Assembly (NCBI GenBank): GCA_001460835.1
Contig: CYKH01000021.1
Coordinates: forward strand, 1 to 42,356
DNA: 42,356 nt
Source: Bodo saltans
Taxonomy: Eukaryota; Euglenozoa; Kinetoplastea; Eubodonida; Bodonidae
Direction of reading: 5' to 3'
How positions within the stretch are numbered: the stretch's first letter is position 1; each line of letters opens with the position of its first letter. A model generated the notes under the pieces. That model made no database searches and was not told the origin of the DNA. It worked only from the letters and a program-made list of their open reading frames with translations. The position numbers were made by a program, and so were the translations under genes. Positions 1-42,356 of the stretch are shown here, piece after piece.

Positions 1-13
1 CAGGCTCATGGGG
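1..13. other. Base-by-base complemented stretch, probable sequence artefact
   Basis: These 13 bases are the exact complement, not reversed, of bases 22814-22826, which are the positions expected from the otherwise gapless alignment of the two GST copies. Parallel complement has no ordinary biological mechanism, so this is most likely a contig-end or data-handling error. Confidence 0.75.
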
Positions 14-436
14 ATCGCGGACCCACTCACAATTGCCCGCATCCACGAAGCGCAACTGCGCCACGATGCACTCACCCGCACTGTCACAACCAAGGTTCTG
101 CGTCCCGCTCTGCACGGTGCGATGAGCGGCACAGCCACCGATGCCATCAAGGAATCGGTTGATCAGAACAGCGGTGACCTTGTGTGGGCCCTCGAGCACA
201 TCAACGGTGTCCTTGGCAAGACTGCGTTCATTGCCGGCGACTCCCTCACTGTCGTCGACTACCTTGTGACATGCGAGCTCAACCAGCTCCCCCTGCTGGA
301 GAAGTTCACTGGTGACAAGCTGCGCGTTGCGTCGTACCCCAACATCGCCCGTTATCTCGAGGTGATGAAGAAGGTCGACGGACACGATAAGCAGCTCGTG
401 TTCCTCACCGGCCTTGCCGCTAAGGTTCTTGCGTAA
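1..436 (+). CDS. Glutathione S-transferase-like protein, 3' part only
   Basis: This is the C-terminal helical domain of a GST-like protein, open at the window edge; the stop is TAA at 434-436. From base 14 it aligns without indels to bases 22827-23249 of the complete GST gene at 22503, with 14 differences in 423 bases and only two amino-acid changes (Asp for Glu in the SVxQN segment, Val for Ile near the end). The GST fold-stabilising N-cap region is visible (GDSLTVVDYL). The thioredoxin-like N-terminal half is missing. The ATG at 8-10 is probably not a start codon: it lies in a 13-base stretch that is the unreversed complement of the paralogue, where the expected codons read Ser-Glu-Tyr-Pro. 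The 3' flank is unrelated to that of the second copy, so this is a separate gene copy rather than a misplaced read. Enzyme activity is inferred from the family only. Confidence 0.8.
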   Translation, partial: RLMGIADPLTIARIHEAQLRHDALTRTVTTKVLRPALHGAMSGTATDAIKESVDQNSGDLVWALEHINGVLGKTAFIAGDSLTVVDYLVTCELNQLPLLEKFTGDKLRVASYPNIARYLEVMKKVDGHDKQLVFLTGLAAKVLA

Positions 437-915
437 TTTCTCAGGCCTTCTTTTTTTTTCGTTCCACGCTAACGCACTCATTGCTACACCACCCACGTAT
501 CTGGGCGACTTTTGTTTGTCCACTTCCCTCATCTTTCAGAAATTCTGTCGGACATGAAGGCAGGACTACGAGTATTTTTTAAAAAGAACGACGATTTTAT
601 GAAGATGTCGATATTGTGTTTTTCCTTGTGTTTTTTTTTATTATTGTTGTTGTTGTGTGACGAGTTGAGACGTGCACGATTAGCGCGTGTGCGCGGATGA
701 GACTGCGAATGTGTGCTCCTTGCGTCGAAGCCAGGGCACTACAAACTGCACTTTAACGCCAACGCGCAAAAGCTCGTGTCTTTTGGAATTTTTGCGATCC
801 CCTTTTTGCCTCAGAAGCAATTGCCAATGTGATGGTGTGTTTTTCGTTGGCGTTCTTGGCAATCCCCCCTCGTGTTTGCTTTCTGTGTGTACTGTTAATA
901 GCCAAGTGATGATGG
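437..915. other. Intergenic region
   Basis: This stretch holds T-rich runs (about 450-460 and 630-655) and short open frames without coding character. The run near 630-655 could be a processing tract for the next gene, but the better candidate lies inside the duplicated unit. I see no RNA gene or repeat here. Confidence 0.5.
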
Positions 916-1004
916 AAGGCTCATAGCTTACTTTTTCTGCGAAGAAAGAATTGACCTCCTTATTTTTTTATCATTGGGAAAAGAAAAGAAAAAAAAACTA
1001 AATC

Positions 1005-1313
1005 ATGTTGTTCGCAGCTCGCAAGAAGAACACAACGGTCATCTCCATCGATGAGATGTTGAGCTTTCGCAACACGTTCAAGAACAAGCCAGCTCCCGAT
1101 TTTGACTTTTCGACGATCCTTAAAGACGCACGCGCCTCAAAAGTTGTGATACCTGCGGCACTTCCAACGACAGAAAATGGCTACAAGGTTGTCGATGCCG
1201 CGAAGCTAGAGAAGGGCGAGAAAACCGTCCGCGTGATTCAGTCGACGCTGAACAAGCTCACCGAGAAGAATTACAAGGCTCATAGCTTACTTTTTCTGCG
1301 AAGAAAGAATTGA
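1005..1313 (+). pseudogene. Truncated 5' copy of the eIF4G-like gene
   Basis: The first 90 codons are identical to the intact gene that begins at 1364. Reading then crosses the duplication junction into the leader of the second unit, adds twelve unrelated residues (KAHSLLFLRRKN) and stops at TGA 1311-1313. The leader, including the likely spliced-leader acceptor, is duplicated too, so a short mRNA and a 102-residue protein could in principle be made. The fragment keeps the N-terminal segment with the possible eIF4E-binding motif but has almost none of the MIF4G domain, so if expressed it could only act as a competitor peptide. An assembly artefact is equally possible. Confidence 0.75.
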
Positions 1314-1342
1314 CCTCTTTATTTTTTTATCATTGGGAAAAG
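1300..1342 (+). promoter_or_regulatory. Predicted spliced-leader acceptor for the eIF4G-like gene
   Basis: A T-rich run is followed by the first downstream AG in the GGGAAAAG stretch at about 1341, shortly before the A-rich leader and the ATG at 1364. The same signal occurs 359 bases upstream in the duplicated unit. Assigned from position and composition only. Confidence 0.4.
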
Positions 1343-1363
1343 AAAAGAAAAAAAAACTAAATC

Positions 1364-3133
1364 ATGTTGTTCGCAGCTCGCAAGAAGAACACAACGGTCA
1401 TCTCCATCGATGAGATGTTGAGCTTTCGCAACACGTTCAAGAACAAGCCAGCTCCCGATTTTGACTTTTCGACGATCCTTAAAGACGCACGCGCCTCAAA
1501 AGTTGTGATACCTGCGGCACTTCCAACGACAGAAAATGGCTACAAGGTTGTCGATGCCGCGAAGCTAGAGAAGGGCGAGAAAACCGTCCGCGTGATTCAG
1601 TCGACGCTGAACAAGCTCACCGAGAAGAATTACCGCGAGCTTGCCGATAAAGTGCTCGAGCTCGAGATGCTTGATGACAAGGTCATTGATGAAGTGGTGT
1701 CTCGCATTTATGACAAGGCACTGGATGAGCCTGCGTTCTCCCCATGGTACGCCCAGTTGTGTTTCGATATTTCCAAGTACGCATTCGACTGCCAGACGAA
1801 AAAGATTCCTTCGTCGATTGAAGGCGAGTCTCTGCGTCGCGCTGTGGTGTTCCGCGCTCAGGCAACATTTGACAGCATGGCACACACCGAGTGCCAAGAT
1901 GACGCCGAACTTCATAAGCTACGTAAACGGAAGCTGGCGAACATCAAGTTTGTCGGCGAATTATTTGTGCGAAAGCTGTTGAAGAAAACTATCATGATGG
2001 CGATTGTTCAAGAGATTTTCCGCACCGGAGATCTTGAGCCTCAGCCACCTAGCCAAATCGATGCGGAAGTTGGACTTGAGTTCCTGAATGTGGTGGGAAA
2101 GGAGCTTGAAGCACAAAATGTTAGCCTGCAACGTGTTTGGGAAGTGATCAACATCCACATGGCATCTGGTGCCTTTGGCAAACGTCTTACCTTCCTTTAC
2201 CAAAACTTGCTGGAATTGCAAGCTTCCGGTTGGATCCGTAAGGAAGAACCTGCCGTTTCCGAGTCCACTGCACCACCTCCTCCCCCACCACCACCAGCGC
2301 AGCTTGGCGGCAAGCACAGCGCCATGATGACCCCCTCAGCGTCATCCAACAACCTCGACAAGGCCGCCGTTAGTGCCGAGTCGAAGATGGTCGCGCTCGC
2401 TCTGCCACCAGATAGCTTCGATGACAAGCACTCGCGTAAAGTCATCAGCGCCATCCGCGACACACTCCTAGATGGAAAATGGGAGAACACGCATTCCGAG
2501 TTCTCAACAGTCCTTCCCAACGAACCTCAGCACGCAAGCCGTGCGGCCTGTTTCTTTGGCATCATGACGCAGATTTGCACCTCCACGAAAGACATTGACC
2601 GAAAGGACTTGACTGCTGGTCTCGCCAACAGCTACTGGGACCCCGTCGAGGTGTGCCGTGGCGTGGCCTGGGCTCTCACGTCGGCCATTGTCAATCGTAC
2701 CGTAGAAGACTGCCCCAAGTTCTACAGCCGCTTTGTCGAAGCGCTTGCCGGCCCTCTTGCGTTGACACACATCAACATTCTCGCTGCTGTGAAGGATGTG
2801 TTTGCACGTACCGCAAATTATCTTGATGCACTTTATGGCCCTTATGAAGGGTTCAGTCAGTGGGACTTGGAGTTTGTGGAGATCTGGGAGGACTACGTGA
2901 AGCATTGCGTAGCGCTCGGCAAAGACATTCCGCCGATCGGTGACGTTCTCGCGTCTCTCGGCTCCGTTCGTCAAACGCCTTTTATGCAAGGTATCCTGGC
3001 CGATTTTGTTCAGGCGATGATTAGCACGAACTTGTGCACCAAGGCTGAGATTGATGAATGGCAACGCCAGCACGCGACGAACAACAAGATGAAGGAGCTG
3101 GTGCAACAACTCAACGCCATGATTCTCTTCTAA
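1364..3133 (+). CDS. EIF4G: Eukaryotic translation initiation factor 4G-like protein (MIF4G domain)
   Basis: The 589-residue protein fits the compact eIF4G proteins of kinetoplastids, scaffolds that bind eIF4A through a HEAT-repeat MIF4G domain and recruit eIF4E. A helical MIF4G-like region spans roughly residues 72-300, starting at TVRVIQSTLNKLT. The short N-terminus carries ISIDEMLSF at 13-21, which resembles the eIF4E-contact motif of the trypanosomatid EIF4G3/EIF4G4 group. A proline run follows at about 303-312. The C-terminal 240 residues form a second helical, HEAT-like region, as in trypanosomatid homologues. The ATG is chosen because it follows the A-rich leader and starts the conserved N-terminal motif. 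The gene ends at TAA 3131-3133. Which paralogue (G3, G4 or another) is uncertain. Its 5' end is tandemly duplicated immediately upstream. Confidence 0.8.
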   Translation: MLFAARKKNTTVISIDEMLSFRNTFKNKPAPDFDFSTILKDARASKVVIPAALPTTENGYKVVDAAKLEKGEKTVRVIQSTLNKLTEKNYRELADKVLELEMLDDKVIDEVVSRIYDKALDEPAFSPWYAQLCFDISKYAFDCQTKKIPSSIEGESLRRAVVFRAQATFDSMAHTECQDDAELHKLRKRKLANIKFVGELFVRKLLKKTIMMAIVQEIFRTGDLEPQPPSQIDAEVGLEFLNVVGKELEAQNVSLQRVWEVINIHMASGAFGKRLTFLYQNLLELQASGWIRKEEPAVSESTAPPPPPPPPAQLGGKHSAMMTPSASSNNLDKAAVSAESKMVALALPPDSFDDKHSRKVISAIRDTLLDGKWENTHSEFSTVLPNEPQHASRAACFFGIMTQICTSTKDIDRKDLTAGLANSYWDPVEVCRGVAWALTSAIVNRTVEDCPKFYSRFVEALAGPLALTHINILAAVKDVFARTANYLDALYGPYEGFSQWDLEFVEIWEDYVKHCVALGKDIPPIGDVLASLGSVRQTPFMQGILADFVQAMISTNLCTKAEIDEWQRQHATNNKMKELVQQLNAMILF

Positions 3134-3150
3134 GGACTTCGGGGAGCTAC

Positions 3151-3185
3151 TTGTTTTTGTTTTTTTGTTTTTTTTTTCTCGCAAG
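3151..3185 (+). promoter_or_regulatory. Predicted spliced-leader acceptor tract
   Basis: A nearly pure T run (3151-3178) ends in CTCGCAAG, with AG at 3184-3185, just downstream of the eIF4G stop. It is the strongest tract before the gene at 3335. The resulting leader of about 150 bases would contain upstream ATGs near 3190, so a later AG might be used instead. Confidence 0.5.
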
Positions 3186-3334
3186 GAAGAATGGGATGAT
3201 TTAACCGTTAAAATAAAACAATGACTGGTAAATAAATCTGGAAACAAGTGAGTGGTTGTGTTCACGTTGAAACTCTGATTGTGTGTTACCTCAAACAAAG
3301 AGAGAGGCAAGCAAAGGCCAAAGCAAAAAAATAA

Positions 3335-4306
3335 ATGCGTTCCAGTCTCACACTTCTAAAATCGCAGGCGAGGAATGCCCTTCGCAGAGCACGTCCTCAG
3401 GATTACAAATACAAAGAGCTCAATCGATGGCAACGTCAGGCGCAAGGCATCACAAAATGGGACGCCTCTCACTCCCATCGTCGACGCCCTTTTGTGGACC
3501 GCTTTAATCCAGAATCTTTAGGCCTCACCAAAGGCACCAGCTCCTTTGCCTGGAAGTGGTGGTACACGCAGCAACCTTTCTTGCCACAAGTTGCGCCGGA
3601 GGGGTACGTGGCACCAAAGCCAATGGGAAAGCGCCCCAAATCGTGGGATGAGGAATTCACGACCGCAATCTTGTCCCTGTCGCAGCAACAAGTCCGTGAC
3701 TACGCGATGGAGCAACTGACTGACGTCATTTTCGAAGAGACTCAGCGGGATGGTTATGAACTTCGCCGATTAGACTTTGAAGGCAAGCCTCTCACAGAGC
3801 TCCCTGATCCACGCATCATCGAAATGTTTGTGTTCGAGGAAGAATCTCTTCGCGAACGTGTCATTAGGCGTGTCGTGGAAAATGTGTTCCGCCTAGCTCC
3901 CACGTCTGAAGATCGCAAGGACTTGAAGACCACAGAGAATGTGATTGACTTCATTGACGCGCACGTCACCGCGGCTCGTGACCCACCCAGCAACTCAGTG
4001 ACGGAGAAGGTGAAGACGATCCTCTCGCGGTACCATCTGCAGCCACTGTTGGGGTTCACTCATGCGCTCCCAGACGACGCACGTGATCCGACGGTGGTGG
4101 AGTGGGAAAGACTGTATCACTTGGACTGGCAGTTTGGTAAGGCTGTGTATGAGCCTCGATCGGAGGAGAAAACGAGAGGAAACTTGGTGTGGCTCCGTGA
4201 GGAGTTAGTGGACGCACAGCGAGAGGTGTTCCGCGCTGCTGTAGCCGACGGTAGTGCGAAGGAGGCCCATATGAGAAAAATTGCGGCGGCAGCGGCCTCC
4301 AATTGA
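3335..4306 (+). CDS. Conserved-looking protein, probably mitochondrial, function unknown
   Basis: The 323-residue protein has an N-terminus rich in Arg, Lys, Ser and Leu and free of acidic residues for about 20 positions (MRSSLTLLKSQARNALRRAR), typical of a mitochondrial presequence. The body has a Trp-rich patch (SFAWKWWYTQQPF, about residues 69-81), a helical acidic middle and an Ala-rich end. The architecture resembles proteins of the trypanosome mitochondrial ribosome or its assembly intermediates, and an RbfA-like factor lies nearby, but I cannot assign a family. The ATG follows an A-rich stretch (AAAAAATAA) and the stop is TGA 4304-4306. Confidence 0.7.
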   Translation: MRSSLTLLKSQARNALRRARPQDYKYKELNRWQRQAQGITKWDASHSHRRRPFVDRFNPESLGLTKGTSSFAWKWWYTQQPFLPQVAPEGYVAPKPMGKRPKSWDEEFTTAILSLSQQQVRDYAMEQLTDVIFEETQRDGYELRRLDFEGKPLTELPDPRIIEMFVFEEESLRERVIRRVVENVFRLAPTSEDRKDLKTTENVIDFIDAHVTAARDPPSNSVTEKVKTILSRYHLQPLLGFTHALPDDARDPTVVEWERLYHLDWQFGKAVYEPRSEEKTRGNLVWLREELVDAQREVFRAAVADGSAKEAHMRKIAAAAASN

Positions 4307-4340
4307 TAGGCCAATTGTCTGTTTGATGACGCACAATCAT

Positions 4341-4403
4341 ATTTATTTATTTTTTGTTGTTGTTGTTCGTCTCTCTCAACTTTGATTTGCGACTGTTGTG
4401 AAG
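4341..4403 (+). promoter_or_regulatory. Predicted spliced-leader acceptor for COG2
   Basis: A long T/GTT-rich tract followed by CTCTCTCAAC and the AG at 4402-4403 lies 40 bases before the COG2 ATG. It is the only good tract in this short spacer. Confidence 0.55.
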
Positions 4404-4442
4404 CTGAAAAAAAACTAACTATCGAAGGCAGTCTCCGAAAAG

Positions 4443-7397
4443 ATGTCTGCTCCAACTACCACGTCAGCACCACAACAACACCAGCGTCAACAACAGCATC
4501 AGCAATTAACAAACGAGCAGTTGCAATTGTTACAGCTCTGCTTCAGCGAGCACGAGTTCGGAACCAACGACGTCCTTCAGCTTTTTGATGCCCCAAGCAA
4601 CACTGCGTCTGGAGAAGTCGACGGCGTTGATGGCTCTCCAAGTCGTCGGCAACAAGGAGGTGCGTCAACGTCGGCAGCAGCACTGGACTTTGATCCTGCT
4701 CAATTTATCACAGATAAAATCGACCAGGGCATCGCTCTAGATGTTGTCTGCAAAGACCTTTCCACGTTTGAGAGATTTCTTCAAAATCGCATTCTCCAGC
4801 ACGTCCACGAAGACGTCTACGAAGCGTTCGTGTCCGTATCCGGCGAGCTTGTCGGCGTAGATGAGCAGCTGACTCGTGTCTACCAGCCGCTCATTGGCTC
4901 CAAAACGCGACTGGAGTCCGCATTGCTGCAGCTGTCCAATGCAGAAACGTCCGTCCTCGGTATGCTTCGTATTGCCGAGGTTCAAGAATTGCATCGGCAG
5001 TTTCATGTGGGCTGCACCCAAGCGCTTGTACTCTACGATGCTCTGTGTGACGCAACTGATGAACTTGAAAAGCGTGCATACTTCCGCAGTTTGTCACTGG
5101 GAAGTAGCAGCAGCGGCACTACAAATGACCCTACGAAGCAACAGACCAATAACACGACACTCGTCCCTGATGATGCCGATATGAATGCCCTGCGGCATAT
5201 CTTATCGGACTTGCTTGACTTTGAGAATTGCCTACGGAACATTTCCGTGCCTGCAGTAGCGGGACTCCCTCACTCAGCATCACCACCAACTTCGTCCAAC
5301 GCCAAACAAACGCAACCGTCGTCGCAACAAACGACCCCTGAGCAACAACAACAGCTCGCACAGAAACAGCAGGCAGAATTGCAAGAGCTGAAAGACCTTG
5401 CGCGAGATGCACATCAGCACATTATGACCATCTTGAACAACACATTTATTGCCGTTCACTCCGTGTACGTATCTGTAAAGCTTGGTGGCACCTCGAGTGG
5501 CTCCTTATCGTCGGATGACAACAACGCGCAACGGGTGGTTGGAGGGGCATTCCAACATCGTTTGTTGGTGGTGCTCACGTCATTGACACAAGCGTACGCA
5601 ACCGTCGGAGTGGATGAGTTTGTTGCCCTTTATCGTGATCACATCGTTCGAGGCTTTGTGGAGTCGTTGCTGTCTTGGAAAGCTGCTGCCGCGGCTCGTA
5701 CTTCACCCGACCACGGTGCCGCGTTGCTGTCCGAGCTTTGTGTATCGCTCGGGAATGTCCTGTTCCCGCTGGTACCGCTGATCCGTCAGGTGCTTGGAGC
5801 CGCAACTGCAACAACAACAGCATCAACAGTGGCCTCCGCCGCCTCAGTGGACTCGCTTCAAGAAGAAGCGAATAGCAGTGGAGGTTCTCCTCTCTCACCA
5901 TCATCTCCAGGGAATCATCATAGCGACACGAGTAGCTCCCGCTCCCCCCATCGCCACCTTATGTCGCTGGTGTATTGGCCAGCGATATGCAACACAGTCG
6001 TCACGCGCATGGTCTTTTTATTCCTCCCCGGCATCGCGGCAACGTTTCACAAACATTTTATCGCTGCTCATCAGTTGGTGCTGCTGCTGGAAGCGCAGTG
6101 TGGGTCAATGAGTGAACTGCAAGGGTTGCGCTCCTCTCCGGAGATGACCCTGTGGGCGCATAAATGGAACGTGGATGTGTACCACACACTGAGAGCCACA
6201 GAAGCGAAGGATTTGCTGAATCACGCCACGCAAATCATCGCAAAATACGCTCAGCAAACACCCTCCTCCACGTCACCGCCGCCATTTACTGTTGCGACGC
6301 TACAATCGCTTGAATACAAACCACATTCAGGAGGAGGCCAAAGCTATCCAGCAGCCGCGCTTCAAGCCACATCAGAAGTCGCTCACGCAGCACTTTGGCT
6401 ATTTAGCGACGGTGTTTTCCTGTTTCCTCTGTCGCACAAGCTACTGAGGGATGCGGCAATTGCAGTGCGTGACTACGTTAGCATTGCCACTCAAGCAGCA
6501 ATCTCACAGATGAAAAACATCGAATCCTCCACTGCTCCTGCCGCCGCCGGTGGTGGTGCAGGCAGCAACACAGCAGCAGCGGCAGGAGGGGGAGGCGATG
6601 GGACAATTGCCTTCATTGGGCACGTCCTGAAAGATTTGGATTGGTTAGGCTCCCAGTTCGTCCCTGTGTTGCTGAAAGCTGCGGTGGAGCGAGCGACGTG
6701 CGAAGATGCCGCGACGTGTCCACCCCTCGCCAACATTTTATTACGGTGCCGCGAGATGATCCAGAAGCAGGGGGTGACCAAGGTGCAACAAGCACTCGCC
6801 TCATCCCTCACGAGTCAATGCAGCGCCGTGCTTCAGAACATTCCCACCATTAAGTCCACGTACTCTCACACCAAGAAACCGATGCCATCCGCACCGTCTT
6901 GGTTTATCAGCGGAATTCTTGACGCACTTCAAAAGTTCAAAACGGGAGCGAAAAACGGGCTGCCTGATGCGCTCGTGCAGCAAATTTGTGCTACTGTCAT
7001 CGACGATGTCACCGCGAAATTCCGAGAGCTTGCGAAAGACACTATCATCTCAGCACGTCGAATCGAAGAGAATCTCGGCAAGCTCAAGCTTCAGCGTCAA
7101 AAGCGAGAGGCGGCACAAAGCAGCAACGCTGATTTGTCTGCGGTGGCGCCAGCAGCAGCAGCAGCAGCAGCGCTCGGGGGACAACGTCCTTCAGCTGACG
7201 GTGCGTCCGATCGCGACAAGATGGTCATGCAGTTGTACCTTGATGCGCATGAATACGGCTCACTACTTCGACCTTTTGGGGTTCACAAAGAACGCTACGC
7301 CCCGCTGCAGAGTATTTTAAAGCTCTGTCGCCGTGCAGAGTGGCTCCTTGGTGATGACAATGCCCCCGAGCCGCAGGAGGTTGCTGACGACGAGTAG
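4443..7397 (+). CDS. COG2: Conserved oligomeric Golgi complex subunit 2
   Basis: COG2 belongs to lobe A of the COG tethering complex, which captures intra-Golgi retrograde vesicles. After a Gln-rich start and a low-complexity stretch, residues about 80-175 match the COG2 N-terminal pattern: FDPAQFITDKI, then YEAFVSVSGELVGVDEQL, equivalent to the family's DYADFVNLST-LVGMDKAL block. The C-terminal domain typical of COG2 is also present: a tryptophan-containing SAPSWFISGIL segment, a helix with ARRIEENLGKLK, and the final MVMQLYLDAHEYGSLLRPFGV block. At 984 residues it is longer than the usual roughly 740; the extra length comes from Gln, Ser, Gly and Ala insertions (around 275-310, 465-500, 700-720 and 905-915). 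The ATG gives a 40-base leader after the predicted acceptor. Confidence 0.85.
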   Translation: MSAPTTTSAPQQHQRQQQHQQLTNEQLQLLQLCFSEHEFGTNDVLQLFDAPSNTASGEVDGVDGSPSRRQQGGASTSAAALDFDPAQFITDKIDQGIALDVVCKDLSTFERFLQNRILQHVHEDVYEAFVSVSGELVGVDEQLTRVYQPLIGSKTRLESALLQLSNAETSVLGMLRIAEVQELHRQFHVGCTQALVLYDALCDATDELEKRAYFRSLSLGSSSSGTTNDPTKQQTNNTTLVPDDADMNALRHILSDLLDFENCLRNISVPAVAGLPHSASPPTSSNAKQTQPSSQQTTPEQQQQLAQKQQAELQELKDLARDAHQHIMTILNNTFIAVHSVYVSVKLGGTSSGSLSSDDNNAQRVVGGAFQHRLLVVLTSLTQAYATVGVDEFVALYRDHIVRGFVESLLSWKAAAAARTSPDHGAALLSELCVSLGNVLFPLVPLIRQVLGAATATTTASTVASAASVDSLQEEANSSGGSPLSPSSPGNHHSDTSSSRSPHRHLMSLVYWPAICNTVVTRMVFLFLPGIAATFHKHFIAAHQLVLLLEAQCGSMSELQGLRSSPEMTLWAHKWNVDVYHTLRATEAKDLLNHATQIIAKYAQQTPSSTSPPPFTVATLQSLEYKPHSGGGQSYPAAALQATSEVAHAALWLFSDGVFLFPLSHKLLRDAAIAVRDYVSIATQAAISQMKNIESSTAPAAAGGGAGSNTAAAAGGGGDGTIAFIGHVLKDLDWLGSQFVPVLLKAAVERATCEDAATCPPLANILLRCREMIQKQGVTKVQQALASSLTSQCSAVLQNIPTIKSTYSHTKKPMPSAPSWFISGILDALQKFKTGAKNGLPDALVQQICATVIDDVTAKFRELAKDTIISARRIEENLGKLKLQRQKREAAQSSNADLSAVAPAAAAAAALGGQRPSADGASDRDKMVMQLYLDAHEYGSLLRPFGVHKERYAPLQSILKLCRRAEWLLGDDNAPEPQEVADDE

Positions 7398-7436
7398 GGT
7401 GCTGATAGGATGAAAACATGAGAGAGTCTCCCTTTA

Positions 7437-7514
7437 ATCACTTTTTTCCCCCGTCTGCTCGCCGCTTCTACTTTGTTTGAACTTCTTCGCTCACATCTCC
7501 TTTCACTTGACAAG
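7437..7514 (+). promoter_or_regulatory. Predicted spliced-leader acceptor for the RbfA-like gene
   Basis: A pyrimidine-rich stretch runs from the T/C tract at about 7440 to CTCCTTTCACTTGACAAG, with AG at 7513-7514. It lies 22 bases before the ATG at 7536. This position excludes the longer frame opening at a TTG codon at 7473. Confidence 0.55.
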
Positions 7515-7535
7515 GAAACGAAAAAATATAAAAAA

Positions 7536-8609
7536 ATGTTTCGACTTGGACATCATCCACTTCTCGCGTCCCGCAATGTTGCGTACAACCGAAAACTTCG
7601 CCACAAGTTTCGTCCATCTTCTATGCCCGTCGACCAGCAACTGAAGGCACGGCAGGACACGATCTCCAGCGTTATGCAAGTCAGGCGAACAGGATTCGGC
7701 AATGATCAACGTCGAAAAAACCTCGAAACTCGAATCTACAGCCGAGGGGCCCGACTCGAACGGCACAACGCCGTCGATGTGAACCGCACGTACGGCCTGC
7801 AAGGGCTCGGAGATCTTGAGCCGCTTAGCAACAGCGCAAACTTTGGCATTCAAGATGAGACGTTCTACAAGTATGATTCAAAAGAGGAAGTCGCCAAGTA
7901 CGAAGAACCACCTGTCCCCTTCACTCCGCTCGCTGCACGAAAACTCGCAGCTGGCACATTTTGGCCGTCCGCACCAGACCCAATCAATCTGGCGTCTCGT
8001 GAGGTGAGCATCCTGAAGCACGAAAAGAACATGAGCCCCAGTGCAAACGAATACTCGACACAAATCGAATATTACCTTCGGCGCGATCTGAAAGCTTGCC
8101 CTGCTCACATTGGTGAAAACATGGACTTCGCGCAGCTCATTATTAAGGAGGTGCTAGCGACGCGGCGAAGCAAGAAGATTTACATCGTTTGGACGACTGT
8201 GCATCCAGGGGCGCGTTTTGAAATCGAGCCGCATATCATCAAGTTGGGTTCTTGGGTGCAACGACTTATTTTGAAGCGTATCAAAAACCGACCGAATATT
8301 CCACGCGTGGTGTGGATCTACGACTCTGGGGCATTGCAGCGAGAGCTCCCAAGAGATTTGAAGAACAAGCTCGAGTCGATGCTCGCGGAAAGCTCTTCAA
8401 CGATCGAAGATCGCGTGGATCACCTTAAGAAAATGGACTCTTTGGAGCACAAAATGAAATCGATTCCTTGGTTTATGCCGTACTTGTGGTCGAAAGACAA
8501 GAAAATGATGCAAAGGAAGACGGTGCTAGCCGACGCTGCTGAAGTGGACGCTAGAAAGAAAGACGGTGGTGGTGGCGGCAGAACGCCAACGCCAAATTAT
8601 GCTGCGTAG
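7536..8609 (+). CDS. RBFA: Mitochondrial ribosome-binding factor A-like protein
   Basis: The 357-residue protein contains, at about residues 190-270, a segment with the RbfA pattern. A helical part with IEYYLRRDLK and LIIKEVLATRR leads into the strand KIYIVWTTVHPG, a long helix (IIKLGSWVQRLILKRIKNR) and the final strand PRVVWIYDSG. RbfA is a KH-like factor that binds the small ribosomal subunit during maturation. Here the flanking N- and C-terminal extensions and basic start (MFRLGHHPLLASRNVAYNRK) point to mitochondrial targeting. The start is ATG 7536, placed just after the predicted acceptor AG and an A-rich leader. The C-terminus is a Gly-rich low-complexity tail. Family assignment rests on pattern recognition only. 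Confidence 0.65.
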   Translation: MFRLGHHPLLASRNVAYNRKLRHKFRPSSMPVDQQLKARQDTISSVMQVRRTGFGNDQRRKNLETRIYSRGARLERHNAVDVNRTYGLQGLGDLEPLSNSANFGIQDETFYKYDSKEEVAKYEEPPVPFTPLAARKLAAGTFWPSAPDPINLASREVSILKHEKNMSPSANEYSTQIEYYLRRDLKACPAHIGENMDFAQLIIKEVLATRRSKKIYIVWTTVHPGARFEIEPHIIKLGSWVQRLILKRIKNRPNIPRVVWIYDSGALQRELPRDLKNKLESMLAESSSTIEDRVDHLKKMDSLEHKMKSIPWFMPYLWSKDKKMMQRKTVLADAAEVDARKKDGGGGGRTPTPNYAA

Positions 8610-8852
8610 CACCAATGAGTCGCATTTATTTTTTTTGGCTGTTGGGTGCGAGAATGTCTTTCTTTCGTAATTTCGTTGTGCACTTTACTTTTTTTGTTTG
8701 TTTGTTTCCCATAAATGCCATACACTTTCATTGTGTTTGTGTGTGCTGTTTGCACAGAAGCATATTCCACCGCTCTCTTGTTTGTCATTCAAGCAAATCC
8801 GAAACAATAAAATCGGGCGTTCTGCTTTGTTGATACGAAGCACCACCAAATC
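8610..8852 (+). promoter_or_regulatory. Intergenic region with predicted spliced-leader acceptor
   Basis: T-rich runs at 8625-8640 and 8685-8710 are followed by a TG-rich stretch ending in GTTTGCACAG, AG at 8756-8757, about 95 bases before the next ATG. Nothing else is recognisable. Confidence 0.45.
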
Positions 8853-11800
8853 ATGCGACCAAGAAGTGCTCTCCGTAGACCCCCAAGCGCTGGCCCTGCA
8901 CGCCCTCCGTCAGCCTCGATCACTGCAGCCAAGGCGACAGAACAGACAATTGATGCGCAGCGTCGACGGATAGGCCATCAGTTTGCTCATGCACTCCGCG
9001 AGAAAATTAGTATTCATCGTCATGCAATGAACTTGCCCGATGCTCCCCTCCAGTCCCCCAGTGTCGCTGAATTGACAGGCGAAACGGATGCAGAGTATTT
9101 CTCTGTCTTGCGAAATCGTGAAGACAATTCAAGAACAGTGGTTCACCGTCTTGCAACCGATGCTGGTATTGGACATCACAACGACGGAGCCATGTTTTCG
9201 GACCTTCTCCCTACTCTGAACGTTGAGGGTGCCAAGGTGGTGGATGCAGTGGCCATTGATGGAGTACTAACGATCCAATTGGCGTCTTGGACGGACGTTG
9301 ACGGAGTAGTTGTCACCGATGAGCCTAGAACATTGCGCGTCTTTCCGTCGGTTCCATACCGCTCCGCCCAGAACAGCGCCAAGCAATTCGCTCAGGGGTC
9401 GTTGCTGTTGTCAGCACTTGGTGCGGCTGGTGTGGTGGATGCGTCCCACGACGGTGGAGGTGGACCTCGTGGTTTTAGTCTGCATGTTGTGTCCCGGAAT
9501 GTCCTCGCTCCTGCGTTACCTGCACACTGCCGACATCTCCTCTTGTCGCCCTCGCCTCATCTTAGCGCTGTAGACGCGTTCACGGGGGACTCAAATCATC
9601 GCGCTGGTGAGGTTAACACTGACAACGATGCGTGGTGCTTTGTGGTGTCGCTCGACAGTTTTCACAGCAAAGCCATCTCCGTGCGAACAGTGTTACTTCG
9701 GCCCCCGTCCTCATCTTCGTTCAGCCGCACTGCTACCGCAACCAGCGCTTCCACAACAAGCAGCGCTGTGCGCGTTGTGTGTGAATCGTTTAGCGATGCA
9801 GAACTCTTCCAATGGTGCTACCTGCAACTTGCCCTTCGTGCTCATGTCGATGCCGCCTTGGATCCCGCATTGTACCTCTCCCATTCATCCACTGCATCTG
9901 CTGGCTCCTCGGTCGGTTCGTTGCGTGCGGATCTCATTGCCCGTCACCATCGTCACCACAATGTGCAGCACCAACACGGATCCACTTCGTTCCGCGATCA
10001 ACACCAAACACTTGCGTTCGAACCGCCAGATGGCAGTGCGGGGCGCTACATTGTGTTCCCTCCCACCACCCCAGTGTTGACACTTGTCGGTCTTGAGGGG
10101 ATCGTTCACGGGGTGTCTTCCGTGATCGCGACCGTTGGGGATGCGGCTGATGGTCAGTGGACTGAGTTATTAGGCTGGAGAGACATACCCGTCGTCAGTA
10201 GCTTCGCTCGCCACGTGTTGACGTCGTGGGCATCAAAAGTTCGTCTGCGCGATTCAAGGGACGCATTTGCGGCTCTCCAGCAGTTGTTTGACTTGTACTA
10301 CCCGTTGTACGGTACCACACGATCCGCGCTGCTTGAATTACGTGTGGCACCTCGCGTGTTTCTTTCTGGTCCGCGTGCCCACCGCCGGTTAAAGAAGTTT
10401 CCTTTTCTCGCAGATCACGTGACTGCTCCTGTGCGGCGGCCAAGCGTCATTCCCTCTCAATCCAAAATGTCCCCAGACGTTTCTGCAGCACTAGAGCGCA
10501 AGCCTAGCACGACGTGTGCCCCGATGGTTGTGACAACCTCTCACACACGAGTACAAGAAGAATGTGGCTACTTAATGGACCGATGGAGAACCTACATTGG
10601 GCACCCCCTTGGTGCTGATCACGACACTCGATGCGGCGACGTTAGCGTGTTTGAAAGCCACGATGACGCGTATCTCTCGAAAGTGAAGCTGATGGATGTT
10701 CTTGGAAGAGGTGGTAGTGGTCTGGTGTTTAAAGGCATGATCGACCATCCCGTGTATGAAGTGCCCATCGTTGTGGCGGTGAAGTGCTTCATCTTCCCAG
10801 ATGGCATGGACCACGAGACGTATGTACGCGAGTGTCTGACGGACGTGGCGTTCTTTGCTGTGTTTAATGAAGTGGATGCATGCGGCGTCGCCCCAAGCGG
10901 TCGTATGTACGACTTCTTTCTCACCTCGCAGCGCCTTCAAGGCATGAGCGACGACGACTGGAAAACTTGCCTCCACAACCAGCCCACTGACGGAACGGTG
11001 AACCTATGCTACCTCATCACGGAGCTCGTGGACAAGACGGTCGGCCGTTTCTTAACCGCATCCGACGATGACTACGACCCTTGCTACGACGAACTTCTCA
11101 ATAAACCCTTCGACGATCTGCAATCCTTCTTGTTCGTGTACTCGCAGCTTGTCCTGCGAAGTCAGTTCAACAATTACACAGTGCATGACGTGATGCTAAA
11201 CGGCCAACTGCGAGGGGACAACCTTGGTTTGATCTCCATTGAACGGTTGGTGTCCAAAGAAGCACGGCGACGGCGACGACTCTCCCAACCACGCCATCAT
11301 GCTGCACTTGAGGCGATGCCTACTAAGGAGCGACGGTTCGTCTGGTTTCAGTACGACAACGACAAATTGGACAACGGCAACAACGATGTGCCTCCGAAGT
11401 ATTTGAAATTTCCGTTGGCGGACTGGAACGACGGGACGATGGGAGGTGCGGCGTATTACGTCGTGTTTATCGATGTCGGCCAAGGACTGTTCCAGCATGT
11501 TCAAAAGCTGCACGATCGTGGCTTGATTGGTTCGCCTACAGTGGACTCCTGCCTTACAGACGACAACATGGGAAGGTACTGGCCACCGGAGGACCTGTAC
11601 GCGAAGGACATCACTGCAACAAGTGAAGCTGGGAAATCAGCGCTTGCGCTCGCCGCTAAAATGAAGGTGCCCAATGCAGATGCTGCTCGAACGCACTTGA
11701 CTACGATTCTCACGCATTTTGCAGACCTGGGTTACGGAGCTGTGGAGGGTGAGGAGCCGAGTGAACAAGATGTCGCAGATCGATTAGTGTGGACATGCAC

Positions 11801-11858
11801 AAAAGTGTCACTTGATCACCTCCACAACACGTACATTTACAGCTCGCTCAAGGAATGA
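8853..11858 (+). CDS. Large protein with divergent protein-kinase-like C-terminal domain
   Basis: The first 600 or so of 1001 residues are not recognisable: a basic Pro/Arg/Ser start, then mixed sequence with Ser and His runs. From about residue 606 the sequence resembles a protein-kinase fold. G618-R-G620-G-S-G623 followed by LVFKG is a glycine-rich loop, and K644 in VVAVKCFIF is the expected ATP-anchoring lysine. An acidic helix and a hinge-like LITELVDKTVGRFL follow. FIDVG (Asp874) sits where the DFG motif should be. No canonical HRDxxxxN catalytic loop is present; the region TVHDVMLNGQLRGDN (about 776-790) is the nearest candidate, with large insertions around it. This is either an atypical kinase or a pseudokinase; the target is unknown. 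The ATG starts a frame without competitors. Confidence 0.7.
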   Translation: MRPRSALRRPPSAGPARPPSASITAAKATEQTIDAQRRRIGHQFAHALREKISIHRHAMNLPDAPLQSPSVAELTGETDAEYFSVLRNREDNSRTVVHRLATDAGIGHHNDGAMFSDLLPTLNVEGAKVVDAVAIDGVLTIQLASWTDVDGVVVTDEPRTLRVFPSVPYRSAQNSAKQFAQGSLLLSALGAAGVVDASHDGGGGPRGFSLHVVSRNVLAPALPAHCRHLLLSPSPHLSAVDAFTGDSNHRAGEVNTDNDAWCFVVSLDSFHSKAISVRTVLLRPPSSSSFSRTATATSASTTSSAVRVVCESFSDAELFQWCYLQLALRAHVDAALDPALYLSHSSTASAGSSVGSLRADLIARHHRHHNVQHQHGSTSFRDQHQTLAFEPPDGSAGRYIVFPPTTPVLTLVGLEGIVHGVSSVIATVGDAADGQWTELLGWRDIPVVSSFARHVLTSWASKVRLRDSRDAFAALQQLFDLYYPLYGTTRSALLELRVAPRVFLSGPRAHRRLKKFPFLADHVTAPVRRPSVIPSQSKMSPDVSAALERKPSTTCAPMVVTTSHTRVQEECGYLMDRWRTYIGHPLGADHDTRCGDVSVFESHDDAYLSKVKLMDVLGRGGSGLVFKGMIDHPVYEVPIVVAVKCFIFPDGMDHETYVRECLTDVAFFAVFNEVDACGVAPSGRMYDFFLTSQRLQGMSDDDWKTCLHNQPTDGTVNLCYLITELVDKTVGRFLTASDDDYDPCYDELLNKPFDDLQSFLFVYSQLVLRSQFNNYTVHDVMLNGQLRGDNLGLISIERLVSKEARRRRRLSQPRHHAALEAMPTKERRFVWFQYDNDKLDNGNNDVPPKYLKFPLADWNDGTMGGAAYYVVFIDVGQGLFQHVQKLHDRGLIGSPTVDSCLTDDNMGRYWPPEDLYAKDITATSEAGKSALALAAKMKVPNADAARTHLTTILTHFADLGYGAVEGEEPSEQDVADRLVWTCTKVSLDHLHNTYIYSSLKE

Positions 11859-11930
11859 AGTGGTCACGGTCGTCTTTGTTTTCTTCACTGGTGATGTAAA
11901 GTTTGTTTATTGTACAAGACCATCATTTAG

Positions 11931-12013
11931 CGTTTTTTTCTCACGTTTTGCTCGCTGCTTCGTGTGCTTCTTTATTTGTGTATGCCGGACTTCACTGTTC
12001 ATTGATACGGGAG
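11931..12013 (+). promoter_or_regulatory. Predicted spliced-leader acceptor
   Basis: A pyrimidine-rich stretch (CGTTTTTTTCTCACGTTTTG and onward to CTTCTTTATTTG) precedes the first AG at about 12012. The site is 36 bases upstream of the ATG at 12049, and it rules out the longer in-frame extension that opens at a TTG codon at 11812 inside the previous gene. Confidence 0.4.
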
Positions 12014-12048
12014 AAAACGACAAAGCAGAAGGAGTAGGAAAAACAACA

Positions 12049-12651
12049 ATGCCAACCGCAGCAAGCACCTCCCACAGCGACACCGCAGGTTCCGCCGCCG
12101 CCCCATCTCCACGAAAGTTGACTCAGGATGAACTTCAACGCAGTGCCAATCGCTTGGCAACCACAACGAGGCCCCAAGTTACGTTGAAACCTCTGGTGGA
12201 GGCATCAAAGATGTCCAAGGAACAAGAAGAGAAAAGCATCAAGAGGCTCTATGAAGAATCAGTTGCGTCTCAGAAGAGGAAGCAAGCAGATTTGGAAAAG
12301 CGACATGAAGAGGCCACATCCCCAAAGCATTTGTCTCACACTCGTGCGCTTGCGCCATCGGAAGAGCAGGAGGCTGTCTCTCGCCTGTACGATAAATCTA
12401 TCGAGCACAAGCAAATTGTCCGAGCAGAATTGGAGAAGAAGTTTAGCACGGAGCAACCCAAGAAGCGCCTGGATGGAGCGACACAGTCGGACGTCAACCA
12501 ACGACTGTACGTCGATAGCATCACGAAGCACCGCGATGGGCATACAAAGCTCTACGAAAAATACATTCTCGACTTGGAGCCCAAGGCTGCGAAGCGTACG
12601 GGAGAGGAGCTGAGGGCTAGTGCGGCGAAGCTCCACGCTGGAGAAAGATAA
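12049..12651 (+). CDS. Small charged protein with degenerate RLY repeats, function unknown
   Basis: This 200-residue protein is made mostly of a repeat of roughly 40 residues. Each repeat has an acidic/Gln start, the core RLY(E/D)xS and a Lys/Glu-rich helix ending LEK. Cores fall at residues 66-71 (RLYEES), 112-117 (RLYDKS) and 152-157 (RLYVDS), with weaker versions at 35-36 (RL) and 194-195 (KL). It has no signal peptide or membrane segment. I recognise no domain. Short Lys/Glu-rich helical repeat proteins of this kind in flagellates are often cytoskeletal, but that is a guess. The start ATG is the first after the predicted acceptor. Confidence 0.7.
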   Translation: MPTAASTSHSDTAGSAAAPSPRKLTQDELQRSANRLATTTRPQVTLKPLVEASKMSKEQEEKSIKRLYEESVASQKRKQADLEKRHEEATSPKHLSHTRALAPSEEQEAVSRLYDKSIEHKQIVRAELEKKFSTEQPKKRLDGATQSDVNQRLYVDSITKHRDGHTKLYEKYILDLEPKAAKRTGEELRASAAKLHAGER

Positions 12652-12967
12652 GAGTGGGATTCGATCCCATTTCGTGAAGAAAAATAGCGATGATACTCTA
12701 GTCGCCTTTTCTTCTCGTTGAGCAAAACATGTACAAAAACAAAACGCGCACATTTTAAGCAGTTTTAGCAGACCAGCCAAACTTTCACACTGCTTAGCCT
12801 TCACTACATTACACGCATCCGACCCAGAAAACAAGGGGACAAAAAGCTTTATCGCACATTCTTGAAACCTTTTTTTTTTAGAGATGCACGCAGTTTCTTT
12901 TTTATTGGCCTTTTTTTTCATTTCAAGTATCGAAAGGACTTAGCGTGTCCAAAACTCGATTTAAAAA
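12652..12967 (+). promoter_or_regulatory. Intergenic region with predicted spliced-leader acceptor
   Basis: The first 200 bases show nothing recognisable. T runs at 12870-12879, 12895-12905 and 12911-12918 lead to CATTTCAAG, AG at 12926-12927, about 40 bases before the ATG at 12968. A 220-residue open frame on the opposite strand here lacks protein-like composition. Confidence 0.5.
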
Positions 12968-13768
12968 ATGATCGGTGATATCTTTTCTTGGGTGCACAAG
13001 ACCCTCAGCCCAGCCCCGTTGAGCCCCCTCTTCCAGGAGGGCGGTCGCTTCTACGGCTTCAATGAGGATCTTACCCTCACTGCCTTTGGCCTGATTGGCT
13101 TGTTCGTTGTGGATAACCTCATCGTGAAGCGCTTCATTCAGCCCAAGGTGCGCTACTTCGCCCTGCACACAATCGCCAACGCAGTGACCGCTATCGCAGC
13201 CTTCCCTGATGTGGTGAAGGGCTTTACCGCCGACCCTCGCGACACCTTCAGCGGCCCCGCGCACACAATGGTCGCCAACTCGATGGTGGCCGCCATCCAC
13301 ATTTACCACTGCTTGGCCTTCAACCTTCGCCGCGAAGATATTGTTCACCACGCCGTGTTTGTGACCATTCTTTGCGGCCTTGCCGTCCCCCTCAAACAAG
13401 GCGATGGCATTGGTAACACGTTTGGATGCTTCTTTCTCTCAGGTCTGCCTGGCGGTTTGATCTACTTCAACCTGTGCCTTGTGGCGCATGGCTACATGAG
13501 CAAGATGACCGAGAAGAAGCTCTCCGCGGCGATTAACGTGTGGCTTCGTGGCCCTTCCATGGTGGTGTACACGTTTCTGGGATGGTCAACGTGGATGGCC
13601 GGCCGCACAACGATTCACCCAATTTTTGCCCTCCTCTGCGTTCTGTTGCATTTTACCAACGGGCAGTACTACGCCCAGCAGTCCGTGGAGTCGTTCGCAG
13701 TGCAGAAGGAGCGCCTTCGTGCTGAGAAGGCGGCGGGTACTTCTGACAACACGAAGAAAGACGAGTAG
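12968..13768 (+). CDS. Multi-pass membrane protein, TLC-like, first of a tandem pair
   Basis: The 266-residue protein has about six hydrophobic segments (near residues 35-57, 66-82, 98-117, 128-142, 155-175 and 195-240) and a charged C-terminal tail (KERLRAEKAAGTSDNTKKDE). The block AAIHIYHCLAFNLRREDIVHH, with paired histidines and an aspartate, resembles the motif region of TLC (TRAM/LAG1/CLN8) proteins of the ER and related membranes, but I hold that assignment loosely. It is a clear paralogue of the next gene, sharing SPLFQEGG near the N-terminus, NSMVAAIH, and NGQxYxQQxVES near the end. The ATG follows the predicted acceptor by about 40 bases. Lipid metabolism or transport would be the family expectation; nothing here shows the substrate. 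Confidence 0.75.
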   Translation: MIGDIFSWVHKTLSPAPLSPLFQEGGRFYGFNEDLTLTAFGLIGLFVVDNLIVKRFIQPKVRYFALHTIANAVTAIAAFPDVVKGFTADPRDTFSGPAHTMVANSMVAAIHIYHCLAFNLRREDIVHHAVFVTILCGLAVPLKQGDGIGNTFGCFFLSGLPGGLIYFNLCLVAHGYMSKMTEKKLSAAINVWLRGPSMVVYTFLGWSTWMAGRTTIHPIFALLCVLLHFTNGQYYAQQSVESFAVQKERLRAEKAAGTSDNTKKDE

Positions 13769-14005
13769 GTCTTGCGGTTTAAGAAGCATGATGGTGATCC
13801 CTTCTGATGCTGGTCAGTTCTGCGCCGTGTGTCAACAACACTTCGCCCCTTTGAACCTCTTTTTCTATGCAAATTGTGTTTTGTTTTTCGTCAAGTCAAC
13901 AAAGGCGTTTTGTTGATACTGGACTTCACTGCTCTGTTACATGCTTTGTGTTATTTTGAAGAACTATCAAGTAGACGAAGAAAATATTGATTATCTCACA
14001 GCAAA
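13769..14005. other. Intergenic region between the paralogous membrane protein genes
   Basis: A T/C-rich stretch (about 13855-13895, ending TTTTTCGTCAAG) and a second one (13930-13965, ending TTTTGAAG) are both possible acceptors. I cannot choose between them. Confidence 0.35.
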
Positions 14006-14830
14006 ATGACTCACGCAATTCATAAAGTTCTATCTTCAGTGCTCGGCTTCTTTGCTCCGCCCCCAGTGTCGCCACTGTTCCAGGAAGGCGGTGCGCTTCA
14101 CGGCCTCAACGAAGACATTACTCTCACTCTTTTCGGCATGGGTGCATTATTCCTTGTCGACACGCTCATCGTCAAGCCCTTCATTGCACCAAAAGCAAGG
14201 TACTTCGCGCTACACGTGTTTGGCAATGCTGTAAGTTCTGTTGCCGCATTTCCTGATGTGGTCACCGCACTCACACAAGATCCAACGAGGCTTCTTGGCA
14301 CACCAGCGTCGACGATGCTTCCCAACTCCATGGTGGCTGCTATTCATTTGTACCACTGCGTCGCATTTCCTCTGCGTGCCGAAGACATCTTCCACCATCT
14401 TACGTTTGTCGGGTCCCTCTGCTGTCTCGCGCTACCTGCCAAGCGTGTGCTTGGTGCGGCGAGCGGCTGGGGATGCTTTTTTATGTCAGGTTTTCCTGGA
14501 GCGTTGAACTATCTCTTGCTCGTTCTTGTTGCGCATGGACGTGTCAGCCGCCTCACGGAGAAGAAGTGGACTGCACGTATCAACGTGTGGCTGCGTGCTC
14601 CATCCTTGACGATCTTTTTGTTTATGGCGTTTTCTAATTTTGTGCATCGTGGCTCGCAGGATATTCATCCAGTTCTCTCTGCCATTGTCGGGCTGTTGTA
14701 TTTCTACAACGGTCAGTTCTATTCGCAACAAGCGGTGGAATCATACGCCGTGCATGTGGAGCGTGCGCGCGAAGAAAAGAGACAACAGCAACAACAAAAC
14801 AATTTATCGGCTATCATTCGTGAAGAGTAA
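14006..14830 (+). CDS. Multi-pass membrane protein, TLC-like, second of a tandem pair
   Basis: At 274 residues it aligns along its whole length with the preceding protein, with roughly half of positions identical by eye. Shared blocks are SPLFQEGG, RYFALH, NSMVAAIH(L/I)YHC, FF(M/L)SGxPG, LTEKKxxAxINVWLR and NGQFYSQQAVES. The histidine/aspartate block (HLYHCVAFPLRAEDIFHH) is conserved, which supports a shared function. The tail is Gln/Lys-rich instead of the Lys/Ala tail of its partner. The paralogues use visibly different synonymous codons (the first is more C-ending), so the duplication is not recent or the two are expressed at different levels. Confidence 0.75.
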   Translation: MTHAIHKVLSSVLGFFAPPPVSPLFQEGGALHGLNEDITLTLFGMGALFLVDTLIVKPFIAPKARYFALHVFGNAVSSVAAFPDVVTALTQDPTRLLGTPASTMLPNSMVAAIHLYHCVAFPLRAEDIFHHLTFVGSLCCLALPAKRVLGAASGWGCFFMSGFPGALNYLLLVLVAHGRVSRLTEKKWTARINVWLRAPSLTIFLFMAFSNFVHRGSQDIHPVLSAIVGLLYFYNGQFYSQQAVESYAVHVERAREEKRQQQQQNNLSAIIREE

Positions 14831-14896
14831 GGAGGGGGGACAACGAAAGGAGGCGCACACAATTACGGCAAAGGAAACGGGCTCGTCCCAGTCACG

Positions 14897-14936
14897 TTTT
14901 CCTGTTTCTTTTTTTCATCTATGCATCTCAATTCAG
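14897..14936 (+). promoter_or_regulatory. Predicted spliced-leader acceptor for the APE2-like gene
   Basis: A T/C tract (TTTTCCTGTTTCTTTTTTTC) and the CAG at 14934-14936 lie 32 bases upstream of the first ATG (14969). If used, the mRNA includes that ATG as well as the second in-frame ATG at 15050. Confidence 0.5.
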
Positions 14937-14968
14937 TTTATTATTCTTGCGAACATCTGACGCTGTGA

Positions 14969-17359
14969 ATGGTTGCCATAATCGTGTTTCCTTTTCTTGA
15001 AGGAAAAAGACGAGTCAATCTATCTGCATTTTTACAAGGGCTGGTCAACATGTTCCTAGTGAGCTGGAATGTGGCTGCATGGACAACGACGACTGCGGCG
15101 ATTCGTGGCGCGTTCGGATCCCTCGAATCATTCCTACAAAAACTCGATGCCGACATCCTGTGCCTGCAAGAAACGAAGATCGGCAAAAAGAAGCTCGATG
15201 CTGATGAAGTCTCGTGCGGGGCAGCCGATCGTCCCGGCTTTCCCATTGCTGGCTATGAGTCGTTCTGGTGTTACTGCACTGAGAAGGGGATGAACGGTGT
15301 GTGCACGTTTGTGAGATCTGGTCTCACACATCGTGTCGATGCGAGACCGTTTGGAGATGATACCCTTGATAACGAGGGCCGGTGTATTGTGACATATCAC
15401 TCCCACTTCACGCTGTTTAATGTTTACGTGCCGAATTCCCGTGGAGGGGATCGACAAGCGTACAAGACGCGGTTTTTAACGGCGCTGAAAGGTGCCATGA
15501 ATCGTGCTCGTGAGGAAACGAAACGCCCAGTGATCCTCGTTGGGGACATGAACTTTACGTACCGCACGGAAGATTGTCATTTCAGTAATCGCAAATTGTG
15601 CCTCCAATCGTTGGCCACTGCCCTTCGCGTTGCCGCCTGTAATGGCGAAGAAAACAGTGCAACGGCAGCCGAGCCCGTTTCGACAAGCACGGCACCAAAT
15701 CTGTACTCCAAGCGTCACCCATTGCACGACTATGAAGTTGAAATGTTGATCAAATGTATTCCACTTCTTCACGAGCACGTTGTTCAAAAACTTGGAAGAC
15801 CAACTTACTTAGAACAACAACTCTATCATGATGCCGCCACCATCTTAAATGCCACGTCCTCGCCGGAGGAGGTCCAGCGGAGAACTCGTTATCTGCATGC
15901 GGCTGCTGAACGCGTTGACGTGCTTCGCCAAGCCCTTCGCGCAAATCACGAGCAGCAGCAGTTTTCGAGCAAAAACAACAAGAACGTCACCTCCAACACC
16001 ACCACCACCACTGCTGCGGAGATGTTGGGTAAGGGAGCAAACCGGAACGTCACAGGCAACGGTGGCAGCGACGACGAGGTGAATCATACCGACGAGGGAA
16101 ACGACGAAAACGGGAGCAGCACTTCGGCATTTCGAGACTATGTGTGGGTGGATTCTCTTATTCGTGGCTCCCCAAACGCCATTAACGAACGAAATGAAAT
16201 TCTCTACTTGACGTCTGAATGTGTTGGTGTGCCCTGCCACCACCGAGGTGACGCCGAATTTGCCATCTCCTTGCTGACAGACCCCATTCACCCCATGATC
16301 GACACGTTTACAGAATTCACGGAAGTTGCACGAACGAAAGAAAGGAGCGTGAACCTCTTGAGACTCCCCGGTTGCCCCCGTCGCACAGTGATGGGAATTG
16401 CTACTCCTGGTCCAGGTGAGGAGGATTCTGCTGCAGTTGTGATGACAACGTTCCCTCAACCATTTACATGCTGGGACCAATATCGCAATAAACGATACGA
16501 CAATGAGGGGAACCGTATTGACTACGTCTTTGTGGATGCTTCATTGTTGCAACAAGTGGACTGTGTTACTGTAGCCCCACCACCACACTCAAGTGACATC
16601 AACACAATCAATTCCTCGTCTTCTACAATGGCACCTATTGGCAGCTCAGCATGTGACAACGTTGTGGCGAGCCAAATTTCATCGACGAGGGACACTCTTC
16701 TTTCAGGTCTGAACGGTCCTGAGCGCCGAGCAGGACTTGTGCGAGCAACCGCCAACGGTCGCTACTCCGCTGCCCCTACATCAGGCGGAGGCATGGAGAA
16801 GTTGAGAGACGTTGACAAATTTCTCATGTTCCAAAGCAGCAGCGCATTGCAGCAGCAACAAAATCGACACACCCCTCCACATATTGCACAGCAGCCTCAA
16901 CATCACCGCAACACTGGGCTGCTCATCACACCACCACAGTTCAGCGATCACATTGGTGTCACGATTGTCCTTGAACCACGTCTTTTACCAGCGGCGGCAC
17001 ATGGTATCACACCCACCACCACCACCACCACGAAGTATTTTCTAGTTCCTCGGGATGCAGGAAAGGCAGTGCTCGATCCCAGCGGGGTCCTCTTTCGTCG
17101 CAAGTCCGGCAACCTCATGAGCATGTTTGCAAAGAAAGCAGCAGTAGCAGCAGCAACAGCATCTGCAAGCGTCGCGGCAGTGCAACCCAACAACAACACC
17201 ACCGCATCATCATCGTCGTCACCCTTTAGCGATACAAACTCTTCAAGAAAACGGGAACGCGACCAAGAAGCGCATACTCATCAACCACCACCAGCAACGA
17301 CATCACAACAATCGTCGTCGTCCAGAAACGTTGAGGTAATTATTGTCGTTGATGATTGA
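14969..17359 (+). CDS. APE2: APE2-like AP endonuclease / 3' exonuclease (ExoIII family)
   Basis: Base-excision repair nuclease of the endonuclease/exonuclease/phosphatase fold. Numbering from ATG 14969, the catalytic set is complete: SWNVAAW (32-38), LQETKIG with metal-binding Glu68, YVPNSRGG, GDMNFTY with Asp193 and Asn195, RIDYVF with Asp518, and SDH with Asp660/His661. The spacing and the segments WVDSLI, MIDTFTEF and CWDQYRN fit APE2 better than APE1. Long Asn/Thr/Gly-rich insertions enlarge it to 796 residues. A degenerate PIP-box-like segment (NLMSMF, 715-720) and a C-terminal hydrophobic-acidic EVIIVVDD stretch follow the core. The second in-frame ATG (15050) starts at the usual position just before SWN; the 27 extra residues from the first ATG contain basic and hydrophobic residues and could target mitochondria. 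Confidence 0.8.
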   Translation: MVAIIVFPFLEGKRRVNLSAFLQGLVNMFLVSWNVAAWTTTTAAIRGAFGSLESFLQKLDADILCLQETKIGKKKLDADEVSCGAADRPGFPIAGYESFWCYCTEKGMNGVCTFVRSGLTHRVDARPFGDDTLDNEGRCIVTYHSHFTLFNVYVPNSRGGDRQAYKTRFLTALKGAMNRAREETKRPVILVGDMNFTYRTEDCHFSNRKLCLQSLATALRVAACNGEENSATAAEPVSTSTAPNLYSKRHPLHDYEVEMLIKCIPLLHEHVVQKLGRPTYLEQQLYHDAATILNATSSPEEVQRRTRYLHAAAERVDVLRQALRANHEQQQFSSKNNKNVTSNTTTTTAAEMLGKGANRNVTGNGGSDDEVNHTDEGNDENGSSTSAFRDYVWVDSLIRGSPNAINERNEILYLTSECVGVPCHHRGDAEFAISLLTDPIHPMIDTFTEFTEVARTKERSVNLLRLPGCPRRTVMGIATPGPGEEDSAAVVMTTFPQPFTCWDQYRNKRYDNEGNRIDYVFVDASLLQQVDCVTVAPPPHSSDINTINSSSSTMAPIGSSACDNVVASQISSTRDTLLSGLNGPERRAGLVRATANGRYSAAPTSGGGMEKLRDVDKFLMFQSSSALQQQQNRHTPPHIAQQPQHHRNTGLLITPPQFSDHIGVTIVLEPRLLPAAAHGITPTTTTTTKYFLVPRDAGKAVLDPSGVLFRRKSGNLMSMFAKKAAVAAATASASVAAVQPNNNTTASSSSSPFSDTNSSRKRERDQEAHTHQPPPATTSQQSSSSRNVEVIIVVDD

Positions 17360-17440
17360 TTCTGTCACACATAGAGACTACCTTCGTTCTCCTCATCATA
17401 ATGCCGCCACACTGTGATGTCGCCACGTCCACCCAAGCCC

Positions 17441-17490
17441 TCCCTTTTTTTTCTCTCTCTCTTTCCTCGTTCATTTATTTTCCCGCGCAG
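17441..17490 (+). promoter_or_regulatory. Predicted spliced-leader acceptor for the XK-related-like gene
   Basis: A long pyrimidine run ends in CATTTATTTTCCCGCGCAG with AG at 17489-17490, 24 bases before the ATG. This is one of the clearest tracts in the window. Confidence 0.6.
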
Positions 17491-17514
17491 GGCATAATCG
17501 AGTAAGAACAGACA

Positions 17515-20178
17515 ATGAGCACGGAGGATTGGCGGCACAAACTCATCACCGTCTTCGGATGGTCCTTTGACTTCTTTACCGTTGCCGTCAGCATCACCGA
17601 CGTCATCTCAGACCTCCTCGTCGCCGTGCAATTCCTGCGTGATGGGCACACTCTGTGGGCATGGCTTGTGTTTGGCGCATTTATCAATTCTTCGTTTGTG
17701 TACTCCATAGTCCTAACTAACGTTATGTCTGGCGAGCACAACCCCGAATTTTCTGTCAATGGCAAACATGTCATCAACAGGCGGTTTCGGAAGCTAAGTG
17801 GATTGGTTCGGTTTTTCATGATTCTTCCGTTTTCACAGCTCGCACCGACCGGGATGTACGTGTTTCAAACGTTTGTCATGCCGCACTGGCGAAGAAAGGC
17901 TGATGATGAGGCAACCAGGTTATCATCATCGTTGAGAGTGAGCGGGGGACGTGCGCAAGGATATGGTACAGGGATGATGAGCGATGCAGACGTCCCGGTA
18001 GCACTTGCCGCTGTTCACCGAGAAGAAGTCGATGCGGTACAGGGGACGTTCACTGTCGTTGGGCGGCTGCAGGACGCCGTCAAGCGGCAGGTCATCACGC
18101 ACGGTATGCTGTTCGCGGAGACGATCGTCGAGAGCATCCCGCAGTCGATCATCCAGCTACTGGCGATCACGTTCCTGGGGACGCCGTCGACGCTGCAGGT
18201 GGTGTCGATGGCGCTGTCGATCCTGTCGGTGGTGAGCAAGGCGTACTTCCTGAGCTTGTCCGCTTGCCTGCGAGTGTTTGTGTTCAAGTTCAGTGTGCTT
18301 TCGTTCGACGTACTAAGCATGTTCTACATCTTCTCGACGATTCTCTCGAAGGAACGGTCACAGGACGTTGGCCTGTTCGGCTCGGACTCGCTGCGTGTGT
18401 CAAATCTGACGTACGCGTGGTTCGTGAAGCTGGTGGCCATGGCGGCGCTCACCATTTTTTTTATCGCCGTCGTTCTGCTAAGTGCCGTTATCATTGAGAG
18501 GCTCCGGACCGCCCGAAATTCTTGTTGCTGCAGATTTAACGCTCGTCACATGCTGCGCTTCTGTTTGTGCGTCATTGGCGTCGTTCTTTCCGTCATTCCT
18601 GTGATGCTTGTGCAAGAGTCGGCCAAGCTCTCGTGGTTGTTGATTTTTCTTGTGCGTTGGGAGCCAAAGTTCACAGACGTTGCTCTGGGAAGTTTGGTCT
18701 ACGCATTTCTTGAACGAGTTTCAAGTGGAGACGGCGCGACAGAAGAACTTCGAGAGCGGCAAGTGCATTTTATGAGACACTTGGAAATGAAATGCCCCGA
18801 TACGTTTCCTACCTACAACAACGTCGCCGATCGCATTCGTGTTGTCGGTCCATTTTTATACAGGCACATTGATTTTCTTTGCGAGGTCGAAGGAGAGTTT
18901 CTTGCGAAGTATCGAAACGCGTATGAGGCGTCGCAAACATTGTTACCGACTGGTGCAAGGAAGTATCATTGCGACTACATTCGGAGAGGATACACACCGC
19001 TTTCCAACATTTACGCAATCGATGGGCATCCTCTTGGATACTTAAACTATTCGATGGAGCTGGGGTCTTTGGATCACAGCGATCGTCTTGTGTCAGATGA
19101 ACTGCAAGATGTGGTTGCAAAGCGATGGGCTGCGTACGAAGCGTCCATTGTATCGTTTCGTCGAACAAAGCGAAACGATCTCGAGTCAATTTACCGAACA
19201 CAAACCATTGCTGTTCTTGCGGAATGTCTCAGAGATCAAGAGGTGCATCAGATTCTTGCCGAGTACCGAAAAGCGAAGATGATTCTATCCACCCCCTGGG
19301 CCGCTATCGAGACGGGACACGCCACAGAGCCAGACTGCTCGATCGACATTGAAAATCAACTATCGCGACCACCACTACTACGGCAACATCAACAGCGGCA
19401 CACTAATCATTTGCGCGATGGCCTTGGGGACCTCCTTATTAACAGACACCACGATGAGCCGAACGCACAGGTTGGGGTCATGCATCTGTCTCAGTACAGT
19501 GAGCCTATCAACCCGTGGACAAAGATTCTGCGTGAAGAAGTCATAGTAACGCCTAAGCAGTTGTCTGGCATTGCACAAACCAATGGCTTTCACGAAAAAC
19601 TTGAACAGTGGAAATTTGAACGGATTTTCCATCCCAAGCGCCTTGAATATTTTTTTGAGGACTCACCTGAACGTGGACCGCCGCTAGAACTGATCTCCGT
19701 CAATCACGCAATCCAATTGCGTACGCACAACGTGTTCGGCTATCTGTTTTGGTTTTGGTTTGTCATCAATGCGGTAGCAAACTGCGGATTTTCGATTGCA
19801 TTTGTGTTCGTTGCGTTTGCGACGACACCGCAAAATTTACTGCAAAAGTTTTGTTTCTGGTTTTCCATTGGGTTTCTCATCCTGGCTTTGTGCACGCTAC
19901 CAGGATTTATTCGATACTGGCACCTGTTGCCTTGTCTCTCAACCCTTTGCACGATGCTTAACCGTGCGGTTGATCCAATTGTCGCAGCACACGATACGGT
20001 TGTGTCGTATTACGATGTCAGCACAGAGGCGGTACTTGCCAGCACAGCACCTCATGAACTATTGCCCGAGGATTTGCGATCTGTTGTGGCTCATTTATTA
20101 GGAAGCAATGCTGTTGACAAAAGCGAACTGACTCGCGACGAATGCGTCGGAATGAAACGCAAGTATCGCAGAATCTAG
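17515..20178 (+). CDS. XK-related-like multi-pass membrane protein
   Basis: XK-related proteins are plasma-membrane proteins, some of them phospholipid scramblases. The 887-residue product shows family-like features: an N-terminal membrane segment with acidic residues (SITDVISDLLVAVQFLRDG, about 26-44), a second segment (LWAWLVFGAFINSSFVYSIVL) and the characteristic ETIVESIPQSIIQL helix (about 204-217). Further hydrophobic segments lie at about 228-250, 255-280, 300-330 and 345-370. A long cytosolic-looking middle follows, then two more hydrophobic segments at about 742-772 and 780-800. The middle part with no family match suggests a lineage-specific extension. Bases about 18040-18330 are much richer in G/C-ending codons than the rest of the gene. 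The ATG lies 24 bases after a strong acceptor. Scrambling activity is not shown by the sequence. Confidence 0.65.
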   Translation: MSTEDWRHKLITVFGWSFDFFTVAVSITDVISDLLVAVQFLRDGHTLWAWLVFGAFINSSFVYSIVLTNVMSGEHNPEFSVNGKHVINRRFRKLSGLVRFFMILPFSQLAPTGMYVFQTFVMPHWRRKADDEATRLSSSLRVSGGRAQGYGTGMMSDADVPVALAAVHREEVDAVQGTFTVVGRLQDAVKRQVITHGMLFAETIVESIPQSIIQLLAITFLGTPSTLQVVSMALSILSVVSKAYFLSLSACLRVFVFKFSVLSFDVLSMFYIFSTILSKERSQDVGLFGSDSLRVSNLTYAWFVKLVAMAALTIFFIAVVLLSAVIIERLRTARNSCCCRFNARHMLRFCLCVIGVVLSVIPVMLVQESAKLSWLLIFLVRWEPKFTDVALGSLVYAFLERVSSGDGATEELRERQVHFMRHLEMKCPDTFPTYNNVADRIRVVGPFLYRHIDFLCEVEGEFLAKYRNAYEASQTLLPTGARKYHCDYIRRGYTPLSNIYAIDGHPLGYLNYSMELGSLDHSDRLVSDELQDVVAKRWAAYEASIVSFRRTKRNDLESIYRTQTIAVLAECLRDQEVHQILAEYRKAKMILSTPWAAIETGHATEPDCSIDIENQLSRPPLLRQHQQRHTNHLRDGLGDLLINRHHDEPNAQVGVMHLSQYSEPINPWTKILREEVIVTPKQLSGIAQTNGFHEKLEQWKFERIFHPKRLEYFFEDSPERGPPLELISVNHAIQLRTHNVFGYLFWFWFVINAVANCGFSIAFVFVAFATTPQNLLQKFCFWFSIGFLILALCTLPGFIRYWHLLPCLSTLCTMLNRAVDPIVAAHDTVVSYYDVSTEAVLASTAPHELLPEDLRSVVAHLLGSNAVDKSELTRDECVGMKRKYRRI

Positions 20179-20485
20179 GTCCCATCTCCTCCCTTTTTTT
20201 CATTTTTTGATTGTTTATTTTCAGAAAAACAAAAAATGTTTTTCTGTTGCTCCCAAACACAGTTGCTCTAAATTTGGGATCGTCGTAAGAGCCTAATCGT
20301 TTCGTTGCTTCATTTACCCCCTTTTAACCTACCCGTATTCTTTGTTCACCAACCACTTGGTGATGGCATCAAAATCCTTACCGGAACTACTTTTTTCGTC
20401 TCGTTTTATCCTTGCCTTTTCCCACACAGAACGAAGAACCCCTCGGGGACCACACACCACACAATCACAGAGAAGAATCCCGCGG
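20179..20485 (+). promoter_or_regulatory. Intergenic region with TDR1 leader and spliced-leader acceptor
   Basis: T-rich runs occur at 20190-20220. CTTGCCTTTTCCCACACAG with AG at 20428-20429 is the likely acceptor for TDR1, since the same sequence precedes the second copy. It lies downstream of the ATG at 20363 and so excludes the longer open frame. The leader from 20413 onward is repeated exactly at 22076. Confidence 0.6.
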
Positions 20486-21811
20486 ATGTCCGTGACGCTC
20501 TACTGGAACAAGATCTGCCCGTTCGTGCAGCGCGCGTGGATCACGCTGATCGAGAAGCGTGTCGCCTTCGAGCTGGTCTACGTCCCGCTGAGCGGCGGCA
20601 CGCCCGCGTGGTACGCCGAGATCAACCCGCGCGCCACCGTGCCCACGCTCAAGCACGGCGACCGCATCGTGTTCGAGTCGAACCTGATCGCGCAGTACGT
20701 CGACGACACCTTCGACCCCAAGCAGAGCCTGTTCCCCGGCTCCGCCTACGACCGCCACCGCGTGCGCTTCTTCCTGGAGCAGGTCGGCGAGTTCGTCGGG
20801 TCCGCGTACGGCTTCCTGTCGGACCGCGCCGGCAAGGACGAGTTCGAGGCAAACGTCAAGAACCTTGAGAAGCTGCTCGCGGAGCAGAGCCCCAGCGGCC
20901 CGTTCTTCCTCGGCGACACCTTCTCGCTCGCCGACATCGCGCTGGTGCCCTTCCTCGACCGCTTCCGCCACACGCTGTTCGCCTTCGTCGACGGCTACGA
21001 CATCTTCGCGAGCGCGCCGCGCCTCAAGGCGTTGCACGCCGCGGCCACCCTGCGCCCCAGCGTGTTCCAGACCAACCAGTCGGGCGCGTTCTACATCGAC
21101 GCGTACAAGGGCTACGTCAGCGGCGGGCCCGTGGAGCCGACGAAGCGCCCGCTCAAGCTGTACACGAACGGCAACTGCCCGTTCTGCGAGAGGGTGAAGA
21201 TCGCGCTCGCGCTCAAGGGCATCGTCGTCGACGAGGTTGAGATCGACCTCGCCGACCCGCCCGCGTGGTACGCCGCCGACATCAACCCCCGCGGCACCGT
21301 CCCCGCGCTTGCGCTGGGCGACGGCCGCATCGTGCACGAGTCGAACCTCATCGTCGCGTACTTCGACGAGGAGTACGCGGCCGAGGAGGGCAAGCCCGCG
21401 CTGGTGCCCACCGACGGCCTTGCGCGCTACCAGCAGAACCTGTTCCTGGAGGCGGCGAGCGGCCTCGTCGGCGCCGGCTACGGGCTCCTGTTCGGCAAGG
21501 GCGCGGACGAGAAGCGCGCGGCGCTGCAGGAGGCTGCGCGCCCCGTCGAGGACCTGCTCGCGCAGCAGTCCGCCGGCCCGTTCTTCTTCGGCGCGGAGCC
21601 GTCGCTCGCCGACCTCAGCGTCCTAACGCACCTGGTGCGCTTCAGCGCCAGCCTGCCGGAGTTCGGCAACGGCTACGCGCTCTTCACCGAGTTCCCGCGC
21701 CTCGGCGCCCTCGTGAAGGCGGCCCGCGAGCACCCCGTCATCGGCAAGGTGCTCAAGGAGCCCGAGGCGTACCTCGCCATCATCCGCGCGCGCATCGCCA
21801 AGAGCGCCTGA
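20486..21811 (+). CDS. TDR1: Thiol-dependent reductase 1-like protein (two glutaredoxin/GST modules)
   Basis: The 441-residue protein consists of two homologous modules, each a thioredoxin/glutaredoxin-like domain plus a GST helical domain, the architecture of TDR1/Tc52/TcAc2 of trypanosomatids. Those enzymes are cytosolic thiol transferases that also act as dehydroascorbate reductase and help reduce pentavalent antimonials in Leishmania. Module 1 has CPFV at Cys11; module 2 has CPFC at Cys231 and Cys234, so only the second keeps two cysteines. Internal duplication shows in PAWYAEINPRATVPTL against PAWYAADINPRGTVPAL, and in ESNLI in both. Codons are strongly G/C-ending, far above neighbouring genes, consistent with high expression. 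The ATG 57 bases after the acceptor is confirmed by the identical start in the second copy. Confidence 0.85.
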   Translation: MSVTLYWNKICPFVQRAWITLIEKRVAFELVYVPLSGGTPAWYAEINPRATVPTLKHGDRIVFESNLIAQYVDDTFDPKQSLFPGSAYDRHRVRFFLEQVGEFVGSAYGFLSDRAGKDEFEANVKNLEKLLAEQSPSGPFFLGDTFSLADIALVPFLDRFRHTLFAFVDGYDIFASAPRLKALHAAATLRPSVFQTNQSGAFYIDAYKGYVSGGPVEPTKRPLKLYTNGNCPFCERVKIALALKGIVVDEVEIDLADPPAWYAADINPRGTVPALALGDGRIVHESNLIVAYFDEEYAAEEGKPALVPTDGLARYQQNLFLEAASGLVGAGYGLLFGKGADEKRAALQEAARPVEDLLAQQSAGPFFFGAEPSLADLSVLTHLVRFSASLPEFGNGYALFTEFPRLGALVKAAREHPVIGKVLKEPEAYLAIIRARIAKSA

Positions 21812-22148
21812 TCTTTCTCTCGGTCAGACGGCGCCAAGAAAATGCATATTTATACCAAACAATGCCGTGGAAGACCCACGCAGCCAGAGCCGGGTGGAGG
21901 AAAAACAACGTCCAACCCGCCTCACTCATCTTCTCCCCTTGAACTCGCTTACGCTTTATCTTCCCGCGATTCGTTATCCGGCGATCATGCGCTTATTCCT
22001 CGACGTCAAGCAGCACGTCATTTTGCTACCCCCACGAGGTGCTCTGTGAACCTTTTCTACTCCCTCCTTTTTTTGTGCCTTTTCCCACACAGAACGAAGA
22101 ACCCCTCGGGGACCACACACCACACAATCACAGAGAAGAATCCCGCGG
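21812..22148 (+). promoter_or_regulatory. TDR1 intergenic region with acceptor of the second copy
   Basis: This is the spacer between two TDR1 copies. It contains the 3' flank of copy 1, without recognisable elements, then a T/C tract (22051-22084) and CCCACACAG, AG at 22091-22092. It is unlike the sequence upstream of copy 1 except in the final 73 bases. Confidence 0.5.
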
Positions 22149-22157
22149 ATGTCCGTG
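22076..22157 (+). repeat. Exact 82-bp repeat of the TDR1 leader and first codons
   Basis: Bases 22076-22157 equal 20413-20494, an offset of 1663, covering the acceptor, the entire leader, ATG and the next two codons. Identity starts abruptly at the pyrimidine tract and runs into the N gap, so the true extent downstream is unknown. It shows a tandem TDR1 array. Confidence 0.95.
22149..22157 (+). CDS. TDR1: Start of a second TDR1-like copy, cut by a sequencing gap
   Basis: Only the first three codons (Met-Ser-Val) are visible before the N run, but the preceding 73 bases match the leader of the complete TDR1 gene exactly. A full copy needs about 1.3 kb, which cannot fit in 300 bases. So the N run is a placeholder, the copy is truncated, or an unresolved array was collapsed. 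Confidence 0.75.
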
Positions 22158-22457
22158 NNNNNNNNNNNNNNNNNNNNNNNNNNNNNNNNNNNNNNNNNNN
22201 NNNNNNNNNNNNNNNNNNNNNNNNNNNNNNNNNNNNNNNNNNNNNNNNNNNNNNNNNNNNNNNNNNNNNNNNNNNNNNNNNNNNNNNNNNNNNNNNNNNN
22301 NNNNNNNNNNNNNNNNNNNNNNNNNNNNNNNNNNNNNNNNNNNNNNNNNNNNNNNNNNNNNNNNNNNNNNNNNNNNNNNNNNNNNNNNNNNNNNNNNNNN
22401 NNNNNNNNNNNNNNNNNNNNNNNNNNNNNNNNNNNNNNNNNNNNNNNNNNNNNNNNN
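22158..22457. other. Assembly gap of 300 N
   Basis: Exactly 300 undetermined bases. The round number and the position inside a near-identical tandem gene copy suggest an unresolved repeat with an arbitrary gap length. Confidence 0.95.
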
Positions 22458-22502
22458 TCTTTCTGTACTTTATTGCAAGAAAAAAGAATAATCATCGTAT
22501 TT
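22458..22502 (+). promoter_or_regulatory. Predicted spliced-leader acceptor for the GST gene
   Basis: The pyrimidine-rich TCTTTCTGTACTTTATTGCAAG begins at the gap edge, with AG at 22478-22479. The ATG follows 24 bases later. Confidence 0.5.
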
Positions 22503-23249
22503 ATGGGCTGCTCGGCTTCCGCTCAATCTGGCACTACTATCGCCGCATCCGAAACCAAGCAACACGCTAGCGGATTAAAGCTTTATTACTTCCCCGCCAG
22601 CCAGCCCAGCCGCGCTGTTGCGTGGTTCATCGAGAAGCACAACCTCAACATCCCTTTTGAGGTTGTCGACATCCTGCACGGCGAGAGCGCCACCCCCGAG
22701 TACACCGCCAAGAACCCCTTCCAAGGCGTCCCACTGCTGCAGCTCGCTGACGGCTCGTACCTGTCCGAGTCGTCTGCGATCCTGAACTACCTTGCGGCCA
22801 GCAACAAGATTGAGTCCGAGTACCCCATCGCGGACCCACTCACAATTGCCCGCATCCACGAAGCGCAACTGCGCCACGATGCACTCACCCGCACCGTGAC
22901 AACCAAGGTCCTGCGTCCCGCTCTGCACGGTGCGATGAGCGGCACAGCCACGGATGCCATCAAGGAATCGGTTGAGCAGAACAGCGGGGACCTTGTGTGG
23001 GCCCTCGAGCACATCAACGGTGTCCTTGGCAAGACTGCGTTCATTGCCGGCGACTCCCTCACTGTCGTCGACTACCTTGTGACATGCGAGCTCAACCAGC
23101 TCCCCCTGCTTGAGAAGTTCACCGGTGACAAGCTGCGCGTCGCGTCGTACCCCAACATCGCCCGTTACCTCGAGGTGATGAAGAAGGTCGATGGACACGA
23201 TAAGCAGCTCGTGTTCCTCACCGGCCTTGCCGCTAAGATCCTCGCGTAA
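22503..23249 (+). CDS. Glutathione S-transferase-like protein with N-terminal acylation motif
   Basis: The complete 248-residue GST-like protein has a thioredoxin-like N-domain (LKLYYFPASQPSRAVAWF from about residue 25, then NPFQGVPLL and SESSAI, the glutathione-binding cis-Pro and Glu-Ser region) and an all-helical C-domain with the N-cap motif SLTVVDYL. The fold resembles theta-type GSTs, with Ser rather than Tyr near the active site. The N-terminus MGCSAS fits a myristoylation site (Gly2, Ser6) with an adjacent palmitoylatable Cys3, unusual for a cytosolic GST. The ATG is the first after the acceptor and frames this motif exactly. A paralogue 96.7% identical over 423 bases lies at the window start. 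It sits immediately after the TDR1 array. Confidence 0.85.
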   Translation: MGCSASAQSGTTIAASETKQHASGLKLYYFPASQPSRAVAWFIEKHNLNIPFEVVDILHGESATPEYTAKNPFQGVPLLQLADGSYLSESSAILNYLAASNKIESEYPIADPLTIARIHEAQLRHDALTRTVTTKVLRPALHGAMSGTATDAIKESVEQNSGDLVWALEHINGVLGKTAFIAGDSLTVVDYLVTCELNQLPLLEKFTGDKLRVASYPNIARYLEVMKKVDGHDKQLVFLTGLAAKILA

Positions 23250-23564
23250 GCGTTGCTTAGCACCGAATGGCGCAGTGTTCAAACCTGTTGAAACAGGCTT
23301 CCGTGCCCTTTGGGTATGCTCCCCCTGCCTCCCAACGAAAACTTTGCTTTGAACACGACAAAAAGCATGGCTGACGACTCAAGACGATTCTTTTCCATTT
23401 TTCGATGAACGGCTACGTTAAAGACAAAAAACGCAAATTCTTTATGGATTCATATGAAACCCCTTTTTCTTTTGCTTTGAGTATTGCTCTGTTAACAACA
23501 TGTGTTTTACTTCAAAAAAATATTTGCTTCTTCTTTATTTGCCGTCTGGGTAGCATTCTAGATA
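23250..23564 (+). promoter_or_regulatory. Intergenic region with predicted spliced-leader acceptor
   Basis: After the GST stop a short perfect hairpin (CCTGTT-GA-AACAGG near 23284) is seen but is too small to interpret. T-rich runs at 23460-23480 and 23525-23540 precede TAG at 23551-23553, 12 bases before the next ATG. Confidence 0.4.
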
Positions 23565-26144
23565 ATGTCTCGTGCAGTGATCGCTGAAAAGGCCACTCAC
23601 GCTGGTGAACGTGCTCGGGAAATGCTCGACAACTCAGGTGGTGTGGTATCACGTGCTCGCTCCTTGGTGTCTGGTGATGCGCAATTCTTCACCGCCCAAC
23701 CGAAAATTGATCAAATCCGTAAGGATCTTGAATCGGACTCCATTCAGGAGAAAAAAGACGCCATGAAGCGTGTCATTGCACAAATTTGCAAAGGCAACGA
23801 CATGTCGATTTTGTTCGCGGATGTGGTAAAGAACATTCTCATTCAATCCATTGAACTGCGTAAGTTGATTTACTACTTCATTGTACACTACGCCGAAGAC
23901 CGTCCCAACGAAGCGTTGCTCGCAATTTCCGCGTTCCAGAAGGATCTTGTGGACCCCAGCATGCACGTGCGCTCCCTCGCCCTGCGCATGCTCAGTTCCA
24001 TCCGAATCCCCGCGATTCACCCAGTTGTGATGCTCGCCGTCAAGAAGAGCTGCAGTGACATGTCTCCCATTGTTCGTAAGACTGCCGCCATTTCCTTGTC
24101 ACAAATTCACTCCGTCACCAACGGTGAAGAATCCATCGATGTGATGACAGACCTGATCGGCCAGCTCATTGGCGATCGCTCTCCTGAAGTGCAAGGAGCA
24201 GCTGCCTTGTCGATGATGGAGATCTGCCCCAACCGCATGGACCTCATCCACCGCCACTTCCGTAAGTTGTGCCGATCGATGATCGAGGCCGACCCGTGGG
24301 CGCAGACAGTGATCCTGCACATTCTTCTCCGCTACGCTCGCACTCAGTTCCTCGACCCCAACGTGAAGCATGAGAAGAAGAAGGATCCCAAGGAAGAAGA
24401 GGAGAAGGCTGACGAGAATAGCGACACCGACGATAGCAGCGAAGACGAAAAAGAGCGCCGCTACCGCAACCGCAGCGAGCTGCAGCAGGACTTGCAGATG
24501 GACCCAGATCATCGCCTCCTCCTGTCCGCCGTGAAACCAATGCTGATGAGCATGAACCGCGCTGTGGTGATTGGTGCAGCGTCATTGTACTTCCACATCG
24601 CTCCCGTCAGCGAGTTTGACTTTTGTGTCAAGCCCTTACTTCGCCTCCTTGGCGATACCCTCGAGGGGCACGCGGTGGTGCTCAGCGCCATTCACACTTT
24701 CGTCCTATCTCGCCCAGAACCGTTCATTCCGCACGTGAAGGAGTTCTTCGTCAACGCGGAAGACAACATTCATGTTCGTGAGTTGAAGATCCGAATTATG
24801 TCGAAGCTTGCCACTCCTCACAACTTCACTGCGGTGGTTCATGAATTCCGCTCGTACCTGCGCAGCTTTGACATCCTAAAGGTCGTTGCTGCAATCCGTG
24901 GTCTCTCCCTTGTGGCGTGCTCCGTCGCCGACAGCGCGACTCCGATTATGCGTCTTGTCACTCCGATGCTCTCCCACAAGAACGCTGATGTTGTGACTGA
25001 GTCCGTTGTTGTGCTCCGCCAGCTTGTTGTGCAGGGCACAAACGATAAGACGCACACATGCCGCATCGTTCATAAGCTACTCCAACAAGTGATGGCGGGT
25101 GAGATCAAGTCTGCGACTGCTCGAGCTAGCATCGTGTGGCTTGTGGGTGAGAACATTCCAGTGCACACCGTCATCGCTACCGCGGCGCCTGACTGCTTCC
25201 GCAGCTTCGTTCGCACCTTTACCCAAGAGGATCCTCAGGTGAAGAAACAAGTGTTGATGTTGGGCTCCAAGATCTGGCTCCATCTGGACGGCGAGGGTCA
25301 ACTAGCCGATCGCTTCAAGAAAATGTTCTTCTACGTTCTCGAGCTGGTGAAGTTTGATAACGACTACGACGTCCGTGATCGCGGTCGTATTGTTGAATGC
25401 GCGTTGGATCGCACATCCACCAGCTTTGCAAGCCTCAAGGCGGCCATTCTCGCGCCAAAACCTCTCCCTCAGCAGAACGATCCCTTCCTCGAGAAGGCCA
25501 AGTACCAACTTGGTTCACTCTCCCACCTCATCGGAAACGCGCTTCTCGGATATCAAGAGCTGCCCCCGTGGCCGGAGACCCAGCCCGATCCTACTGCTCG
25601 TGACCCGCCACAAGAAGTCCGCTCCCTTTCACCCTCTACCCAGAGCAGCTACTCAAGCAGTGATTACGATGAGTCTGAGTCCTCCAGCAGTGAAGAATCG
25701 TCAGACGCCGCTTCGTCCTCGGCAGCGTCTTCGTCGTCCGACTCTGATTCTTCTGCATCGAGCAGTGCCTCATCATCGGACTCTTCGGCACCAAAGAAGA
25801 AAAAGGTGGTGGCGACGAAGAAGATCGCCGCCAAGCCGGCTGTCGTTGCAGTTAAGAAGGCAGTCGTGATTGCACGTGTCGTCACCACTGGCGCAAAGCC
25901 TCAGCCCAAGCCTGCTGCTGCAGCAGCAGTGGCAGTCGCAGCAGCAACCGTAGCAGCAACTACCGCTGCTCCTCCTAAGCAGGAGGACGCCAAGGTTACG
26001 GAGGAGCAAGAGGAGCAGCCTACTATCACTCCTGAGCCTCAAGCCGACGAACCTGCTGCCGCCAGTGAGCATGATGCGGAAGAAGCGGAGGAAGAAAAGC
26101 ACGACGAGGAGGCTGCCGAAGACGCCGATGAAGATGACAACTAA
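23565..26144 (+). CDS. AP3B: AP-3 adaptor complex beta subunit
   Basis: A large subunit of the AP-3 clathrin-associated adaptor, which sorts cargo from endosomes/trans-Golgi to lysosome-related organelles, including acidocalcisomes in trypanosomatids. The N-terminal HEAT trunk matches beta-adaptins of the AP-3 type: DAMKRVIAQICKGNDMS (about 65-81), LRKLIYYFIVHYAE, DPSMHVRSLALRMLSSIR, SDMSPIVRKTAA, and MDLIHRHFRKLC followed by ILLRYARTQFLDP. An acidic insertion lies near 270-298. A Ser/Asp-rich hinge (about 694-748) is followed by Lys and Ala runs and an acidic end (EEAAEDADEDDN). I see no C-terminal ear domain; at 859 residues the protein is shorter than the animal homologue. The ATG is the first after the acceptor. 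Confidence 0.85.
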   Translation: MSRAVIAEKATHAGERAREMLDNSGGVVSRARSLVSGDAQFFTAQPKIDQIRKDLESDSIQEKKDAMKRVIAQICKGNDMSILFADVVKNILIQSIELRKLIYYFIVHYAEDRPNEALLAISAFQKDLVDPSMHVRSLALRMLSSIRIPAIHPVVMLAVKKSCSDMSPIVRKTAAISLSQIHSVTNGEESIDVMTDLIGQLIGDRSPEVQGAAALSMMEICPNRMDLIHRHFRKLCRSMIEADPWAQTVILHILLRYARTQFLDPNVKHEKKKDPKEEEEKADENSDTDDSSEDEKERRYRNRSELQQDLQMDPDHRLLLSAVKPMLMSMNRAVVIGAASLYFHIAPVSEFDFCVKPLLRLLGDTLEGHAVVLSAIHTFVLSRPEPFIPHVKEFFVNAEDNIHVRELKIRIMSKLATPHNFTAVVHEFRSYLRSFDILKVVAAIRGLSLVACSVADSATPIMRLVTPMLSHKNADVVTESVVVLRQLVVQGTNDKTHTCRIVHKLLQQVMAGEIKSATARASIVWLVGENIPVHTVIATAAPDCFRSFVRTFTQEDPQVKKQVLMLGSKIWLHLDGEGQLADRFKKMFFYVLELVKFDNDYDVRDRGRIVECALDRTSTSFASLKAAILAPKPLPQQNDPFLEKAKYQLGSLSHLIGNALLGYQELPPWPETQPDPTARDPPQEVRSLSPSTQSSYSSSDYDESESSSSEESSDAASSSAASSSSDSDSSASSSASSSDSSAPKKKKVVATKKIAAKPAVVAVKKAVVIARVVTTGAKPQPKPAAAAAVAVAAATVAATTAAPPKQEDAKVTEEQEEQPTITPEPQADEPAAASEHDAEEAEEEKHDEEAAEDADEDDN

Positions 26145-26534
26145 ACAAAGTTTCTTGTCAAGAATTCTGTGTCTGCTTCCTGAGGTGTGTTATCGTACTA
26201 TCGAAAATAGGGCAGGGATTCAACAGCACTCTATGGTTGCGTATTGAGGTATCAAATAACAAAGAAACGTGAGAAACGCAAACAAAGAAATTCACGAGAG
26301 CAATCAGCAACGCACCAAAAAAAAAAAATCAATCAGCGACAAAACAAAACAAAATATCGGCAAGGGAAAAGATCATGTGCGTGTGTGCTTTGGTGTCTGC
26401 TGCTTTTTACTTGTTGATGAGAACACTCAAAAAAAAACAAAAAACACGAAGCTAACAATGTGGATCTCAACAACATCTTTACCTTTTTTTTTCCTGTTCG
26501 TATTGTGACACCACAGTTTGTTTTCCATCATCGA
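26145..26534 (+). promoter_or_regulatory. Intergenic region with predicted spliced-leader acceptor
   Basis: The A-rich part (26260-26460) has poly-A runs of 8-12 bases but no retroelement sequence. A T/C tract (26478-26500) leads to GTGACACCACAG, AG at 26515-26516, 19 bases before the ATG. The ATG at 26458 is upstream of this acceptor and out of frame. Confidence 0.5.
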
Positions 26535-27317
26535 ATGGCCCCAAAGCGTTCGCGCTCCGCAACAGCGGAAGCCGCCGCTGAAGCGGAAAAGCCACTTACA
26601 CGCAAGCCTCCAGTTGCCAAAGCTGATGCACCAGCATCAGCAGCGGATGGCTCTTGCCCAAATCAAGACTTGATCGACGTGTTCGAATCCTTGCTTGTTT
26701 ACGAGTCCAAAGACGGCAATAAGTGGGCTGGTGTGGCGTATCGCAAGGTCGTCAATGTTCTGAGAGGTTTGAAGACGAAGGTCACGTCAGGCAAAGATAT
26801 CGCGCATCTTGACGGAGTTGGCGATGCAAGCGTCAAGAAGACCACAGAATTTCTCACGACTGGGACCATTAAGAAGCTGGATGAGCTGAAGGCGCTGCAT
26901 GGTGCCCTTCCTGTGGGCATGGTATCCCCTAGCAAGTCTGGTGGTGCAACAACGGGCAAGGCGGCGAAAGCAATTGCTGCCGAGGCTGGTGCGTCACCGC
27001 CCACAAAAGCACAGTTGAAGGCAATCAAAGACGCGGCAGAGACGTATGAGTCCCAGTCGCTTCAGTCTCTCAAGGATTTGTGTAAGCTTAACAAGCAGGT
27101 GATGAGCGGAACCAAGTCAGAGCTTGTGCAGCGGTGTGCCGAGGGAAAGGTTCTTGGACAGACACCCATCTGCCCATTCTGTGGCGGCGGCAAGCTTCGC
27201 TATGAGATCAAGACTGGGATGTATCGTTGCCCAGGCTACACGGACGATGACTCCTACAAGCCGTGTGTGTTCCTCAGTGGAACCGTAGTTCGCACGGCAT
27301 GGCTCGAAGGAGCATAA
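26535..27317 (+). CDS. Polymerase beta-like HhH/lyase domain fused to SAP-PADR1 zinc domain
   Basis: The 260-residue protein begins with a basic segment (PKRSRS, likely nuclear). Residues about 43-122 match the 8-kDa domain of DNA polymerase beta: AYRKVVNVL (68-76), the helix-hairpin-helix LDGVG (92-96) and KKTTEFLTTG. Lys102 aligns with the Schiff-base lysine of the dRP lyase; the position of the nearby lysine just after GVG is Ala98. An Ala/Gly linker follows. Residues about 174-208 resemble a SAP-like helix pair (LKDLCKLNKQ, KSELVQRCAEGKVLG). The end is a zinc site of the PARP1 Zn3/PADR1 type: Cys213-x2-Cys216, Cys232 and Cys244. No polymerase or ADP-ribosyltransferase domain is present. 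A DNA-break sensor or processing role is inferred. The ATG at 26535 follows the acceptor; a longer frame opening at GTG 26460 is excluded. Confidence 0.75.
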   Translation: MAPKRSRSATAEAAAEAEKPLTRKPPVAKADAPASAADGSCPNQDLIDVFESLLVYESKDGNKWAGVAYRKVVNVLRGLKTKVTSGKDIAHLDGVGDASVKKTTEFLTTGTIKKLDELKALHGALPVGMVSPSKSGGATTGKAAKAIAAEAGASPPTKAQLKAIKDAAETYESQSLQSLKDLCKLNKQVMSGTKSELVQRCAEGKVLGQTPICPFCGGGKLRYEIKTGMYRCPGYTDDDSYKPCVFLSGTVVRTAWLEGA

Positions 27318-27818
27318 CGTTTGTGGTGAAATCCGTCTTCAAGAAATCCGCACGTGGTGCGGCGTTTGTCCTTTTTATATTTTTTGATTTGTGTGACGCT
27401 CCTTTCGTCCCAATTCTCAGAGTGACGCGTGTTTCAACTTCGTTGCTGCTTCAGCCCAAACACAAGGCTTTCTCATTCGTCCCGACTGATGTAACGTGAC
27501 TTCCTGCGTTGATTGACTGAATCCATTGGCTGACTTTTTGTTGTATTCGACCAAAGAGAGCATTGTTCTCACCCTCTTAAACGAGCGAATAGAAAACTAA
27601 AAGAATTCTGGTGGCTCTCGTCGCAGAGCACTTTTGTATCGCACTTATTGGCTTTCCAAAAGAAAAAAGAAAACCTCAGAAGGAAAGCGAGAGAAACATT
27701 CACAACATTTGATTGGAATTAACGCACACATACATAAAAGAAAGGAAGCAACAAACGGGTTGCAAAGGAATAAGAAAGATCATTGGTTCGTGTACAACAA
27801 CAACAAAGATCAAAAACA
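27318..27818. other. Intergenic region before the giant gene
   Basis: This 501-base spacer has T-rich stretches at 27370-27390 and 27530-27545 and a purine-rich, A-rich end. A weak acceptor candidate is TTGGCTTTCCAAAAG (AG 27661-27662), which leaves a leader of about 155 bases. No gene or repeat is recognisable. Confidence 0.4.
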
Positions 27819-30800
27819 ATGAATCCGATTCACGATGTCTCATCAATTGACGGAGACACTTCTATCCAGCACCGCAGCATGATGTCTGTACTAGGTGGTG
27901 GTGGAAGCGGCAGTGCTAGTGCTGCACAACAGCAGCAGCAGCATCAAGACCTCGATGCGATCTCTATCCGAGGTGACTTGTGGTTTATCGCAGATGGCAA
28001 CAAACCAAATAAAGCCAACGCCGCCGGGCGGGGCACCAAACAGCACATTGTCATTGAAAACGGTCGTCTCGAGATCTTCTCGTCGTCCAGTGACCAGGCT
28101 CGCATGGTGAAAGGGTTTACGATGCGAAACATTCGACGCACTTCGTGGTTTGTGCATGACACTTCCAGCAGCAGTTCATCCACCGCAGACTCGAAGTCAG
28201 CATCGCAGCAATCATCACTCCCGTCTGTTCAATCCGGAGGCGCATTACAACGAGGCCGTGGCAAAGCCGTCATTGCTTCCGCTGTTGGTCGCACGCAGTC
28301 CGCTGGATCAAAACAACTCCAGCAATCTATCGCCGCACCCTCCAAGTACTTCTACATGATTGTCGAAGCTGCTGTTGACGCATTGCACGTCCCCCATCAT
28401 CACTCAGCAGGTCCGTCAACGGTTGGAGGCCCCAGAAATGATCGTTTGGTATTTTGCACCGATCATCAACAAGATTTTCAATTGTGGATGCAGTTCTTTG
28501 ACCAACTTGGCCCAGGGATCACCCTCGAGGATTACTACGATGGCCGCTCGGTGAGCGTCATGAGTGCCGCGGACAGTTTGCAAAGCCGCAGCGCAACCCC
28601 TCCTCCACCAGGAGGGGCGGCGGCAACATTCGACGAAAACAGCAACAGCAACGAGAAGTACGCTGCCTCCCATCATTTCAAGAATGAAGTGGAGAAGTTG
28701 TCGTCGTTTGCCGCAGAGTGGAAAATGAAGGCGATGGATTTATTTCACTCCGTTCAATCCACAATTGCTGAATGGAGCGACAATAACAACAATCACCACC
28801 ATCACAACACTGCAGGAGGATCAACCGCCGCCTCGTCACACCGCTTGTCCGTTGGAGAACTCAACGATGACTGGCACACGCACTCCACCAATTTGGTGAA
28901 CCAACTTCGCCGATCACTTTTGTCATTGGATGACGCGCCACCGCCACTCTCCTTGCAAGATACACGAGCATTCCGGAGTGGCTCGGTTCAAAGCAATCAG
29001 CATCATCACGCTCTCGTTGCCCCACCCGCTGCTGCTGCTCCGTCGTCTCTTTTTGACACGGAAGGTGCTTTGGAGCATAAAATACGGCACTTGCAGAAGC
29101 TCGTTCACCACTACATCCGCACAGAAACATCTGCGTGTGATGTGATTAACGATTTCGAGCGACGTAATCGTGCACTGATGGGCGCTCCGCTCAGCGGCGA
29201 CACACCCTCAAAACTTCGTGCCGTGTATTCTCATTTATCTCGAAAGTTGAGTGCAGCGTGGGTCACGATCTCCAGCCAGCCCCGAAGCACAAGCAGCGGA
29301 GGCGCCAGCGTATCCCCGTTTGTGTCTCGATCGCACTCAGCAGAAACGAATACAACTGCACAGCACAGAATTGCCGCCAAAGGTGCTGCGATGCTGTTCA
29401 ACAGCGAGGATTCGTTCGCGCTTGTCCCCCCGACTCCTGAGTCGTACGCTGCCGCAGCCAACGCGCTGAGTATCTCTGTCGAGGAGCTGATCAATTTGGT
29501 TCTGTTTGTACGAGCCCAGGTGACCAAAGCAGAAGAAGCTGGACACATCATTGTTTCCCGTGACGCCCACCCACTGCCTCAACAACTTGACGTGATCATG
29601 CAACAGTTGAGCAGCGTGGACGCAGCCACTGTCCGTGTTGAAACGGAGCGAGTCCTCGCAACGAGAACAGAGTATTTGCTGAGTGAAATCGCGCGGCTTC
29701 GGTCAATTTTAGACGAAAAGGAACGTCGCTTAGCGGAGACTCAAGTTCGAGCGAGTCGGCTAGAAGAGTTTGTCGCCACCACAACCAACGCCACGTCGCC
29801 CCATCGTGGAGGGTCAAGATTCGGCGGCGGCCACGGAAGTTCCTCCTCACCTGTTCGTGGTGGAGTTGTCAACCCCGTTGATGCGTTAGCGAACGCGTCC
29901 CTGCGAGACACAGAGCGAACTATCGGTGAATTGCTGAAAACGTTGGAACACCACGGCGTCCAGCTGCCCAATGGTCACAGCAACGCTGTCAAGCTGCGGT
30001 TCGCGTTTGAGAATCTCCTCTTCAACACCACGCCATTGATTCATCAGCTGATCAGCCCGGAAGAAGCGCATGGGCTGAAACAGCTCATTGACCATAAATC
30101 ACACACCATTCACCGACTTGAACGACAGCTTCAAGACGCCCAGGCCATTCAAGATCAGATCCACCGGCAACACCAAAAGGAAATGAATGCGGCGGCTGCT
30201 GCGGCGCATCATTACCCAGACGGCCGAGGGATGGATAAGCCCTCCGTCACCCTCCACGCGATTACCAGCGTGGGAGACGGGACCATTGCCGCAGCTGCTG
30301 CTGTGGATCCTGCAGCAGCGGCGGCGGCTGCGCGGAAGGTGGCTGACTTGGCACTGATGCTGCGGCAACGTGAGGAACAAATTGACATCATGAAACAGGA
30401 GCTCCAAAGTGTGAAGGACATCGAAGCCATTGGCACCGCAAATAAAGCAGAACTCGACCACTGGAAAGGGCGATGTGCAAAACTTGAGCGTGACGCAGCG
30501 CTGGCACATATTTCCGCAGATGCAGTTCTCTCGGCGGCGACACCGGCGGCAACAACGCATCTCGCTGACTCACTGCCCTCCCCTGTACTGTCAGTCGCGT
30601 CTTCACAAGCAGCGCAGCATCATCGCAGTATTCCTACTTCAAGTCACCAGCAGCCGAATCCATCTGAGGAACGTTTCGTCCAGCTTCTCACCATGAAGAA
30701 CCGACAAATTGCGTCGCTGCAGACTCATATCACGACGCTTCTCGCGGCCCAACCCATTCCAAGCGACGCCGCGGCTATTAATAATCCATTACCGGCTGTT

Positions 30801-33800
30801 ATTTCGTCATTGTTGCAACTTCCACCTCCTTCGTCCGATGTTGCGCCCCGCAGCAGCAGTATCGGTAGCTTAGTGGCGCACAATGCGTATCAAGACACAG
30901 AGCAAGCGGCTCTTGGACTCCTCGAAGAAGCAGAAGCAGACTTTGGCATTCTCCTTCCCGAAGGCTCCACGGCAGCGCGACTTCGATACGTATTCGATGT
31001 TCTTAACCGCCAACTGAGCGAAGCAACTCTGGAGCACGATGGTGGCGCCGTGAGCGAAAGCACTCAACGGAGCAATCAGCCAATGCATCTGAATGATGAG
31101 GAGCACTCGTCAGCCTCTGTCCACGCAGATGCGCTTGCCCAAAGTGTGATGCAGTTGTCAGAGGCGATGGGTGAGCCTATTCAATTGCCGCCACGAGCTC
31201 CAAGCGAAGGGTCCGCCTCGCCTCTCCTGCATCAGCAAGCTGTCACGAAGGCTCTTGGCGTCGTCGTCCAGCGAGCGACAGAGTTCATCAAATCTGGCGC
31301 ATTCGAAGAAGATGATGAGGACAGTCCTAATGACAGTGCCAGAAGAGGTCTGGCCTCATCGCCCAGTGGCTTGCAGGCGGAGGACACCATTACTTCCACT
31401 GGAGGTGGTTCTGATCGTGCGCCACTTGCTGCCACCTCTGATGCGCCTCGCCGAGCGTCCCTCGGAACTCCCCGACGCATCGCAGCGAAAGCGAAGCCGC
31501 CAAGTGCCACAAGTAGCTCATCGCCACTGCAGGCACCGTTATCCGTGACTAAGGTGTTGGACTCGACCAAGCTAGCACTGGAGCTCGACACCACCGCTCA
31601 ACAGCTCCGAGGACTAGTGCAAAAACATACCTCCCACGAATCTCAACATGCAGCGTCACTGGTCTCCCATACAGCGTCAATTCACGAGTCCATCCACGAC
31701 CTCGATGCGCTGATCAAACGCCTCGAAAAGACAGCACACGATGAAAGACACAAGGTGCAAGCTCTGAAGAGTACGGCAACGCAACAGCAACAGCAACATC
31801 AGGATGAGATTTCCCAGCTTCGTGCTCAACTTCAGCAACAACGCCAGCAGCAATTGTCATCAGCGGCAGCCTCCCCAATTCAAAAATCAGTGCAACTGGA
31901 GCCTCTTGCTGCTGCTGGGGTGGATCAACGGGAACTGTCTGCGTTGGAAAACTCTGCCATTGACGCCATCACTGATATGCTTGCGAATGAGAATCTCCTC
32001 GCTGACCCAGCTGCGGATGAAGCCGCACCACCGCAGCAATTGCGCGACGGTGTGTTACGATTGTTGAAGCAGAGCGACGATCTGAAGGAGGAGCTTCGCA
32101 GAGCGCACGTCGCCGAAAATGATCTCCGTCGGGACCTCGTGGTTGCCCGCTGTGAAATTTCACGCCAGGCACTCCTCGTGACAGAAGCGGAATCGCAGCG
32201 AGATGAGCACATTTCCAAACTACGAGCATCGCAGCGTCTGTTGTCAAGATTTGTCGATGACATCGCCGAGGAGGTTGCGTCTCAAAAGAAATCTCTCGCT
32301 AGTCAATTTGTGGAATTCCATCGGTTTGTGGCGTTTATGCACCACGAAGGTATCCGAGACGTGCTCGCTGGTGCGCTTGCATCCTCACGACGATCGATGG
32401 CAGCAACCCAATCGTTGGACGGCCGCGTCGCGGAGTTGGAGCAGCACATTGCAACAGTTTCGAAAGAACTTCAGCAATCTCAGACAACTGCAAGGGACCT
32501 CCGCGCCACTATCGAAGAAGAAAGAAGTGCCAGTGAAGAATTACGCTCGAAGAATGCTGCACTCACTGCAGAGCTTCGCGAGGTTGCCCAAGACACCGAC
32601 ACTCAGCTTGCTGAACTTGAACGCAAGCTGGAAACTCACATCGAACTGGAGGCACAACTTCGAAAAGAAAACGTTCGCCTCGATGCGCAAATCGACAACC
32701 TAACGGAATCGTTACGCGACCAAGAGGAGGCCACAGATCGTACCGTGGAGAGCACTCGCAAAGCGCAGCAATCAACACAGTCAATCGTTGACGAGCTCAC
32801 TCAAGAATTGCTGAATGCGCGCCAGCAGCGAGACCGCGACGTTGCTGCAGTAAAAACGGCAAGTGAAATTGCTAGAAGACAATGGGAGCAAGAGACCGAA
32901 GCATTGCGCACGCGCATCGACGCAATGCACGATGCAGCTACAGAGGGACGTGAAGATATGACCGTTCTTTGCCTTCTGGGCGATCCGCATGAAATCCCAG
33001 GAACTGAGACGTCATCAGCATCGGTCGGCGGCGGCCTCGATGCCTACGAAGCATTCAAGGACGACGAGAAGGGAGGATTGATGTCTTCCTCCATGAAGCT
33101 CGGGGCATCATATGGCGCTGCGACCACGACGAGCCTTGGCTCCTCCACTTCCACATCCCACTCGTTTGTGAAACGACGCGGCTCAGTCGCACCTGTAGCA
33201 GCAGCAGCATCGTCGCCAACTGTAAGCTCTTCCGACGCCCCCAACAACGATGAGGAACAGCAGCTTGCCGCTAAGTCAGAAGATGTCCTCGGGATTGTGC
33301 AACAGCTAGCTGGAGTCAAGGGCGGCCGTGACCAGCGACTAACCACGTCCCTTGCACGACTGAAGGCGTTCACCAACTGGTGCTACGACCGCCTCGTTCC
33401 CTTTGCATTCGGTTCCAACACGCAATGCCAGACAGTTCTCGACTCCATTGTATGGGCAGTGGAGGGGCACATGAGGCTCCTCCGCCACTCTGCGCCCCTT
33501 CTCGGTGCTCAACTGGAGATGCAACACCAACAAGAAAAGTCTACTAGCAGCAGTGCAACCACAAGTGTTAACATGACGATCTCAGAAAAAGTTGCATGGA
33601 GGATGAGAGAATTGAGTGAGGAGCACGATGCTCTGCGTTCCGCACTTCAGTCCGCAGCCGAAGTCGCAGCCACTGTCTCATTGAGCTCACCATCGACGAC
33701 GGTGGCGTCTCCTGCCTCTTTGACCAATAGGAGAAAATCAACTGTTACTTTCGGCCCCACCTCAACCTCATCAAGTAGCAATACGATCGCGTCGGTGAAG

Positions 33801-36800
33801 GACAACATTGCGACGCTCACCACTACTGTCAGTGGTGTGTCTCGACTCCTGTTATCCCTAGACGTGCCGTCCCTGGTAGATTTAGAGCTGCTTGTCATGA
33901 AGGGCATTCGTAGCCACAACCAGCACGAGCAACTGCTACATACAATCCGCAACATCCCAGCCGTTGTGTCGTCGTCACTTCTCGGCTCCGACGAAGATAT
34001 TGTGGACCCACTGCGCACCGTCACAGCGGAGAACGCTTCTGAGGTGTTGGTCAGTGCGATGCAACACGTCGGTGGAATGCTGAAGGAGGTTGAACAATCG
34101 TTGGCCTTACTTCGACCGCAGGACGACGACCCCACCACCGCATCCTCGTCTCCAAACTCGAGAGCAACGCACAACGTCTCGAAGCACATGGCCCTTCCCA
34201 TCATGAGCCCCGACGCACTGCGGTTATCTCTTGCCGCAATCCCCCACCTCCAATCAGAGCTAGAGCAGTCCCGGCGCGACCTTCGCATTGCCCTTGGGTC
34301 GATGGCAGATCATCATGCCGCTCAGCTCGAAGACAATGAAAAAGGTCGCGTGTTACTGCAAGGCACCGTTGAAGACTTAAGGCAGCGCCTGCAGACGGAA
34401 ATCGACGACCGAACGGCTGCTGATTCAGAGTGCAGACGGCAGCGCAACGACATTGAAATCCTTGAAGGTGAAATTCATCAGTCGAATCAGCAGTATGAAG
34501 CGAATTCACTGCGCATTCAAGAACTCGAGCTCCAGCTTCGTCGCCTAGATTTCGACACCGTGGAGTCATTGAAGGTGTTAGGCGCCATGCAAGGTGCAAG
34601 TGTGGATGGTGCGGAGCTCCAGCGCCCCTCGATGATCTCCGTGGCAACATCAGCTGCCGAGCGAATTCGTGAGCTGGAGGCAGTCATTCAAGAAGCTGGT
34701 TGGGCGATCCGACCAACTGTCACCGCAGTTCCTCACCAACGGAGTGGCTCCCTGAGCAGCAGCATGAACCACGGGATGGTCACGACTGCTGCCAGCATGT
34801 ATGGCGCACCAAGACGCAGTTTCCTTGCGGGAGCGTCTGCTGGTGGTGGTAGCTCGCCTCACCAAAACTCTCCGCCACAAGATCGCTATGTATTCCCAAC
34901 AGAATCTGCGTTGACCACTCCCCCCGCGTTAGCGCGTCAGATGACGCCACAACGCTCAGCCTCGACTGTGCGTGCATCACTTCTCTCGCCATTAGTGACG
35001 GTGGTCAGCGATGATGACGATTTTACCCCTGATGCGCACAACAGCCCCTCGCCCTCTCACGCTGGGGGCGTCGTCTCATCCATCTTGAGCTCCTCCGTTC
35101 TCCAAGCAGGAAGTCACAACCCCGCCGCGCAGTCCCTTGTGCAGCTATGCCGCACCACCGCTGCAGAGAATCAACAACTCCGAGCAGATCGAGACTTGGT
35201 GAGCCGAGAGTGGGCCACTCTGCGTACCGCGGTAGAGGACATCGCATTCCATCTTCGTGTGCAATGCGACGAGCTTCGAACCACGGACAACGCGTTGTTC
35301 CTAGCGGCTGCAACACCTAAAGTCGTCACCGCTGCTCAAGACACACGCAACGTTTGTGATGCTGCACTTCAGGATGCGAAACACACAACTGCCACACTCA
35401 ACAGCACGTCTTCAAAGCTTGCTCAGAGTGAAGACGCACTGCGCCAACAACAAGATGAACTTGCCCAGGCGCAAAATGCTGCTGCAGAAGCGGAGCGCGA
35501 GTCTCAAAACCGTATTCGTGACCTCAAGAAGGAGCTCGAAGACTCTCGTCGTGCCATTGACGAACTGCAAGATGCACTTAATGTCCTTCGCAATGAAACT
35601 TCCATTGACATCGCCTCACTCCAACAGAAATGCGTGGAGAATCAAATTGCACGACAAGCGCTTAGCGATGAACTTGGCCGAGTGTCCGAGTCCACCACCG
35701 AGACGTCCGATATTTTGCAAGCGTCAGTGCGCGAGTTAACGGCTCAACGCGACGCATTGCAGCGCAAGTCCGACGTGTTGGCACGTGAGCAGCAGGAAGC
35801 TCTTGCGTTCCCCTCCGTTGTGCAGCAGTCCATTCGTTCGGTGGTGCAACTTGGTCAAAACTTCGACCAGGTGACCACCTTGTCAGATCGCTCCTTTGTG
35901 GAGTCCGCTGAAACATCGTCTCGTCGCCAAATCGAGCTTCGCTGGCAACAGGAGCAGCACAGCCTCGTCGTACAGCACGCACTGGATTCCCTGCGATCCG
36001 TTGCTATGATTGTGTCTATCGTTGGTGCGCCTTCGACCGACAGCGTGGCAGATGTCGTCCGAGCGTTGCATCAGAACGAAGCGACACTCCGCCACTTGTG
36101 CGGTGACACCAGCGTTGGGCGAAAAGAAAGCGTCACGCGGTCTGACTGCATTACAGCAATTCGGCAAGTGCTTCCTCTGCTGCACTCCTCCTCGTCTGCC
36201 TCCCATCTCCAGCAGCAGCAGCACATGCTCGATGAGTCTACAAATCCGCCAGTTGCATCCGCACCGACGACTTCCATTGTTCAACTTCTTGTGGATGGGT
36301 GTCAGCAGTTGTCTCATGAGCACGAATCGGCGCGCAACGATTTGGTCAACGCAACTGCAGAGGTGAAGTCTCTCAAGGACGAACTGCGGCGGCTGCGCGC
36401 AGGTGCCGATGACGCTGAAGAACAACAAACGCACACACAGTACGAGCTTACATTCGTTCAGCTGCAGAATTCAGAGCAACATCAACGTCGCCAATTAGAA
36501 ATGCGATTCATCGATGCTCATCTCTCAACTATCTCTACATTTGCATCTGTGGCGGTGCACCAAGCAGCCGCCGCCTCATCGCTTCTCCCTCAACCCTGTG
36601 CAGTCGATCAAATTGTAGCCTCTGTGGAGGCACTTCTGCACTCTGAGGGTTCTGCGCGAGCACTCCTTGGGTCCGCCAACTCCATCGCCGCCAACCCACG
36701 CCTCAAGGCTGACACTTCCACACGAATTGAGTTGTTGTCTGCTATGAATGAGGCTGTAGTGACGCTTTCTGAGGGCCGCCACGCGAACAGCAGCTTGATG

Positions 36801-39800
36801 ATCCCAATCGATGAATCGGTTCCTATCAGTGAGATCCTGTTGGAGTTCGCCGTGATCATGCGTGACGATGGGGAAGAGACGCATGAAGCTCTTATTGCAA
36901 CGACCCGAGCACTCGAGAAAACGCAAGCAGAGCTTCGCGATGCAGAAAATCGGTCAGCCTCAACTGGAGTGAACTTCGATGAAGCGGCATTTGCTCACGC
37001 TGCAGCGATCCTTGCGCTAGAGGAGCTGCACGGAAGGCGCGTGCTAGAGCAGCGCCACTTCGAATCGCTTCCCATTCGAGAGCACTTAATTCTGGCTGCC
37101 AATGCCAGCGTTATGGCGTGCAGTGTCAGTGGCGAACCAACTCTGTCAGTCGGTGGCCTGCCCAGCTTTGTGCAAGACACAGTGGCAAACGCCGCAGGAT
37201 ATTTGTCTCTCGTAGGAGATCCAACGGCAGCACGCCGGGACTTGTCAACGCGCTCCTCCTTGATTGCCGCCGCACGTGAAGCGATTCAACTCCTGCAGGG
37301 CACAGACAGTGAGCTTGATGTCTGCAGCGCCCTCGTTGTCGCCACACGCACCGCCGCATATGAGCTCCGCGACGCACAGGGTCATTTACAAGTTCTCGTC
37401 CCTGAAGCGCACAAGGCTCAAGAAGACGTGAAATACCTCACGGCATCGCTGAAGTCCGTGCAAAGCAATTACGATAACCACGGACAATTGTGGGATCAGT
37501 CCGCATTGAGTTTACAAGAAACGGTTGAGCGTCAGTCCATCGAAGGTCGCTATTGGGAATCTCTTGACCTCGCCCCGATGCGCCTCGCTGCGACCATTGG
37601 TTGGCAAGCTGCGTCGTTCGTTGGTGCACCACTCCACGAGACCCCTCAAGAGCTCCGTCAGCTGGTCGCGTCGGAGATGAGGTTGCGCGCTCTTGCTGGT
37701 GATATGCAACTTACCCGTGACACACCGACTGAAGTCACGAGGTCCTCATGCATCGCTGCGATCATGCAAGCAATTCACGTCCTCGGTGCTGATGTGAAGG
37801 GTGACCTCCTCTCGTCTCTCCTATCCGCGTGTGCTTCGGCTGCTCGCACCGTTGACGATGCGCATGCAGCCATCCCCGCCCTCACAAGCGAGTTGCGCAA
37901 GTTGAAGGAGGACCATCGAGCCCTACAACAGCAACACGCAGCACTGCAGGAAGATTCCACCTACGTCAAGACTCGACGCGATCAGCTTCTCCTACAACAT
38001 CACGAGCTCCAAGGGCGTCGACATTTGGAACTTCAAGCGCAAGGCAACGCGTGGGAGACGCTTGTCCCCGTGGCGACGATGGCCATGTCGCACGCACTCG
38101 AAGCCACAAGTGTCTTTGGGGATCGAGCCCCCGTCACCTCGTTGTTGGCACAGTCTGTTCATAGCTTGGCCCGTGAGCGCGCGTACTTAGCGACCCTCGC
38201 TGGTGACACGACGGTCCTCCCAACTGATGGGTCTCGATCGGAACTCATCGAGGCTATCGTCGAGTGTTTGGGAGTGTTGGAGTATGACATTCCTCGCCAG
38301 CATCTCGCCTCCACACTTATCTCTGCGTGCAGATCTTCTCACCGTCAAACCGAGGGCGATGCGATTGCGCTGCAAACGATCACGTCTGAACTGAAACGGA
38401 CGCAGGAGGAGTTGAGCGTCTACGCAGTCCAAACATTAAGCGCCAAGGAGCACTCCCACTCAACGTCATCGATTGTGCTTCTGAAGCAGCTGTGCATCGA
38501 TGAGCTGACTGAGCGACTTCAGGTTCAGATGCAATGGGCGCACGAAGCTCCGCAACCGCATATGCGAGAACTTGTTGAGGCTCACCACGCCGCAACGCTC
38601 TCCGCGTCTGCCTTAGGTGTGTCCCTCCCCGGCCTCGTTCGTGAAGTGCATCGCATTGCTGACGAACACGTTATTTTCAGCGGTATGGTGGGTGAGCTTG
38701 ACGTGGGCGCACACATGGGCAGCCGCTCTGAGCTAGCGCAGACAGTCCTTCGCGCTATTGATATTCTTCGCACTGCCGTTGGTGTCTCCTCCTCCTCACG
38801 GACTCACCGCAAACACGCATCTCCAAGCCGTGAAGACGGTGCAGCCCTGATCAGCATCGCTCATGATATTGCAGATGCTCTGGCATTGTCTCGCGCTCGT
38901 GCACGTGCTGCGGAGGGCCACCTCGTGCTCATTGCAGAGGATGCCCAAGTCCTTGTCGACGGGATCGCACAGTCGTGCATGACTCTGCGGGAAGATAAAC
39001 GAAAGCAGCAGCAACAGTTGGGAGAATCCACCTATGCGACCCCACCCCGCCCTGCAGCGAAGCGCGGAAATATCTCAGAGACGCCGTACAGCGCATTGCG
39101 TGCCCTCGTAGGGGGAGACGAAGATTACCTGTACGCTTCACCACCACCAGCACAGGACATTGCTCTCAACCAAAGCTTTGGATCTGCTGGTGCACTGGAC
39201 CGATCGGTGGAGGGCGGCGGCGGCGTTGTGGATGAAACTCGAGTTGCTCATCTCCATCGTCGCCTGCATCACGCCGGGGAAGATCTCGACCGTGCCGCAC
39301 GCGACGCATCCACACGTGCAAACGGACTCAGCGCGATTCTTCAGAGTGCATGTGAAGTGTTGCGACGAAGCCGCGGCGGCGGCTCTGCTGCACATCAACA
39401 GCAGCACACCTCTGAAGCCTTTGACGTTTTGGAGCTCGCAAACCTCTGCAAACAGATCACCGAAGAACTTGATGCAGTCCGTGACGATCATGTTTGCGTG
39501 TCCTGCGACTTCGCAGAAGCAAAAGGAAAAGCCGCTGGGTACCTAGGCGCACTTTCCGCCGCAGTGACGCAGATTCGTGAAACGTTGTTGTCCATTGGGG
39601 CGTTAGATGCGGAGGAGGAAACACGTTTCTCCTCTCATTCGCTTCTCGACAACCAGCAGCAAATGGATCATCCATCCATTGTTGCGAAACTTGTCGATGA
39701 CGCCGTCAAGTTCTGCTGTAAAAACTTGAAGGCCTATCACGAGGAAATATTGTCCGTGAAGAGCATCGTGGGCACAGCAATGATTCTCCACTCTCAAAAC

Positions 39801-41819
39801 CAGCAGCCACCGCCTGTCGCCGTCCACCACGACGACGCCGCAGTTCGTCATGTCGAGGCCCTTGTAAGATCATTTGACGTCGCCGTGAAGTTACTCGAGC
39901 AAGAGAAGAGATCCACCTCTGACCTAAGAGAGCGCCTTCACGATGCGGATGTTGCTGCTGAGGCTAACCGCGAACTTCTCGAAGGGCAAGCGGATTCATT
40001 GAATTCAGATTTGATCCGGAAGATGGAAGAAGTACAAGTACTCCTCCGTCGACTTGAAGCCTCAAATCACCGCGTCAGTCAGCTTGAGGGCTGTGTGGTG
40101 GAGATTGCCCACGCGTGTCGCCTGTCCACGACTCTCGCACCGCCCCTCCTCCGGCACACGAACGACACCGACAATAACGACGATGCCACTACTACGGATG
40201 AGAGTATCATGTCGCACACGGATGACGACGCACTTAACTTAAGTGCAGGAGGTGACGCGGTTGAGTGTGCTCGCCGTGCTGCGGATGCTGCAAGCTCTGC
40301 TCTCCGTTCCAACGACGTTCTCCTCTCGGAGCAACGCAGCCTCAAGCACCAACTTGCCCATAGTGCTGAACGGTGCGCTCACGCCGAGCGCGAAGTTGCG
40401 TTGATGCACGAACGACTTGATCAATCAAGTGCTCAATTTACAGCCCTTCAGCAAGAAGATGCGCTGCGTGCTCGTGAACTGCGAACCATGAGCGACAACC
40501 TTTCCCAAGCGAAGGAAGACACTCGACGCATGGAGCGAGATCTGCTGGAACAGCAAGAGCACCGCGTTGCCGACATGCAACGGCGCCTCGATGACCTGCA
40601 CCACTCCTCTGCCGCTGCTCAAGCTCAACTAAGCGCTGCTGTGAAGGGACATGAAGAAGAAATCACCGCGCTGAAGGAAGAAATTAGCTCGCTTCAACGT
40701 CATGTTGAGGATCTCCAGCAGTCTGGCAACGGGCAAAATGCCCAGCTTCGTCGTGTGTTTGCTCGTATGCGTACTGACAGCGTAGACGGATGCCTTCAAT
40801 TCGTGGATGACCTTGCTCTCAAGTATCAACTCGTTGACTTGCAACTGGAAGAGGCCACACGAAGGCAACGGACGATTTTATCGGCTTCTGTCACGGTGCC
40901 ATCTCCATTCTTGTCGAGCCTGATCTCCACGCTGAGCAGTACGTCACGTGCCGCGACTCTTCTCCACGCCCGTGACCACACGGAAGTCTCACTCAAAATC
41001 CAATCCTTAATGGACTCCAATGACGAACTTCTACAACTTGCCGGTGACACAACCGTTGGTCGCTCATCCTCCACTCTCTCGCCCTCCACCAGCAGCGTCA
41101 TCAGTCGAAGCGAGGCCATTATCGCCATTCTTCATGCGCTAACGCTGCTCCACGACGACTCGGCTGCAGCTGGAGGTGATGACGTTGAGTCGTCCTCTCC
41201 GAGAATGTCGCCCTCCCGCTCAGGAAGGCGCGGCAGCTTTACGGTGGACGTGAATAGTATCACCAGCAGCGGCAGTGCAATGAAGTCGATTACGGAGCAG
41301 TTAATCAACAGCGCAACAACGAATGTGGAAAGCCTTGCTCGTGCACGTCGTGCAACGATCCAAGGCCGATCCGAGACTCTCGACGTGGCGGATCGTCTGT
41401 CCTCCACCGTCAACGTCATTGTGGCATCTCTCTCGTCACTTCGTCGAGCTGTCAGCCCTGTCAACAGCAACGGAGCAGCGACTTCAATCCCCGCTGCTGG
41501 TGGTAGTGTTGTCCAGTTGGTAGCTTCCCTCGACGTTGCTGTTCGAGATGCCTGCGATCACATTGAGCAAATGAGAGATACACTTTCTTCCGCCGCTGCA
41601 TCACTGGCCTGTTTGCGACTCGCCGGCGGAGAGACTGGCATGAACACTGCTAGCAGACGCCGCTCGTCTCCTCCTCGCGTTTCCATTACAGGTCTTTCTG
41701 ACGTCACTTCGGTAGCCCCAGCGGTGCGCAGCTGTGTCGATGAGCTCTTGGCTCTTCGTCAGCAGAAACGTGACCTCGAACTCAAACTCGAACGAACCAA
41801 CGCCGATCGTGGAGCGTAG
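27819..41819 (+). CDS. Giant PH-domain, coiled-coil and repeat protein, function unknown
   Basis: 4666 residues if the TAG at 41817-41819 is the true stop. Residues about 48-230 look like a PH domain interrupted by a Ser-rich insertion: GDLWFIADG, then LEIFSSSSDQARMVKGF, YFYMIVEA, and the closing helix with TDHQQDFQLWMQFF. Three DTE...KLR repeats occur at about 410-1070, then coiled coils at about 1250-1730, 2140-2250, 2440-2670 and 4015-4310. From 2700 to 3660 and again at about 4345-4445 there are seven degenerate repeats built around GDTxxx...SRSxxIxAIxxAIxxL. Low-complexity runs are common. No motor, kinase or transmembrane segment is seen. A membrane- or phosphoinositide-linked cytoskeletal or tethering scaffold is my inference. 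The start ATG 27819 follows ACAACAACAAAG; the frame extends 12 codons further to a TTG. Confidence 0.8.
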   Translation: MNPIHDVSSIDGDTSIQHRSMMSVLGGGGSGSASAAQQQQQHQDLDAISIRGDLWFIADGNKPNKANAAGRGTKQHIVIENGRLEIFSSSSDQARMVKGFTMRNIRRTSWFVHDTSSSSSSTADSKSASQQSSLPSVQSGGALQRGRGKAVIASAVGRTQSAGSKQLQQSIAAPSKYFYMIVEAAVDALHVPHHHSAGPSTVGGPRNDRLVFCTDHQQDFQLWMQFFDQLGPGITLEDYYDGRSVSVMSAADSLQSRSATPPPPGGAAATFDENSNSNEKYAASHHFKNEVEKLSSFAAEWKMKAMDLFHSVQSTIAEWSDNNNNHHHHNTAGGSTAASSHRLSVGELNDDWHTHSTNLVNQLRRSLLSLDDAPPPLSLQDTRAFRSGSVQSNQHHHALVAPPAAAAPSSLFDTEGALEHKIRHLQKLVHHYIRTETSACDVINDFERRNRALMGAPLSGDTPSKLRAVYSHLSRKLSAAWVTISSQPRSTSSGGASVSPFVSRSHSAETNTTAQHRIAAKGAAMLFNSEDSFALVPPTPESYAAAANALSISVEELINLVLFVRAQVTKAEEAGHIIVSRDAHPLPQQLDVIMQQLSSVDAATVRVETERVLATRTEYLLSEIARLRSILDEKERRLAETQVRASRLEEFVATTTNATSPHRGGSRFGGGHGSSSSPVRGGVVNPVDALANASLRDTERTIGELLKTLEHHGVQLPNGHSNAVKLRFAFENLLFNTTPLIHQLISPEEAHGLKQLIDHKSHTIHRLERQLQDAQAIQDQIHRQHQKEMNAAAAAAHHYPDGRGMDKPSVTLHAITSVGDGTIAAAAAVDPAAAAAAARKVADLALMLRQREEQIDIMKQELQSVKDIEAIGTANKAELDHWKGRCAKLERDAALAHISADAVLSAATPAATTHLADSLPSPVLSVASSQAAQHHRSIPTSSHQQPNPSEERFVQLLTMKNRQIASLQTHITTLLAAQPIPSDAAAINNPLPAVISSLLQLPPPSSDVAPRSSSIGSLVAHNAYQDTEQAALGLLEEAEADFGILLPEGSTAARLRYVFDVLNRQLSEATLEHDGGAVSESTQRSNQPMHLNDEEHSSASVHADALAQSVMQLSEAMGEPIQLPPRAPSEGSASPLLHQQAVTKALGVVVQRATEFIKSGAFEEDDEDSPNDSARRGLASSPSGLQAEDTITSTGGGSDRAPLAATSDAPRRASLGTPRRIAAKAKPPSATSSSSPLQAPLSVTKVLDSTKLALELDTTAQQLRGLVQKHTSHESQHAASLVSHTASIHESIHDLDALIKRLEKTAHDERHKVQALKSTATQQQQQHQDEISQLRAQLQQQRQQQLSSAAASPIQKSVQLEPLAAAGVDQRELSALENSAIDAITDMLANENLLADPAADEAAPPQQLRDGVLRLLKQSDDLKEELRRAHVAENDLRRDLVVARCEISRQALLVTEAESQRDEHISKLRASQRLLSRFVDDIAEEVASQKKSLASQFVEFHRFVAFMHHEGIRDVLAGALASSRRSMAATQSLDGRVAELEQHIATVSKELQQSQTTARDLRATIEEERSASEELRSKNAALTAELREVAQDTDTQLAELERKLETHIELEAQLRKENVRLDAQIDNLTESLRDQEEATDRTVESTRKAQQSTQSIVDELTQELLNARQQRDRDVAAVKTASEIARRQWEQETEALRTRIDAMHDAATEGREDMTVLCLLGDPHEIPGTETSSASVGGGLDAYEAFKDDEKGGLMSSSMKLGASYGAATTTSLGSSTSTSHSFVKRRGSVAPVAAAASSPTVSSSDAPNNDEEQQLAAKSEDVLGIVQQLAGVKGGRDQRLTTSLARLKAFTNWCYDRLVPFAFGSNTQCQTVLDSIVWAVEGHMRLLRHSAPLLGAQLEMQHQQEKSTSSSATTSVNMTISEKVAWRMRELSEEHDALRSALQSAAEVAATVSLSSPSTTVASPASLTNRRKSTVTFGPTSTSSSSNTIASVKDNIATLTTTVSGVSRLLLSLDVPSLVDLELLVMKGIRSHNQHEQLLHTIRNIPAVVSSSLLGSDEDIVDPLRTVTAENASEVLVSAMQHVGGMLKEVEQSLALLRPQDDDPTTASSSPNSRATHNVSKHMALPIMSPDALRLSLAAIPHLQSELEQSRRDLRIALGSMADHHAAQLEDNEKGRVLLQGTVEDLRQRLQTEIDDRTAADSECRRQRNDIEILEGEIHQSNQQYEANSLRIQELELQLRRLDFDTVESLKVLGAMQGASVDGAELQRPSMISVATSAAERIRELEAVIQEAGWAIRPTVTAVPHQRSGSLSSSMNHGMVTTAASMYGAPRRSFLAGASAGGGSSPHQNSPPQDRYVFPTESALTTPPALARQMTPQRSASTVRASLLSPLVTVVSDDDDFTPDAHNSPSPSHAGGVVSSILSSSVLQAGSHNPAAQSLVQLCRTTAAENQQLRADRDLVSREWATLRTAVEDIAFHLRVQCDELRTTDNALFLAAATPKVVTAAQDTRNVCDAALQDAKHTTATLNSTSSKLAQSEDALRQQQDELAQAQNAAAEAERESQNRIRDLKKELEDSRRAIDELQDALNVLRNETSIDIASLQQKCVENQIARQALSDELGRVSESTTETSDILQASVRELTAQRDALQRKSDVLAREQQEALAFPSVVQQSIRSVVQLGQNFDQVTTLSDRSFVESAETSSRRQIELRWQQEQHSLVVQHALDSLRSVAMIVSIVGAPSTDSVADVVRALHQNEATLRHLCGDTSVGRKESVTRSDCITAIRQVLPLLHSSSSASHLQQQQHMLDESTNPPVASAPTTSIVQLLVDGCQQLSHEHESARNDLVNATAEVKSLKDELRRLRAGADDAEEQQTHTQYELTFVQLQNSEQHQRRQLEMRFIDAHLSTISTFASVAVHQAAAASSLLPQPCAVDQIVASVEALLHSEGSARALLGSANSIAANPRLKADTSTRIELLSAMNEAVVTLSEGRHANSSLMIPIDESVPISEILLEFAVIMRDDGEETHEALIATTRALEKTQAELRDAENRSASTGVNFDEAAFAHAAAILALEELHGRRVLEQRHFESLPIREHLILAANASVMACSVSGEPTLSVGGLPSFVQDTVANAAGYLSLVGDPTAARRDLSTRSSLIAAAREAIQLLQGTDSELDVCSALVVATRTAAYELRDAQGHLQVLVPEAHKAQEDVKYLTASLKSVQSNYDNHGQLWDQSALSLQETVERQSIEGRYWESLDLAPMRLAATIGWQAASFVGAPLHETPQELRQLVASEMRLRALAGDMQLTRDTPTEVTRSSCIAAIMQAIHVLGADVKGDLLSSLLSACASAARTVDDAHAAIPALTSELRKLKEDHRALQQQHAALQEDSTYVKTRRDQLLLQHHELQGRRHLELQAQGNAWETLVPVATMAMSHALEATSVFGDRAPVTSLLAQSVHSLARERAYLATLAGDTTVLPTDGSRSELIEAIVECLGVLEYDIPRQHLASTLISACRSSHRQTEGDAIALQTITSELKRTQEELSVYAVQTLSAKEHSHSTSSIVLLKQLCIDELTERLQVQMQWAHEAPQPHMRELVEAHHAATLSASALGVSLPGLVREVHRIADEHVIFSGMVGELDVGAHMGSRSELAQTVLRAIDILRTAVGVSSSSRTHRKHASPSREDGAALISIAHDIADALALSRARARAAEGHLVLIAEDAQVLVDGIAQSCMTLREDKRKQQQQLGESTYATPPRPAAKRGNISETPYSALRALVGGDEDYLYASPPPAQDIALNQSFGSAGALDRSVEGGGGVVDETRVAHLHRRLHHAGEDLDRAARDASTRANGLSAILQSACEVLRRSRGGGSAAHQQQHTSEAFDVLELANLCKQITEELDAVRDDHVCVSCDFAEAKGKAAGYLGALSAAVTQIRETLLSIGALDAEEETRFSSHSLLDNQQQMDHPSIVAKLVDDAVKFCCKNLKAYHEEILSVKSIVGTAMILHSQNQQPPPVAVHHDDAAVRHVEALVRSFDVAVKLLEQEKRSTSDLRERLHDADVAAEANRELLEGQADSLNSDLIRKMEEVQVLLRRLEASNHRVSQLEGCVVEIAHACRLSTTLAPPLLRHTNDTDNNDDATTTDESIMSHTDDDALNLSAGGDAVECARRAADAASSALRSNDVLLSEQRSLKHQLAHSAERCAHAEREVALMHERLDQSSAQFTALQQEDALRARELRTMSDNLSQAKEDTRRMERDLLEQQEHRVADMQRRLDDLHHSSAAAQAQLSAAVKGHEEEITALKEEISSLQRHVEDLQQSGNGQNAQLRRVFARMRTDSVDGCLQFVDDLALKYQLVDLQLEEATRRQRTILSASVTVPSPFLSSLISTLSSTSRAATLLHARDHTEVSLKIQSLMDSNDELLQLAGDTTVGRSSSTLSPSTSSVISRSEAIIAILHALTLLHDDSAAAGGDDVESSSPRMSPSRSGRRGSFTVDVNSITSSGSAMKSITEQLINSATTNVESLARARRATIQGRSETLDVADRLSSTVNVIVASLSSLRRAVSPVNSNGAATSIPAAGGSVVQLVASLDVAVRDACDHIEQMRDTLSSAAASLACLRLAGGETGMNTASRRRSSPPRVSITGLSDVTSVAPAVRSCVDELLALRQQKRDLELKLERTNADRGA
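29155..31015 (+). repeat. Three degenerate repeats in the N-terminal part of the giant protein
   Basis: Three protein-level repeats share a DTE start and a closing (K/R)LRxxFxxL helix: GDTPSKLRAVYSHLSRKL (29198-29251), LPNGHSNAVKLRFAFENLL (about 29963-30020) and LPEGSTAARLRYVFDVLNRQL (about 30955-31015). The second and third also share the helix before it (TIGELLKTLEHHG and ALGLLEEAEADFG). DNA identity is low, so the repeats are old. Confidence 0.6.
35916..38775 (+). repeat. Array of six degenerate repeats, plus a seventh downstream, in the giant protein
   Basis: Units start near 35916, 36480, 37030, 37527, 38013 and 38500, with a seventh at 40850-41150. Each begins with an Arg/Glu-rich helix (RRQIEL, RRQLEM, RRVLEQ, RQSIEG, RRHLEL), then an Ala-rich helix ending in a GxP-like turn (VGAP, SGEP, VGAP, FGDRAP). 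Next comes a helix leading to (L)(A/V/C)GDxxx, a variable loop, (T/S)R(S)xxIxAIxxAIxxL, and a spacer coiled coil. Spacing between GD cores is about 160-190 residues. I recognise no described family. Confidence 0.7.
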
Positions 41820-42356
41820 TTGAAGTCCGTCGTGTCGTCGCTGGCCACACTGCCGCGGTTGTCCACCATTCACCGCACCACGAGTGTAGTGGGTGGTGCT
41901 GCGCCTTTGAGGGAAAAGAAGGTGCCAGAAGCTTCCGTTTCGGCGCCATCGTCGGCCAACTCCTCCATTGTCGCTGCCGACGATGAAGTGAAGCCGAAAC
42001 CGGCTAAGCTGCACAGTCACAGCGTCTTGTTAATGTTGCTGCTGTGCAGACATCTAGTCCTGCGTTGACGTCCGTCGCCTTCACAACTCGGGTAGTTGCG
42101 GCGTGCGGTTGTTGAAGCGTGCACGAGCTCTATTCAAGCCGCATCTCGAAGTGCCGCCAAGGTTGCTGCAGAAGCCGTGTCAATTCTTCGTGAGCACGTT
42201 GACCATGAACAGTTTATTGCAGTGGATGCCGCATGCCAAGCTGGCACGGAACGTCGACCACTGCTCGTTGCACTCGTGGAAACTACAGCGGAGCTGTACC
42301 GTAACCTTCGTGAAGAAATGCAGCAGCAAAACGCTATTCTGCGACGAGCAGAGAAC
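41820..42356 (+). pseudogene. Continuation of the giant gene beyond its stop, interrupted
   Basis: The frame of the giant gene stays open after TAG 41817 for 82 codons, to TGA 42066-42068, with similar composition (Ala/Ser/Val-rich). At about 42008-42065 better coding character moves to the frame starting at 42011 (RLVNVAAVQTSSPALTSVAF). At about 42096-42112 it returns to the original frame, which then runs open for 87 codons to the window end. That last part (TERRPLLVALVETTAEL) resembles the SRS...AI part of the repeats of the giant protein. Three in-frame stops (41817, 42066, 42093) break it. Explanations: sequencing or assembly errors, a decaying 3' end, or a remnant of an adjacent paralogue. 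No restored version is proposed here. Confidence 0.65.

Follow-up and report, generated by a model that had tools for sequence, protein, structure and literature searches.

Seven old, diverged copies of a small, predicted helical unit in a giant coiled-coil-rich protein of Bodo saltans

Contig CYKH01000021.1 of Bodo saltans carries an exceptionally long reading frame, in whose C-terminal part a sequence-only reading had discerned seven copies of a weakly conserved unit. This raises the questions of whether such faint similarity reflects a true repeat, and what the repeat might do in a protein of this size. We analysed the entire contig (42,356 bases, hereafter the window) and searched the genome to which it belongs (29.3 Mb, 934 contigs). 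The giant gene is intron-less, occupies a single frame and contains all seven units; its open frame begins upstream of the ATG, at TTG 27783.

27819..41819, + strand: giant ORF, ATG at 27819, stop at 41817-41819; 4666 aa, 505 kDa, pI 5.6

A Pfam scan of the neighbouring frames assigned a family to 9 of 15, all nine on the + strand: MIF4G, COG2, endonuclease/phosphatase, XK-related, two GST genes, adaptin, HHH/PADR1, and an amino-acid-kinase match that lies under the Pfam cut-off. The frame directly upstream of the giant gene (26460-27317) encodes a short protein with a helix-hairpin-helix domain and a PADR1 zinc ribbon, the latter known from PARP1-like proteins. By a home-made score, 44% of the residues of the giant protein are heptad-like. 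Being large (505 kDa), rich in coiled coil, repeat-bearing and encoded in a kinetoplastid genome, it falls into the loose class of kinetoplastid giant coiled-coil proteins. Intron-less, densely packed genes are reported for Bodo saltans (PMC2621209), and kinetoplastids have been described as having giant cytoskeletal proteins built of coiled coil (PMC5358337).

The paraflagellar rod family gave 9 matches in the genome and none in 14 control genomes. Scanning the genome with the 3' end of the kinetoplastid spliced leader returned 38 exact and 15 one-mismatch matches, 52 of the 53 on the same strand, and none for the reversed control. Spliced-leader ends and the paraflagellar rod family together therefore identify the genome as kinetoplastid. 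Elsewhere in the window, a spliced-leader end (CTTTCTGTACTTTATTG, 22459-22475, one mismatch) comes directly after a 300-base run of N and is itself followed by a GST gene (22158-22475 for run and leader), as if mRNA-derived sequence had been joined into the scaffold; of the 53 listed spliced-leader matches, 16 are located at bases 1-3 of their contig. By eye, a leader of ~80 bases together with the first codons is shared between about 20415-20494 and 22077-22157, one copy preceding a two-domain GST gene (20486-21811) and the other lying immediately ahead of the N run, which would fit the loss of a tandem GST copy in the gap.

The units, of ~95 residues each, were cut by hand near the marks of the sequence-only reading and are numbered in amino acids from the ATG at 27819. 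Each was held out in turn and searched with a profile built from the other six.

35913..36194, + strand: Unit 1 (U1), aa 2699-2792; held-out profile 53.6 bits, E 1.2e-18
36468..36785, + strand: Unit 2 (U2; GS, TRI), aa 2884-2989; 19.0 bits, E 7.5e-8, weakest of the seven
37020..37313, + strand: Unit 3 (U3), aa 3068-3165; 33.7 bits, E 1.9e-12
37518..37802, + strand: Unit 4 (U4), aa 3234-3328; 37.6 bits, E 1e-13
38001..38297, + strand: Unit 5 (U5), aa 3395-3493; 46.2 bits, E 2.5e-16
38493..38786, + strand: Unit 6 (U6; GE), aa 3559-3656; 22.0 bits, E 8.8e-9
40842..41168, + strand: Unit 7 (U7), aa 4342-4450; 22.8 bits, E 4.7e-9

All seven held-out units were recovered (19.0-53.6 bits; E values of 7.5e-8 to 1.2e-18 in a one-sequence search space), and the best score among 400 null sequences was 10.3 bits. 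The nulls comprised 300 locally shuffled copies of the protein and 100 copies that were reversed and then shuffled in 6-aa steps. The repeat is thus real, and the absence of any significant self-alignment, named beforehand as the outcome that would refute it, did not occur. Similarity was also apparent without predefined boundaries: 60-aa windows slid along the protein and searched against all of it gave 57 self-matches at E<=0.01 (pairs counted from both sides), the best 30 of which all fell inside the seven units and their linkers, compared with 3, 0 and 5 self-matches in three shuffles. The repeat is visible by HMMER searches only, since blastp of the protein against itself returned no pair at E<=0.1 and TRF detected no tandem DNA repeat over 27000-42356. 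Residues 3783-3852 also matched weakly, the full profile giving 2.3 bits and the held-out runs up to 4.3; this lay within the null scores and was set aside.

Identity between units is 14-33% in protein and 33-40% in DNA, in line with the little DNA identity remarked on at the outset. At third codon positions it is 18-34%, which is the chance level: random pairs of 95 codons from the same gene gave a mean of 25.4% with a 5-95% range of 17.9-32.6. Synonymous sites are saturated; therefore the copies are old and the protein pattern is under selection. The same conclusion follows from third positions at chance while an Arg, a Gly, a second Arg and a Leu are kept in all seven units. The units are anciently duplicated copies, maintained through protein-level selection. 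Together with the recovery of every held-out unit, this pattern argues for a real domain rather than random coil, as had been proposed.

The four invariant residues are the Arg of the opening helix, the Gly of the GD motif, the Arg of [T/S]R and a Leu near the end of the third predicted helix (helix C). GD itself occurs in five of the seven units, U2 having GS and U6 GE; [T/S]R is present in all seven and [T/S]RS in six, the exception being TRI in U2. Both patterns had been described correctly. Of the opening helix said to be marked by Arg and Glu, the Arg stands (7/7), whereas the Glu was overstated (5/7). To gauge the strength of the blocks, 1000 null sets were scored for each, with optimisation over 61 offsets. 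No null set equalled the [T/S]RS helix and only 3 equalled the block formed by helix B and L.GD, whereas 17 did so for the opening helix, a modest result. The supposed GxP turn claimed too much, as strict GxP is found in three units (U1, U3, U4) and the S..GxP block taken alone is not significant (73/1000 nulls as good). The repeat signal resides in the [T/S]RS helix and in the end, L-x-G(D), of the helix before it.

Helix C starts with [T/S] in every unit and has D/E three residues on in five of seven, a capping-box pattern. From the invariant Gly (counted) to [T/S]R the distance varies between 10 and 20 residues, as would be expected of a surface loop, and U7 has the longest GD-to-SRS stretch of all units. 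Lysine is scarce in the units, with 4 of 699 residues as against 118 of 4666 for the protein overall (hypergeometric P 3.7e-5), but each unit has 7-9 Arg. That certain Arg residues are invariant and Lys is so rare hints at a role beyond capping, such as Arg-Asp pairs or a binding face. Averaged hydrophobicity gave no significant helical periodicity in any of five segments (permutation fractions 0.56, 1.0, 0.094, 0.12 and 0.25), which counts against a helical reading of the unit.

From U1 to U7, start-to-start spacing is 185, 184, 166, 161, 164 and 783 aa. The linkers between the first six units measure 91, 78, 68, 66 and 65 aa, so that those of U3-U4, U4-U5 and U5-U6 are nearly equal, and the gap between U6 and U7 is 685 aa. 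Heptad-like residues make up 163 of 368 (44%) in the first five linkers vs 84 of 590 (14%) in units 1-6. Segments in which the home-made score exceeded the 97.5th percentile of shuffled windows were found in three of these linkers and after U6.

36294..36467, + strand: heptad-like segment in the U1-U2 linker (aa 2826-2883), home-made heptad score
37347..37487, + strand: heptad-like segment in the U3-U4 linker (aa 3177-3223), home-made heptad score
37800..37976, + strand: heptad-like segment in the U4-U5 linker (aa 3328-3386), home-made heptad score
38841..39020, + strand: heptad-like segment after U6, home-made heptad score

The U2-U3 and U5-U6 linkers held no heptad-like segment over this threshold, and two further segments lie within U1 (aa 2702-2733) and U2 (aa 2892-2942). 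We considered whether the repeat extends past the [T/S]RS helix into the linkers. The linker after U4 resembles that after U5 (window matches at E 7.6e-5 and 1.7e-4), and held-out linker profiles recovered U4 at 9.4 bits (null maximum 8.4) and U5 at 12.9 bits (null maximum 7.4), with null maxima of 5.5-10.0 bits over the seven runs; U1 and U3 scored about 0 bits and U2, U6 and U7 gave nothing. In the linker block test, null sets were as good in 66 of 600 cases when all seven units were taken; with U1-U5 the figure was 72 of 600, and with U3-U5 it was 32 of 600. Similarity beyond the helix is therefore supported around U4-U5 only, and we do not claim it for all units.

The seven units form a single locus in the genome. 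Their consensus gave 7 matches at E<=10, a count that is a lower bound, and all of them are the seven units themselves. A 1000-aa piece of the protein retrieved only itself, and U5 alone retrieved itself and U1 (E 0.05). In Pfam, the whole protein had no convincing member of any family, the only match being PRD at E 0.23, and four of the seven units plus the consensus reached at best E 0.029, under the cut-offs, with no match to spectrin. NCBIfam returned one chance-level match for the seven units (E 0.073). Against PDB sequences, profile and consensus gave only weak matches to helical stretches: the profile hit 12 sequences at E<=1, namely designed helical proteins (E 0.0012 and above), release factor 1 (E 0.025 and above) and one other (E 0.74). 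These matches cover ~30-60 residues, no single stretch passing by itself, and we set them aside as helix composition. A scan with U1, which as a single unit is a weak probe, produced 17 pattern matches in viral contigs and 109 in bacterial and archaeal genomes, with 0 confirmed relatives. The description of the repeat as novel thus holds within Pfam, NCBIfam, the PDB sequences and the organism's own genome, and reaches as far as these collections. None of the paper titles listed for giant coiled-coil proteins of kinetoplastids and Bodo saltans describes this protein.

At the other end of the protein, the N-terminus resembles a PH domain. Unaltered, it matched PF00169 at E 0.13 (13.2 bits), with only the final portion of the model aligned; omitting two low-complexity stretches improved the match to E 0.003 (18.5 bits) and extended it over model positions 17-101 of 105. 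Neither score reaches the gathering cut-off of Pfam for this family (25.1 bits), and a PH domain is probable here, not proven.

27960..28554, + strand: PH-like stretch with low-complexity insert, Pfam PF00169, below cut-off

PDB sequences contained no match for this stretch. In the own genome, a search with the N-terminal piece returned that piece and, at E 0.132, a weak match on contig C905, which we rejected as the frame there is, by eye, a different protein. The N-terminal half also shows what looks like a weaker second repeat, at 29877-30059 and 30867-31037 and perhaps at 29049-29267, with the motif DTE ... L-P ... [R/K]-L-R-x-x-[F/Y]. We do not uphold it as a repeat: when its three candidate copies (aa 411-483, 687-747 and 1017-1073) were held out in turn, the third alone was recovered from the other two (7.5 bits), the second scored -1.9 bits and the first was not found, the maximum of 200 nulls being 4.2. 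An hhalign comparison with the seven units showed no relation (1 aligned column, score 9.0, where 60 random triples reached up to 15.4).

The C-terminus of the giant protein as called may not be the true one, as some stretches past the stop look coding in this frame. Beyond 41817, 120-base windows at 41820, 41880 and 41940 score 2.3, 5.0 and 2.9, relative to a 10th percentile of 2.2 for coding windows; the score dips at 42000 and 42060 (-9.9 and -3.1) before rising to strongly coding-like values of 13.4 at 42120 and 12.0 at 42180. Further in-frame stops occur at 42066 and 42093, the first in-frame ATG beyond them is at 42318, and the contig end (42356) falls within the coding-like sequence. 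This sequence may reflect either assembly errors, a broken gene or another gene. A candidate eighth copy past the stop scored 5.2 bits, which none of 126 real pieces of aa 1-2690 attained (maximum 4.4 bits) and 18 of 1000 shuffles of the tail equalled; its alignment spans model positions 17-57 only, without the GD/SRS part, and we do not claim it.

Taken together, we think it reasonably probable that the protein is a giant coiled-coil cytoskeletal scaffold of at least 505 kDa, bearing seven old, small, all-helical nodes in its C-terminal two fifths. In each node, helix A, opening with an Arg/Glu turn, would lead through a further turn into helix B. Helix B would end at the invariant Gly (L-x-G-D), and a loop that differs in length between units would connect it to helix C, opened by [T/S]-R-S as its N-cap and packed through an Ile/Ala/Leu face. 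In the first six nodes and their five linkers (65-91 residues), rods would alternate with nodes at a period of 161-185 residues, the seventh node being preceded by a long insert. The PH-like N-terminus could tie one end of the scaffold to membrane, and the nodes may dock partners at fixed spacing and/or mark the register of a coiled-coil dimer and act as its hinges, in the flagellum or the sub-membrane cytoskeleton. Perhaps half of our confidence in the scaffold extends to the docking of partners.

Several other readings have to be weighed against this scaffold. That an alanine- and leucine-rich coil merely resembles itself in places is scarcely credible; it would accord with the low pairwise identity (just 14-33%) and the empty blastp self-search, yet it fails against a leave-one-out recovery of 7/7 that beats 400 nulls preserving local composition. 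A possibility to be taken seriously, even if we lean against it, is that the units do not dock anything and only break up a long coiled coil, as helical hairpins or hinges at which the rod folds back, with helix-capping signals as the conserved letters. The strongest columns are indeed of capping type (the invariant Gly ending helix B and, in 5/7 units, [T/S]-x-x-[D/E] at helix C), and neither Pfam nor NCBIfam matched a binding domain. Capping, however, requires neither the invariant Arg after the N-cap nor that of the opening helix, each present in 7/7 units, and it leaves the near absence of Lys (4/699) unexplained.

Vesicle tethers of the golgin or EEA1 type combine, in general, a membrane-binding end with a long coiled coil, and the giant would share this layout through its putative PH-like end and a sequence that is 44% heptad-like; its nodes could then be Rab or SNARE sites. 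COG2 and an adaptin among the gene neighbours point the same way, although in kinetoplastid polycistrons gene neighbours carry little functional meaning. We regard this as unlikely. At E<=1, Pfam finds no golgin-type or FYVE domain and no matching terminal domain in the 4666 aa; such tethers do not typically carry repeated nodes, and 505 kDa with seven nodes is unusual for the class. Spectrin and plakin rods likewise carry small helical bundles, here predicted, strung along a giant protein. However, spectrin repeats of ~106 aa are contiguous and share helices, whereas the first six units here are split by linkers of 65-91 aa and have no Pfam spectrin match. Less probable still than a tether is a bodonid counterpart of FAZ10 that has diverged past sequence recognition. 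FAZ10 of Trypanosoma brucei is reported to have a predicted size of 502 kDa or more and two blocks of coiled coil, which harbours 52 nearly identical 35-aa repeats; its N-terminus has no recognisable motif (PMC5358337). The giant described here resembles it in predicted size (505 kDa), in its coiled-coil blocks with repeats and in its kinetoplastid origin, but has seven linker-separated units of ~95 aa with 14-33% identity and a PH-like N-terminus; near-identical 35-aa repeats of the FAZ10 type were absent by blastp self-search (E<=0.1) and by TRF over 27000-42356, on a contig that may end before the true end of the gene.

Another protein of comparable build is NUP-1 of trypanosomatids, which exceeds 400 kDa, is nearly all coiled coil, contains 17 central near-perfect 144-aa repeats and was reported not to be found in Bodo saltans by BLAST (PMC3313915). 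Both proteins are very large and combine coiled coil with long repeats. In contrast to NUP-1, blastp self-search and TRF showed no near-perfect repeat here, and the units, 14-33% identical, stand between heptad-like linkers.

Within the reading as a scaffold, a bolder version is conceivable, though we hold it only tentatively and rate it below the structural-break alternative: the units may represent a hitherto undescribed, bodonid- or kinetoplastid-restricted domain family that provides evenly spaced docking nodes on a membrane-anchored giant coiled-coil rod, a molecular ruler, in which the Arg pair and the Asp of GD would make up a site for binding or switching that has survived very long divergence. 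FAZ10 and NUP-1 have near-identical repeats, while the giant of Bodo saltans keeps old, diverged nodes, so that selection reveals the residues of importance. Should trypanosomatids have orthologues, the unit profile would help to annotate an uncharacterised large protein; if they do not, the seven-unit giant would be a local innovation in cell architecture.
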